Positions 1 to 64,000 of a DNA stretch of 64,000 nt are shown piece after piece. A program made the translations under genes and the position numbers. The notes beneath the pieces are model-generated. The model did not search any database. It was not told where the DNA came from and worked only from the letters and a program-made list of their open reading frames with translations. The DNA comes from Caenorhabditis remanei (Eukaryota; Nematoda; Chromadorea; Rhabditida; Rhabditidae), in the NCBI RefSeq assembly GCF_010183535.1, contig NC_071328.1, positions 16,740,001 through 16,804,000 of the forward strand. The letters run 5' to 3'. Positions within the stretch are counted from its first letter, which is position 1; every line of letters starts with the position of its first letter.

Positions 1-245
1 TCAATTTCTTGGCAATTTTGATCAAATTTTCGCATGAATCTGTGTGTTTTCGCCGAAATTTTGTCAATTCCCGCTGAAAATTCAGCAAAATCGGTGTAGT
101 TTGTAGTCTTAGCCTCAGCAAACTATTTTTGGAAAAAACTTTTTTTTTGCAACTATTTTTGGAAAAATTCAATTTCTTGGCAATTTTGATCAAATTTTCG
201 CATGAATCTGTGTGTTTTCGCCAAAATTTTGTCAATTTCGGCGGA
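1..245. repeat. tandem duplication in intron
   Basis: About 75 bp at the window start, beginning TCAATTTCTTGGCAATTTTG, recurs about 168 bp downstream with very few changes. It lies upstream of the first recognisable NF-YA exon, so it is probably intronic. Confidence 0.8.
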
Positions 246-335
246 AAATTCGTGAAAAAATAGATAAGTTATAGAAAACCACGATTCTAGATGACCTTCT
301 GGCGCACCTTTGACGCTTTCTCTTTTCCGATTCAG

Positions 336-3300
336 CTACAACAGGTATTCATTAGTGCTTTCTTGAGCCGGTTTTCATGAAGCTCTCGGAGCAAAAGCAT
401 ATAAATTCGAGCGGAAAATAACAATTTCTTAGTCTGAATCGGTAGTTTCTGGCGCGCCTCTCACGCTTTTTCTTCATTAAAAAATATCATTTTCAGCCCA
501 AGAAGCCAACGACGACGTTGCAGGCACCGAAAAAGATTGTTAGTTTTTTTTCAAAAAAAAATAATTTTCAATTAAAAAAAATTAAACATTTTAGCCACAG
601 CCACCGGGTAGCGCACGTTACGCCCCAACGAATCAACCGATTGGTACTGGATCTCTTCTTCCGAATCCCAGTGAGTTTTAGTCGATTTTTCACTAAAAAT
701 TCAGAAAAAATAGCTAAAGCCCCGCCCACTTTCAGACATTCCTTCCATCCCTGTTTACGCAATGGTCGCACACATTCAAAAGTCGAATCCTAACTTTGAT
801 CCACACGGAGCGGCGAATCGAGATTTCCCAAAACCCACTCCATTTACTAAACGGAAACCATTGCCTTCTGCAAAAAAGCCACGAATTCCAGTCCGAATTC
901 CAATCCAGACACCTCCGATTCGTCCGATGACCGAAGCGGCGGCGATTACAGCTGAGATGGATGCTTATATGGATATGGATATTCCAGAAGCCGTTGGAGC
1001 CGAGGAGGCGGAGCTAGAGGAGGCGGAGCTAGAGCCGGAGCCAGAGATGGAGCCAGAACCCCAACCAACTTCCGATGATCTCTACGACATTCCATTTCCG
1101 AGTCCTCCACCTCCGATGCCACCAGTTTCACGTCTCCCTGATGGTTGGCAAGCCGATCCACGTGTATTCGACGTGGCTGCGGTGGAGCAGAAAATGCGGC
1201 GTGAAAAGGAAGCGGCGGAGAGACAATTGGATAAGAAAATGAGGGGGAAAGAGCGAAAATTGGGGATCAAAACCGAGAAAATGACAGATGAAGACGTGAA
1301 ACCCATGCTGAAAGGGCGGTCCAACAAACCATATACCCTCCCACAGGCTCTCTCGATTCAACTGGATTCTGACTCTTTTGACGATGATATGGATTTCACG
1401 CCTTCAATATTAAACTCGAGAAAACGTGCTCTACCGCCAGATTCGGACATGGATTATACGAACTATGATAACATGGATTATCTGAGCTCCCCGGAGAAAT
1501 TTACGGAGAAATCTCCAGAGAAGTTCCCAGAGAAATCAAGTGTTCCCCCACCGGCCCGCCCAATGGGATCCGTTATAAAACCCATCGATGGCTATACACC
1601 GCCTAGAAAAGTGTTCACTTTTCAAAAATGGGATCCGGCGAATGATAAGCCGCTACCGCTACCGCTACAAAGACCACAAACTACAAAGAGTGCTCCCAAG
1701 CCGCAATCGTCGAGACTACAAACTACAAAAACTGATAGACAAGATCTAGCGGACTATGATGATACGGATATGGACTACCCCCCACCGCAACCACCACTAC
1801 AAACTACACGCGCGGCTAAGCCGCTCACAATTCCCAAAAAAACTGTGGAGGAAGCGGCGAGCTATACAGAAATGGACGAAACGCGTTAGTTAGACTGTCC
1901 CCCACTTTTGTTGCATTTATCGATTTTTCAGTCCCACCACGCACAAGACAGCCGTATTTCAATTTCAATTCGTCGCAAAAAAAGACGGCGAAAGGAGGAC
2001 GACCGGTGACTGTTGAGCTGCCGAATGATTGTAAAGTTCGTATTGATTTTTCCGGAAACATATGAGAAAAGAGCAAAAAACAGTTAGACTCGCAAAATCA
2101 AGTTTGCTGAGGCTAAGACTACAAACTACACCGATCTTGCTGAGGCTAACTTTTACACGTAGTTTTTCGTCTTTTTCTACGCTTTTCACCATTTTTCCGC
2201 TGATATTGACAAACTTTCGGCGAAAAGACACATTTTTGTGCGAAAATTTGATAGAAAATATCAAAAAGTTTGAATTTTTTTTGGTGATTTCCCTAGAAAC
2301 AGTTTTGTTGAGGTTAAGACTACAAACTACACCGATTTTGCTGAGGCTAACTTTTTCCACTTAGTTTTTCGTCTTTTTCTACACTTTTCACCATTTTTCC
2401 GCTGATATTGACAAACTTTCGGCGAAAAGACACATTTTTGTGCGAAAATTTTATAGAAAATATCATAAAGTTTGAATTTTTTTGGTGATTTCCCTAGAAA
2501 CAGTTTTGTTGAGGTTAAGACTACAAACTACACCGATTTTGCTGAGGCTAACTTTTTCCACTTAGTTTTTCGTCTTTTTCTACGCTTTTCACCATTTTTC
2601 CGCTGATATTGACAAACTTTCGGCGAAAAGACACATTTTTGTGCGAAAATTAGATAGAAAATATCAAAAAGTTTGAATTTTTTTGGTGATTTCCCTAGAA
2701 ACAGTTTTGCTGAGGCTAAGACTACAAACTACACCGATTTTGCTGAGGCTAACTTTTTCCACTTAGTTTTTCGTCTTTTTCTACGCTTTTCACCATTTTT
2801 CCGCTGATATTGACAAACTTTCGGCGAAAAGACACATTTTTGTGCGAAAATTAGATAGAAAATATCAAAAAGTTTGAATTTTTTTGGTGATTTCCCTAGA
2901 AACAGTTTTGCTGAGGCTAAGACTACAAACTACACCGATTTTGCTGAGGCTAACTTTTTCCACGTGGTTTTTTCGTCTTTTTCTCTGCTTTTCACGATTT
3001 TTCCAGGTTTTTAAACAAAATTTTACTGGTTTTTTTTTGAGAAATCTGAAATAAAAATTGTTATTTTCTTGAAATACTCCCGAAAACATAATAATTGTTG
3101 CAGTTGATCCGTTACAACTGGATGGTGAACGACCAGGTGAACGTTATTCTCGTCCCGATGCCAAAAGATTCGTCGGAAAAGGAATTAAAGGTTATTTTAA
3201 CGTTAGAATCAACTTTTTCACCTCAATTTTTGTTTCAGGCACTTCTTCCGGGTCTTCTCAACGCCGATGAGATGCAATTATATGGGGACAATGAGGATTC

Positions 3301-5520
3301 GTTCGAAATTCCTGAAAATGGTAAAGAATTTTCAGAATTTTAGCATAAAACAGACAAAATAAAATAAAAATACTTCAAGAAAATGCGAGAAAATCCGTGA
3401 AAAAAGTGAAAATTTGAAACTGCGCCAGAAATCATGAAAGTTGTTTTTCAGCAGCTTGTCCACGCGGACTACACTACGATTTTACTATTTTTTCGATAAT
3501 AAAACATTTTGACGATTTCCACACAAAAAAATCCGAAAAAAGCGGAAAACCCGTTTCAAAAACCAAATAAACCAATTTCCACTTTTACTGAGGCTAAGCG
3601 ACTACAAACTACAACAAGCTCTTAGCCTCAGAAAATGATAATTCCGGGTTTTTTGATAAAAATCCCCTTGGTTTCGGATAATTTTCCAAAATGCTCAATT
3701 TGAATGAAAAATCGGCGAAAAGTGTAAAAAATTGAGAAAACTACAGCGTTTTTCGTTTTTGCTGAGGCTAACTAATTTTGTAGTTTGTAGTCGGTTAGCC
3801 TCAGTAAAGCAGAACTCATGAAATAGCAGGGTTTTGAACATTTTCCGTGTGTTTTTCGCTAATTTTTTGCTTTTTTCGGCTGTTTTTTTGAGATTAATAG
3901 GAAAAATTCTAGCAAAAAGCAAAAAAATCAAGTAATTTTTATAATTTCCAGACTACAACCGAGCCACCCGCGCCATCTACACCGACGTGACGCACGATCC
4001 ACAGCCGATTCTCGTGAATCCAAAACAGTACCAACGGATTGTGAAACGACGTGAAGCAAGAGGGAAATTGGAGAAAATCGGGAGACTTCGCCAGGGACGT
4101 CAACAGTATCTTCACGAGAGTCGACATATTCATGCGTTGAATCGAACACGTAATGAAGATGGGCGGTTTGATGGTGCGAGAGGTAAGGAGTAGGAAGAGA
4201 CTACAAACTACATAATATCAGAGAATTTGAATTTCAGAATCATCTGACACGTCGACAAGCTCAACGCCACCACCGTCGTCGAGAAGAGAAGCAAATGAAC
4301 AGATGGGAGACAGAAGAGGAGAGGATTATGCAGATATTCGGTAGGTTTTTGACAGTGTCTGTAGGTTTGTCGGGATGTCCACATTTTAAGCCAAAAACCA
4401 AGAAAATCCGTCAAAAACTGACTGAATTAGAGCATTTTTAAAGTTTACTGAGGCTTACTGAGATTTGTAGTTTGTAGTCAGTTAGCCTCAGTAAAACTTC
4501 GAGAGGGTGTAACTCAATGAGTTTTTGATCGATTTTGATGGTTTTTTGAGGGAACTCTAGAAAATCTAAAGTGCTATCGAATGGTATAAAAGTTGTGTAT
4601 AAAATATTTGAAAATGATTTTTTCGGTTTTTGGGAAAAAGTTTAAAAATTGCTTATAATCAAAAAATATAATAAAAATTCGACAATCTGGTACAAAAATA
4701 TTCAAAATCTGTCGAAAACTGACCGAATTAGAGCATTTTGAAATTTTACTGAGGCTAACTGAGATTTGTAGTTTGTAGTCTGTTAGCCTCAGAAAAACTT
4801 CGAGAGGGTGTAACTCAGTGAGATTCTGACCGATATCGTTGTTTTTTAGACGGGAATGTTCATAATTCAAAGGAGAAAGTCAAAATCTCCACTTAACCAA
4901 AAAATTATTTCAATTTTTCCAGCCCGGGACCATCTGCCACGAAAATCTACAAATCCGCACCGAAACAACCAGCCAACAGCCTACCGGAGATTCGAAATAA
5001 TCATACTCCGTAAGACTACAAACTACAAAATGTATCAAAATCAGTTATTTTTCAGTTCAACGATTCCACCAACTCCCGCCGAAAACCCATCATTCAAAAC
5101 ACCCATGGGAGTTCCAAAGATCGATTTTCGGTAAGACTACAAACTACAAATTTATCCGATAAGCCGTCCAACTTTCAGCCTCACCCCAAGTGCTCATCCA
5201 ACTAATTCAAAATCGCCTATCGTCATTTTAGGATGTGAAGACAGAAGTATGATGTGAGTAGACTACAAACTACAATTCCTCGTCGTGTACTCCTCTCGGA
5301 TAACGTTTTAAAACAAAACTGTGTGAAATCCACTTTTCCGAAAGGACTACACGACTGGATTTCGATAGAGCGTACTTGTCATTATTAGATCATTTTCAGC
5401 CCTCCATCTCCACCGCCACTACCAAAAGTGTACCCGCCTGTTCAAAACATACGTACAGTACCCCGTCAGAAATTCGAGCCGGCGAAACCGAGAATGGAGA
5501 AACCGCAGCCGAGAATTTGA
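336..5520 (+). CDS. nfya: NF-YA family CCAAT-binding transcription factor subunit (5' end outside window)
   Basis: Role by homology: sequence-specific subunit of the heterotrimeric CCAAT-binding factor NF-Y in the nucleus. Exons that join in frame: possible 9-bp microexon 336-344, 497-538, 595-670, 736-1884, 1932 to about 2035, 3104-3190, 3239-3320, 3952-4182, 4238-4340, 4923-5009, 5056-5130, 5179-5253, 5400-5520 (TGA). The exon at 3952-4182 carries the family core: the subunit-interaction helix around [20 protein letters not shown], a linker, then the DNA-contact part with [13 protein letters not shown] and DGRF. The long exon 736-1884 encodes an acidic, Pro-rich region with repeated Met-Asp pairs; the C-terminal exons are Ser/Pro-rich. 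The donor ending the 1932 exon is unresolved (phase-0 options at 2006 or 2036); an unspliced reading would stop at 2065, so two genes cannot be excluded. Several introns start with the ACTACAAACTACAA motif directly after the donor. NF-YA identity is strong; continuity of the 5' part is moderate. Confidence 0.82.
2101..3000. repeat. 201-bp tandem repeat, about 4.5 copies, in NF-YA intron
   Basis: Unit starts recur at 2101, 2301, 2502, 2702 and 2903, a 200-201 bp period. Each unit contains TGAGGCTAAGACTACAAACT, a second GAGGCTAAC, a T-rich part, then GATATTGACAAACTTTCGGCG and ends CCCTAGAAACAG. Copies differ by only a few bases, so the array is young or homogenised. It fills the intron between the NF-YA exons ending near 2035 and starting at 3104. 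Confidence 0.92.
3587..3631. repeat. GAGGCTAA/TTAGCCTC hairpin element, copy 1
   Basis: ACTGAGGCTAAG and its inverted partner CTTAGCCTCAG enclose the ACTACAAACTACAA motif, giving a potential stem-loop inside an NF-YA intron. Confidence 0.65.
3761..3806. repeat. GAGGCTAA/TTAGCCTC hairpin element, copy 2
   Basis: GCTGAGGCTAAC and GTTAGCCTCAG flank TAGTTTGTAGTC, the motif now in inverse orientation. Same architecture as the copy at 3587. Confidence 0.65.
4400..4850. repeat. duplicated intron segment with two hairpin elements
   Basis: A segment around 4430-4535 recurs at 4730-4835, about 300 bp apart. Shared parts are AGAGCATTTT, a hairpin (4446-4496 and 4747-4794) formed by GAGGCTAAC/GTTAGCCTC around TTTGTAGTTTGTAGTC, and then CTTCGAGAGGGTGTAACTCA. 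It lies in the NF-YA intron 4341-4922. Confidence 0.75.
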
Positions 5521-5610
5521 GAATTTTGATAATTTTTTCCCAGTTTTTTCTTCATTTTTTTGTTGTGATTTTTAGACTGAAATTCCCCACTTTTTGGTAT
5601 TTTTTTCTTA

Positions 5611-5884
5611 TAATAGCAGTCCACTTCTCTTACATCTGCGCTCTACTGCAAATGAGAGAGTATCGGCGAGAGACGCAGAGTTTTTTCTTGCGCCAACCCA
5701 AATTTTCACAGTTTTGACCTATTCTCCCATTTTTTAAAAGTATTTTCGAAAATTGTTATGAAAAATGCGAAAATAGGTCAAAAACTGAAAATTTGAGTTG
5801 GCGCCAGAAAAAAACCCTACGTCTCTCGCCGATAATCTCTCTCGTTTGCCGTGGAGCGCACTTGTAAGAGAGGGTCGGGTGCTA
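5611..5884. mobile_element. short inverted-repeat element (MITE), family A
   Basis: The left arm reads TAGCAGTCCACTTCTCTTAC... with GAGAGAGTATCGGCGAGAGA, and the right arm returns the same sequence inverted (TCTCTCGCCGATAATCTCTC, GTGGAGCGCACTTGTAAGAG). Arms are about 100 bp around an AT-rich centre. Related copies lie at 35271-35519 and 46767-46903. No transposase is present, so it is non-autonomous. It sits just 3' of the NF-YA stop. Confidence 0.75.
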
Positions 5885-6133
5885 AAAGTTTTTTTTTGTT
5901 TGAGAATCGATTTTTGGTCCAAAACACACCAATTTTTCGATATTTTCAGCTTTCAGCGGTTTCTGTGACATTTCCCTCAATTTTTAGTGATCTTCTGTAA
6001 ATTCCTCCTAAAAATTTGATTTCCTCTCTTTTTTCTCTGTGAAATTCCCCCCAAATTGCATACTTTTTCGCCTGTTTTCAGACCTTCATAACATAATGAT
6101 GATTTATATGCTTAAAATACAGTAATCCCCCTC

Positions 6134-6981
6134 TTATTCACGCGGCCCCAACTTTCCACACGCATACATTCTCTGTGCTGGATCCTCGACCTGATCACAC
6201 CAGTAGTCGTCGATTTGACCGGATTGATAGCTCACCCAAACTTGCGATCCTGGATTATTCCAGAAACCAGGTGTCAAAGCGATCAGCTGGAGACAGTTTT
6301 GTGGTCTGAAACTAGGATTAGCAGTCCTCAGAGACTACAGACTACACAAACTCCTTACCCTCTATTATCCCTATTCTTATTATCCGGTTGTCCCGGTCCG
6401 AAAACCATTCCCTGTACACCGGTAGTGTGACCATCGGTCCACGAGAACGTGTTACTTCCCGGATTCCTCTGAGCTCCCAACCAGATACCGGAGTACTGTA
6501 TATTGTATGCAAGTGTCTGACGGTTGGCCTCATTCGATATCAACCATCTCTCCCAATCATTTTGAATTCCTGAGAGGACACCGCCATACGTGGCACACTG
6601 AGCAGCCGCCTGGTTGTAGTCCAACTTTCCGATTCCTACCTGGAAAAAGATTGTTAACTACAAACTACAAACTTTGGTAGCTGCTTAGCAAGGTAGCTGC
6701 CTAATCAGGTAGCTCTCAGTTAGACTCACCCTGATACACCAAATCCCTTGTGGCCGATACGAAGTGAACCATCCCTGTCCACACCTCGGTCGATGCGCAT
6801 CATCCGGTCGTTGAGTGGGTTGTGGTGGGCGTGGCGGACGGGGACGGCCACCGTGACCTCCTCCGTGGCCTCCATGCTCTTCTGATGACTCACATGAGGA
6901 ATCGTCTCCAAAATCACGAGCAGATGATGTGGAGATCAGGAAGAGTAGGGAGATGGTGATGAGGAGTTTGAGATGAGGCAT
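6134..6981 (-). CDS. secreted C-type lectin domain protein
   Basis: Three exons: 6981-6730, 6639-6359, 6305-6134 (TAA), giving 234 aa. Residues 1-21 form a signal peptide (LLITISLLFLISTSSA); then a Gly/His/Pro-rich linker; the lectin domain begins near residue 68 with RCGQGWFTSYRPQGIWC. Fold marks are WLGAQ, WTDG, the conserved cysteines and ACGK near the C-terminus. It carries a QPD triad in GPGQPDNKN, the galactose-type calcium-site motif in classical lectins; whether it binds sugar is unknown. Intron phases 0 then 2, as in its neighbour at 9251. A TATA-like TTTTATACCATG lies near 7097 upstream. Member of the nematode clec superfamily; exact ortholog not identified. Confidence 0.88.
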
Positions 6982-7365
6982 GGGACTCTGGAAAGGGAGA
7001 GATTGGGAGAAGACTACAAACTACAAAATGTGGTGAGGCTTAAGGAAGCAGCTCCCCCCTTGCAAAAATAAGCCTCCCGAAGATGGTTTCCTGTTCCTTT
7101 TATACCATGTTTTGATCGCTCTGTTCCGCTGATCGTAACTTAAAGTTATAGCATAACCACCTACAAACTACGAATATTATTTTCTGCAGTTTTATTGTAT
7201 ACTCGGAGGTTTTCGGGTGCAAGTTGTGAAGCTTTATTGTGATGGAAAAACGAATAGAATGAGTTTTGAAGCGGAAGAGAGAGTGTAGTCTACGTATCTC
7301 CTACTCCTGATCCTTTAGTTTTTGTACAGTTGTGCTATCGTCGTTTCCTACAGTAGTATACAGTA

Positions 7366-7492
7366 ACAAGGGAAGTGTTTGGAGACGCCACTTTCAAACG
7401 ACCTATAAATTTGGACATAGGTACATTCGACTATTTATAGGGGGGAATTTATAGGTCGTTTGAAAGTGGCGTCTCCAAACACTTCCCTTGTA
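7366..7492. mobile_element. short inverted-repeat element, family C
   Basis: ACAAGGGAAGTGTTTGGAGA with GACCTATAAATTTGG forms one arm; the opposite arm ends ACACTTCCCTTGT. Arms are about 55 bp and nearly perfect. Diverged relatives lie at 45041-45190 and 58236-58440. Confidence 0.8.
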
Positions 7493-7544
7493 AGATGCCC
7501 TTATTTAACATTTCTCTCATTTCTCTTCAGTCAAGAGTCGAAGT

Positions 7545-7690
7545 TGGGAGTTCAAGATACTCAATCTTCCGCAATACCACCCTTCTTTCTACCAAAACGT
7601 GAAGAATCCCCCTGTATCGTACACGTGAATCGGCTGGATATCGCTAACTAGAGACTTATTAATAAGATAATCGATATTGAGAGTTTTGAG
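7545..7690 (-). pseudogene. decayed exon fragment, inverted partner of 8064-8220
   Basis: On the minus strand this stretch aligns to the exon-like segment at 8064-8220: both have TGTAGGAAC..CTCAAAACTCTCA, then CACGTGTACGAT..AG.GGGATTCTT, then ..GAGTATCT. The minus reading gives QPIHVYDTGGFFTFW followed by a stop, versus NHVYDSEGFLAYWSG in the partner. The source gene is not recognised. Confidence 0.55.
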
Positions 7691-8093
7691 GGTTCCTACA
7701 GTAAGAAAAATTGGTAAACTTAGAATTCTTACCCATGTCTACTGAAATTAACTTCTGCCCCGGTGTCAGAACAATATGACGTGTTCCAAGTTTTAACAAA
7801 AAAAAAAAGAAGTTCTAGACCTGCAATTCTCTCAAAATTGTTGTTTTATGAGAGTAGATCAAAAAATGTTCTTGCATTATTTTTTGGAGGCTGGGAGAAC
7901 AATGAGAACATGGACAACACCTCTCTGCATGATATTTGCATTTCACCAAAAATCAATAAGACAATAAGACTCCTTTATCGATCGAACAAAAATCTATTAT
8001 TCTGACAGCCCGGAAGAAGCTTATTTCAATAGACGTGAGATGTAGGAACACTCAAAACTCTCATTTTCGATTATAAAATTGATAAGTTTCCAG

Positions 8094-8220
8094 CCACGGC
8101 CTGCTACATCCAGCCAACGCCAGACAGCGACCGATCAACCACGTGTACGATTCAGAGGGATTCTTGGCGTATTGGAGCGGAGAGACGCGGAATATAGATG
8201 ATCGAGTATCTGGAATTCTG
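8094..8220 (+). pseudogene. exon-like fragment of unrecognised gene
   Basis: A 127-bp stretch bounded by a good 3' splice site (GTTTCCAG) and a donor (GTCAGT), open in one frame, with NHVYDSEGFLAYWSGETRN in the middle. No compatible exon is visible within 4 kb on this strand. A second, inverted and stop-containing copy lies 400 bp to the left. I read it as a remnant of an inverted duplication; it could be a genuine exon of an unmodelled gene. Confidence 0.4.
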
Positions 8221-8357
8221 GTCAGTTCTTATCAAACTTCGAGACTCTTTCTGTGATTGAAGGAGAGATGGGAAATAGGGTAGCGGGGATGTTACATGAT
8301 GGCATCTCAGGGTAGAATAGCGTAGGAAATTGCATTCAGGGGATTCTCAGCAAGGGT

Positions 8358-8425
8358 TGGACATCAGAGTTGTGTGGAATTCCGACTTCCGTTTTACAAA
8401 AATCACTTCCGCACAACTCTGTTGG
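8358..8425. repeat. short inverted repeat, family D
   Basis: CAGAGTTGTGTGGAA at the left is matched by TTCCGCACAACTCTG at the right around a 25-bp centre. Similar ends occur at 35080-35262 and a single end at about 40482. The surroundings (8230-9250) show no gene that I can support. Confidence 0.65.
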
Positions 8426-9250
8426 GTATCCTGTGGGCATCTTATAGGTGAGTTGGCTACATTTTCGGCGGGGTGCCCCTATTTAGGACGAATTGCTTAC
8501 GTATTGGTCGAAATGCCCAATGGGCTAGGATTGGGTGACGATTAGGACGAAGAATTGAGAGTGGTTGGGACAGGGCGAAATGCCCATTTTATGAACATGC
8601 GCTTTATCGTACTGAAAAAAACATTTCAATTTTTCATTATTTTATTATTATTATTCTGTTTTAATTATCTGTTTCAATCACATTATTATGTTATGATTAT
8701 GAAAAAAGGATATCGTTTGACAGAAGAATAGAGAAAAAACGGAAGGGTTGGGACGGGACTCATTTCTTATTTACTGGGGGACTAAGGAGTTAAAGAAACA
8801 GTGAGGAGATAAGTCTGGAACGATTCTGAAACATTACAGAGCATCTCCCTTTTAGAAAGTACGGGATTATCGGGAAATGAAATATTTCCTGGTAATCAAA
8901 TAATGTCGTCCACCGAATAGTCGGTTCAGACGTTACGCTCACTTTTTGAAATAATCATTCATTATTTAATCAGAATTTTCATTATTTTTCAATATTTTTC
9001 ACCCGAAAATTCAATTTTTCGATTTTCGAGGGATTACTGTAGTTAATTTATTAATTTTGTTTTTTGACGATTTTAGGGTGATTTTTTGCATTTGTTTGTA
9101 GTTTTTAACCGATTTTTCCCAAATTTCATCTCATTTCTTATTGTTTTCCTAACCATCGGCACATTAGTGGCCATATTTCAAAAATTCTAAAAAACCGGTT
9201 TTCGAGCTAAACACAACAAAATTCATTCATCATCAACAAAAAAAAACCAA

Positions 9251-11314
9251 TCATCCAATAGTGACATCCGGTGGTCCACGCTTTCCACACACATACAATC
9301 TCGTCGGTGGATCATGAGCCATATGACACCAATAGTCATCAATGGTGCTGGTGAATGGAGCCCATTTGTTAGGTGCCGACCAGTAGGCAGGTGTCATCAC
9401 AATCAATTGAAGACAGTTTTGTGGTCTGGAAATAGAAGAGAATTTCAGAAACAATATTACCAATTTCGCTCAACTTTAACAGCCTGTTACGATCTCCCCC
9501 TATTACTGAAATTTTATGAATGTTAACTATTATCGGAATAAAAAAGTTCCGACATTTTTTACCGACGCGCAAGGTTCGCGCCACTGATCTCCGGGAACGC
9601 CCACTCATCATAAACATTTCTTCTGCAATATCAGGGCACGGTTTCATTGATTTCGCGGGTGAAGTTTTGTTTAAAAATACAAATTTAAAAATAAAATTTG
9701 ACCTATTTCCTTTAAAATTTGATCTTTTTTCTTCAAACTTCATGGTGGAAATGAAATTTTAAAGGAAATAGGTCAAATTTTATTTTTAAAAGTGGTATTT
9801 TTAAACAAAACTTCACCCGCGAAATCAATGAAACTGTGCCCTGATATTGCAGAATAAATGTTTATGATGAGTGGGCGTTCCCGGAGATCAGTGGCGCGAA
9901 CCTTGCGCGTCGGTAAAAAATGTCGGAACTTTTTTATTCTGATAATAGTTTTATAGACAAAATCCAGGGCTACATTTTTGTAGTTGACAATTTTTTGATA
10001 GCTCCGCCTACTTTTGAGCTATGAGCTTTTAAAGTTCGGAGGCTCCGCTAAAAGTGTATCTCCGTATGTTATTGTGTTGAGCGCATTTTTCTATCTTACT
10101 TTCAAAATGAAAACTCTTAGCCTCCGACGACGGTACGTTAGGTGCTTCGTTATTACCATTTTACCTCTTCTTTAGATTTTTCTACCTATTTTTATAGTTT
10201 TATTGCATTTTTTTTGTGAATTTTCAACCGTTGCACTGCACATTGCACCCCAAACGTACCCATGGGATTACTGACGCTTAAGCTCTGTGCAAATTTTTAC
10301 TGTAGCTTAAAGGCGCATACCAAAAAAGTTTTCTTACAGTATACAAAAATTAATAAATGAGCCGTTTTCTACCGAATTCAGTGAAGTTTTGGTGTTTTAA
10401 TTATATAATAGGAATAAAAATTATTTTACCTCCGAAAAGCCGGTTTTTTGGGTTTCCTAGCATTTTTATCGCGTTCTGCTCACTGTAGTCTTCTGGCGCT
10501 TTTCTCGGTGCGGGTGCCTTGTGTCAAAAGCGGTTTTGACGTAAGTTAGAGTTTTTTCATCTTGATACTCTTGCTTTATTTGGATTTATAATATTTGTTA
10601 CTCTATTATTCCTCAATTTTTACTTATGCTCTTATCTACTCACCCTCTCGGATCGCCATTCCCATTATTCGGTTGTCCAGGTCCATAAAAGAATCCCTCA
10701 ACGCCCTGCGTATTTCCATCATTCCATCGAAACGTTCGTGTGCCCGCATTATGAGATGCTCCCAGCCATAGGCCAGCAATTGTGATACCAGTGGGAATGA
10801 GCTGTCTGACTGTCTCATTCACCATATATTGTCTTTCAGCGTCGTTTTGAATTCCAGACAGGACTCCTCCGAGTGTTTGACACTGGGATTGAGACTGGTG
10901 ATATGTTAGGTGGGCTATTCCAATCTGGAAGAAGTGAGTCTGGGGTGCCAGTGACGCGTTTTTGCTAGTTTCCTAAGCCTCTCCTACCTCCTTAACTTAG
11001 GCTCTTACTAGTAACTCTTTTGACTACAAACTACAAACCTTCATACACCATATCCCCTGTGGCCGATACGATGTGTACCATCCCTCCTCACATTGTGGGC
11101 GTGGCTTAGGTGTGATGGGGGCGGAAGTTTCAGAGCTCCCGGAATCCTGCTCTTCAGAAGAAGAAGAAGAAGAAGAGGAAGAAGAAGATGAGGCAGAGGA
11201 AGATAAGGAAGAGGAAAAATTAATGAATTTTTTCTTTCCGAAGGTTCTTCTCCGAATATGGCCTTGAATCAATGTAAAGCATAGAAAAAATAGGAGAAGC
11301 GAGGAAAGTCGCAT
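9251..11314 (-). CDS. secreted C-type lectin domain protein with poly-Ser linker
   Basis: Exons 11314-11039, 10924-10644 and 9425-9251 (TGA) give 243 aa. Signal peptide LLLFFLCFTLIQG; a Ser-rich linker including about a dozen consecutive Ser; then QCEEGWYTSYRPQGIWCMK opening the lectin domain. The middle exon has LWLGAS and WNDG; the last exon has PQNCLQLI, DDYWC and VCGK. The calcium-site triad is QPN (GPGQPNNGN). Exon structure and phases match the gene at 6134, so the two are tandem paralogs. The last intron (9426-10643) is unusually long because it holds a 430-bp palindrome. A second compatible first exon lies upstream at 11730-11969. Confidence 0.85.
9518..9960. mobile_element. 430-bp palindromic element inside lectin intron
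   Basis: The left arm (from TTATCGGAATAAAAAAGTTC) is repeated inverted in the right arm (ending GAACTTTTTTATTCTGATAA). Arms are about 210 bp with few mismatches, separated by a handful of bases near 9742. It includes CGACGCGCAAGGTTCGCGCC. It looks like a foldback/MITE insertion. Confidence 0.85.
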
Positions 11315-11729
11315 TTTTTGAGGCGGAAAATCTCAGAAAAATAAGAAAAGAGCTGGTATAACAGCGGGGGAAAGGTTTCTCAAGATTTATCGGGGTTCTC
11401 AGTTTTTATTGTCAGAAAAAAAAGCGTTAAAGTTTTTCATCTAACAGTCTTTTCAAAATTGACAATTTCTGACAGCTGGTGCACCTTTGACTCGTTTTTG
11501 AGAAGGAATTTTGAATTGAAAGCAAAAGTAAGCCTCAGAATCAGTTGTGAGCCAAGTAGTTTGAAAGGGTTTACCTGAGCCTCATTCAATGCAAAAAACA
11601 CGCCTTAGGCGCCCCAGATTCTAAAAACCATTTTATTTTTCTAATTATTAATTGTTAATTATTTATTTTTTTATTTTTTCAAAGCCAGATCATTTCTAAG
11701 AAACTACAAACTTCAAACTACAAACTAAC

Positions 11730-11969
11730 CTTCATACACCATATCCCCTGTGGCCGATACGATGTGTACCATCCCTCCTCGCAGTGTGGGCGTGGCTTAG
11801 GTGTGGTGGTACGAGGACGATGTGGATGGTGTCCACCATGATGTTCTTCTGATGATGAGGATGCTGAACTGGACTCGGATTCACATGAGGAGTGGTCTCT
11901 AATTTGGATTGCCCAAGTGGGGAGGAGAAGGGTAAAAAGGGTGACGAATAGTTTAAGGTGGCGAATCAT
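11730..11969 (-). CDS. orphan lectin first exon (alternative first exon or remnant)
   Basis: Opens with ATG at 11969, encodes a signal peptide (LFVTLFTLLLPTWA), a Ser/His-rich linker and HCEEGWYTSYRPQGIWCMK, then a GTTAGT donor in phase 0. That is the same ending and phase as the first exon of the lectin gene at 9251-11314, with no downstream exons of its own before that gene. It could splice to the shared exon 2 at 10924, giving an isoform with a different leader and linker, or be left over from a tandem duplication. Confidence 0.65.
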
Positions 11970-12746
11970 GGCTCTGAAATTAGAAAGAAAAATTTGAGTA
12001 ATTGACTACAAACTATAAAAATCGGTGAGTCTCTACAACTTTGGGATCATTTTACCAGCTTCTTGCAACCCCTTTATAGTATATTTTCTTCCGATCAACC
12101 CGTTTAAAAATCGGCTACTAAAACACCCCAGTAGCTTTTAGTACCGATGACGCCATATGACTATTCGGTTTTTGAGGAAAGTTACCGGGAGGGGAAACTT
12201 AGATTAAAATTTTGTTAGATGATATTCAAATGTTCTGATGCAAGCAAAGTTCATGTGATATGTTGAAAAATAGCTTTTTTGAGAGCACCGTCATGTTTTC
12301 AATTATTGAAGTTTAGTTATTTGTTTACATCAAAAGCAGGGATATAAGGTACACTGATCAAGATACCAACTTTGAGATCCTGTCACTGTATTATTTTTTA
12401 ACCAAATTTTTTAAAATCAGGCTAGTTTTATAGATCAAATGCAGGCTACAATTTTCTAGTTGTCAACTTTTCCCTAGCTTTGCCCACTTTAGAGATACAC
12501 ACGTTTAAAGAGAGCTGACATAGCTTCTTTTTGCCGAAGGCGCACCAGTTGCGTTTTCCTGGGCCATTTAGCGCAGCAGGCACACCGGACTAATATTCTG
12601 ACAATAGAACCAATCGAAGTTTAGAATCTAAAAAATCATATGTTTCCACGTAAACTTACCCTCATTTTATTTATTTCCTTCCGGAACACTCCACTCTTTT
12701 CTTCATTTCCCACCAAATAGAACAACTTGCTACTCGATAAAATCAA

Positions 12747-13784
12747 ATGAGTCGTCATAATCGTGGTTCCCCATATTACCATAACCAGCCACCCGTCGTT
12801 CGACGTCATCACCAACAACAACTTCCAGAAGAGAGAGACGAACCGATAGACGTTCCGAATGCAATCGCCACAATGCCAGTGAGGATTACGGTAAGTTTTT
12901 AAGATCCTAAGAATTTGAATTCCCGCCAATTCAGGGATACCGCCCACTAGAGCCCGCGTCCGCCCTTCAATCCATCGCAGCCAGCAACTGTTTGATGGTT
13001 GTTCAGTGTTTGGAACCAATTGAGATGATGACTGGAATTGAGACTCCGAATCGGTATATTGTGCATGATATGTTTATGAGACGGGTAGGTGTCTTTGACA
13101 GAGCTAGCTTCTCTGCGTCTTCTCGTTTCCAACACTATTCTTCAGATCCTCTACGCCCACGAGGAATCCGACTACTGGGATCGCTCCTGCGACCGAAATC
13201 GTCGCAGCTTCGACCTCCACATGTTTGATAACCGTCGCCAACGGATCATGAGCTCTTCCCGTTACGGTGGTGGTAGTTGTACCTGCTCTCCGGATGTCTT
13301 GGAGACATGGCATCGTGGGAATTCTATTGGATTACTGTCACGTGACATGTTTGACTATAGAGTAAGTCAATCTGTCCTAACCTCCAAATGTCCCCTATTC
13401 CGTTCAGTTCTACCTCCGCGTCGCCGGGTGTCCCACTGAATTCTGTATCGTCGCACCGGACAGTGCTCAGAGTAATCCGGCATGTCGGACTCGTCACACA
13501 CTCCCATTCCCGATATACGTCCAGGGAGGTGCTAAGGTTGGAGAGATTGTTCGTCTGGATCCGGGGTATTTGGAATGGGTTAGCGATGCGGATACATATA
13601 TGATTCATTGTGAGTTATGGTCACATTGCTACTGGCTCTTGATCTAGTTATCCTTCTCATTTCAGTTCCTGTCGATATGCCTGTCATCATCAAAATGCTT
13701 CTACTCCAAGCTACGTTTCTCATCGATTTCACTTATTTTGAGGATCGTGGACAACAGGGAAACGGAGCGGTGGTTTATTATTAG
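12747..13784 (+). CDS. phospholipid scramblase family protein
   Basis: Five exons (12747-12890, 12935-13084, 13146-13361, 13408-13609, 13666-13784) join to 276 aa. Family marks: an N-terminal Pro/His/Gln-rich segment; LEPIEMMTGIETPNRY, matching the family's leucine-glutamate-threonine-glycine block; IVHDMFMRRILYAHEESDYW; a Cys-rich part SCTCSP; and near the C-terminus FPVDMPVIIKMLLLQ with ATFLIDFTYFE, the predicted terminal membrane segment. Scramblases of this family are membrane-associated and linked to calcium-dependent lipid movement or signalling. Length is typical (about 270-320 aa). It sits on the opposite strand from the lectins on either side. Confidence 0.9.
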
Positions 13785-14193
13785 AACTGTATTGACATTT
13801 GAATAAATTGATCAGTGTGACACCGTGCTACACTAACACAAATAAATACATTAATATTCGCAAAGAAATAGTCGAAAAAAACACAAACAAGTCTAGTCAC
13901 AAGTCACAAGTCTGGACACATTCCGCAACCGCGTCGCTCCGAAATCTTAATAGTACTACATGTGCTGGGCTTGCAACAAAGCTAGTGTAATGGCGCTCCC
14001 CAAATCAGAATTACTCGGAGTAAAACTCGGAAACCATCAAATCTAAGCTTAAATATAACGTTTAATCATTTTTTTAATCGGTTTTGATTCGAGCGGTTCC
14101 GAGGCAGTTTGGATTCAGGGCAGCACCATTGAAAACCTGTCACAGCTGATGTCTAATTACTGCAACAAAAATGAAAATGTCAAAATAACGTTT

Positions 14194-15287
14194 TTATTCG
14201 TATCGAAATTTTAAAATTGCTTCTATTTCATCCACGAGAACATCATTCAAACGACAATATGCACCACGGAAGGCATATCCAGAGCTAGTAGTGGAATCAA
14301 ACCTGCAACTTGATTATTTTTATTCAAGCGTGTTTGGCTAACAACTATAGACGACACTCACCCAACATCACCCAGCTGATTACTCTTATAGAGCATCAGT
14401 GCAGCCGTAGCACCATCATTTGGTTCTCCATCAAAGAATTGATATCCACCGGATCCTTCATGAGAGTCATCGTCAAATGTATATTCACCAGTCGCATTAC
14501 AGTAACCATCAACCCAGAGACTGTTTTTATTAGTAGCAATCGGGGTCAGTGGAGCGAGTGCTGTTGATGCAAGATCTGCAAATAGTTGGCAGTTCTTACT
14601 ACTGATATCAGATTCAATCTACTTTGAAAAAACGAGAATTCTATGGAATTACTGGGTCCGGTGATACTGTATCCTCCATTTCCCTTGCACAGTGCTTGAG
14701 CTCTAGTGTAATTTCCAGGCTCCAGATCTTCAAATATACGAATCCCGACACAGACAATTTTAGACGTTCGAATATAGATAGTTGAGTTGACTGGACACTT
14801 GGTTATGAGATTAACAAGGTTCCACGTGGCACTCTCAGAAGATATAGCTTTTTGGAAGATGTGAGTACCATTGGACCATTCTGTGGAAATGGAAGGGATG
14901 GCGGTGGAGGAGTTGTGGAGTTTATCTAAGCACAAACCAACAAGTTTTCATTACATTGACGGTCCCTGATCTACCTACCTTAAACGCCACTAAAAAACTG
15001 AATTCCTTCATGATAGTAATGTTGCCCCATTTGAAATATCCACACTGGAGGAAATTTAATTGAAATGCTAGCTGAGAATCAATCAAGCGTTCAAAAATCG
15101 GGGACGTTTTTAACACTCTTACCAAGCAATCATCATCGAAATAGCACTCCGATATACAATCCTCCCATAACATCATTTTTCTGAACGTTCCAGTGGTATT
15201 CACTGGTGTTCCGTTCATTACGATCATTTTCATCGAATGTGAAAGTGATAGATTTGATATAAAAACGAGAGAAAATAGTAGAAGCAT
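14194..15287 (-). pseudogene. CW/PAN-like plus C-type lectin gene with frameshift
   Basis: Starts ATG 15287 with signal peptide LLLFSLVFISNLSLS, then a CW-type (PAN-like, nematode-specific) domain opening MKMIVMNGTPVNTTG and closing FLVAFKV. The lectin part has CVGIRIF, YTRAQALCKGNGGYSITG and DGYCNATGEYTF. Near 14605 one base is missing relative to the paralog at 15706, shifting frame after NLISV and ending in HQQHSLH before a stop. Beyond the shift the old frame is still open through GGYQFFDGEPNDG and a final exon with SGYAFRGAYCRL. Called a pseudogene because of the frameshift; a sequence error would restore it. Confidence 0.65.
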
Positions 15288-15705
15288 GTCGAATGAGAAG
15301 GGAAAAGAATGTATAGCTTTGTGCACCCGAACTGCTATTCCGCTAGACAGTAATAAAATGTACGTTGTTGTGCTTGATGTTTTGGGAGTCTTCCATTAAA
15401 AGCGAAAGTAGAAAAGGTTTTTATGACTCAGACCAAGTGAAAGGACACCGTTAAAAGAAAACAACAACTTTGTGAGGAAAAACTGGGAAAGACAAAATTT
15501 ATGTATGCTTTTGTGGTTATAGGCTCTAGTGATAGACATGTACATTAAAAAGACCATTCACCCGATTTTTATTGGTAGGGCATATAGATTTGAGGTTTTG
15601 TCTGAAACTAACAGAATCTTAAGCAATTTAGCTGGTATGAGCTTGCCTTGATGTTGTGATAGGTTTTAATAATAACAAGGATGTTTTATTTATCGAATTT
15701 AATAA

Positions 15706-16440
15706 TTAAACCAAAACATCCTTCAAACGACAATATGCACCACGGAAGGCATATCCAGAACTAGTAGTGGAACCATACCTGCAACTTTAGTATTTTTGTT
15801 CACTGTAAAACGTGTTTGGCAAACAATTATTGAAGCCACTCACCCAACATCACCCAGCCGATATTGTTGATAGAGCATTAGTGCAGCCGTGGCACCATTA
15901 TTTGGCTCTCCAGTAAAGAATTGATATCCGCCCGACCCTTCATGAGAGTCATCGTCAAAGGTATATTCACCAGTGGCATTACAGTAACCATCAACCCAGA
16001 CACTGTTCTTATTATTAGAAATCGGAGTCAGTGGAGCGAGGGCTGTTCTCGAAAGATCTGTAAAAAGTTGGCGGTTACACTGACTCGATGTCATATTCGA
16101 CCTACTTTGGAAAAACGCGAACTCTGTCGAATTACTGGGTCCTGTGATACTGTATCCTCCGTTTCCATTGCACAACGCTTGAGCTCTAGTGTAATTTCCA
16201 GCCGTTAAATCACTAAATATTCGAATTCCAACACAGACAATTGTATTCTTCCGTGTGACCATAGTTGAGTTAGCTGGACATTTACTCATGGTGTAGACAA
16301 AATTCCATGCATTACTATTAGAGGTGATCACTTTCCGGAAGATATATGTTCCATTGGTCCACTCGGTGGAAATAGGAACAATGGCCGTGGAGGAGTTGAT
16401 CGGGCTATCGGTGGAGTTTAGCTGGAATCAGGAATTTTCA
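15706..16440 (-). pseudogene. C-type lectin paralog lacking its CW/PAN-like 5' part
   Basis: A large exon to about 16420 and a last exon at about 15775-15706 (TAA) encode the same lectin domain as the gene at 14194, without the frameshift: CVGIRIF, YTRAQALCNGNGGYSITG, VWVDGYCN, and EPN in FFTGEPNNG, the mannose-type triad. Upstream there is a 3' splice site (GATTCCAG) at about 16421 but no exon with an initiator or the CW domain, although TATA-like CTATAAATATC sits near 16527. Either truncated by deletion or with a first exon I cannot find. Confidence 0.55.
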
Positions 16441-16832
16441 GGAAGATGGGTTATGGGGAGCCTAGCAGACAGGTATCACCGAAATTTGCGATCTAGTTGC
16501 AATGAAGAAGGTGTGATGAATAAGATATTTATAGTGAAACCTAGGAGGAATGACACTGTTGTTATCCCACTGAGATAATAACACCGGATTCAATCATAAG
16601 GGATCAGCTCAGCCAATCCTTAACTGTATGTTTGACCAATTTAACAAGTTTCAAAAGAATCTGACTGGGATATCAGCTGTTGTACTCAGTACGCTGCACA
16701 GAAATATGTAGGACTCGTGGAAAAAACAATAAAAATTTATTTTCTATATTATGAATTAGTTATGTAATAACTAATTGAAAACGAGTTCAAATGAATACAA
16801 AAAATCGAGTAAAAATGGAAACATAGGATCTC

Positions 16833-17607
16833 TCAAATCCCGCTTCCCGATCCAGTTTTAGTCTTCTTATGTTTCTTGAAGAATCCACTCTTGGTTTTTC
16901 CAGTTTTTGTATGTCCCGTTGTTGTCCCTTTACCAGTCTTCGTAGTTTCTTTAGTTCTCTTTGTTTTTCCAGTTTTTCCAGTTTTTGTAGTTTTTGTAGT
17001 TCCGGTTGTTGTCCCTTTTCCTGTTTTCTTCTTTCCACCATTAGCACCTGTTTCTCCACCATCAGCGATTGTCAATTCGTTTCGACGAGCTCTTCTTCTC
17101 TTCAACCAACATCGCATCCAACATATACCGATTACGAGAAGCAAGACGATGAATCCGATAGACATACCAATCAGCATTCCAGTGTTACTTTTTTGAGTTG
17201 TAGGCACCGATGTAGTGGTGGTTGTTGTGGTTGTTGTAGTTGTAGTTGTCGATTCAGTTGTAGTGGTGGGTTTCAATGAGGGTACTAATTCGTAACAATA
17301 TGCTTCTGCAACAATTCAATTTATCAAAATCTAAGCATTTGACTCATACCGTCTGACGGTTTCATCATCTCTTTACAGTAGCGTCGAGCTCCTCTCAAAA
17401 TATACTTTTTACATTTTTCACCGGCGAAATCTTTATAACAAATGGATACCATTTCTCGGACGATTACTTCGCAGTTTACGTCATGTTCTGTGATAAACCT
17501 GATTGCAAAAAAAGAAAATATAACAAGAAACACTCACTAGTACATTCGCCGTATGTTTGTACTCGATGTACTTTGTACATCTCCCACTTTCTTTTCCCCG
17601 CTCCCAT
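16833..17607 (-). CDS. six-cysteine, Thr-rich stalk, single-pass membrane protein (family member 1)
   Basis: ATG at 17607; about 226 aa after splicing at the donor after TYGECT, acceptor TTATCACAG, and a further phase-1 intron before EAYC. No signal peptide. Six cysteines (residues about 22, 29, 40, 49, 61, 73) spaced 6, 10, 8, 11, 11. Then a run of about 20 Thr, a membrane segment (IGMSIGFIVLLLVIGICWM) followed at once by a basic stop (KRRRARR), and a tail of repeated Lys-Thr-Gly. Orientation is predicted N-outside by the positive-inside rule. Paralog of the genes at 18350, 19582, 20882, 22864, 23952 and 25284. Family not recognised, function unknown. Confidence 0.8.
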
Positions 17608-17623
17608 CCAATATGATTCATAG

Positions 17624-18349
17624 GCTTTTAGTCTTGAATCATTCTTTCTATCTGTTTTAATTGAATTCTTTCACCCACACATTTTCTGTCTGGCTCCGCC
17701 TCTGCCCAGTATAAAAGCAGAGGCGAGAGCTTATCTTTTATCTTTTAATAAAGGTTTAATTACCCAAGTTTGAGGTATCGAGTCATACTAGGTTTCACTA
17801 CAAAGTGTCCCTCCAGTCAGTGCGAGCCAGAACCCCCATTCGTCACAATGTTGCATCCTGACTGGAAAGACTTTATTTGTACAATACCTTCGGATAGGTG
17901 AATACTTACAAGCTTTTATATAAGTCTTTCGACATGACGTTTAAAGTTCGCAATAACTTAATCAATAGTGCTTTATGAACGGACAACAGAATGTCAGTGC
18001 ATGCTCTGGTACCCTGATATTGATAGAATCAGGCTGCCGGGGTTTCGATGCTAATGTCAAGAGGGCTCTGGTTACTAGTGTAACGGAAATCCACGGCTAC
18101 TTGAACATGAAAAAAGAAGGATTTTTATCAGCATGTCTTCCGTTACCCCCGACATGGTCCGCCCTGACCATTTTTGTTCTTTGGCCAAAAAAAAACATTA
18201 CTAAAACTCTTGATTTTAAATTGAATAGACTCGTTTTGTCCGCCCTGATTTGTCCTGTCCTCTCCACTGACACCAGTACCCTATTAGCCTCCGATCAGTT
18301 CGTTCAATCATCAAAAAGGAAATTTCTAAAGTCATTTCAATTCTCAGAG
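17624..18349. other. divergent intergenic region, possible LTR-like remnant
   Basis: Separates two divergently transcribed six-cysteine genes. It contains TATAAAAG near 17710 and AATAAA near 17748, only about 35 bp apart, a compact arrangement seen in retrotransposon LTRs, but clear TG..CA ends or a primer-binding site are not established. The open frame across 17975-18349 has no coding features. Confidence 0.3.
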
Positions 18350-19221
18350 ATGTCTTCTCAAATGATTGGCTCTGATTTAAGTCTAGAGATGTTCAATATC
18401 AAGTGAGTTCTGTGTCAATTTTGAAACACATCAAATATTTTTAGAGTCGATAATTATGTTAAAGCATGCACAAGTAAGTTACTAGTTGTTTAACCGTTAT
18501 TCCTATATAAATATTTCTTAGGCAACCCAGGGATTTGTGATTCAAACGCAATGAAACAAATAAAAATATTGTGCTTGGCTGATTACGAGAGTAGGTCAAA
18601 TTTTTTAAAAATTGAGAAAATTGAAATTACAGTAGCCACATGTGATGCTATGGTTAATGGTGTCTTTAAGAAATTCTGTGCCAGTCGTCCTGTTGATAAG
18701 AAAGATGGTGAGTGGACAATCCAGAGTAAATAGGGGCGTAATACACTACAGTAAAATCCCAAAACACAAAAAACTCGGCTTTTCCACGAGGAGTACACAT
18801 CGCCTGTCATTGGAGCAACTTAACTATCCCTTCTTGTCTCCAACTATGCTTAACCAAATTTGACCTACTTATTCCAGCTGCCTATTGCAAAAAACTATTC
18901 CCTGACTCGACCACTTCTCCGCCTCCTATCAGCACCACACCTCCATCCTCTATCGTATCCAATCTCACCATTGCCACAGCAATCTCTCCTGAATCCTCTA
19001 ACAATCTAGGTCTACTCATTGGATGTCTGGTTGGAGCTTTCTTTTTGGTCATCATTGTTATCGTTCTGTTTTGTTGGTGGAGGCGAAGAAAATTGATGGA
19101 TAAAGAGTTGTCATCGATTGGCGGGAAGAGTGAATCAAAATCGAAAAAGCCAGTGATTGCTGAGAATAAGAGAAAGTCTATATGGATTATGGTGGATGAT
19201 GGGGATGAGATAAAGAAGTAG
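18350..19221 (+). CDS. six-cysteine, single-pass membrane protein (family member 2)
   Basis: Five exons joined by introns of phase 2, 1, 1, 1 give 189 aa. No signal peptide: the N-terminus is MSSQMIGSDLSLEMF. Cysteines are spaced 6, 11, 8, 11, 12 (ACT, GICD, ILCL, ATCD, KFCA, AYCK). A Ser/Thr/Pro-rich stalk leads to a membrane segment (IGCLVGAFFLVIIVIVLF) and WWRRRK, then a short charged tail. Introns fall just after cysteine 1, between cysteines 3 and 4, and between 5 and 6, as in its paralogs. Function unknown. Confidence 0.82.
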
Positions 19222-19581
19222 TTAGAAAATACATGTTAGAACTATTATACTTTATAGTGTTTTTATTGGATAAAATATAATATTTGATAATGCAGTAAAT
19301 AATCTGCTTGTTTTGGGTTTTTCCAATAAAATTCTAGTCAGGAATCCTATTGATACAGTTTTGGTATCTTAGTGCCCAAGCGGTGTAACATGTCCTGTCA
19401 TTGCAACTCTCAATCCAAGGAACTATCCTTTTCTCATAGCTTAAAGAAAAAAAACTCGTGGCAGCCTCCTAGTGCCCGTCGTCACTGAACTTCACTCGAC
19501 CGTAACCCTGCACCAATTTCCTTTCCCTGTTGTCAGTGGAAAAATTTTATTAGTATTCTACCAAACTCGACTTTGTTCAAC

Positions 19582-20332
19582 ATGACAGACGCTAAGAAAA
19601 TTCGTCTAATGTATGTTCCCAGCTTACAGGTCCTGAATAGTTTGTTCTTTTTTACAGGAGTGATCTCATTATAGATGCATGTGACAGTGAGTTAGAATTT
19701 AATTAATACAATAATAAACACACAGTTGAGTTTCAGGAAACGCCAAAAAAGTATCAAATGGAACTACACTACCACCGTATCTTTCTTTACTGGGATGTCA
19801 TGATAAAATGAAGTCAGTGATGAAAATTTGTTACAAAGTGGAATCTAGTCGTGAGTAGCATTGAAAAAATTTAAACACCTTGCTAACATTAACTGCAAAT
19901 GTGTTATAAAATTAACATTCACTTCCAGCGAAGGACTGCGACAAATGGTTCAAGGCAGCACTCCAAAACTACTGCAAGAAAGACAAGTCTGTGGAACCAT
20001 GTGATTTGCTCAACCCAACAACTCCGGGTGCTGAGATCCCCAGAATTGGAACTGCACCCCCTAAAACTGACTTTTCAACTCTCCTTCCAACTACAATCAC
20101 TTCAACTCTAGAGCCAACCACTGCCTCTGCCGATCCTTCTATCCTTCTTTTTGGAATGATTGCAGGAATCGGTGTATTGTTTATCGCGTGTCTTGTGGTT
20201 ACTTTGATGTGTATGAGTGAGAAGAAAAAGCCGCAATGTGGGGGACGTCCTCCAAAAAGACCAATGAAGTCAAAAACGGATTCGGGAAAAAGTGTGTCGG
20301 AAAGTGCTTCCGGCAAATCTATTCCAGTGTGA
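19582..20332 (+). CDS. six-cysteine, single-pass membrane protein (family member 3)
   Basis: About 191 aa from exons joined by phase 2, 1, 1 introns. N-terminus MTDAKKIRLM without signal peptide. Cysteine spacing 21, 10, 9, 11, 8; the long 21-residue first loop is shared only with the next gene (20882). Stalk rich in Thr/Pro, membrane segment around LFGMIAGIGVLFIACLVVTL, then a Lys-rich short tail (SEKKKPQ...). Same strand as the genes on both sides, about 360 and 550 bp away. Function unknown. Confidence 0.82.
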
Positions 20333-20504
20333 ACTAAACCATAGAACTCGTTGTGTAGTGGACTTACCTTTTCCTTAATAATTGGATAATAAATTTGTCT
20401 CCTTGTTAGTCATTGTTTTCTTATTTGTCCTGCTGAAAACTCAATCTGTCGCTTTACTCATTATGCCATTATCCTTATTATTCAAATTTTTTTCAGCACG
20501 TATA

Positions 20505-20651
20505 CTAGCACGGCACGGTTCTTACAACCGCGTTCTACCGAAACCAAAGAAAATTGTGCGCGAAATTGAGAGACTGAGAGAAAACGAGACATTTCTCAAG
20601 GAGATTTCGGTGGGGCGCAGTTGTAAGAACTGTGCTGAGCTAATACGCTAA
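20505..20651. mobile_element. short inverted-repeat element (MITE), family B
   Basis: Left end AGCACGGCACGGTTCTTACA; right end inverted, GCGCAGTTGTAAGAACTGTG then CTGAGCTAATA. About 145 bp. Copies at 43975-44106 and 63408-63540. Lies between two six-cysteine genes. Confidence 0.8.
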
Positions 20652-20881
20652 CTTTATCTGTGACAAGAATTGACGAGTTGCATCCCGCTGGTTCTTTCAC
20701 GTAAACCTCTACAACGTCTCAATTTTAATGACACCGACATTTAAACCTTATAAATCGGCACCCTAGTCTTATGATCCAGTGACCGATACATTAAACTTCT
20801 AGGATGTTCCATATTCCAAACATCATAACAACAAATACTTGAAACAACAACTACGCTGTTTCACACTAGAAGAGTGAGCAA

Positions 20882-22028
20882 ATGGGCAACGTCTTAGAAC
20901 CCGCGATGCGTGGGAGCGTATTTAATGAGGAAATGGACAACGAAATACAGCGATTGTTGGTCGAAAAGCGACAATTTGTAAGAGCTGATTTGTAAGTTTT
21001 CAACATGAAGTTACTCGGAATTTTCAAATTTTCAGAAAACCATATATTTTTAGCTACTGTGGTAATATATATAGTATGAGTAAGTAATTTTTAACACTAT
21101 TTTTTGCTTAAATTCCAGAAAAGTTGTAATTTGAAAGAAGCGGTTGTAAAGTGTTACTTATGAGTTTTATATTCTTATAAGCAGCTGTAACACTGCCTGT
21201 GTAATAATAATTTTTTGCAGAGGATAATGTGGAAAGTCTGCCTGCTGAGCCACGTCTGTTTAAAGATCAAGTTCATTTTTGTGTCACCCTTGTTGATTGG
21301 ATAAGAGAGAGATGTTTGAAAGATCATCCAGGTAAAATTATTTCAATTATGATTTAAGCTCTACAACTGGTTTTCAACTTTTACGCCAACGTTTTTGACT
21401 TTCAATTAGCGTCGATTTATAAGGTTTCACATCTGTTTTACATCCTGCTTGCGATCTGAAAAATGAACGTGCAGAAAATTATAGAATTTCAGAAATTGCA
21501 AACAAGTGTTTTTCAGCAGGTACATGTGATTGGTGGATTCATTTGTTTCTAGCCGACTACTGTGACAATGCCGCTGAAGGCGCAAAAATCATTTACTGCG
21601 AGGATTTTAAAACAACCGTGCCTCCGAGAATCACGAAACCCTCAACTCTCCCTTCTACAACTACCACAACCACCACTACAACAACCACCAGCAAACCATC
21701 CACTGAGGACATGATTACTAATGTCATCATGTTTGGAACAATTGGCGGATCGATTTTCTTGCTTCTCGTCATTCTAGTTCTCTATTTGCTCAATCGTAGT
21801 AGACAGTTGAGAAGAGAACGTGAGGAGAGAGAAGCAGCGATGTGGGGATTCAATGGAATGCTGTATACGAAAGAGGACAGTGAGAGTAAGGGATCAGGAT
21901 GGGGTACTGGATGGACTAGTACTGTGAAGGAGACTACTGGGACTACTAAGACTAAGAAAGACAAGAAGAAGAAAACAAAGAAAACTGATGCTTCAACAAA
22001 AACTGACACTAGTGGAACTTGGCTTTGA
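20882..22028 (+). CDS. six-cysteine, Thr-rich stalk, single-pass membrane protein (family member 4)
   Basis: About 253 aa; introns phase 2, 1, 1. N-terminus MGNVLEPAMRGSVFNEE, no signal peptide. Cysteine spacing 21, 10, 8, 11, 11 (SYCG, HFCV, ERCL, GTCD, DYCD, YCED). A run of about ten Thr precedes a membrane segment (GTIGGSIFLLLVILVLYLL) and a basic NRSRQLRRERE stop; the tail has Trp-Gly repeats then a Lys/Thr-rich end. Shares the 21-residue first loop with the gene at 19582, so these two are probably the closest pair. Function unknown. Confidence 0.83.
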
Positions 22029-22399
22029 ATCGGAACTCGTTTTTAAATATTCCTTTACTCGTTAATATGTGTCGATCTGCAAAGTGATAAGATAATAAAT
22101 AATATGTATTTGTTCCATAAAATATGCGCTCTGATGTCATTCTACCTACAACATTTTTTGAGAAGTTGTGAACTTTTACAAAAGATAACTCGATGATAAA
22201 AGTCGAGTATTTCCCAGGACTTATACCTAAATCTTATTCAAATTTCGGCTCTATGTGATTATAGCGAGCCGAAGTCAAGAACGCGGGCCGAAAGTGAAAC
22301 TAGCAGGCGGGACGAAAGTAGTAAAGGAAAATATAAAACAGCTTGGCAATCGGGAAAAATCGAATTTATTAAACAATAAATTTCAAAAAAAAATTTGCC

Positions 22400-22610
22400 T
22401 TAGCGGTTTTGAATTTCTTTGGAGGTGGAGTCTTCTTTGGAGGTGGAGTCTTCAGTGAAGGCAGTGGTTTTCTGAACTCTAGTTGTTTTTGATCTCGGTG
22501 TAGTAGAACCTGGAGCTCGTGGTGGAATGATTTTCTTGGTTGACCTCCCTCTTCTGGAATTTACCTTCTTATTGTTAGTCGTCGTTGAGCTCACAGAGAA
22601 TCGTGGATAC
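22400..22610 (-). pseudogene. possible tail fragment of a six-cysteine family gene
   Basis: A short open frame beginning within SSTTTNNKKVNSRRGRSTKK, rich in Lys, Arg, Ser and Thr, with a repeated TSKEDSTSKE. The composition resembles the cytoplasmic tails of the neighbouring family, but no membrane segment or cysteine exons are visible upstream. Could be a remnant or chance. Confidence 0.25.
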
Positions 22611-22863
22611 GTAAAATTGTATATTTAAAAAATTAAGTATATAAAACGGTTAAACCATGAATACAATACAATAACTTCCAATTATATTCTTAGAAGCCAA
22701 TGAGCGCTTCAATTTAGGGCCCACTGTTTTGATTTGGCCCCATCATTTTGAAGGTTTCGGCTCACTATAATCCCGTAGAGCCCAAACTTCTAACTTTCAC
22801 TGAACTTCAAGATATCAAAATAGTTTTTTGTTTAAAACGGAACAAGTTTATTATAAAAATCAA

Positions 22864-23753
22864 TCAAGTCTTAGAACTAGCAGTCCCACTAGTTTCACCA
22901 GTACCAGTTGTCTTCGATTTCGTTGTCTTCGCCTTCTTCTCCTTCTTTTCCTTTTTTTTCTTCTTCCCTTCTCCATCCGCTCCAAAACTACCGTAACCCC
23001 ATGATCCACTCTCCACATCACTCTTCTTCGATCCATCTGTTGAAGTACTCGACCATCCAGGAATATTCCACTGCTCCTCTTCTTTCCGTTTCTTCTCACT
23101 TTTACGATTACACAAATAACAGATGAGAACAGAGACAAGTAGGATGACAATGACTGCTCCGATTGTTCCATAACTGATAACATACTGGGTTTTCATGAGA
23201 GGATTTGCGGTGGTGGTCGTAGTTGTAGTGGTTGTGGTTGTGGTAGTTGTGTCGAGAATAGTAGAGGTTATCAGAGTGTTGCAGAAGGTCTCTGAAAACA
23301 AACAACATAATGGACCTATTCACAAGGTATCAAAATAATGAAAACAACTATTTTTCCTACTAGTAAAAATAGTTTTTTTAGCTTTATACACGGTTCTAAT
23401 CACTCACCATTCTTGATATTTGGCCGAGTGCAATACATTACAAGTGCGTCATATCTCATTTGCTGACATTTCACGGTTCCTGTGAAATTCAGAAGTTTGG
23501 ATCAATTAGTATTACGACTGCAAACTTACCATTCGAAAGTTTTGATATACAATCGTTATAAACATTTTCTGCCTCTTTTTGGCAGCTGTTTTTGTTGTCT
23601 ATAAAAAACAGAATAGAATGAAATCTGAATTTGAATAAACTCACAGAAACAAAGCTCCAAAATTTTGGTTAGGCTGTAATTATTTGATATTTTCTGTAAA
23701 TGTTCTAGTTTAGCAGTTACTTACAAATCAGAAATTGTCTTCAACTCTTTCAT
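22864..23753 (-). CDS. six-cysteine, Thr-rich stalk, single-pass membrane protein (family member 5)
   Basis: ATG 23753; first intron uses the acceptor AATAATTACAG (phase 2; the nearer AG would leave a 31-bp intron and a stop), then three phase-1 introns; 208 aa. N-terminus MKELKTISDF, no signal peptide. Cysteine spacing 6, 10, 10, 11, 10. About 14 Thr, membrane segment (GTIGAVIVILLVSVLICYL), CNRKSEKKRK stop, then a tail containing WNIPGWSSTSTDGSKKSD and Lys-rich repeats. The tail motif IPGWSS and the following Ser/Asp stretch are shared with the gene at 23952. Function unknown. Confidence 0.8.
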
Positions 23754-23951
23754 CGTGGTTTCTTGATTGGATTAATTGTTTCAAATCTAGAATCTTCTTT
23801 TTGTTTGACATTTTGTGTTTTCAGTGTCACCAGGGTAATGGTTATTGGGCGGCCGGGGTGCTGAAAAGTGTCCCGGTCAGAAACATAAGAAAGAGTTCAT
23901 ATAAAATTCATATAATTGGATTCTGAAAGTTTGAATCAGTAATTCGCGAAA

Positions 23952-25016
23952 ATGACGCACCAACGGAACCGTCGAGACTACTTCAATAATATGCATAGGA
24001 AGATATTCGAGAAATGCAAGAGTAACTATTGAAACCTAGTTATTTTCAATTGAATACTGAATTCCAGAAAAGAAGGAATACAAGTACAAGTCATGTGAAG
24101 AAGCTGCGGACTTTCATTATCGGAGATGTATTACTGATTACTTATACGGTAACTAGAGATAAGAGAAATTTGATCTACTAATATTTTTTAGTGGATGAAT
24201 GTCGGGACAGTGTGTACAACACAGTGCTTTCCTATTGTACGGGTGAAGGGAAGGGTAGTAAGTTTTTGTGTATGATTTCCCACAGATGGTTGAGACACAT
24301 ATTTTGCAGCCAAATTCTGTAACAACCTTACGACACCCACAATTCCTCCATCTACTACCACTCTTACAACCACTAAACCGTCTACTACTACTAAAGAGAA
24401 GCCTCTCATCAAAACTTCTCATATGATAACCGTTGGTGCAATTTGTGGAATTCTACTTCTCTTCATTATTGGCATCATCATTTTCTGTTGTATCCGTAGA
24501 AGACGTCAGAGGAAGAAGGAGGAGGCGGAAGGTTGGGGAATTCCCGGATGGTCGAGCTCCTCGACGACATCAGGAAGTTCTACGAAGAGTGATGCTAAAA
24601 GTGATGCTGAAAGTGGAGCGTGGGATTTTGGGACATCAATGGGTACTGCAAAGGAGAAGACTAATATGATGACGGCGATGGCTGGAGGAGCGACTGGAAC
24701 TTCGAAGAAGAATAAGAAAGAGAAGAAAGAGAAAAAAGATAAGAAGAAGAAGTCGGCATCAAAGCCCGTTGAGATTCCTGTCACACCTCCGACTCCTGCG
24801 ACTACTCCAACTGCTGGGACCCCATCAACACCTGCACCTGCTCCGAAATCCGGATTCGCTGGTCTCCCTGCGGTTCTCGGTGGTGCTAAGAAATCACAGA
24901 TAGCTCAAAAGGCTCCGAAGTCCGCAAGTAACGAGAAGCATGTACCTACTGGAAGTACTGCAACTATTCGGCCATTGATTTGGAATAAGCAAGCGGCTGA
25001 GAATGTTTATTATTGA
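23952..25016 (+). CDS. six-cysteine, Thr-rich stalk, single-pass membrane protein with long tail (family member 6)
   Basis: 306 aa from four exons with phase-1 introns. N-terminus MTHQRNRRDYFNNMHRKIF is basic and not a signal peptide. Cysteine spacing 9, 10, 9, 11, 9. Thr-rich stalk, membrane segment (GAICGILLLFIIGIIIFCC), IRRRRQRKK stop, then WGIPGWSSSSTTSGSSTKSD, a Lys-rich block and a Pro/Thr/Ala-rich end with VTPPTPATTPTAGTPSTP. Longest family member. Head-to-head with the gene at 22864, whose start is only about 200 bp away, so the two may share a promoter. Confidence 0.84.
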
Positions 25017-25283
25017 TTTATCGGCTTTTACTTGGTTCATAAATGAAAATTGATTATTTTTCTTAAAGAAGAAATATTTTCCTCGTTGCTTCAATAATAT
25101 CTCGTAGTCAGTAAATTGCAAAGTTGAGAAGTTCAGTAGATCAGCCGTTAAACAAACTTGTTCCGTGATTAAAATTAAACTAAGCCCCATCTCTCTTAGT
25201 CTTTCAATCTCCAAGGCGAAGGTTCTCATACAATATTTATTTCAAATGTTAACTAGTAAAACTTTTCAGTCAGTAACAAAAAA

Positions 25284-25935
25284 TCAATAATAAGCAGTGC
25301 CGCCAGTAGTTCCAGTTGTCGTTTTGTTTTTCTTATTCTTCTTTGTCTTTCCTCCAGTCGTCTTCGTTTTTGTAGTTATTCCTCCAGTCGTTGTCTCTTT
25401 TGTCGTAGTTTTTCCAGTAGCAGTTTTCCCAGTAGATGTCCCTCCAATGGTTCCTCCTTCTCGATTTTTTGCTCTTCTTCTGCGATTCCAAAAGTAGATC
25501 GCCAATCCAAAGATAAGGAAGATAATGCCTCCACCAATCGCCGAAAGAATGATAACCAACGAATAACTCTTTGTAGTTGTTGGAACAGAGGTAGCAATTG
25601 TAGTGACAGTTGTTGTAAATAATTTGTAATCACAAGGGCCCCAATTAATTTTCTGATCACCAAACCTTCCAACCCAAAGATCACAATGTTGAGTCATAAG
25701 CGGGAGCATGAGATCTATGCAATATTTTTCTAAAGAAAACAACAACAGTCTTTTTGATTCAATTAAATCGATCACCTCCTTTATCAACTTTACATTCTTC
25801 CAAAAGTTTTGAAACATTGTCTTTGCAATCCGCTCCGTGTTTAGAAGGGTCATTGTCTGAATTAAAAATATGAAAAGTTTCAATTGAAAGCCACTCACAT
25901 TCGCACGCCTCTTCTATAGCTATATACATTTCCAT
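25284..25935 (-). CDS. six-cysteine, single-pass membrane protein (family member 7)
   Basis: 187 aa, ATG at 25935; two phase-1 introns. Only ten residues (MEMYIAIEEA) precede the first cysteine, so no signal peptide is possible upstream of the domain. Spacing 11, 10, 8, 11, 16. Thr-rich stalk, membrane segment (IILSAIGGGIIFLIFGLAIY), WNRRRRAKNR stop, and a Gly/Thr/Lys-repeat tail ending in two Tyr, like the end of the gene at 23952, which also finishes VYY. Convergent with that gene. Function unknown. Confidence 0.82.
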
Positions 25936-26464
25936 TTTTTGATTGAATTTTAGTAGTCGAAACTGAACGTATGAAAAAAGTTTGTAGCTTCCAAATGAAA
26001 ACAATAACGTTCAGTAGAAAAGGGTAACGGTCATTTGCAGTTTATTAGAGCAGGGCGCTGTCTGTAAATTTTGAGTTTTCTGAAACAAGCTTCTCTTTTT
26101 TCAAACTACTTTGTTTTAATTTGTTTTATCTCACCTCTAAACCTTTTCCAGGTTGTTAGCATTCTGTGGTTCACTTTTTAGACGGCTCATCAAATCACGG
26201 ATTTTCGGAATGATCTCATCGAACTACTACCAATTTGTTGATAAAACATAAAAAATACGTTAGTGTTTGAAAAGATCCCAAAATGTTTTATTTTTTCATG
26301 TTCTAGAGAGGCTGGACTGGCATAGGCTTACCCATCGCCATACGAATTCGATCTTCGTCACTCGGAATTTCCTGTTCAACAGAAATGGAGTGAAGCATTT
26401 TCTCAATCACCAACACTTCAGATACTTTATTACCCAGTCAACCACAAAAAATCCAATTAATAAA

Positions 26465-27243
26465 TTACACGGCCTTCTTTCCACAAGCAAACAATTTTCT
26501 ATTCGGGTTAATCCTTCCCTCCTGACAGTACTGATCATCAAGAGCTCCATGTGGAATTCCAGGCCATCTTGGGTGAGTAGTTCCACTTGCGAACACAAAC
26601 TGATGGGCGCATGCTTGGACTCTAGAAATTACAAATTGAATATCTGCTATGCCTTGCCCATCACCTACCCCAAAGTATAACTCGACACCCCATCCGGTTG
26701 TCCAGGTGACCATCCGAAACCAGCATTGCCTGTTGTATGGTTATCAGTCCAGAAGAATGTCTCCCTTGGCTGACAGATTCCTGCACGTGGACACGATCCC
26801 TTTCTTCTGGCACCCAACCAAATCGCTGCGTCCCCAAAGTTGTGTTTCAGCGCCATTTGTTGGCCAGCAGCTGGAAAATGTTTTTGAAAGAGAGACTACA
26901 AACTACAACTTACAAGCTAATCTTTTTCTTTCCTGATCATTCTGCAATCCGGTCAACGTTGCTCCAACACCTCGGCACCTGGTCTCTGCGACAGGTTGGG
27001 TGACTAGACCGATGTAGAGCTGAAATTCTTGTAGTTTGTAGTCTATTACACTTCTTAACTTACCCCAACACACCAATTGCCCTGAGGCCTCTTAAAAAGC
27101 ATCCAACCATTGGGACACCGGCTGCCACGTGCTGGTCGCGGAGGAGGACGTGGACGCCCTGGAGGACCCCCACCACCGTAATAGTCCTCATCTGCTATGG
27201 TAGCGCTGATAAGAGAGAGGAAGAGCAGAATAGGAAGAATCAT
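26465..27243 (-). CDS. secreted C-type lectin domain protein
   Basis: Four exons from ATG 27243 to TAA 26465, with intron phases 0, 1, 2 as in the lectins at 32-40 kb. Signal peptide ILPILLFLSLISATIA, a short Gly/Pro/Arg-rich linker, then RCPNGWMLFKRPQGNWCVG. The lectin domain has GATLTGLQN, AIWLGARRK, FFWTDNHTTG, QPD in SPGQPDG, VQACAHQ, DDQYC and ACGKKAV. TTTTATAG lies about 35 bp upstream of the ATG and TTTATTGCAA at 27321. Tandem clec family member; ortholog not identified. Confidence 0.88.
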
Positions 27244-27531
27244 TGTTTTGTGGAAGAAAACCGGAAGCAGAGTGGGGGTTTTATAGTGTTGAAAACGTGT
27301 GGAAGGTTTTATAGGTCATATTTATTGCAAAAGAGAGAAGATGCAAGTTTCTTTTAAAAATCATGTTTTAGAACATACATAGTTTGGTCGGGAATGGTAC
27401 TATTACTAAATCAATCAGACAGCTTATCAGAAAATGTGAACTACAATAATGAAGATATACGCAGACTATAAAAACTGTGATATTTTTTCCTTTTCAGGTA
27501 AAACTACAGAACTGGGATCACGTGTCGGACT

Positions 27532-29136
27532 ATTTAAGAGACAATGTCTCGCTCAAGCCACCAGGCCATGTTACACATAAACCAAAGTGATCCGTTTCGG
27601 CTGATTTTTTGATATGTTACTACCCTAGGAATTCTAAGAATTTTGTATCATACCAGATTAGGCTCCGCCCCCTTCGACCTACCGAAACGATCGATTGAAG
27701 TTGAAAAATGAAAATTTTTCTTTCAAAAGATAGCATCAAAATCTCTTTAGAAATGAATTGCCAGCCTTATTTTGTGCATTTTACAAGATAACAACTTTTT
27801 TCTACCTCTCCTGCATCATATAGAAAAAATCACTTTTTTGAAAAAATTGTCGATTTTTTCATGTTTTTTGGATTTTTCGGTTAGTCGAAGTACTGTGGTC
27901 CGAAGCAAATTTATGATTTTAAGATACATATTTGTGTTGGCTATTTGAAAATATAAACAGCTTCCCCAGATTTCAGTGGCTAGCCGAGTTATGATCAGAA
28001 AAGTGACTAAATTTGATGCATTTCAACGTACCCCCCTCCATGGTATAAAATGGCTGGGCGACGAAAATCAAAAATATTCCTGATTTAAGTTATACAGAGC
28101 TAGAGTAGTATTCACACAAACTTGCAGACAATTCGGCCCATGTTTCAGTGAGTTACAGACACCTCCTCCATTTTTTCGAGCCAAAAAGTTTGAGCTCTCG
28201 TAACTTTAAAGGCTATGGCTCAAAATCTTAGAAACTTTGGGAAAACAATGGAATACACTTTAAAAACAGAAATAGATAGCTAAAAATTGATTATAAAGAA
28301 GAATGCTGGCATTTCATGCCCCAGAATATCTGACTATCGTAGACTCATGAAGCTATCAGATATGAAATGAAACGAAAGTTTAACAAAACGACAGAAACTG
28401 ACATTCATTTACTTATTTCTGTTTTTAAAGTGTATTCCATTGTTTTCCCAAAGTTTCTAAGATTTTGAGCCTTAGTAAGGAAAGTTACGAGAGCTCAAAC
28501 TTTTTGGCTCGAAAAAATGGAGGAGGTGTCTGTAACTCACTGAAACATGGGCCGAATTGTCTGCAAGTTTGTGTGAATACTACTCTAGCTCTGTATAACT
28601 TAAATCAGGAATATTTTTGATTTTCGTCGCCCAGCCATTTTATACCATGGAGGGGGGTACGTTGAAATGCATCAAATTTAGTCACTTTTCTGATCATAAC
28701 TCGGCTAGCCACTGAAATCTGGGGAAGCTGTTTATATTTTCAAATAGCTTTTGCTTCGGACCACAGTACTTCGACTAACCGAAAAATCCAAAAAACATGA
28801 AAAAATCGACAATTTTTTCAAAAAAGTGATTTTTTCTATATGATGCAGGAGAGGTAGAAAAAAGTTGTTATCTTGTAAAATGCACAAAATAAGGCTGGCA
28901 ATTCATTTCTAAAGAGATTTTGATGCTATCTTTTGAAAGAAAAATTTTCATTTTTCAACTTCAATCGATCGTTTCGGTAGGTCGAAGGGGGCGGAGCCTA
29001 ATCTGGTATGATACAAAATTCTTAGAATTCCTAGGGTAGTAACATATCAAAAAATCAGCCGAAACGGATCACTTTGGTTTATGTGTAACATGGCCTGTAG
29101 GCCTGTGCTCGAGCCAGTCAGAGATTGTCTCTTAAA
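27532..29136. mobile_element. 1.6-kb palindromic (foldback) element
   Basis: The left arm starts TTAAGAGACAATGTCTC and the right arm ends inverted (GAGATTGTCTCTTAA). Arms of about 740 bp (27532-28274 and about 28412-29136) match almost base for base, including AGGCTCCGCCCCCTTCGACC and its reverse complement, around a diverged centre of about 140 bp. TTAA at both edges suggests a TTAA target site. No open frame of note. The near-identity of the arms implies a recent insertion or arm-to-arm conversion. Confidence 0.9.
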
Positions 29137-29413
29137 TCCATGCAGTTTAGTTTTTTGAGTAATTTACGAGATTTTCTTTAAGCGAAAATAAAACAGGAAT
29201 AGATTTTTCTTCAATCTTTTAAAGTGAAAATCCATTTTTGAAAAGATCGAGGGTGTATCTGTTCTTTGCAAGAAACAGGAGTGGCACCGGTAATCTATTC
29301 TTTCAAATCTCGGCACAGCTTTTCTTCCATCAATTTTTTCTCATTCCATGAATTACTATAAATTCTTCAAGATAGCTCGTCAGCATCCATTCTTCATTTT
29401 CTCATTTTTTGAT

Positions 29414-31310
29414 ATGGCTACAATTATGAAACGTTTTGGAAAAGTATTCGCATTCATCATATCTATCATTCTAGTGAGACAGATCTTTATTCCGACGGAG
29501 CTAAGAACTACCATAGATTTCAGTAAAAACCTCTCGAATTGAGAAGATGAAGGTATTAGAAACAATTTCCAGATCCAGAAATTGCTACACACCAAAAGCT
29601 TAAAATTTATGAAAGAATGATAGCTTCTTTACGCCTTGAAAATGAAAAACAACCGGCAACAAGCCTGGGATACGTTAAACGTCTCGAAACACAACATATC
29701 GATTGTGGGAGAGCTTTGAAGGGAGAATCGGTAAGCGAATATTTTCTTTTTTTCATGAAAAGCCCTACAAATCTTGTTAGTTTTTTTGTAACAGTGGCAT
29801 ATTTCAAAAATATTCTAGGCCTACCTTTCCACAATCACCGGCGACCACAGAATTCCACTAATCCCTAATCCGTCTCTCAAAATGTCGTGCTCCGAAATAA
29901 CCAAAAGAATTCTCCCAAGATATTCCATGAAGCCATTGAGAATCGGAGGAATTGCGTTTGCTCGGAATGTTTTCGCTGACTACGAGTATATTGAAAAACA
30001 GATTCAGATGACGTGGCACCCACAAAATCGCTATTGTTTCGTGGTGGCTGAGAACGCAGACTCTGGATTCTTTTGGAAAGTTGAACAATTGGTGAAGTGT
30101 TTTGGCAATCAAATGATTATGCTTCATGGTAAGACATATTCGGATTTAAAATAAATTGATCTCTTCCAGAACCCCTCGCCATGGATAGTGCCGGTCACAA
30201 CCAAAACCTCGCTCACACCAAATGCATGGAAGCTTTGCTGCAGTTCCCCGGTTGGGGATACTTGATAACTCTTCAAAATCACGACTTACTCACCAAGAGT
30301 GTCTATGAATTGGATCGAGTTTTCGAACTGTTGGGCGGGGCCAACGACATGCAAGCGGGACCCGAAAACCTTTCATTCAGAGTGAAGGAATTGAAATGGG
30401 ATCCGTTGACATTGAAGTTGTTTCGAGACGGTGAATTGTATCATATACGGTTAATCATTGCAAAATTTCAAGTTTTCAGAGTCTTCAGTCCCAGGCGAGG
30501 TCCTCCACAGCAGCCTCACTATCTCTTCCGGTGGCATTGAGGCGTCATTGACCCGCGCAGCAGTCCGTTGGCTCATTGAGACTGTCGACTTGTCAGTGTT
30601 TATCAACCAACGAAACAAGTCGGTCGGTTTTGACTCTCACCTAATTATTTCTTAACTTGGAGATTTTCAGAATTACGGAGGTGATGAACAGTTTATTGCT
30701 ACATTTCAAGTAAATGGACAACTAGGAATGCCCGGCCATTTTACGACAGAATGCATGGAACGAGGAATCAAAGTTGAACAAGTGACACGGTTCGTTGTTA
30801 GTTTTCATAGAACATATATGATATATAGATAATGATCTTTCAACCAAAATATCTTAATATTTTTTATTCTCAGTCAAGCTAAATGGGGGTTCTCTAACCA
30901 ATTAAAGTGCAGGTCAATGACATCACGTCATGATGCCTGTCTCTACGGGGTAGAGGACCTCCAACCTATCGGAGAATTGCCTTTCTTGGTATGGAACAAG
31001 GTATGAAGTTGGTTAAATTCTAGTAGGGTTGTCCGATTTTCAGGCTTACCCAAAATTTGATTGGGCAATCATAGACTGTACTGCAGAATTATTGTTTAAC
31101 AGAACATTTTTGGGTCAAGAGGACTTGTTGGATGAAGAATATTACAGCAATTTAATAATGGTGAGATTTTGTAAATTTAAAAATGTTTACCAAATTAATT
31201 AAAATCCCTAACTTTAACAGGTAGATTACAACAAGCACCATAGAGAGCCTGGCTTCAGTCTGAATTGCTCTTGGAGTAAGAAAGCAAGATCCTATGAGGA
31301 CTATCTTTAA
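29414..31310 (+). CDS. Core-2/I-branching beta-1,6-N-acetylglucosaminyltransferase family protein (GT14)
   Basis: Nine exons (29414-29522, 29573-29730, 29819-30128, 30170-30430, 30480-30622, 30671-30789, 30874-31000, 31044-31160, 31221-31310) join to 477 aa. An N-terminal membrane anchor (VFAFIISIILVRQIFI) gives the type II Golgi topology of the family. Branch-domain marks: IAFARNVFADYEYIE, NRYCFVVAENADSGF, MDSAGHNQNLAHTKCME, GWGYLITLQNHDLLTKS, NYGGDEQFIATFQV, DACLYGVEDL. The acceptor sugar cannot be told from sequence. An upstream ATG at 29348 is in frame; 29414 is preferred because it leaves a normal short cytosolic stub. Confidence 0.88.
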
Positions 31311-32085
31311 GTTTAAGTTGCTTTTCAACTTGTTTTTTGATCTCAAAGGAATAACCAGTTTTAACTCACAATCGTGATCGTGTATTATATCCGTTCAAAT
31401 TTTGTCGACTCACACCAAACAATTTGAAAAAATTGTTCCCTTTTCGATTTTCCTACTCCAACGGAATTTCTTAATTTTCGGGGAAACCAGATTGTCCCCT
31501 TTTGAAAATCCTATCTGTCAAGTTCATCTTAGTTTGCCTAGGAAAATTTTGAATTGTACGATCTATACGAAGATAATGTTCAAATAGAAAAACACTGTAA
31601 TATTTTTTAAACTCAAAAATTTTGTACCTGCATGATAAATAACTTTCTAGTTCTCAAAGTAATTTTCCTTTCAAACCCCTCTTATCATAACGCAATCTCT
31701 AGCACTTCCAAAATGAGCGAAAATCAAATATTAGCTTTTTTGCAATAAAATGTTCCGATGTGTTGAGAGTAATATCTATAACAACCCGTTCATATATAAC
31801 GTTGTCTTTTACGATTTTTTGTAAACGATGAAGACCTTTATTGGGATGACCGTGAAATTATCTAACCATTTCATGTATTGATATAGTCTGAAATTCGGTG
31901 GAAAGAATATATGCGTGCGGGAAGAAGCCGTCGTGATAAAAAAATTAGTTTTAATCAGATTTTTTAATTGATAAAGAATGAAGAAGACGCCTGAATTATC
32001 TTCACCGAAAAATCCCGGATAGAAGTTACTACCACGTTGTCTGAGGTAAGAAGGTTATTTTTAAAGATATTCAATAGAGCTACGT
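31311..32085. other. intergenic, no gene seen
   Basis: AT-rich sequence between the glycosyltransferase stop and the first spare lectin exon. No conserved frame, RNA gene or repeat copy is visible. Confidence 0.5.
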
Positions 32086-32289
32086 TTGCTGCTTCAAGTG
32101 TTATTCGAGCCGCGTACCTCATCTTTGATGAAGTCGCCTAGATTTTGTTATCGTCGTCGTGTCACAACCAGTGTAAACAAAATGTCGCTTTCTGCGTTCC
32201 GTATCCCAAAGTTTATCACCAGAAACTATAATGCTTGGGAACCAGAAAGATACAAAACTAGTCCTTCCCAACTAAAGTTCTGTCAAACC

Positions 32290-32583
32290 ATGAACTTACT
32301 TCCTCTATTCTCTATCCTTCTAGCTTTCTTGATTACTTCAACAGAAGCACATCGAGGACGATCTAGAAAGGATGGAAGACACGATCACTTCTTATCCATT
32401 GAGCCTCCTTCCTCTTCATCATCTTCGTCTTCTCATGATTCCTCTTCTGACGAAATTGAATCCACAAGAGGTTCTGGAAAACGAGGACATCAGAAGCCAA
32501 GACCTCCACGGGAGCCCGCTGAGGAGAAGTGCCAGATGGATTGGTTAACATTTGAAAGACCACAAGGGAAATGGTGTGTTAAG
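32290..32583 (+). CDS. spare lectin first exon, type 1A, copy 1
   Basis: Encodes a signal peptide (LLPLFSILLAFLITSTEA), HRGRSRKDGRHDHFLSIE, a poly-Ser acidic linker and KCQMDWLTFERPQGKWCVK, then a GTAGGG donor in phase 0. No exon 2 lies before the next first exon (1B, 32844). Both could splice to exon 2 at 33638, giving alternative leaders. The 130 bp upstream are also conserved among copies (AACTATAATGCTTGGGAACC), probably a promoter. Copies at 35665 and 50754. Confidence 0.7.
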
Positions 32584-32747
32584 GTAGGGAGGAAAAACTA
32601 AACACTTATTGTGAGATGGTTTTTGAATGAAAGTTGTAGAGTGCACCTTTCTCATGCGCCCGCCAAACTCTGTATGATTAGTCATCCGTTAGGCTCTAAC
32701 CATTGAAGATCACAATTTCGCTCTTGAAACCAAATCACCGCGGCAAA

Positions 32748-32825
32748 TTTATTGCAAAAGTTGCGTAAACCCCTCGTTTCTGCAATCGCATCAAAAATCG
32801 CTTTCCCTATAAAAGCACGACTCAA
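32748..32825 (+). promoter_or_regulatory. conserved lectin promoter block with TATA box
   Basis: TTTATTGCAAAA (32748-32759) and TATAAAAGCACGACTC (TATA at 32818) precede the ATG at 32844. The same block recurs ahead of the 1B first exons at 36123 (TATA 36087), 38132 (TATA 38096) and, inverted, 49811 (49841-49848). TTTATTGCA also precedes the lectins at 27243, 40109 and 53564. Confidence 0.65.
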
Positions 32826-32843
32826 ACTTCTTTTTCTTCAACA

Positions 32844-34994
32844 ATGAATCCTAGCCTTCTTATTTTTCTCTTTCTTATTGGGGTTACCGTATCCATTATT
32901 GTTGGTGGAGGAGGTGGTGGTGGTTACAACGATCACAGTGATCACTACAGTCATAGTGATAGTAGAGATAGTAGTGACAGTCATGAGCATCGGCCACACC
33001 CACATAGACCACACCCCCATAGACCAAACCCACCTAGAGAGTTAACCAAATGTCCGGATTCCTGGATTCTATTCAAAAGGCCACAAGGAAATTGGTGTGT
33101 TGGGGTGAGGCTTAAAGGAGGACTGAAGTCATATTTTTTATTGCAGATTCTGATTCGGAAGAAGAAAAACTTTGAAAATTCTGTGCAACTTTAATCAGCA
33201 TATTCTGAAAATCTTTCTAATTGCTATCATTCCCGTTTTCCCGGCTCAAAATGAGTTTTCGTGGAAGAGTTTTCCCACGCGAGTTTTTTCCACCGTGTAG
33301 TCCTCTCGGACAAAATTATTTCTCAATTCCGCGTTTCCTCGCATTTTCAACAAACTTTCGTGTTTTTCAGTTTATATTGCGTAAAAAACAATTAAAACTA
33401 CAAAAATTTGTTGGAAAAAGCGAGGAAACAAGGAATTGAAAAATAATTTTGTCATAGAGGACTACACGGTAGAAGAACTAGCGTGGGAAAACTCTTCCAC
33501 GAACGCTTTTTTTAGCATATGCTCCAATGATGAAAGTTGCTCAGAATTTTCTGAAATATCATAATCTGAAATTAAAAAAATGACATCAGTCCTCCTTTAA
33601 TGAATACAAACTACAAATTTTACATGTTTCCTTCTAGCTCTACAATGCTCTGATCGACCAGTTGAGCGCTGAGCAAAGATGTAAGGCTATTGATGCAACA
33701 CTCACCGGATTGCAGACAAACGAAGAGAGAATGAAATTAGCAGGTAGGGAAAATTGTAGTTTGTAGTTACAGTACCACTCAAAAGATTTTCAACGTTTGC
33801 TGTTTACAGCGGAAAATGACAAACTTTGAGAGTGTATTTCGGTATCACCTGATTGTCTGACAAATTTTGTTTTGTACGGGTTGCACAGAACAAAAATAGC
33901 ACATAATTTTTTGTAGTTTACCATTTTTTGTAGGGACACTACCACGAAAGTTACAGGTAAAGTAGTTTCTCCCTGAAACCGACTAATCTCAGTGCATATT
34001 TGAGAAATTTTGGAGTTTTTCATTTTGACAACCTGTAACTTCCAAGACAATTCCCATACAAAAAAAGTCAACTACAAAAATGATGTGCTATTTTTGCTCT
34101 GTTCAGCCCATACAAAGTGGAGTTTATCGGACAATCAGGCGACGGTGAAACACAGTATCAACCTTGGTCATTTTTCACTGAATAACAGCAAACGTTGATA
34201 ACGTTTTGGGCGGTGCTGTAGATAAGCCACTCCCAGATGCCGCTAGAGCACTTCTACTGCCAACCAGTGTAACGGATGCAGCGATTTGGTTAGGTGCTAA
34301 GAGGAAACCAGAGTGTCCGAGAGCGGGCATTTGTTTCCCGAAGGACACTTTCAACTGGACTGATGGGCATACAACTGGAACTGATGGATTTGTGTATACT
34401 CCTGGGGAGCCGAATGGAAAGATTTCGGCTTATGGGTGAGATGACAGATTATCTTATTTGCTAAGGGTCAACGTAGATATATATATATATAATCTTCAAT
34501 TTTTTTTTGTAGGTGACAACTTTTTGGATAACGTTTTCAAATTCTAAGATAAGTATCCCATAAGGCATACATACAAACCGAGCCGACACGAGCCGGGGCG
34601 TAACTCGCTTCAAACGTAATAATATTAGCTAAAATGTACGCCGAAATGTATATCTTGGCAAGTGCTATATCCTTGATTTTCTACGGGCCAAAGCTGTTCG
34701 TTGTTGTGCCGCGGGCCTGGCTAGAATGGATTTTTGGCCCATTTTTGTGTTTTTTTCACATTTTTCCCAGATCGCGGCACAAGCTTAAGAGGTTCCAATT
34801 TGACGTCAAAAAACTCCTTTGCATTTAATTTCAGTGTCCAATCTTGTATCCATCAAATCGTTTTCCCACGCGGACCGACTCACTGGTTCTGGACTGGAGT
34901 GACACATGGAGAACTGGATGATACTTGGTGTCAAGAGGCGACTCAACTTCCAACGACCAAGTTGTACGCATGTGGAAAGAAGGCAACTCGATAA
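32844..34994 (+). CDS. secreted C-type lectin domain protein (EPN type)
   Basis: Exons 32844-33104, 33638-33743, 34222-34435 and 34835-34994 (TAA); intron phases 0, 1, 2. Signal peptide LIFLFLIGVTVSIIVG, a Gly run, a His/Ser/Asp stretch, a Pro/His/Arg linker, then KCPDSWILFKRPQGNWCVG. Lectin marks: ATLTGLQTNEERMKLAG, AIWLGAKRK, FNWTDGHTTG, EPN in TPGEPNGK (mannose-type triad), VQSCIHQ, DDTWC, ACGKKATR. Intron 2 contains a 410-bp inverted-repeat element ending just before exon 3, which now uses the acceptor GGTGCTGTAG. Intron 3 is also enlarged. Confidence 0.85.
33788..34200. mobile_element. 410-bp inverted-repeat element in lectin intron
   Basis: TCAACGTTTGCTGTTTACAG at the left is matched by ACAGCAAACGTTGATAACG at the right; inner parts also pair, with diverged arms of about 190 bp (CAAAAATAGCACAT versus ATGTGCTATTTTTG). 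It abuts exon 3 of the lectin gene at 32844. Confidence 0.75.
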
Positions 34995-35067
34995 ATGTCT
35001 AGTTGTTCTTACCTGTTATTGGTTTTGATATGAAAATTAGAACAATCATGAAAGCTTAGGAGTGTTC

Positions 35068-35262
35068 CGTTAGGTTTCTGGTCAGAGTTGCGCGGAAGTG
35101 GTTTTTTTTTTTAAACGGATGCCGAAAGTAAAATTCTGAAGGCGTTGTTTTTATACACATCAGAAATAAACCTGACTAGACCAAACTTCCACAAATTTTC
35201 TGAAAAGTTTACACGGAAGACGAAGTCAGGAAGTCGGAAATCCGCGCAACTCTGTGTCGGAC
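35068..35262. repeat. inverted repeat, family D
   Basis: GTCAGAGTTGCGCGGAAGTG and its inverted partner CCGCGCAACTCTG bound about 190 bp; same ends as the element at 8358. Confidence 0.6.
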
Positions 35263-35270
35263 CATTTCTT

Positions 35271-35519
35271 TATTAGCAGTCCACCACTCTTACAGCTGCG
35301 CCCCACCGCAAACGAGAGAGTATCGGCAGGAGACGCAGAGTTTTTTTTGCGTCGACACAGGTTTTTGAAGTTTTTGACCTTTTTTCGCTATTTTTCAAAA
35401 GTTTTTCTGTAAATTGTTATGAAAAACATCAAAAATAGGTCAAAGGCTGTGAAAATCTGTGTTGCCGCTAGAAAAAGCCAGATGCTCTGGGACGTAGTTA
35501 TAATAAAAATGCTTGGCGA
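35271..35519. mobile_element. MITE, family A copy
   Basis: Starts TTATTAGCAGTCCACCACTC with GCGCCCCACCGCAAACGAGA; the right arm is partly decayed (AGTTATAATAAAAATGCTTG). Related to 5611-5884. Confidence 0.65.
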
Positions 35520-35664
35520 ATGTCAATGTCAATGTGACACAACCATTGTAAACAAAATGTCGCTTTCTGCGGTCCGTATCCCAAAGTTTATCACCAGAAA
35601 CTATAATGCTTGGGAACCAGAAAGATACAAAACTAGTCTTTTTCATTCATTGTTCTGCCAAACC

Positions 35665-35940
35665 ATGAACTTACTTCCTCTATTTTCTATCCTTCTAGCT
35701 CTCTTCATTACTTCATTAGAAGCACATCGAGGAAGATCCAGAAAGGATGGAAGACACGATCACTTCTTATCCATTGAGTCTCCTTCTTCTTCGTCTTCTC
35801 ATGATTCCTCTTCTGACGAGGTTGAATCAACAAGAGGCTCCGGAAAAAGAAGACATCAGAAGACAAAACCACCTCCAGTAGCACAGGATCAAGTTGAGGA
35901 GAAGTGTCCGGCGGATTGGTTGACATTCAAAAGGCCACAA
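35665..35940 (+). pseudogene. spare lectin first exon, type 1A, copy 2, with mutated splice donor
   Basis: Same protein as copy 1 (LLPLFSILLALFITSLEA, HRGRSRKDGRHDHFLSIE) and the same conserved upstream segment. At the exon end the sequence is GTTAAG followed by ATGAGAG instead of GT, so the phase-0 donor present in copies 1 and 3 is lost. The next GT (AGAG/GTAGTC) is in the wrong phase. Probably non-functional. Confidence 0.6.
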
Positions 35941-36122
35941 GGGAAATGGTGTGTTAAGATGAGAGGTAGTCATCCGTTAGGCTCAAACCATCAAAGATCA
36001 AAATGTCGCTCTAAAAACCAAATCGCCGCGGCGAATTTATTGCAAAAACTGCGTAGACCCCTCGTTTCTACAAGCACCGTTTTTCCTATAAAAGCACGAC
36101 TCGAACTTCTTTTTCTTCAATA

Positions 36123-37817
36123 ATGAATCCTAGCCTTCTTCTATTTCTCTCCCTTATTGGGATTACTGTATCCATTATTGTTGGTGGAGGTGGCGGTGGT
36201 AGAGGTCACTTTGACGATGACAGTAGACACTATAGTGGCGGTAGGGATAGTAGTGACAGTAGTGACAGTCACGAGCACCATCCACATCCCCATAGACCAC
36301 CACGCCCATCAAGACCAAACCCACCTAGAGAGCTAACCAAATGTCCCGATAACTGGATGCTATTCAAAAGGCCTCAAGGGAATTGGTGTGTTGGGGTGAG
36401 GCATAATGACTATATACTACAAATCTTGCGTTTTTCCTTCCAGCTCTACAATGCTCTGATCGACCAGTTGAGTGCTGAGCAACGATGTAGGACACTTAAT
36501 GCAACACTCACCGGATTGCAGACAAACGAAGAGAGAATGAAATTAGCAGGTAGGGAAAATTGTAGTTTGTAGTAATACAAGCCACTCCCAGATGCCGCTA
36601 GAGCACTTCTACTGCCAACCAGTGTAACGGATGCAGCAATTTGGTTAGGTGCTAAGAGGAAACCAGAGTGTCCGAGAGCGGGAATTTGTTTGCCGAAGGA
36701 CACTTTCAACTGGACTGATGGGCATACAACTGGAACTGATGGATTTGTGTATTTTCCTGGGGAGCCGAATGGAAAGATTGATAACACTTGGGGGTGAGAT
36801 GACCGGTAGATCTAATCTTCATCTTTACTTTTATAGTCGACAACTTTTTGATAACTTTTCTACACTCTAACTAGGGATGGTTCTAGACGTAACTCGACCA
36901 TTCAAATTGGCTCATATCCTATTAAGTACTTCTGAACACGCTGATTCTGAATTCATTTTTGCAGAACGCTTAACTATATTGAAATATTTGCGTTTTAAAG
37001 GCGTATTGTGGTCCTTTATGTCATTTTTATGTCATAATGAACGCGCTACGTCGAGTTGATTTTCATCCTTTAAGAGTTTTTAATTTGGTGCACAGAAGCG
37101 AGCGCCTGAAAGTTTGGTAAGTAAAATGTCCGAAGAAAATTAGGGGCCATGGCCTAGAAAAACGATTTCGGAAAAAAATTCACTTAGGTGAAGAGGGTTT
37201 TTTCAATATGCTGCTATTTCTAACGTGATTTTCGATAGTCTTTTGTGTTTTTCTATCAATATTTGCCGTATTCTCTCAAATTTATTGAAGGGTATAACAA
37301 AAATGATTGAAAATACCGTCAAAAATAAATAAAAACAACGCGGCCAATGACGAATTTCTAGTCCACGGTGCCCAATTTTCTTCGGCCATTTCATTGACTA
37401 AACTTTCCGTCTCTCGCTTCCAGCGGCTTCTGCACAGAATTTAAAAAAATTCTTGAAGTATGAAAATGAACTTGCCGAAATGCATACATTTTGATATGAA
37501 AACATCATAACTGTCCACAATACGCCTTTAATACAATATGAACCAAATTGAATGGCCGAGTTATGTCTGGAACATTCCCATAGATAACGACAAGTAACTT
37601 CTAACGTGAAAAATTATTCCAATTTGATGTCAATACTCCCTCCCCACCTGATTCCAGTGTGCAATCTTGTATTCATCAATTGATTTTCCCACGCGGACCG
37701 ACTCACTGGTTCTGGGTTACAGTGACACATGGAGAACTTGACGATACTTTTTGTCAAGAAGCGAATGTATTTCCCGGGACAAAGTTGTACGCATGTGGAA
37801 AGAAGGCGACTCGATAA
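36123..37817 (+). pseudogene. C-type lectin gene with damaged exon 3 splice site
   Basis: Exon 1 36123-36395, exon 2 36444-36549, exon 3 about 36590-36793 and exon 4 about 37660-37817 (TAA) encode a lectin nearly identical to that at 32844, including KCPDNWMLFKRPQGNWCVG, FNWTDGHTTG, EPN in FPGEPNGK and ACGKKATR. Between exons 2 and 3 only about 40 bp remain and no AG puts exon 3 (PLPDAARALLLPTSV) in frame after the phase-1 donor; TAG/TAA stops precede it. Skipping exon 2 would restore frame but drop a conserved Cys. Intron 3 holds a 700-bp inverted-repeat element. Probably a recent pseudogene. Confidence 0.6.
36874..37579. mobile_element. about 700-bp terminal-inverted-repeat element in lectin intron
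   Basis: GGTTCTAGACGTAACTCGAC at the left is matched by inverted GGCCGAGTTATGTCTGGAAC at the right; the inner AAAGGCGTATTGTGG also has an inverted partner. No transposase frame seen. Confidence 0.7.
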
Positions 37818-38131
37818 TTGTCTAATTGTTCTTATATATGTTATTGGTTTACATATGAAAGTTGGAGCTATCATGAAAGCTTAGAAGCGTTGGTTTTCCG
37901 TTATTTTTTCTGAAACAGAAGTACCGATTTTCTGAAAATCCAGACCAATATTTTTAATCGTTTCAAAGTTTCTCCGTTAGGCTCATACCATCAAAGATCA
38001 CAATTTGGCTCTTGAAACCAAATCGCCGCGGCAAATTTATTGCAAAAACAGCGTAGACCCCTCGTTTCTGCAATCGCATCAAAAATCGCTTTCCCTATAA
38101 AAGCACGACTCGAACTTCTTTCTCTTCAATA

Positions 38132-39006
38132 ATGAATCCTAGCCTTCTTCTATTTCTCTCCCTTATTGGGATTACTGTATCCATTATTGTTGGTGGAGGT
38201 GGCGGTGGTAGAGGTCACTTTGACGATGACAGTAGACACTATAGTGGCGGTAGGGATAGTAGTGACAGTAGTGACAGTCACGAGCACCATCCACATCCCC
38301 ATAGACCACCACGCCCCCATAAACCACACCCACCTAGAGAGTTAACTAAATGTCCGGATAACTGGATTTTATTCAAAAGACCTCAAGGGAATTGGTGTGT
38401 TAATGTAAGTGATAAACTAAAAACTACAAAAACTGGAAAAACATTCAGGTTTTCACAAACGTTCAAACCTGGCAAAGTGCTGAGGACATTTGTAAGGTCT
38501 ACGGTGCAGTGTTGACTGGTTTACAAACAAATGAGGAAAGGTTGAAGCTGGCTGGTATGTTATATAGATGGGTAGCTTGTAGTTTGTAGTGTATTTCAGA
38601 AAAAGCCCGTCTTATCACCGCTCCACTAACCGACCACTCTTACATGTGGTTAGGAGCCAAAAGGAAACCGGAGTGCCCGAGATTAGGAGTCTGTCCGAAA
38701 CCAGATACATTCTATTGGACAGATGGGGCAACAACGGGAACTGAAGGTTTCGGATGGGTATCTACACAACCTGATGGGCAGGTCTATGGAGCATATGGGT
38801 AGGAATGGGGGACATCGTGACGCAGAGGCACAGACAGACAGTGTTTTCTTTGCAGAGTACAAGCATGCGCTGCTATGCTTGTTTTCACGAGTGGTTACAA
38901 TACCGGAGGTACGAATCAAAATATTCATGGACAACTGGACGATGCGTATTGTCAAATCCAACCAAAACCTGTCACACTTGCGGCTTGTGGGAAGAAGGCG
39001 ACGTAA
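38132..39006 (+). CDS. secreted C-type lectin domain protein (QPD type)
   Basis: Four exons from ATG 38132 to TAA 39006, phases 0, 1, 2. Exon 1 is almost identical to that at 36123 (LLLFLSLIGITVSIIVG, Gly run, His/Ser/Asp stretch), but exons 2-4 are clearly diverged: VFTNVQTWQSAEDICKVYGA, YMWLGAKRK, FYWTDGATTG, QPD in STQPDGQ, VQACAAML, DDAYC, ACGKKAT. So exon 1 has been exchanged or homogenised separately from the rest. Introns are all short and intact. TATA at 38096. Confidence 0.9.
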
Positions 39007-39273
39007 TACTAAATGTTTTCGTTTTAATGAAAATATGTTTTGCCAGTTTATAAACATTTTTGAGGATTTTATTTAGTTCACAGGGCTTCAACGTTTGCTC
39101 TGTTAAAACGCTTCAATTCTCATTGTAAAATGAGAATTAAAATGCGAATTAAAGCGTTTTTATACACATTAAAGTGCAAAATGTGTCCTTTTAATTTGCA
39201 CTTTATCTTCGTGAATAGGTGTATAAAGAAACGGATTTATTGTTTTAGCACATTTACAACCAAACATTTATTA

Positions 39274-40109
39274 TCAGTATCTCGTCGCCTTCTTCCCACA
39301 AGCCACCAGTGTAACACGTGACGGCAAGTATTCACAAGTATAGTCATCATACGCTCCGTGTCTAGGGGAAGCAGCGGAACCACCTGAGAACACAGCCAAG
39401 CGAGCACACGATTGGACTCTGGAAATCAACATACGGGTTTGCTCCGAATGCATATTATATGTATTACCCAAATTTTCCTTCGACCAGTCCATCAGGTTGA
39501 AAAGCCGCCCATTGGAAACCGGCAGTCCCAGTGGTGTGCCCATCGGTCCAGTAGAATGAATTCTGATCCTGGCATACACCAGCTCGCGGGCATTCCGGTT
39601 TCCTCCTTGCGCCTATCCACACAGACGCGTTTCGAGGTGTCAGTGGTTGTACAATTCGACGGGCGGCTTCTAAAAGTATATATACTACAAACTACAATTT
39701 ACTCACTAAGCATACCCGCCAGCCTCATCCTCTCTTGTCCTGTCTGCAATCCAGTCAATCGTCCTCCATATGTTTTACACATGTTATCAGCTCCTTGCCA
39801 GGTTTGAGATTTGTGAAACAACTAAAATAAATAAGAACTGTAGTTTGTAGTCTGTCCTAGACAGCTCACAGTAACACACCAATTCCCTTGAGGCCTTCTG
39901 AACAGCATCCACGTATCCGGACATTTGGTGAGCTCTGCTGGTGGTGGGCGGGGTCTGTGTGGAGGTGGGCGTGGTCTATGAGGGCGTGGCCTATGGGGAT
40001 GAGGATGGTATTCAGAGGTGTCTTCGCAACTTTCACTGCTATCACTGCTACGATCAAAAGTTATAGAGAAGGCTGATAGGATGAGGGAGAGGAGAAGGAG
40101 AAGTTGCAT
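39274..40109 (-). CDS. secreted C-type lectin domain protein (QPD type)
   Basis: ATG 40109 to TGA 39274 in four exons, phases 0, 1, 2. Signal peptide LLLLLSLILSAFSI, a Ser/Glu/Asp stretch, a Pro/His/Arg linker, KCPDTWMLFRRPQGNWCVT. Lectin marks: RLTGLQTGQERMRLAG, VWIGARRK, FYWTDGHTTG, QPD in AAFQPDG, VQSCARLAV, DDYTC, ACGKKATRY. Convergent with the gene at 38132. TTTTATAG at about 40143 and TTTATTGCA at 40166 upstream. Confidence 0.9.
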
Positions 40110-40229
40110 GGTGAGGGGGAGTTTTGAAATTGAAGAGGGATGTTTTATAGGCAGAAAGCGGAAGGTTTATTGCAGAAAAATAAAAAGAGTTGAGATCGAA
40201 CATGACAACGTGCGGCAAAAGTAATGATG

Positions 40230-42600
40230 TTCAAAGAGAAAATAGGAAACTTTTTAGAGTGAGAAGTCAGGCGAACACTTATTTACAGGGACGGACTCCC
40301 TAGCAAACCCAAGTCTACTGCTTTTAATATGACCTATTACTGTACGAAACGTTTTCTCCGTCTACCAAACGCAGTCGCGTACTCTAGATACGTTTACAGT
40401 ACGTTCTCAGCTTATGAATGATATGTCACACATGCCATACGCTTGCTAGAAAAAGAGGGGCTGAGCCAGTACCAGAGTTGCATGGAATTCCGACTTCTGA
40501 CTTATGTCATTCCATATCTGTAGAATTTTGGAAGAGCACATGACTCAGGAATCGTACACGGTGTCTATAATTTTTAAGCCTTGTAAATTAAAATCCTCAA
40601 AAAAATTCAATTGCTCATGAGGCTGTTGAGATATTGTGCTCCAAACGATTATCTTTTTTCCGTTCTAGTAATATATCTCGGGATCATTACCAAGTGAGTG
40701 TCAAGGAGGAAAAAAATTGTGAACAAAAACTGTATTATTCAGATCGAGATTTTTAGTCAATGAGCATAACTCTGCAAATTCTGATAATGCCATTTAATTG
40801 AGCACATTCTAAACTATAAATGTGTCAAGTTTCAGCAAATTCTCAACCATCGTATGAAAAAGGTTCCGTTGTTAAGTTTTTTATTTCGCTTGTTGAACTG
40901 ACAGAACGGTTTTGATCAGGCCTCCAGTACAAAAATTGAATATATATTTAAAATCAGCGTAATTTCAGCTTTCCAATGATATAGGTCACGTCCCATATCT
41001 CCAACATCTCAGATCACCCTTTTTCGTTCACCAATTCCGTTCTATATCTATTTTTCCTTCCAATTCCATCTTACCACAAAAACGCTCAATCGATTCTCAG
41101 TTGTTCCCCAGGTGTGTCACTTTGTGAGGGGTCTTCTGTGTACACTATTGATTTTTCTTTGCGTTTAATTCTTCCATCTCTACATTTACTGTGACCTGCT
41201 GAAACGTCTCAATGCGCAAATATTCTTATCGTTTTCATTTTTCAAAAGAAGTTTTAATTCGAGACTTGTCACGGGCCGTTTTGAATTTTTTTAAAATTTT
41301 GATTTTTTTGTAAATTTTTTGAAAAAAGGTATACTTTTTGACTAACAAATTAAAATTCTATCAAAATGTAAACATTTATGTTAATTAAAGGACTTATACT
41401 CTAAATTTTCGGAAAGAAAGTTAAAAAAAAGTGCTTTTCAAAAATTTCTGACCGAAAAAAACCGGAAAATTAGTTTTCCAGATGCAAAAATCTTGAATTT
41501 GTAGGAAGACTATTAGTATTTTAAAGAAAGACTCCAAAACCTTTTTTTTTGAGTAAAAAATTAGCAAAATTCAGGAAAAATCGAAATTCACTATTTTTGA
41601 TACTAATTTTTAAAATTTTTTGTCGGAAAATTTTTTCGAAAAGTTTAGACCAGAAAATTTTTTGCACAGTCCTGATGTACACTTGCCCATATTGCAGGGT
41701 GTTCCCCGTCCTGCTAAATCCAATTTACCCTCCCCCACCATTCCTTTGTTGACACCTAAAGACACCCTCATTAACCTCCTTTTTTCTATTTTTTGTTTTG
41801 ACAAGGAACACTTTTTTATTTTTTCGCTTCTCTATCCTTGACGTCTTCATTTCTCCCTTTTTTCGCTTTTCATACGAAAATTAATGGAATTATTTTTCTC
41901 AGGAAGAGACTTCTCGGGGTATCCCATCTTTTATATCTTATGAATTATATATCACAAAAATGTGATCCACTAAATTTTTGTCTTCTTCGTTCTTATATTT
42001 TTATAGACCTACTTTTATGGAGCAGTTTTATTAGGTCATAAAAGTTTGAATTTCAATTTTTAATAGGCTAAACGATGCTCCGATATTCCGTTTTATAGTT
42101 TCGTCACAATTTTCTTCACACACTTCAAAAATACCTTCCCCTCCAAAAAATGTATTTATTATTTGTGTTTATTCATCGGGTGGTAGATCAAATTACCTGA
42201 GGGGGAGTGCCAGTTACCCGCCAATACTACTGGAGTATTTGGAAAGGAACGAGATAGAATTCCTATTTATTTATCCCTGGTGTCGAGGATTTCTTTTATT
42301 TTTATTTTTTGGTGGTGAAATTTTCTGGGATTGTCATGGGATTTGTAGGCCCAGAATCAGAATCAGATCAGTTTGGGCTCTTTTTGAGGGGTGTAGTTTG
42401 TGGTGTTCTGCTCAGAAAGTCCAGCTCAGCGCGCTTTCGACGCGTTTTAGGATAAGTTTTAGGTTTAGTTTTAGGCCTCACAAGTATGTGCCCAAAATTT
42501 TTGTTATAACCTGGTTTCAAAAACTCATTGAAGTTAAACGGGAATACAAACTTTTGGACGTTCCATTAGTTGATTTATAAATTACTGACTACTAAGCGCG
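40230..42600. other. intergenic, repeats only
   Basis: About 2.4 kb without a supportable gene. 40740-40900 is a diverged repeat whose inverse recurs at about 51000-51130 (TTTAATTGAGCACATTC, TGAGAATTT.C). A single family D end lies at about 40482. The rest is AT-rich with poly-T runs. Confidence 0.5.
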
Positions 42601-42604
42601 CTGC

Positions 42605-42985
42605 TTCTAATAAGCTTAGACACTTGTATAGGACACTCTTCTGTCCCCAGGAATCTCTGAAGAACAATTACTGGTTTGGAATATAATTCAGTATCGGGGA
42701 GACCACATGATCCCCCCTTGATTGAAACCTGTTTTCGTAGATCCTAAAAGAGGCGACAAGTCGCCTCGCGTGCGCCACCGGAATAAGGGCTACTGTAATC
42801 CTACTATGAAAGGGAAACATTCTTTTTTTGTGAAGTTGGTTAGAACGAAACTTTTGTTTATAAGAAGCAAAAACATAAGATTCGAAGACTGGAATCATAA
42901 AAATGTGGTTTCCAATGGATACGGATTTTTAATGAATCGAAGAAATGAGAGCAATTTGTGAGACAGTGTAGTTTGTAGTACGATC
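42605..42985 (-). pseudogene. remnants of a CW-lectin gene copy
   Basis: 42605-42800 matches the exon 3 start plus adjoining intron of the gene at 42992 (compare AGGACACTCTTCTGTCCCCA with 43640-43780), and 42830-42985 matches its promoter region (compare 44290-44460, GTTTCCAATGGATACGGATT). The rest of the gene is gone, so this is debris of a tandem copy. Confidence 0.65.
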
Positions 42986-42991
42986 GAAGAG

Positions 42992-44291
42992 CTACTGAAG
43001 CTTTGTCAACTCTCTCCGACACGCCGCACCTCGCCAGCAATTCACTCCATCATTACGCCAAGAACAACTGTAAAAATAAACTCTTATTATATTTGGATCA
43101 ATGAATTCAAACCGAAAAGTAGATACATTCGCACAAGCAACGTGGCCCATATACTTGCAGTCAGTTTGAGAAAATCCATCACATTGTGGATAATTAACAT
43201 ATCCACCAGTCGTATCATCTACCGTTATGTCGTTAATCCCATCAACCCAGATGAGATTACCACTTCCCAATGATGCATTTTTTCTTTGAGCTGAACAACT
43301 TTCTTTGTTTTGTTTTGTAAATTAGTGCTTACCTAGAAAATAGTCCAACTCGTCCGTTCCTCTAGGTCCAGTGATAGTCAACCATCCATCTTTTTGACAA
43401 AGACTAACTGCTTCTGGGTGAGTTCCACATTTTGATGAATTAAAGAATCGAAGACCGATACAAACATAGACGGGTCCTCGTTGGAATAGTTTAGACCCAG
43501 TGTCACATTCATAAACACGTCTGGAGATGGTTACGGTGGAACCATTAGAAACAATGGTGACGTTGTACAACGTATTACTGATCGTCCATGTGTCAGAAAC
43601 TGATCCAGCTGTGTCCACCAGAGGGTTCAACACTCGTTTAGGACACTCCTCTGTGCCCAGGAATCTCTGAAAAATAATAACTGGTTGGGGATGGAATTCA
43701 GCTTTGGGGAGAGCACAGGATCTCCCTTGGGTCCTAAAAGAGGCGACGCCGTCGCGTCGCGTGCGTCATCGAGACTACTGTAATCCTAGTAGACAAACTG
43801 AACGGGATTCCAGCATAAGTATACCTTAATTCCCACTAGTTTATTCTCAGAGCTATTCAGTTTCCTAATTTCCGAATCCATAAATTTGAAGTGCTGACAT
43901 CCAGCTGAAGAATAGTAGGCGATCTGTAAATCATTCATTAAGAACCTCTCTGTTTCTCCAACCCACTTTTAGCACTGCATGCTCTTTTCAACCACGCTCT
44001 ACCAAAACCGAAGAAAAATGTGTGCGAAATTGATAGACTCAGAGAAAAAGATACATTTTAAAGAGGATTTCGGTGGAGCGCAGTTGTAAGAACTGTGCTG
44101 AGCTAATAACTCACCCAACAGTCATGTATCCAGTAACAACTGGAATAGCACTGCTCCCAAGAGCTCTGAAACACCTGTGAGTCCGAACTGTCTACAGGCT
44201 CCCCGTAGATCAACATCATTTTCCATTCTGCTCCGGCGGCAATAGTAATTAACAGAAAAGTGAAAGATAGTATGAAATACAAAATATTCAT
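42992..44291 (-). CDS. CW/PAN-like plus C-type lectin domain protein
   Basis: ATG 44291 to TAG 42992. Exon 1: signal peptide ILYFILSFTFLLITIAAGA and CW domain start KMMLIYGEPVDSSD..SWEQCYSSC; exon 2 (about 43925-43835) IAYYSSAGCQHFKFM; exon 3 RFLGTEECPKRV through VCIGLRFF and GWLTITGPRGTDELDYFL; exon 4 with LIWVDGIND and CWRGAACRREL. The end is uncertain: GTATCT..TTTACAG near 43075-43135 looks like an intron but splicing it breaks the frame before CSWRND. No EPN/QPD triad is visible, so classical sugar binding is doubtful. A MITE lies within a few bases of the first donor. Confidence 0.72.
43975..44106. mobile_element. MITE, family B copy, next to a splice donor
   Basis: Begins near TAGCACTGCATGCTC and ends GCGCAGTTGTAAGAACTGTG then CTGAGCTAATAA, followed by CTCACCC, the donor of exon 1 of the lectin at 42992. 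Confidence 0.75.
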
Positions 44292-44691
44292 TTTCTGGTG
44301 AAGTTGGTTTGAATGAAAGTTGTGGGTTAGAAGAAACGGCAGAAACATAAAATTCGTAGACTGAAATCATAAAAGTGTGGTTTCCAATGGATACGGATTT
44401 TCAAGGAATCGGAGAATTTTCGAAACAGTGTAGTTTGTAGTACGATCGAAGAGCCACTGAGTCCTTGTCAACCCTCTCCGACAAACATCGTTTCCATTAG
44501 ATAGGGATTTGAAAGTAGTTGGGAAAATGGGAGGAGTCAAATTTGTATAATTCGAAATAAAAGAGACATGGAAACTTTTTAAATATTAAAATGATAATCC
44601 CAAAAAGTCATCTTAGGTCATTAAATCTGAGGTTCGAATTACTAATGAAGTGAAGTAAGATAAGGAATCCTAGTTTTTAGAAAAACGCAAA

Positions 44692-46369
44692 TTAATTAAT
44701 TTGAGTTAATCCCTTTCGACACGCAGCACCTCTCCAACAGTATCCATGAAACACTGTACAATAACATCTGAAAGTTTTTAATCACCAAAATGAATGGAAT
44801 CAGATGTTTCTCACTCGGCACGACTGATTCCTGTTGTACACTCATTATGCGCAATATAAGCGCAGAAGTTTTGTCGATTTACGTCTTCGCATATATTCAT
44901 CTTGTCGTAGCCGCCAATGGTTTCATCGATTAGTTCAAGGTTATCTCCGTCAGTCCAGAAAACAGTGTATTGTTTCCAGATTTCGGAGAAGGAGTAGATC
45001 TGTTTTCGACCTAAAAAATGTTATTCTGATATATCTCTTTTACAAGGGAAGTCTTTAAAGACGCGACTGTCAAACAATCTATAAATTTGGTTATAGATAC
45101 TTTCGACTACGGACAGTCCATTTCTACCATCAAAGCCGGCTAAATGTCTCTGCGAGGCGAGTTATGAGCTCTCAAACTCTGAGCGTTTTTACATGGAATT
45201 TCTAATCAGCCGCATTTACGCTACCGCGCAGTTTCATGTGTGTTGTCCAGCGGATAGATGACTTACCATACAAATAATCATACTCTTCTTGCCCCCTTGG
45301 TCCAGTAATACTCAACCAACCACCTTGTTCGCACATATTGACTGCAGATGCATGATCATTACATTCAGGATTTTCGAACAGCTGTAGTCCGATGCAAACA
45401 TAGTAGACATCCCTCTGGAACAGTTTTGTTCCATTTTCACATTTGAAAGTACTTCTTGAGAATGTAATAGATGAATTGCTTGTGGCGATGAAGGTGTTGT
45501 TGTGAAGTTGTTCATTTTCAATCCACAAATCAGAAACAGTGCCAGATGCCCATGACGTTAGAGGACATGTTCCGTTTTCCAGATATCTCTTTAAAAATGA
45601 CGATTTGAGATTTTGAGTTAGTATGCCTACCTTGATTGCCAAAAGTTTGTTGGCAGCTGAGTCCAATTTGTTTATTTTTATTGTTTTGGGATTGTAGAGT
45701 TTGCATGTAGAAGAATAGTAGAAGGCAATCTGAAAAGGTTACTTCCGTTATGTTGATGTTCCTGTATCGTTTTAAAGATGATAGGACTAGGAATTTTGAA
45801 TAAAGTAAAAAATAATTAAACATAATGTATGTCAGGCAGGGAAGTGCAAAACTAAGAATTTCGGAAATTTCGCAACTCTGAAATATTCCGAATTATTTTT
45901 TTTCGGAAAATCCGAAAATGTCGGAAACTCGCTTTTTCAAGTTTTTCATAGTCAAAATCTATAAATATGTAGTTAGTGAAAACTAAAATATCGGAAAAAT
46001 TTCCGAAAGTTTCGGAATTTCCGATTTCCGTTCCGCATATCCCTGATGTCACGTTTGGGCTCTCGCTATTTCCAATCCCCGTGGGTTTTAGATTACTGTA
46101 CAAGTTTCCCAGTCTTCTCATTACCTAGTTCTCATACTAAATACGATTCATTAGTTTTGTAGTTTGTAGTCTCAATGCTACTTCTCTCCTCCCCAACTTA
46201 CCATACATTCTCTCATCCCGTAGCATTTTGAATAACACTGCTCCCATGACATCTTAAATTCTGAGCTCGATGTACTTTCCACAGGTTCTCCATATATCAG
46301 CATCATTTTTAACTCGTAGCCATGCAGTGATAGAATAGACAAGAATAGTATGAAAAGGAGAATATTCAT
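44692..46369 (-). CDS. CW/PAN-like plus C-type lectin domain protein
   Basis: Five exons from ATG 46369 to TAA 44692. Signal peptide ILLFILFLSILSLHG; CW domain KMMLIYGEPVESTSSSEF..SWEQCYSKCYG; exon 2 IAFYYSSTCKLYN; exon 3 RYLENGTCPLTSW, VCIGLQLF, GGWLSITGPRGQEEYDYLYG; exon 4 FWTDGDNLELIDETIGGYD; exon 5 CYCTVFHGYCWRGAACRKG. Phases 0, 0, 1, 2. Paralog of the gene at 42992, with several N-glycosylation sites (NNTF, NSSI). The intron between exons 3 and 4 contains a family C repeat. Secreted; ligand unknown. Confidence 0.85.
45041..45190. repeat. family C repeat copy in lectin intron
   Basis: ACAAGGGAAGTCTTTAAAGA and CTATAAATTTGG match the arm of the element at 7366; the opposite end is degraded. 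Confidence 0.6.
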
Positions 46370-46766
46370 GTTTCCAAAACAGGAGATTTGTTAGAAATGA
46401 GAAAAGTGGGGAGCCGAGACGAAAAGCTCGGTCATAAAAAGTTTTAGACTATAAAACTAGGCTTTGTATGTACACACACACACAATTTTTACATCTTGGG
46501 GAGAAATCAAGAGTTGTATGTAGTTTGTAGTCGATTAACTTCATCTAGAGAAGATCTGGGTCTTAGACTCTTCTTGTAGTCACAATTCGGTGTTTCAGAA
46601 CGACAAAATTTTGTATCAATTTCAGGCTCCGCCTCCAAAACAAGAAGTGAAAGTCCCCTCAAACTACCAAGCTTTCGTACTCAAATAGGTCGAAAACTGT
46701 GCATTTCAGTTCTGCTTTGGGGGCGGAGCCTAAAATTTAAAATAAATTCAAAGCAGCTCACCCCTT

Positions 46767-46903
46767 CTTACAACTGCGTCCACAATTTTTCATAATAATT
46801 TACAAAAAACCTTTTGAAAAACAGCGAAATTACTCTGCGTATCTCGCCGATGCTCTCTCGTTTGCAATGGGGCGCGGTTGTAATAAAAATGCTCGGCTAA
46901 TAG
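46767..46903. mobile_element. MITE, family A copy (internally deleted)
   Basis: CTTACAACTGCGTCC at the left and GGGGCGCGGTTGTAATAAAA with GCTCGGCTAATAG at the right; contains GATGCTCTCTCGTTTGC as in family A. Only about 137 bp. Confidence 0.65.
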
Positions 46904-46909
46904 TGTATT

Positions 46910-48570
46910 CACTCCTATATTTCGATAATAACTACTAGTAAGCTTCATCCCAATTCGAGGTTTTGTAGTTTGTAGTTACTAAGCCGCAACAAAAAAATTT
47001 GAACGTTTTCTCTTTTCCCTCTTTGTTCCCAAATAGTGCAAACAAAAAAAAAGGAGAAAAAAAAGGGAGTAAGAAAAAATAATTAAAAGTGAATGTGATA
47101 TTGAATTAATTTGTCACTCCTCTCCTTCCTCTTCTTCCTATTTTTCCCTCCCTTCTGACGAAGAAGCACGCAATGAAGCGAGAAAAAGAAGGAATTTTGT
47201 CTTAAAGAGAGAGAATTTTCTTATTTTGTATTTGTATGTGGGTGTGTTTATGACTTTGAATTTCATGCCTTTCTTGCTGAAAGTCAGAAGTTTCCTTTTT
47301 TCATTTCTTTTTTTGGTTTTTGCACGTTCGGTTTTTGAAAATCTAAAATTATTGTCGTGTGTCCGGAAATTGAGATTTTGAACTAGAAATGTTGTTTTGA
47401 GGTAGTTATGAAATTAATTAATTTGCACAAACATTTTTAGGCTCCGCCTCTATAACAAGATCGGGATTCATTTTTTCTTAGGTCCCTCAAACTGTCAATA
47501 GAGATTCCTGTTATAAATTTGTTTTTCTTAAATTTAACTTGTTTTTTATATTGACAACATCAATGACATAAACAAATACTTAAATCTAATAGTTTCATAT
47601 CCGACTTCTATCTTTAAGCAAGAAAATTAAAGTACTATACTTGTAAACCCGCATCTTTCTCAAATCTTTTATTCTGTTATGGCTGATTAAAAAGCGCCAA
47701 AAAATTGCCTTGCAGTTCTTTTGGCTGGGAGATCATGAAAAGTTGCTCTATTTTCTAAACTTTGAACGCTATTCTCAGCTGTTTTTGACCTGCTTCCTTT
47801 TTTCAAACCTCACTGAACACCGCTTTTCAAAAATATCCATTTCTCTACATATTTCTGCATCTCACTCTCCATTATTCACACTTTTTTCAATTTTCAGAAC
47901 TCCATAATCAACATCAACAACATTGGCCTACTACTACAGGCAGGTGGTTCTACAGGAAGGTATGTCTATCAGGGCTCTTAAATTTGTGAATGATTAGGTA
48001 TCTTTATTATTTTCCTCTTGGACGTTTTGAGTTAATAGGCAGAGTCCGATAATTTGAAGACTTACACACTTTCTACCTCGATTGATGATGTTTTGTTTTA
48101 TTTAAAAAAAGAGCACAAAATGAGTAAATTTTCACAGAAATCAGCTTGTAGATCCTAGTCGTCTAAATACCTTAGACCTCGTCAGTAGACATTCTCAAAC
48201 ATTTAAAAAACATTTCAAATCAATTTTCCAACTCAACAAAACAATAACTGATCTATTCTTAGGCCTCTCTTTTACCTTCTCAATACGTATTATTAGTTTT
48301 CATTCTATTATTACTCCCCCTCACTGATGCAATTATCTCAATTCAATTATCCTATTTTGGGTGCAGTGAACATATTCTATTTCTTTTCTGCAAGAAAGAC
48401 AAACGTCATGATGTCATGCTTGGCGGGATTTTCAGAATTTCTAGAAAAAGAAAAAAGTTGTTTACAGGTACATACACCAATTTGTAGTATGATGTATGAT
48501 CTTGAAAACTTTATTTATTTCTCAAAAAAAAATTATCTGGTGTGCCATTGGAGCGTTCTTCTATTCCCAA
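46910..48570. other. intergenic; one possible small plus-strand exon
   Basis: No lectin exons. At 47897-47959 a stretch lies between a good acceptor (CAATTTTCAG) and a donor (GTATGT); it is open in two frames and could be a non-coding 5' exon for the plus-strand gene whose ATG exon is at 57861. Very weak evidence. Confidence 0.2.
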
Positions 48571-48575
48571 TCAAT

Positions 48576-48723
48576 TTATCGTGTCGCCTTCTTCCCGCAC
48601 GCATGCATTCTCTCCTTTGCTTCACACCACATATCGTCTATCTTCCCGTGCACAAACGTCTTCCAGAAAGCGAATGTCACACCGTTTGTGCCGATGATAA
48701 GGTTGGCGCATGTGGAGACTCTG
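48576..48723 (-). pseudogene. orphan last exon of a C-type lectin
   Basis: After a 3' splice site (ATTTCTCAG) the sequence encodes VSTCANLIIGTNGVTFAFW, then DDMWC and ACGKKATR with stop, the standard last exon of this lectin family, in phase 2. No exon 3 is recognisable in the 260 bp before the end of the next lectin gene (48987), whose own last exon is intact. Remnant of a deleted neighbour. Confidence 0.7.
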
Positions 48724-48986
48724 AGAAATACCGAGTGATCACCATGTATAGGACAATTTTTAACCAAAAATGTTCCGAAATTCTACATTCAGACGCCTCC
48801 AAGGGCATAACACCGATTGCATATGAGAAACTGCGCTCCGAGCGGATTCAGCACAAATTTGCTCAAAGTTCGGCACAGGGACGAGATGTGGGTCTGGTTC
48901 AAAAAATTTTATTCAACATTTATTTATTCAAAACTCTTCTAATCATATTTATTCCTTATCGTAATCCAACCATTATTTTTCCTTTC

Positions 48987-49811
48987 TCAAGTCGCTTTCT
49001 TCCCACACGCATACAATCTCGTTGTCGAATGACACCATGTATCATCCAACAATCCATGCATGAATCCCTTCCACACTTCATATGCTGTGACCCCGTTTCT
49101 ACCGATGGAAAGAACGACGCATCCGGAGATTCCATAGACTCGATGTACATCCTTATACCCATATTCCAACATAGGATTTCCTGCTTGCCATCCGAATCCA
49201 TCCGTACCATTCTGAGTGTGTCCATCGGTCCAGTAGAATGAGTTCCTCGAGTCTGGACACGCACTACGAGAACCACACTCAGGCTTGTTTCTAGCGCCAA
49301 CCCACACTGAGGGTTTTACTAAGTTATTCTGAATAACGAGTTGTCTTCCGGCTTCTGAAAACTACTGACTACAAACTAAACTTGATCAGCTAGGTTCTTA
49401 CCAGCAATTCTCATTCTCTCCTCACTTGACTGAAATCCTGTCAGTTTTGCTCCATGCGATTTACACTGTTCCTCAGAAACCCCTACGCCGAGCATGGTTG
49501 GGTGAACAAAGGTCTGAAAATTGTGAATATAGAATTGTAGTTTGTAGTTTAGCTCTTACCCCTACACACCAATTTCCCTGAGGCCTCTTGAATAGCAACC
49601 AGTTAGCCGGACAGTTAGTACGCTCTCGGGGTGGTCTACCTGGTTGTGGTCGAGGCGGACGAGGTCTATGGGGGCGTGGCCGATGCTCATGACTGTCACT
49701 ACTATCGCTATCATAGTCATAGCGACCTCTACCACCACCACCCTTTCCTTTAACAATAATGGATACAGTAACCCCAATAAGGAATATGAATAGAAGAAAG
49801 CTGGGATTCAT
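48987..49811 (-). CDS. secreted C-type lectin domain protein (no EPN/QPD)
   Basis: ATG 49811 to TGA 48987 in three exons; the exon 3/exon 4 intron found in paralogs is absent here, the last exon running from EAGRQLVIQ to ACGKKAT. Signal peptide LLFIFLIGVTVSIIV, Gly/Arg stretch, NCPANWLLFKRPQGNWCVG, FYWTDGHTQNGTDGFGW, then AGNPMLEYGYKDVHR in place of the EPN/QPD loop, DDTWC. A spare 1A first exon lies upstream at 50754. The large open frame on the other strand is antisense to this gene. Confidence 0.87.
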
Positions 49812-50454
49812 TGTTGAAGAAAAGAAAGGTCGAGTCGTGCTTTTATAGGGAAAGCGATGATTGCAGAAACGAGGGGTCTACGCAGTTTTTGCAATATTTT
49901 TTCCTCCGCTATAAGATTTTTAAAGAGCGAAAATGTGATCTCTGATGGTGTTGTCAATTTAACGGCCATCGATGCCAATTGCCAACTTCACGGCTCGATA
50001 GTCCCGGGCTACATTGTTTTTCCCCGCAAAATCCCTCGAAATTATGAGCCGAGCTCTCACACAATTATTCCTTTCTATTTATGATCTCTTTTCCCGATTT
50101 GTTCAATCGAAACCGGTAAATTCTACAATATTTTCCATCCATTGCCGCCTCCTTCATTATTTGAACGGCGCGCGCTTTCGTCTACAGTACTCCGTTTGTC
50201 GCGAGACTCCAGATACGGAGGCGGCAGGGAGCATTTTTAGGCCAACGCCCGCCGCAGCTCGACTAGTCTCCACCGCACTGCTCTACGTTTTAGGCACGTT
50301 GCGGTCCGTTGGTGACGGATTTTCCCCCTTTAATTTGTCAACAGATGGTTCGAGCGTAACGGGTAGCTACTCATACCAAGTTTGGTGCAGTTCGCTTGCT
50401 CCACTGACAACTTTCATTCAAAACCCGTCTCAGATGGTAGTTTTTCTCACTCAC

Positions 50455-50754
50455 CTTGACACACCATTTCCCTTGTGGCCTATCAAATGTCAACCAATCC
50501 GTCGGACACTTCTCCTCAACTGGTTCCTGTGCTATTGGAGGTCTTGGCTTGTGATGTCCTCGTTTTCCGGAGCCTCTTGTGGATTCAACCTCGTCAGAAG
50601 AGGAATCATGAGAAGACGAAGAAGAAGAGGAAGAGGAGGGCTCAATGGATAAGAAGTGATCGTGTCTTCCATCCTTTCTGGATCTTCCTCGATGTGCTTC
50701 TATTGAAGTAATGAAGAAGAAGAGAGCTATAGAGAATAGAGGATGTAAGTTCAT
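50455..50754 (-). CDS. spare lectin first exon, type 1A, copy 3
   Basis: Signal peptide LHPLFSIALFFFITSIEA, HRGRSRKDGRHDHFLSIE, poly-Ser acidic linker, KCPTDWLTFDRPQGKWCVK, then an intact GTGAGT donor in phase 0. It lies 640 bp upstream of the 1B first exon of the lectin at 48987-49811, the same arrangement as at 32290/32844 and 35665/36123. The conserved upstream segment is present but its ATG TCG CTC runs into TGA, so translation should start at 50754. Confidence 0.68.
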
Positions 50755-50999
50755 GGTTTGAAAGAACTATGAATGGAAAGGACTAGTTTTGTATCTTTCT
50801 GGTTCCCAAGAATTATAGTTTCTGGTGATAAACTGTGGGATACGGAAAAAGAAACTCAGAGCGACATTTTGTTTACAATGGTTGTGTCAGGAAGGTAACT
50901 TTTGTTGTTAAGGACGATACCTAAATTTGGGAAATTTCATCAAAGATCAGACACGCGGTTTGAATAACTCAAATGCGCTCTATGGGATATCTTTTAGAG

Positions 51000-51135
51000 T
51001 TGTCCTCAATCCTCAAGGGAACCTTTTTCATACACAGGTTGAGAATTTTCTGAAACTTGGCACACATATACTTTCGAATGTGCTCAATTAAATGGCGTTG
51101 TCCGAATTTGCAAGAATTATGCTCATTGGCTGGAA
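51000..51135. repeat. dispersed repeat, inverse of 40740-40900
   Basis: ACCTTTTTCATACACAGGTT with GAGAATTTTCTGAAACTTGG corresponds in reverse complement to the sequence around 40770-40870. No coding potential. Confidence 0.55.
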
Positions 51136-51266
51136 ATTTGGGTTTGAAAGTTCTTGAAAACCAATTTAATGCGGTAGTGACGGGATTTAAACGAGAAATT
51201 TAAAAGAAAATGAGTTTTCATTCTTCATCAGTTAACAAAACCACATTAAAAACAATTATCTTATTA

Positions 51267-52092
51267 TCACGTCGCCTTCTTCCCGCACGCATACATATAC
51301 TGCTTTGCATTACACCACATATCATCCATCAACCCATTCCAATACCCATTAATCTGTCCACCATTACTGACGATAGTAAGTGTAGTGCATGAGGAAATGC
51401 CATACACGTGATGTACATCCTTATACCCATATTCCAGAGCAGGATTTCCAGCATTCCATGTGAACGCATCCGTCCCATTCAGAGAGTGTCCATCGGTCCA
51501 GTAGAACGAGTTCCTCGAGTCTGGACAAGCACGTGGTGAGGTGCATTCGGGTTTCGCTCGACCACCGAGCCACATGGGACCTCTTCTCATTTTGTGTTGG
51601 ACTGCAATCTGTCTAGCCGCTTCTGAATAATACCTGGATTCTCGACTCAGGATTCAGAATTCTTGACTACAAACTACAATTACCTGCAAGCCTCAGCCTC
51701 TCTGCACTCGATTGCAATCCAGTCAATGTTGCTCCCATTGTTTTACATATGTCGTCTGCAGCGTCTCGAGTAAAGGAACCCACGAAAGCCTGTAACCTGT
51801 AGTTTGTAGTGCTTTTAAGTCTCTTCCTATGTACCTGAGCACACCAATTCCCTTGTGGTCTAACGAATAGCAACCAGTTAGTCGGGCAGTTTGTCAGTTC
51901 TCTGGGTGGTCGAGTCGGACGAGGTTTGTGAGGGCGTGGCCGATGCTCATGACTGCCACTACTATCCCTACTATCACTATGACTGTGGTGACCACTGTGG
52001 TCGTTGTAACCACCACCACCACCCCCTCCTTCAATAATAATGGATACAGTAACCCCAATAAGTGAGGGAAATAGAAGAAAGCTAGGATTCAT
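51267..52092 (-). CDS. secreted C-type lectin domain protein (no EPN/QPD)
   Basis: Three exons, ATG 52092 to TGA 51267. Signal peptide LLFPSLIGVTVSIII, Gly run, His/Ser/Asp stretch, NCPTNWLLFVRPQGNWCAQ; exon 2 with GATLTGLQSSAERLRLAG; exon 3 starts EAARQIAVQ and contains FYWTDGHSLNGTDAFTW, AGNPALEYGYKDVHH, DDMWC and ACGKKAT. Exon 3 and 4 are fused as in the gene at 48987. The usual calcium-ligand triad is missing. Exon 2 uses the second of two AGs (TTACAG/GCTTTC), the first giving a stop. Confidence 0.87.
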
Positions 52093-52671
52093 TGTTGAAA
52101 AAAAGGAAGGTCGAGGAAAGGTGAATTTATAAGAAAAGTGGTTTAATGACAGATCGGAAAGAGGGGAAGCGGGGGTTTTTGCAATAAATTCGCCGCCGCG
52201 ATTAGACTTCAAGAGCAAAATTTTGATCTTTGATGGTTAGAACGTTACGGATGGCTACCAACTGTCATTCAGAGTTCATGGTTTGGCAGAAATAGTTGTT
52301 TAGGAGGAAATGACTATCTCATCTTATTTCCAAGGGCAATGGTTTTAGGCAACAAAGTTTTTATTAGGCCAGTTTACCCTGAGAACCCGAAAACAGTCAT
52401 GTTATCGAACATTGTGTAAAAAATTTAATTCAGGGGAAAACAGGGAAATTTTTCTCTTGTGGCTACATTCTTCACATGGAAGTCGGTCTACACACAAACA
52501 TGGATGTATAGTTCGGCACAATTCTTACAACTACACTCCAACAAAATTCCTTTCAACAATTTCCTTCTGTTTCAACAAAGTGCGGTTTTAGAACCCTGCA
52601 AAGGTGTTGGTGAAGAAAAAACCAACAAAATCTTTATTACTATCTCCATGATTAAAAAATGCTCATCCTTT

Positions 52672-53564
52672 TCACGTTGCCAACTTCCCGCAAGCATACA
52701 TTCTGACCTGGGCAGTACACCAGACATCATCCAGCAGTCCATGCACAAATCCGCGCCAAAAGTGGACGGCTCCACCATTTCTAGCAAATACAAGAGTAGC
52801 GCATCCAGAGACTCTGGAAAAAAGAGAATAATGAGGTTAGCCTAATACACAGAGATAATGACTCACCCCATCGAATGGTTTAAATAATAATACTCCAACG
52901 CGGGATTCCCGACTTCCCATGTGAATCCATCCGTCCCATTCTGTGTGTGTCCATCGGTCCAGTAGAACGAGTTCCTCGAGTCTGGACAAGCACGTGGTGA
53001 GGTGCATTCGGGTTTAGCCCTGCCTCCAACCCACATCGCACCTTCTGCAATGTTGTATTGGACGGCAAGAAGACGCGCGGCTTCTAAAAAAAACCAATCC
53101 TCTATTGGATACAGTAACCCCAATAAGGAAGAGAACTACACACCTGCAAGCCTCTGCCTCTCTAAGCTCGACTGTAACCCTGTCAGCGTTGCTCCGAGTG
53201 CTTGACACTGTGCTTCTGCTGGATCTCGTGCAAGAGTAGCCACGAAAGCCTGTAACTTGTTTGTAGTTTGTAGTGTTTCTAAGCCTCTTCCTACCTGAGC
53301 ACACCAATTCCCTTCTGGCCTCGTGAATAACAACCAGTTAGCAGGGCAGTTAGTACGCTCTCGGGGTGGTCTACCTGGCTGTGGTCGATGCGGACGAGGT
53401 CTATGGGGGCGTGGCCGATGCTCATGACTATCACTACTATCCCTACTATTGCTATGACTGTAGTGACCACTGTGATCGTTGTAACCACCACCACCCCCTC
53501 CACCAACAATAATCGATACAGTAACCCCAATAAGGGAGAGAAATAGAAGAAGGCGAGGTGTCAT
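52672..53564 (-). CDS. secreted C-type lectin domain protein (no EPN/QPD)
   Basis: Four exons, ATG 53564 to TGA 52672. Signal peptide LLLFLSLIGVTVSIIVG, Gly run, His/Ser stretch, NCPANWLLFTRPEGNWCAQ; exon 2 GATLTGLQSSLERQRLAG; exon 3 EAARLLAVQ..FYWTDGHTQNGTDGFTW, VGNPALEYYYLN; exon 4 VSGCATLVF..DDVWC..ACGKLAT. Unlike the genes at 48987 and 51267 it keeps the exon 3/4 intron. Intron 2 contains a stray piece of exon 1 sequence (53104-53131). TTTTATAG about 45 bp upstream of the ATG, then TTTTATTGCA at 53632. Confidence 0.88.
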
Positions 53565-53649
53565 ATGGTGTTGAATAGTTTGAACTCCCCCGCGGGGGCT
53601 AGATCCCTTTTATAGCAACGAGAGCGAAAAGGTTTTATTGCAAGAGAAT

Positions 53650-56600
53650 GCTAGGAAATAAGAAAACAAATTATTACCCATTTGCCGTTGACTGATCACT
53701 CGTTCAAAGTTCAGCCCGAGGATCTCGCTGCGGAATTTTGATTTACGGCGTCTCTCTACCGTACTTTGCCCCAAAAAAGTTTTAAAAGTACGGTAATCGC
53801 AACGAGACCCACACCGAACAGGATTTCTTCCGCCAACTCTTCCGCTAGTTGACAATCTGTTTATTTACCAATTCTTTCTAGAAGAACATCATTAAAAATG
53901 ACAATGTTGAGTCGAAAACAAGATAAGATCGCTCCTCAATTTCCATATGTGTAGTTTGTAGTCCTCTTTAAACAGATCAAGTCAAAAAACAAAATTTTAA
54001 GACATCTCACAACCTGCTTGCATGCAATTTTGATAAAATACTTGAAATATCACATGCTGCACCTTTAATTACTGGTTTGAGCTGGCGGACGCTGTACATA
54101 AAGCCTTCGTGATTTACATTTTGCTATTCGTTTTTAATATTTAGGCTCCGCAACTGTGACATTTCGCAACCATATTACTAGCAATAGTTTAACCTAGTTT
54201 TTGTCAAAAAATTGTCTTTTTAATTATTTTTAAATACATTCCCAGGCCTTTTGGTACACTCAACATTTTCAACTAACCCAACTTTGCAAATGGGGTGTGG
54301 TTGCGAAACGTCGTAGTTGCGAAACTTCTAGTGACAAAATGTCGCGGAGCTAATATTTTTAGTTTTGAGTATTTATGACGTTGCTTCTGCACATAAATTT
54401 ACACATGATTTGCTCTGACAACCTAATAATATTATGCACATGCAAAAGGAACATGAAAAGTGTAATGAAATCAACTCTAAGCGCAAAAAAATGATCTCCC
54501 TGAATGAATATAACTATAACAATGAATTTTGAAAAAATTGAACTTGAGCCGGGGTGTTAAAGGCGCATCTTAATTGTTCAGATGGGTCTCGTAGTTGTAA
54601 AAGAGCAATTGCCGTTTTTTCGAGCTTTGCAGGTCTGAAATTAGCTGTAAATCTTGTTTCCCGCTTTCAGACCATTTTGTACAAATTCCATGCGCCTTTA
54701 ACACCCTCTGCCAAGTGTTCGTGAACCGATAATAGACATGCATTAGTTGCTGACCTAATCAACACGTTTTCCCATTTTGCCTTTCTCCATAGTTTTTGTC
54801 AAATACTGTTATGAAGTTCAGTGTTTCCAAGATGTGTAGTATGTCTGCTAGTAAATCTTCCGTAAGCAACTACAAACTACAAACCAGTAAAAATCTCAAA
54901 TCTCTTTTTTTTATGTTTTGACAACATTTTAGAACAACTGTGCAAGAATTAAAAATTTAGTTTCTGATTTTTTGATTCACACATTCTTTCCCTACAATGG
55001 AGTGCACATCCTTCTGAATTCCAAATATACCCCATGCCTCTCTCTCTCTCTCTCCCCAACATATCTCACTTCCATGTTACTTCCAGTTACCTGAACCTTT
55101 TGACCTGCTCTTCCTTTTGTCTCTTTTTTAAAAGACAACAGGAAAGTGTATCGGATGACACACCCTTTTCTGAAAAAAGGGAAAAATAGAGGGTGGAAGA
55201 ATTTACCTTACCTAGTAGTACTTATATTTTTAGAATTGGTACGTCTTTTTCACAGGAACGTTTTTATTTAGGTCACGCCCGTTTTCCTACCAGGGGCGCA
55301 TTCCGTTATTATAGGTAAGAAGTAGTTTCCATATGTTGAAAACTGCAAAAATGTGACTTCATCTTAACATCGTTACGCCTACTTATGTAATCTTGTTGCA
55401 ACCTCTCAAATGCTCTTATTTTTCTCAGCTGTACTTTCTATTGTACCCAAAAACTTTCCTGATTATCGACGCAAATTTAGGAGCTGACAATAAAATTCTC
55501 TTGAAGGTGGGTCTGAAAATTTGAATCAAGACAGTTATGAGCTCTCATAAGTGCACTTTTTCATTGAATTTTAATTAGAAATTTATTATACTTTCACGTG
55601 CACCATGGGAAAATTCAATAAAATCTCAGTAAGTGTCAATTTTGAGTCGCTACGTAGTGAATTTTCATGAGCAAAATCATTGTTAGAATAGCCGGGTAGA
55701 ATCTCCAAGTTGCTGTGCAGCCATGACTAACTCTATGAGAATTTTGATACAAAAATTAATTAACATAATATTCCGCGTATTCTCACAATAATTCATCTGA
55801 AATTCCAGAAAAACAAGAAGATATGACTAACACACACCGGGAGAACCGGAATTAAAATTAAAATTGAGAAGAAAAATAATATTGTCTCCATAATGTTATT
55901 CAATTAATTTTTTGTGACATTTTCACATGCTCTCCACTTTTGAAAAAATTAGGAAAATATATGGAGAACATAAAAGAGAAAAAATAAGAAAGAAATCACC
56001 TGTCTCCTTATTTTATCAATTTGATTAACATTTGGTATTTTTGTGTCATGACATTTTATAGAGAAAAAAGGAAATAAGAAATTAGGAGGTGTGTTTGAGG
56101 ACAGGTTGTAGTTTGTATCCTTTATTCCCCATTTCACCCAAAGAATTTTTGTAGTTTGTAGTCTCTAAGCCTCGCCCACTCATTCAAATTAAATTATCCG
56201 TTTACAGTAATCTTCGAAGCGATTTTTTTTCTTAAAAGAAGTATGGATCTAGTTTTCTCATTAAGGTGTCACACATCCCCCCTTTTAACTTGTTTTTAGC
56301 TCTCCCTGAGGAGTCCCCCTCCCCCTTTCTTTTCCGTCCTTTCATCCCATGCTCCTTATTTCTTGACATGTCCCATTTTCTCCTCTTCTTCTTCCCCTCC
56401 CTTTTTTTCCGAATAATTATCCTTGGGCAGGTCTCTCCTCTCCTTTCATGTTTCTTTCTCATTCGGAGAAGAGATGGAAATGTCTCTTTTCTCTTTTTCA
56501 CTTTTGACAAGAGATGACGGACAAGGGGGGAGGGAGCTGCTCTCTGGATTTTTTATTTTGAGATCAAGATTGTTACGGATATGTATATCTTGGATTATTC

Positions 56601-57860
56601 AGATGACTTATAACTAGAAACTGCGTCATCATCAGGTGTAGCATAGTACCCATCTACATTCTTGTCTAACTAGGGAAGGCCTCCGAGGAACCGTGGAGTT
56701 ATAGGACGTGACATATATAATTGGAAAGTTGATTCCAAATGTATATTCATTTTTTGCTCACGACGTCTGGTATTCGAAAAAAAAAGTCAAAGTTCTGAAA
56801 AATGTGAAATTAGTACGTTTCTGACACGCGGAAAAGGTTTTGAAATGTTTTTTTTTTTGCAATTTTCGCTTAATGATTCAATATTTTCCCGAACTTTGAC
56901 CTTGTTTTTCACGAAATACCAGACGTTGTGAGCAAAAACTAACTGTATATATTTGATGATCTGCCCTAGTAATCCTCAGCAATTAGCAGCTGGATTATTG
57001 CTTGGATTATTGCTGCTGTAGCCTTCAATATAAAATGTTTTGACAGATTAAACTTCTTATTCTTATTTAGATGCTGAGAGACATCTTACTTTCTCTTTTC
57101 TAAACCGCTAACAATTTTTTTGATGCATAGGAAAGGTTACCTGCAGTTATGGAACGTGACTTATTTAATTGGAAAGCTGAGAAAACATTGATTCCAAATA
57201 TCTGTTCAGGTTTTGGGTGTCCCTCAGTTTGTATTTCCGCATACATACGTTCACTTTTGCTGCTTAAAACCGTACAGTACTAGTCAAAACCTTTCCTGTT
57301 TTGAAATTTCTTGTTTCCAAAACGATTGAGAATATCCTTGTGTCATCAGTTTTCCCAAAATTCCAACTTTTGAAGTTCCCGTCGAAAAGTGTTGTCAACT
57401 ACAACTCTAAGTTTGATTTAATTAGAAATAGTTAGTAAGTTTTAATTAGTAATTTAATTAGCAATAACTATGCCGGAATTGACATCATGGGACAAGCAAT
57501 GACCACGAGACAGACTCTCCCCGTTTCTCTTTTTTTTATTATCAAAAAGCTACAGTCAAAAACTTTTTTCCAGGTACTCCAGCTCTGGAAGCACACTGAA
57601 AATAACTTTTTTGTGTAGAATTTACTAATTTATTCCTATTTGAATCTCTGTCACCTGTGTAGACCGTTCCATAGCATTTTTAGTATTCTCTTCACAAGTA
57701 TTTTTGAAGAGATGCCATCCATCTGCCAATATCTTGTAATTTCTTCAATACCACGTTCTCCTTTTGACCTCTTGCCTCATCTTTCCTTAATCTTCCGTCT
57801 TACAACTACTATCCCTTCCCTCATCCCATTTCCCCTCATTCCTAATCCAAATTGTTTCAG
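53650..57860. other. long non-coding region with inverted repeats
   Basis: No supportable gene. An inverted repeat at 54558-54706 has ends TGTTAAAGGCGCA and TGCGCCTTTAACA. Another pair lies at about 56755-56940 (CGACGTCTGGTATTCG with inverted partner). A CT microsatellite is at about 55040 and a CT-rich stretch at 56280-56480. The sequence ATGGAACGTGAC..TTTAATTGGAAAG at about 57150 repeats that at about 56705. Confidence 0.5.
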
Positions 57861-58023
57861 AAGTCATGAGTATCCATCGCCGCCGTCAACTGCCCGCCTC
57901 TCCAGATGACATTGCCACTGGCAACGTCATCTACACTCCGATGACACCACAAATAATGAGGAGATGTCATCCACGTCTTCAGGAAGTGCGGAGTTTCGAT
58001 CCGGCATTGGTTTCACAGTTGAG
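57861..58023 (+). CDS. probable first coding exon of a gene extending beyond the window
   Basis: Acceptor TTGTTTCAG, then AAGTC and ATG at 57866, open to a GTTAGT donor in phase 2. The peptide begins MSIHRRRQLPASPDDIATG and contains IYTPMTPQIMRRCHPRLQEV and FDPALVSQLR. Codon choice and sharp splice sites look genuine, and an acceptor before the ATG implies a non-coding upstream exon. No following exon is recognised by 64000, so the next intron is over 5 kb or I have missed exons. The family is not recognised. Confidence 0.5.
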
Positions 58024-58235
58024 GTTAGTCATGTTGGGAGGGAATTATTTATGTTTTTTGTATTATTCCATTAGTAAGATTAGTTGTAGAATATGTAAAG
58101 ATTTTGCATTTTTGATAAGATATTCATGAGAATATTTCATGACATGAGTCTTTCTGTAGCTGACATTGGGAAAACTCGTTTTTGGACTTCTGGAACTCAT
58201 TTAGGGTCTTTTCATTGGAGGAAATCGGAGTAGAT

Positions 58236-58440
58236 CTTACAAGGGAAGTTTTCGGAGACGCGGCTTTCAAACGACCTATAAATTTGGTCTCAGGTACTTT
58301 TGAATATGCGGAGTCCTTTTATGGCATCAAAAGCGGCGAAATGTCTCTGCTAGCCAAGTTGTGTGCTCTCGACCTTTTCATGTTGTTAAGCTGACCAAAT
58401 TTATAGATAGAATGAAAGTCGCGTCTCCAAAGACTTACTT
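58236..58440. repeat. family C inverted-repeat copy
   Basis: ACAAGGGAAGTTTTCGGAGA and ACGACCTATAAATTTGG at the left; right side CCAAATTTATAGATAGAATG and GCGTCTCCAAAGACTTAC inverted. A longer (205 bp), diverged member than 7366-7492. Confidence 0.7.
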
Positions 58441-60059
58441 AAATAAAGTTATGTTTTAGATCTACAGTTCTGATTCTATTCTAATTTAGTCATTGTGGTG
58501 TCCGTTCTGCTCATAAATTTCAGATATTTTTTATACAGTACCGGCCTAAAATGTATCATTTTTTACCTTTTTTAATTGAAAATTCTCAACACTGTATGTA
58601 GCTCTTGCAATGTTCAGGATAAGTGAGACAGCCTGAATTTCTGAAAACTAAACTCAGGAACCTCCAAATTCTCTATTTATCTTCAAATCTCAATATTTTC
58701 CAGTTTTTGACGCTCTCGTTATTCTCGGTATACCCACTACTCTATTTTTTATCACAAAAATCTCACTTAAGTTCCCTATTATTCCACATTTTCCGGATTA
58801 CCTTGTAGTCTATAGTCTCTCTGCTGTTGCACCGACTCATAAAAGTTGTAATGGATTCTCAATATTTTATGATGCTTCTCAGATCATCACCGTCCAATCA
58901 CCTAGTAGTCGATACTCAATAGTATATACGTAATAACCACCCACCTAATAACATTTTCCTTCTTTTTTTTGTTTCCCCCAATAACTTCAAAAGACGTCCC
59001 GACAACTGGCAAAAAGATGATTTTTTGTTCGCGTTTTGAAAAAGTTCGGATTTCTTCTCCCTCCCCTGCTCGGTGTCTTTTCACTACGTTACTATTACAA
59101 CTTAGGCTCCGCCCACTTTTTGGAGATGCTCCCGTGGATTCAGGAGGGGCCAGCTGATGACCACACACTACTAGTCTGATGTCTCTCTGTTTTATTATCA
59201 TGTTGCTGTTAGATGAGCAGTTGTTTTGAACGGAGACTGGTCTATGGAACCTTTTGATTTTATTTTTGGGATGAGGCCTAGTTTTGTAGTTTGTAGTTAA
59301 AGAGAACTTGGAGAACAGCTTAATTATTAAGTTTTTTGATTTTTAGCTGCATACCTTCAAATTTGTAGTTTGTAGTCAGGGAGACTTTGTTGTGTTTTTG
59401 TATTTTGTAGTCTTTAACCAAAAAATTTTCCAAGTTTTTCGGTGATTTTTGAAAAACTTTATGGCGAAAAATTTTTCCTATTTTTTCCAAAAAATTCTGC
59501 TGAAATTTTCAAAAATTAAGAATCAAAAACAGTGATTTTTCGATTTTTTCTGAAACAGTTTTAAATTTTGTACTCAACAACAGGCTCTTAAAAACTTACA
59601 GTTTTCATACAAATTTCAGATTTTTCCCTCACAAAATCTCATTTTTTCAGACAGTTTCTATTGGAAATTTTTCGGTTTTTTTGATAAAAAATGTTTCGAT
59701 TATTCGGTACGAAGTTTCCGAAAAAAAGTTTTTCAAAAACTAGCACAACCCTGATTACATCACAATTGCATCACGGTATTTTGTAGTTTATAGTCTCTAA
59801 GCCTCCCAAAAAAATTAACTTCCCATTTTCACGTTCTCTTTCCCCCCTCCCTATTACTTTCATTCCTCTTCTCACACACTTTTTTCTTCTCCAGAACGGG
59901 GGTCAAATTACCTGACTCCGCCCACTTTTAGTACTTTTTGCTTCTTTTCGCAACAATATCTAAACTATACTATTTTCTTACTTTTGACACCTGACTCTGT
60001 TTTAGATTTTTAGATTTTAAAAATAGCAACTTTTTTCATCATTATTTCATAATCCCCAA

Positions 60060-60530
60060 AGTTTGATAGTGTCTGGCGCACCTGTGACGCGTTTTTTTTC
60101 AAATCTTTTTGATTGACTATAATACCTTCGTATTAATGAAGTATTGTATACTCAAAATTAAGAACCTGGCGTACCTCTGGCGCGTTTTCCAGATCAGTTA
60201 ACTGACTGTGACATTATGATTCTTATGTAACAGAAACAAGCTGGCGCGCCTGAGACGCTTTTTCAAAAACATTGATAATTGTAACGTATTGGACAGTGAA
60301 GCTAACATTACTTACAAAAATTTTTTTCGAGCGGATGGTGTTCCTTTGGCGCGTTTTAAATCAATTCTTTCGTATTTGAACCTGGCGCACCTTCGGCGCG
60401 TTTTTCTTCAATTTTTTGTAAACACGTTAATTTTCGAAAAAGCTTAGAGGTATCTGGAGCATTGTTGACGCGTTTCCCACTTTTTCTTGTTTTTTGATGG
60501 CTGGCGCTTCGTAGACGCATTTCCAACTAA
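60060..60530. repeat. degenerate CTGGCGC..GACGCG motif array
   Basis: CTGGCGCACCTGTGACGCG and variants recur at about 60071, 60167, 60241, 60335, 60386, 60452 and 60500, each followed by a T-run. Single copies occur at about 298, 448, 10493 and 62578. Confidence 0.6.
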
Positions 60531-61733
60531 GTTTTCTGATCAAAAGAAGTTCAACTATCACAAGAAGTATGTACTTTCTCCCTCTCACTTTTTTCCAGGT
60601 GTCTCAAGGTCATCCCCACTGATTTCTCTGCACTCTCTCATATCCCCGTACTCTCTCACTCTCAAGTTCAACTTGTTATTTTCTCTTAGTGTTAGACCTC
60701 CCCTTCTCTCTCTGTATATATGTATAAGTTAGAGCTCTTTCCCCTACCGCCCCACTCGATCGCCACGATCTTACGGGAAGAGAGAGAGTGTGTGAACGTG
60801 AGAGACGCAGAGAAGCTAGAGATATGAACTGTCTCTCTTTTCTCCAACTTTTGTTTGCTTTTGAATAGAGAGAGATTTAGGGGGATAGAAAGCCTTGTCA
60901 CAGCACAGAGAGAGAACTTTTTTGCATTGCACACACATACCGCCCGTCTACACTTGTTCACTCTTCAAAACTTCTTTTTGCATGACTTGTTCGTTTTGTG
61001 GAGTCTTGTGACTGTGCCGATGATTTTTTGGGATTTTTTGATAGATCAGGACAGAAACTCAATATTTGATTTACGCGAACCTTATTAGCTATAAAATATA
61101 CTATATTCTATAGTTTTTATGTTTTCATGATGTTTTATTTTCTAAACTTCCCTAGAATCTTGAAAATGAGTATCCTGATGAGCCAGACCTTCTGAATACC
61201 ATTCCCGAACTGAAGCATTCAACGGTTCATTTTTAAAAGTTTTCACTTTTTTTATATTTTGAAACTTCTCCCAAAATTCGGCATAAAATCAAATGACCGT
61301 GAGTTCACGGGGAAAATATCCTCAAATTTCAGATTTAAATTTCTCGAACTGTGAAGGTCCGCAGCAAAAACAAGAATTATATAATTAAACAGCGTTTTCT
61401 CAGTTTTACAATAGCATAGGTAACTTGCTATTACTCCATTCATCACCTACAACATTCCCTAATTAACAACCGGTCTCCTTTTTTTCGGTTTTGATTAGTA
61501 TTAGGCCTAAGACAGACGGTTTTAACTCGGACAGTTTTGATGTTTTCCTTATCAATTCCCAAACATTTCTAGAAACCTCAAAACTAGAACTGAACAGTTG
61601 ATTCCAAACTTCAGAGATTTACCAAAAACCTATAAAGGTGTACCCAGCGGTATATCTTGGTTCCCAAAAGCGATATCAAAAAATTGTCAACTGACAAAAT
61701 ATTGTTCAATACTTGTAGAACATTTCGGCTCTA

Positions 61734-62395
61734 TTGGCAAATAATGGTCCCAACCGCAAAAAACGGTCCCAACCGCAAAGAATGGTCCCAACCGCAAAGA
61801 ATGGTCCCAAAATTTTGGGTGACCCAAATTTCCGAATTACATGGTCCCAACCGCAAAGAATGGTCCCAACCGCAAAGGATGGTCCCAAAATTTTGGGTGA
61901 CCCAACTTTCAGAACTGAATGGTCCCTACCGCAAAGAATGGTCCCAACCGCAAAGAATGGTCCCTCAAAATTGATACGAAAAACGTTTCACCATTCTCTT
62001 TGGCTTAGGTTTCTTAGAAATTGGGAAAAAATTGACAAATACGATTAATAATCGGTTTTGTCAAGTTTTTCACCAATTTCTAAGAAACCTAAGCCTAAGA
62101 GAATGGTGAAAAGTTTTTCGTATCAATTTTGAAGGACCATTCTTTGCGGTTGGGACCATTCAATTCGGAAACTTGTGTCACCCAAAATTTTGGGACCATT
62201 CTTTGCGGTTGGGACCATTCTTTGCGGTAGGGACCATGTAATTCGGAAATTTGTGTCACCCAAAATTTTGGGACCATTCTTTGCGGTTGGGACCATTCTT
62301 TGCGGTTGGGACCATGTAATTCTTTGGGACCGTTCTTTTATTTTTTGGGACCGTTCTTTGCGGTTGGGACCATTATTTGCCAATAGAGCCAACAT
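61734..62395. mobile_element. 660-bp palindrome with an 18-bp minisatellite in each arm
   Basis: Left arm (61734-62040) carries many copies of GGTCCCAACCGCAAAGAAT plus CCAAAATTTTGGGTGACCC; the right arm (62090-62395) carries the same, inverted (TTTGCGGTTGGGACCATT). CTCTTTGGCTTAGGTTTCTT and its inverse flank the short centre. Outer ends CTCTATTGGCAAATAATGG and its inverse. Open frames across it are repeats only. Confidence 0.88.
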
Positions 62396-62865
62396 TTCTT
62401 CAGTTGGAAATAATTACGTATCATTGAAGCCCGTCAAAATATCATGCTTTAAACTCTTGCTACTGGTTTTACGGTATATGTGCATTTTTGTACTTGAGAA
62501 TGCTGAAATTGTTCTGAAACTCCATAAGTACAGTGAGCACATCTTCTTATGACTTTTCTGATTTTTTTCCTTTTACGGGGGCGCTGTCGACGCGTTTAAT
62601 ATCATCATCATCTTCTCTGGAGAAGAGAACGACAAATCTGTTCAGACTCCTTTTCTGGGGATAAATAAATGGCCAAATATTGTTTTTAATATTCTGAGAA
62701 TAGAAAGTCATTTATTTCTACAACCTCAACCGTCTTTCCCATTCCTTTATAGTTACAGTGACCACAATTTGTCCGTGACTCACTCTCCCAATCTTCTTTC
62801 CTTCGAAATATATTATTATTTATGCAAAACTCTTCCAAATAAGTGTTTTCTCTTCCTCTCTTCTC

Positions 62866-63010
62866 CCTAATAAGAAATCTCCCTTCCAAAATGAAGTGTT
62901 TTGTTTTTATCCCATTCACTTCCTGGAATAAGTTGTCCTCCCCCCTGAGGCAATTGAGAGAGAATTGGATCATTGATGGTCAACTGATTTAGAGCTGTTC
63001 CAGTTCTTCT
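62866..63010 (-). CDS. weak candidate last exon of a minus-strand gene
   Basis: The open frame ending at 62867 contains NQLTINDPILSQLPQGGGQL and PGSEWDK, which look less random than the surroundings, but no clear acceptor or upstream exon was found. Could be chance. Confidence 0.15.
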
Positions 63011-63407
63011 TCTTCTTCTCGTTTGTTTTTTTTTATTTGAGCACAGAATGAGCATTTTTATTTGAGAGTGAACAAACACATTCCGTTTTTCCCAGTAGTT
63101 TTTTTATTTTTCAAAATGAAAAATAAATTCGTTTGATTGGGACTGGAATCATGGGAATGAAGGTGGGTGGTGGTCATGTGAGATTAATGGGAGTAGGGGG
63201 CGTTGAGACTACATACTACAGTACAGTAATCTCAGTAGATATGAGCCCCGTTAGTTTTCTGTCGTCAAGTTTAAAATCACTGTGACTCAGCGGACCAAGA
63301 CAGCACATCTGGAAGTGAAAAATCACTTTAATTGGTTTTCCAAAGTTTAGTACTTGTTTAAAGTTTGTTTAGACCACATTGTACTACAAATGCCCTCAAT
63401 TCTTATT

Positions 63408-63540
63408 ATCTCAGCACAGTTATTACAACTGCGCTTTACAGAAACCTCCTCTCTTTCTCTTTGAATCTCTCAATTTCGCACACAATTTTCTTTGGTTTCG
63501 GTAGAGCGAGGTTGTACGAAGCGTGTCGTGCTAATACCGT
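63408..63540. mobile_element. MITE, family B copy (inverted)
   Basis: CTCAGCACAGTTATTACAAC at the left, with TTTCGCACACAATTTTCTTT inside, and GTCGTGCTAATACC at the right. Same ends as 20505-20651. Confidence 0.75.
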
Positions 63541-64000
63541 CTTCGGCGATTTCCAAAACTGTTCCCTCTGTAACCTGGATGGGCAGAGCTGTGAGGAATT
63601 CCTCTTTTCGACTTTTTTCACTTCCGACTTATTTTTTTCGAAAATTTGATTTCTGAACAACTTTGTTGGGCGGTTTTATGTTATTACCGCAATAAGAATC
63701 CGTTGTCTTCCATTCCAAGATTTGTTCGAGTTTTAATTCGAGCAGTTCTAATTCGGACATCACCTTGATTTCTTGTTACCAGCTGCTAAAACAATAATTA
63801 CTAAGACTAAAAATCAAAGCATTTTGGTCTCTTCTTTAAAAGATCAGTATCTTTTCTCCTCTTGACCTCTAATTGATCTTTCTTATAAAAATCATGCCAT
63901 CTCTTCTAGATTCCGTCTTTCTCAGTGTTATGATAACCGTATTCTAATAATATTGACTCATTCGTCCCATTTTAGCGTTCTCTCTTACTCCCTTTTTTAG

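What the first reader, a model, noticed from the sequence alone, without database searches (positions are those of the whole stretch)
16833..25935. Seven-gene cluster of an unrecognised six-cysteine membrane protein family
Seven paralogs within 9 kb on both strands share one plan: six cysteines, Thr-rich stalk, single membrane segment, basic stop, Lys/Thr/Gly-rich tail. I cannot match this to a named family. The sequences between the cysteines are almost unalignable, so the family is diverging fast while keeping its frame, as expected of surface proteins under recurrent selection (recognition, pathogen contact, gamete interaction).
Basis: partly seen in the sequence, partly recalled or inferred. 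Interest (0 to 1): 0.9.

Follow-up and report, generated by a model that had tools for sequence, protein, structure and literature searches.

The report
Undescribed six-cysteine worm surface-protein family
Seven neighbouring genes in a free-living roundworm belong to a larger, apparently undescribed family of probable cell-surface proteins whose small outer domain varies widely while six cysteines stay fixed; what they recognise is not known.

Summary
Seven spliced genes (16833-25935) share the ectodomain C-x(6-21)-C-x(10-11)-C-x(8-10)-C-x(11)-C-x(8-16)-C, a phase-1 intron after Cys1, a Thr/Ser stalk, one membrane segment and a basic stop. Corrections: the Lys/Thr/Gly tail is weak in B and C, and gene A is interrupted by a 290-base solo LTR. 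The genome is Caenorhabditis remanei (database names). The cluster is part of a family: at least 27 loci carry the Cys2-Cys5 core (not all intact), plus one C. brenneri and one C. nigoni protein. No Pfam or NCBIfam model reaches its cut-off on the cysteine domains tested, and DUF19 is excluded. Two shallow AlphaFold models agree on a small helical domain without a convincing PDB match. In three close chromosome II paralog pairs the cysteine exon has a higher nonsynonymous share than the stalk-to-tail exon; omega above 1 is not significant. Best reading: N-outside surface recognition proteins with a variable head and a partly constrained tail. Tissue and ligand are unknown.

The parts
16833..17607 (-). 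Gene A, exons 17607-17538, 17487-17350, 17305-16833 (226 aa model); 5' part lies in a solo LTR
   Evidence: model; LTR; cysteines 2-5 in one exon, 17473-17375
17558..17847 (.). Solo LTR of a repeated element, with 5-base target duplication ATGTT at 17553-17557 and 17848-17852; interrupts the second coding exon of gene A
   Evidence: 42 further rows in the same genome at 83-99%, some of them short pieces; query 14-303 fits 17847-17558; ends and duplication printed; exon size read by eye
18350..19221 (+). Gene B, exons 18350-18402, 18445-18473, 18522-18590, 18633-18707, 18878-19221 (189 aa) = GCK72_003516
   Evidence: identical to P0002; structure
19582..20332 (+). Gene C, exons 19582-19610, 19658-19686, 19737-19850, 19929-20332 (191 aa)
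20882..22028 (+). Gene D, exons 20882-20991, 21036-21061, 21221-21331, 21517-22028 (252 aa)
22864..23753 (-). Gene F, exons 23753-23725, 23673-23645, 23598-23530, 23479-23408, 23291-22864 (208 aa)
23952..25016 (+). Gene E, exons 23952-24021, 24068-24148, 24192-24257, 24310-25016 (307 aa); best match in this genome of C. brenneri P0004 and of CRE_13928 (P0001)
25284..25935 (-). Gene G, exons 25935-25899, 25856-25776, 25729-25284 (187 aa)

Best explanation
The seven genes encode single-pass surface proteins with the N terminus outside and the C terminus in the cytosol. The outer part is a small helical domain, probably stapled by three disulfides, held off the membrane by a Thr/Ser stalk that is probably O-glycosylated. 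It acts as a variable recognition head: cysteines keep the frame while the exposed helix faces change. Constrained juxtamembrane and C-terminal stretches link it to a common intracellular partner or sorting route. Shown: gene structure (one window model confirmed by annotation), cysteine frame, membrane segment, charge asymmetry, family membership, a higher nonsynonymous share in the cysteine exon of three close paralog pairs outside the window. Inferred: disulfide pairing, O-glycosylation, orientation in the members without a signal peptide, surface location, recognition function.
For: Homology of the cysteine domain: the window-7 HMM scores 16 of 18 other members (17 C. remanei, 1 C. nigoni) above the 95th percentile (10.1 bits) of 900 shuffles that keep the cysteines in place; the misses are the V 21.795 Mb gene (9.8) and the III 12.618 Mb gene (6.6). 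The reverse HMM scores 7 of 7 window domains above its 95th percentile (9.8). hhalign score 33.6 against at most 21.4 in 40 column-permuted controls. Contiguous Cys2-Cys5 pattern 17 times in 23 fetched loci (209 kb; 12 loci have one), 0 in the reversed loci, 0,0,0,1,0 in five Markov controls, 0 in eight DUF19 loci, 0 in the window outside the cluster (the 23 loci had been chosen by similarity). Orientation: 3-9 Arg/Lys after the membrane segment against 0-3 before in 13 of 13 proteins checked; four chromosome III loci carry a signal-peptide-like exon and an extra domain upstream of the same cysteine exons (my script models include it in three of the four; the two scored N termini gave 2.91 and 3.51). 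Helical domain: H16-24, H29-46, H49-66, H71-79 in P0003 (pLDDT 80-87 by blocks over residues 21-70) and H6-28, H35-48, H51-68, H73-82 in gene B (pLDDT 65-78 over residues 11-70). Rate contrast: omega for Cys2-Cys5 against Cys6-to-end 1.13 v 0.22, 1.77 v 0.66, and saturated v 0.22; nonsynonymous/synonymous counts differ between the parts at one-sided p = 0.001, 0.031, 0.006. Gene E against C. brenneri: Cys2-Cys5 part 14 of 35 identical, last 22 residues 20 of 22; against CRE_13928: 15 of 28 aligned, juxtamembrane 38 of 41.
Against: None of the seven window proteins has a signal peptide (best 11-residue hydropathy in the first 40 residues at most 1.33), so 96-151 residues before the membrane segment would have to cross by a reverse signal-anchor route. 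dN above dS in the cysteine exon is not significant (p 0.49, 0.22, 1.0), so relaxed constraint explains it as well; two more distant pairs give omega 0.46 and 0.32 there. One member of the first pair (II 4.689 Mb) has an in-frame TGA and may be a pseudogene. The tail is only partly constrained: gene E's middle tail is as diverged from C. brenneri (28 of 69) as the cysteine part (14 of 35). Single shuffles can score high: the best of 900 reached 19.3 bits, and 8 of 18 members exceed that; in the reverse test the best of 350 reached 21.0, and 2 of 7 exceed that. AlphaFold alignments held 5 and 3 sequences, pTM 0.36 and 0.31; no coordinates were available to check cysteine distances. No expression, localisation or binding data were reachable. 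Odds lowered from 0.55 to 0.5 on recheck, because the two distant pairs and the middle tail speak against a clean head/tail split.
Confidence: 0.5

Rival explanations
1. Reproductive version of the best explanation (odds lie inside it): the proteins sit on sperm, egg or reproductive-tract cells and mediate gamete recognition or sperm competition, like the male secreted short proteins in role though not in structure.
For: The only database relatives named by species come from C. remanei, C. brenneri and C. nigoni, which from my own knowledge are all male/female species; no C. elegans or C. briggsae protein was returned. A published sperm proteome reports C. remanei sperm proteins without C. elegans orthologs (passages of PMC6081950), and mss genes are described as largely lost in selfing species (passage of PMC10015627).
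Against: The protein search reaches only relatives sharing 5-residue words, and three species are too few. The CRE genes printed in the passages seen of PMC6081950 do not include CRE_13928. I found no member on contig C6, but weak rows there (E 0.012 and above) were not opened, and with so few independent clusters absence would be no evidence.
Confidence: 0.2
2. Immune or environmental version of the best explanation (odds lie inside it): the proteins sit on intestine or epidermis and contact microbes or toxins; ectodomain turnover follows pathogens.
For: The cluster lies near C-type-lectin-like exons (Lectin_C match at 10643-10972; exons at 14.5-16.4 kb and 51-54 kb look similar by eye, but did not match Pfam). 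That lectin arrays often have immune roles in worms is own knowledge.
Against: Of 10 flanking exons scanned, 1 matched Lectin_C and 1 matched Core-2/I-branching enzyme; neighbourhood is weak evidence; no induction data.
Confidence: 0.2
3. Relaxed constraint: a lineage-specific family drifting under weak purifying selection, with the cysteines kept only for folding and no recognition race.
For: omega near 1 in the cysteine exon without significance above 1, and 0.46 and 0.32 in two distant pairs; gene A interrupted by an LTR; II 4.689 Mb with a stop.
Against: In the alignment of 16 domains three cysteine columns are invariant and three at least 90% although the rest is 12-26% identical to the first row; stalk-to-tail omega is 0.22-0.66; gene E's last 22 residues keep 20 of 22 against C. 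brenneri.
Confidence: 0.3
4. Inverted topology: the cysteine domain is cytosolic and reduced, and the Lys/Thr/Gly tail is outside.
For: No signal peptide in the window members.
Against: Positive charges follow the membrane segment in 13 of 13 proteins; the chromosome III branch has a signal-peptide-like N terminus; conserved cysteines fit an oxidising compartment (inference).
Confidence: 0.07
5. A divergent branch of the DUF19/T20D4.11-like family.
For: Both are cysteine-rich; 74 DUF19 rows exist in this genome.
Against: hhalign of 16 domains against 6 DUF19 domains: probability 0.6%, 10 columns; no PF01579 row for 10 domains at E up to 10.
Confidence: 0.02

Closest known systems
DUF19 / T20D4.11-like domain (PF01579)
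   Same: Cysteine-rich domain, expanded in the same genome
   Different: Other cysteine number and spacing (9-10 over about 140 residues in the eight stretches); no profile similarity
CHCH / twin CX9C helical hairpins
   Same: Two helices each bracketed by a cysteine pair, and no signal peptide in the window members (CHCH features from own knowledge)
   Different: Here CX10-11C and CX11C plus an outer pair, followed by stalk, membrane segment and tail; no Pfam match
Male secreted short (MSS) proteins of Caenorhabditis
   Same: Short, Ser/Thr-rich, membrane-linked, needed in outcrossing species and largely lost in selfing ones (passage of PMC10015627; structural features recalled)
   Different: Recalled to be GPI-anchored with a signal peptide; here a membrane helix with a basic tail and a six-cysteine head; no sex bias shown
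PF21314 TM_ErbB1 (Pfam)
   Same: Gene E's membrane segment passes the cut-off (37.1 against 27.1 bits); P0001 carries the same precomputed label
   Different: Covers residues 112-143 only; the other six window proteins miss the cut-off or do not match; no kinase or EGFR domain

Membership tests
DUF19 / T20D4.11-like (PF01579) | Significant match to the Pfam profile | tested here: not met
   10 cysteine domains against Pfam at E up to 10: no PF01579 row; none for the seven full proteins
DUF19 / T20D4.11-like (PF01579) | Profile-profile similarity to true DUF19 domains of this genome | tested here: not met
   A7 (16 domains) against A6 (6 of the 8 DUF19 stretches fetched): probability 0.6%, E 0.089, 10 columns
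CHCH / twin CX9C | Two CX9C pairs in a helical hairpin (recalled) | tested here: not met
   Spacing is 10-11 and 11 in all seven; the two-helix plan itself is predicted
CHCH / twin CX9C | Mitochondrial intermembrane or cytosolic soluble location (recalled) | not testable with these tools
   Location not tested; a membrane segment follows the domain
MSS proteins | N-terminal signal peptide (recalled) | tested here: not met
   No hydrophobic N terminus in the seven window members
MSS proteins | GPI anchor signal at the C terminus (recalled) | tested here: not met
   Hydrophobic segment is followed by a tail of about 44 or more residues with a basic start
MSS proteins | Male or sperm expression, loss in selfing species | not testable with these tools
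   No expression data; named database hits only in three species
This family (window set and genome-wide set) | Six-cysteine spacing with Cx(10-11)C and Cx(11)C | tested here: met
   7 of 7 in the window; Cys2-Cys5 core 17 times in 23 fetched loci, 0 in reversed control; Cys1 could not be placed for some other members
This family (window set and genome-wide set) | Phase-1 introns after Cys1 and before Cys6 | tested here: inconclusive
   After Cys1 in 7 of 7; between Cys5 and Cys6 in 4 of 7 (A, B, E, F), absent in C, D, G; also in script models of chromosome I, II and III members
TM_ErbB1 (PF21314) | Receptor tyrosine kinase context of the membrane segment | tested here: not met
   No kinase or EGFR ectodomain row in the seven full proteins

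The most novel reading that the evidence does not exclude
A previously undescribed surface-recognition system of outcrossing Caenorhabditis: a multi-chromosome family whose six-cysteine helical head evolves like a gamete-recognition or self/non-self receptor, with constrained cytosolic motifs, and which has been lost or much reduced in selfing species.
Probability: 0.15. Interest if true: 0.75.

Novelty: new variant of a known kind. Interest (0 to 1): 0.5.

Why it matters
It would give a home to at least 27 loci in one worm that no family model covers, with a compact domain fit for structure work. If expression turns out to be germline or sex-limited, it offers a directly testable set for how recognition proteins diverge between close species; if intestinal, a set of candidate microbe-contact proteins.

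Tried and rejected

Papers: seven library searches; none of the listed titles or abstracts is about this family. I saw passages of three papers (PMC10015627, PMC6081950, PMC3779271) and only listings of the rest. The names CRE13928, GCK72_003516 and GCK72_017676 occur in no held paper.

Rows dropped: protein hits P0005 (E 0.034) and P0007-P0013 (E 0.76 and above); I read the letters of P0005, P0007 and P0008 only. E-values that include the query itself are not used as evidence: P0002 and P0003, and P0003 and P0004, were among the query sequences or equal to them. The second pattern match inside the window (24200-24307) crosses an intron and was not counted. III 14.959 Mb gave no cysteine core when opened. 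Many weak genome rows were not opened, among them I 8.28, I 11.78, I 12.26 and V 2.88 Mb and the C6 rows, so the family count is a lower bound. Of the 23 opened loci (L014, L017-L038), 11 have no contiguous core; two of these (L025, L035) hold members read from spliced models.

Tree of 23 sequences: weakly supported; A-F group at 42%, G groups with the V 21.795 Mb gene at 44%; not used.

C-terminal motif: 22 of 25 modelled members end in Tyr (16), Ile, Val, Leu or Trp (letters copied by me and from L014). The loci were found partly by tail similarity, so the count is biased. PMC3779271 (passages) reports terminal I, V, L, A, not Tyr, as over-represented in type I proteins.
Full report
What is there. 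The seven models are A (minus, 16833-17607), B (plus, 18350-19221), C (plus, 19582-20332), D (plus, 20882-22028), F (minus, 22864-23753), E (plus, 23952-25016) and G (minus, 25284-25935). Each is open. Each has six cysteines before the stalk with gaps of 6-21, 10-11, 8-10, 11 and 8-16; the gap of 11 between cysteines 4 and 5 is the same in all seven. A phase-1 intron follows the first cysteine in 7 of 7; phase-1 introns lie between cysteines 3 and 4 in 6 of 7 and between cysteines 5 and 6 in 4 of 7. Model B is identical to GCK72_003516 and the chromosome V model to GCK72_017676, which supports the splice choices for these two.

Is it more than chance. Shuffling each domain 20,000 times gave the pattern 0 to 3 times. 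Pairwise BLASTP among the seven gives E from about 1e-40 (E-F) to 1e-3 (C-G), but composition correction was off and the Thr runs inflate these values, so I rely on the domain tests: hhalign of the seven domains against 18 others (17 from this genome, one from C. nigoni) gives E 2.2e-6 and score 33.6, while 40 column-permuted controls reach 21.4 at most.

A correction to gene A. The stretch 17558-17847 is a copy of a repeated element with 42 further rows in the genome at 83-99% identity, some of them short pieces. Its ends read TGTACT and GTCACA, and the five bases ATGTT stand on both sides. That is a solo LTR with its target duplication, placed in the second coding exon; by eye the flanking exon pieces add up to 29 bases, the size of exon 2 in B, C and F. 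My model of A starts at an ATG inside the LTR, so in this genome A is either broken or has a new N terminus.

A larger family. Single-protein searches of the whole genome and reading of fetched loci give further members: I 15.919 and 15.920 Mb; II 4.578, 4.579, 4.592, 4.594, 4.598, 4.687, 4.689, 4.704 (partial) and 5.591 Mb; III 7.776, 12.618, 14.976, 15.613, 15.615, 15.618 and 15.620 Mb; V 6.244, 21.795 and 21.796 Mb. With the window's seven this is 28 loci; all but II 4.704 Mb show the Cys2-Cys5 core, hence at least 27. They are not all intact: II 4.689 Mb has an in-frame stop, Cys1 is not placed in several models (I 15.919, I 15.920, II 4.594, II 5.591, V 21.796), and no complete stalk-to-tail part was modelled for III 7.776 and III 12.618. 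The contiguous core occurs 17 times in 23 fetched loci, never in the reversed loci, and once in five Markov resamplings. The window HMM ranks 16 of 18 other members above the 95th percentile of cysteine-preserving shuffles, 8 of 18 above the best of 900; the reverse HMM ranks 7 of 7 window domains above its 95th percentile and 2 of 7 above the best of 350.

Other species. One C. brenneri protein (P0004, E 3.2e-22, where it was not part of the query) and one C. nigoni protein (P0006, E 3.0e-20, not part of the query) were returned. P0006 has all six cysteines at family spacing; the deposited P0004 lacks the first, perhaps through its gene model. P0004's best match in this genome is gene E (49% over its middle, 60% over its end). 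P0001 (CRE_13928, C. remanei) matches gene E at 70%, which within one species means a deeply divergent allele or a paralog missing here; I cannot tell which. No C. elegans or C. briggsae protein was returned, but that search needs shared 5-residue words, so absence is not shown.

Known families. Pfam has nothing over cut-off in ten cysteine domains and NCBIfam nothing in five. Among the full proteins the only row over cut-off is TM_ErbB1 on gene E's membrane segment. DUF19, abundant in this genome (74 rows), does not align with the domain. PDB sequences give E 0.27 at best for the domain profile; the full-length profile finds membrane segments of unrelated receptors.

Structure. AlphaFold with five sequences puts four helices in P0003 with the cysteine pairs inside helices 2 and 3, at pLDDT 80-87 by blocks over residues 21-70. 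Gene B with three sequences repeats the order at lower confidence. This suggests a helical hairpin closed by Cys2-Cys5 and Cys3-Cys4 with Cys1-Cys6 outside; the pairing is inferred, since no coordinates could be measured. No PDB chain stands out.

Topology. The basic stop lies after the membrane segment in 13 of 13 proteins. The window members have no signal peptide. Four chromosome III loci carry an exon with a strongly hydrophobic N terminus and an extra stretch of about 110 residues upstream of the same cysteine exons; my script models include it in three of the four. If that joining is right, the cysteine domain faces outward in that branch, and the same side is the simplest reading for the rest.

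Rates. Five chromosome II pairs were looked at and the three closest re-counted: II 4.592/4.689, II 5.591/4.594 and II 4.687/4.598. There the cysteine exon has omega 1.13, 1.77 and undefined (synonymous sites saturated), against 0.22, 0.66 and 0.22 for Cys6 to the end. In the second pair the synonymous distance is equal in both parts (0.27 and 0.28), so tail homogenisation is not needed; in the third it could be. The counts differ between parts in all three (one-sided p 0.001, 0.031, 0.006), but omega is not significantly above 1. The two other pairs, more distant, give 0.46 (II 4.592/4.704, cysteine part only) and 0.32 against 0.22 (II 4.592/4.598). In gene E against C. brenneri the last 22 residues keep 20, the Cys2-Cys5 part 14 of 35, but the middle tail only 28 of 69; against CRE_13928 the juxtamembrane part keeps 38 of 41, the cysteine part 15 of 28 aligned. 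So short parts of the tail, not all of it, are constrained.

How it most likely works. A stapled helical head on a probably glycosylated stalk presents a changing surface; short constrained tail motifs keep a fixed contact with the cell interior. Recognition of a partner that itself changes, on gametes or microbes, fits best, yet neither setting is tested, and relaxed constraint remains a serious rival. Confidence 0.5 for the surface-recognition reading, lowered from 0.55 on recheck for the reasons given; that the family exists is close to certain.

Noticed in passing
window 17558-17847: Solo LTR (290 bases) with ATGTT duplication; several other copies occur in pairs about 1 kb apart in the same orientation, which suggests a short non-autonomous LTR element.
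   Followed up: partly
L020, L026, L027, L029, L034 (C. remanei contigs C5 and C3): Other predicted proteins have a Thr/Pro stalk, one membrane segment and a Lys/Thr/Gly-rich tail but no six-cysteine head; the tail type may be shared by several families.
   Followed up: partly
family-wide, C termini: 16 of 25 modelled members end in Tyr and six more in Ile, Val, Leu or Trp; possible sorting or PDZ signal, but the sample is biased by tail similarity.
   Followed up: partly
L021 about 4243-4687 (II 4.689 Mb): In-frame TGA just after Cys6 of a member whose stalk-to-tail part is otherwise 92% identical to its II 4.592 Mb sister: probable recent pseudogene.
   Followed up: yes
window 22400-22624, minus: Short basic Thr/Lys-rich open frame between D and F, possibly a remnant tail of another copy.
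   Followed up: no
window 10643-16427 and 51270-53609: C-type-lectin-like exons on both sides of the cluster; only 10643-10972 passes the Pfam cut-off, the rest is by eye.
   Followed up: partly
P0001 (CRE_13928) against gene E: Same-species protein only 70% identical to gene E with a near-identical juxtamembrane part (38 of 41): divergent allele or lost paralog.
   Followed up: partly
L030, L031, L033 (chromosome III): Upstream signal-peptide-like stretch of about 110 residues without a Pfam match over cut-off, found in this genome only with these four loci.
   Followed up: partly
genes D, E, F, cytosolic side: A tryptophan-rich stretch after the basic stop recurs (E and F share W-x-I-P-G-W-S-S, D has a looser version), by eye.
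   Followed up: no
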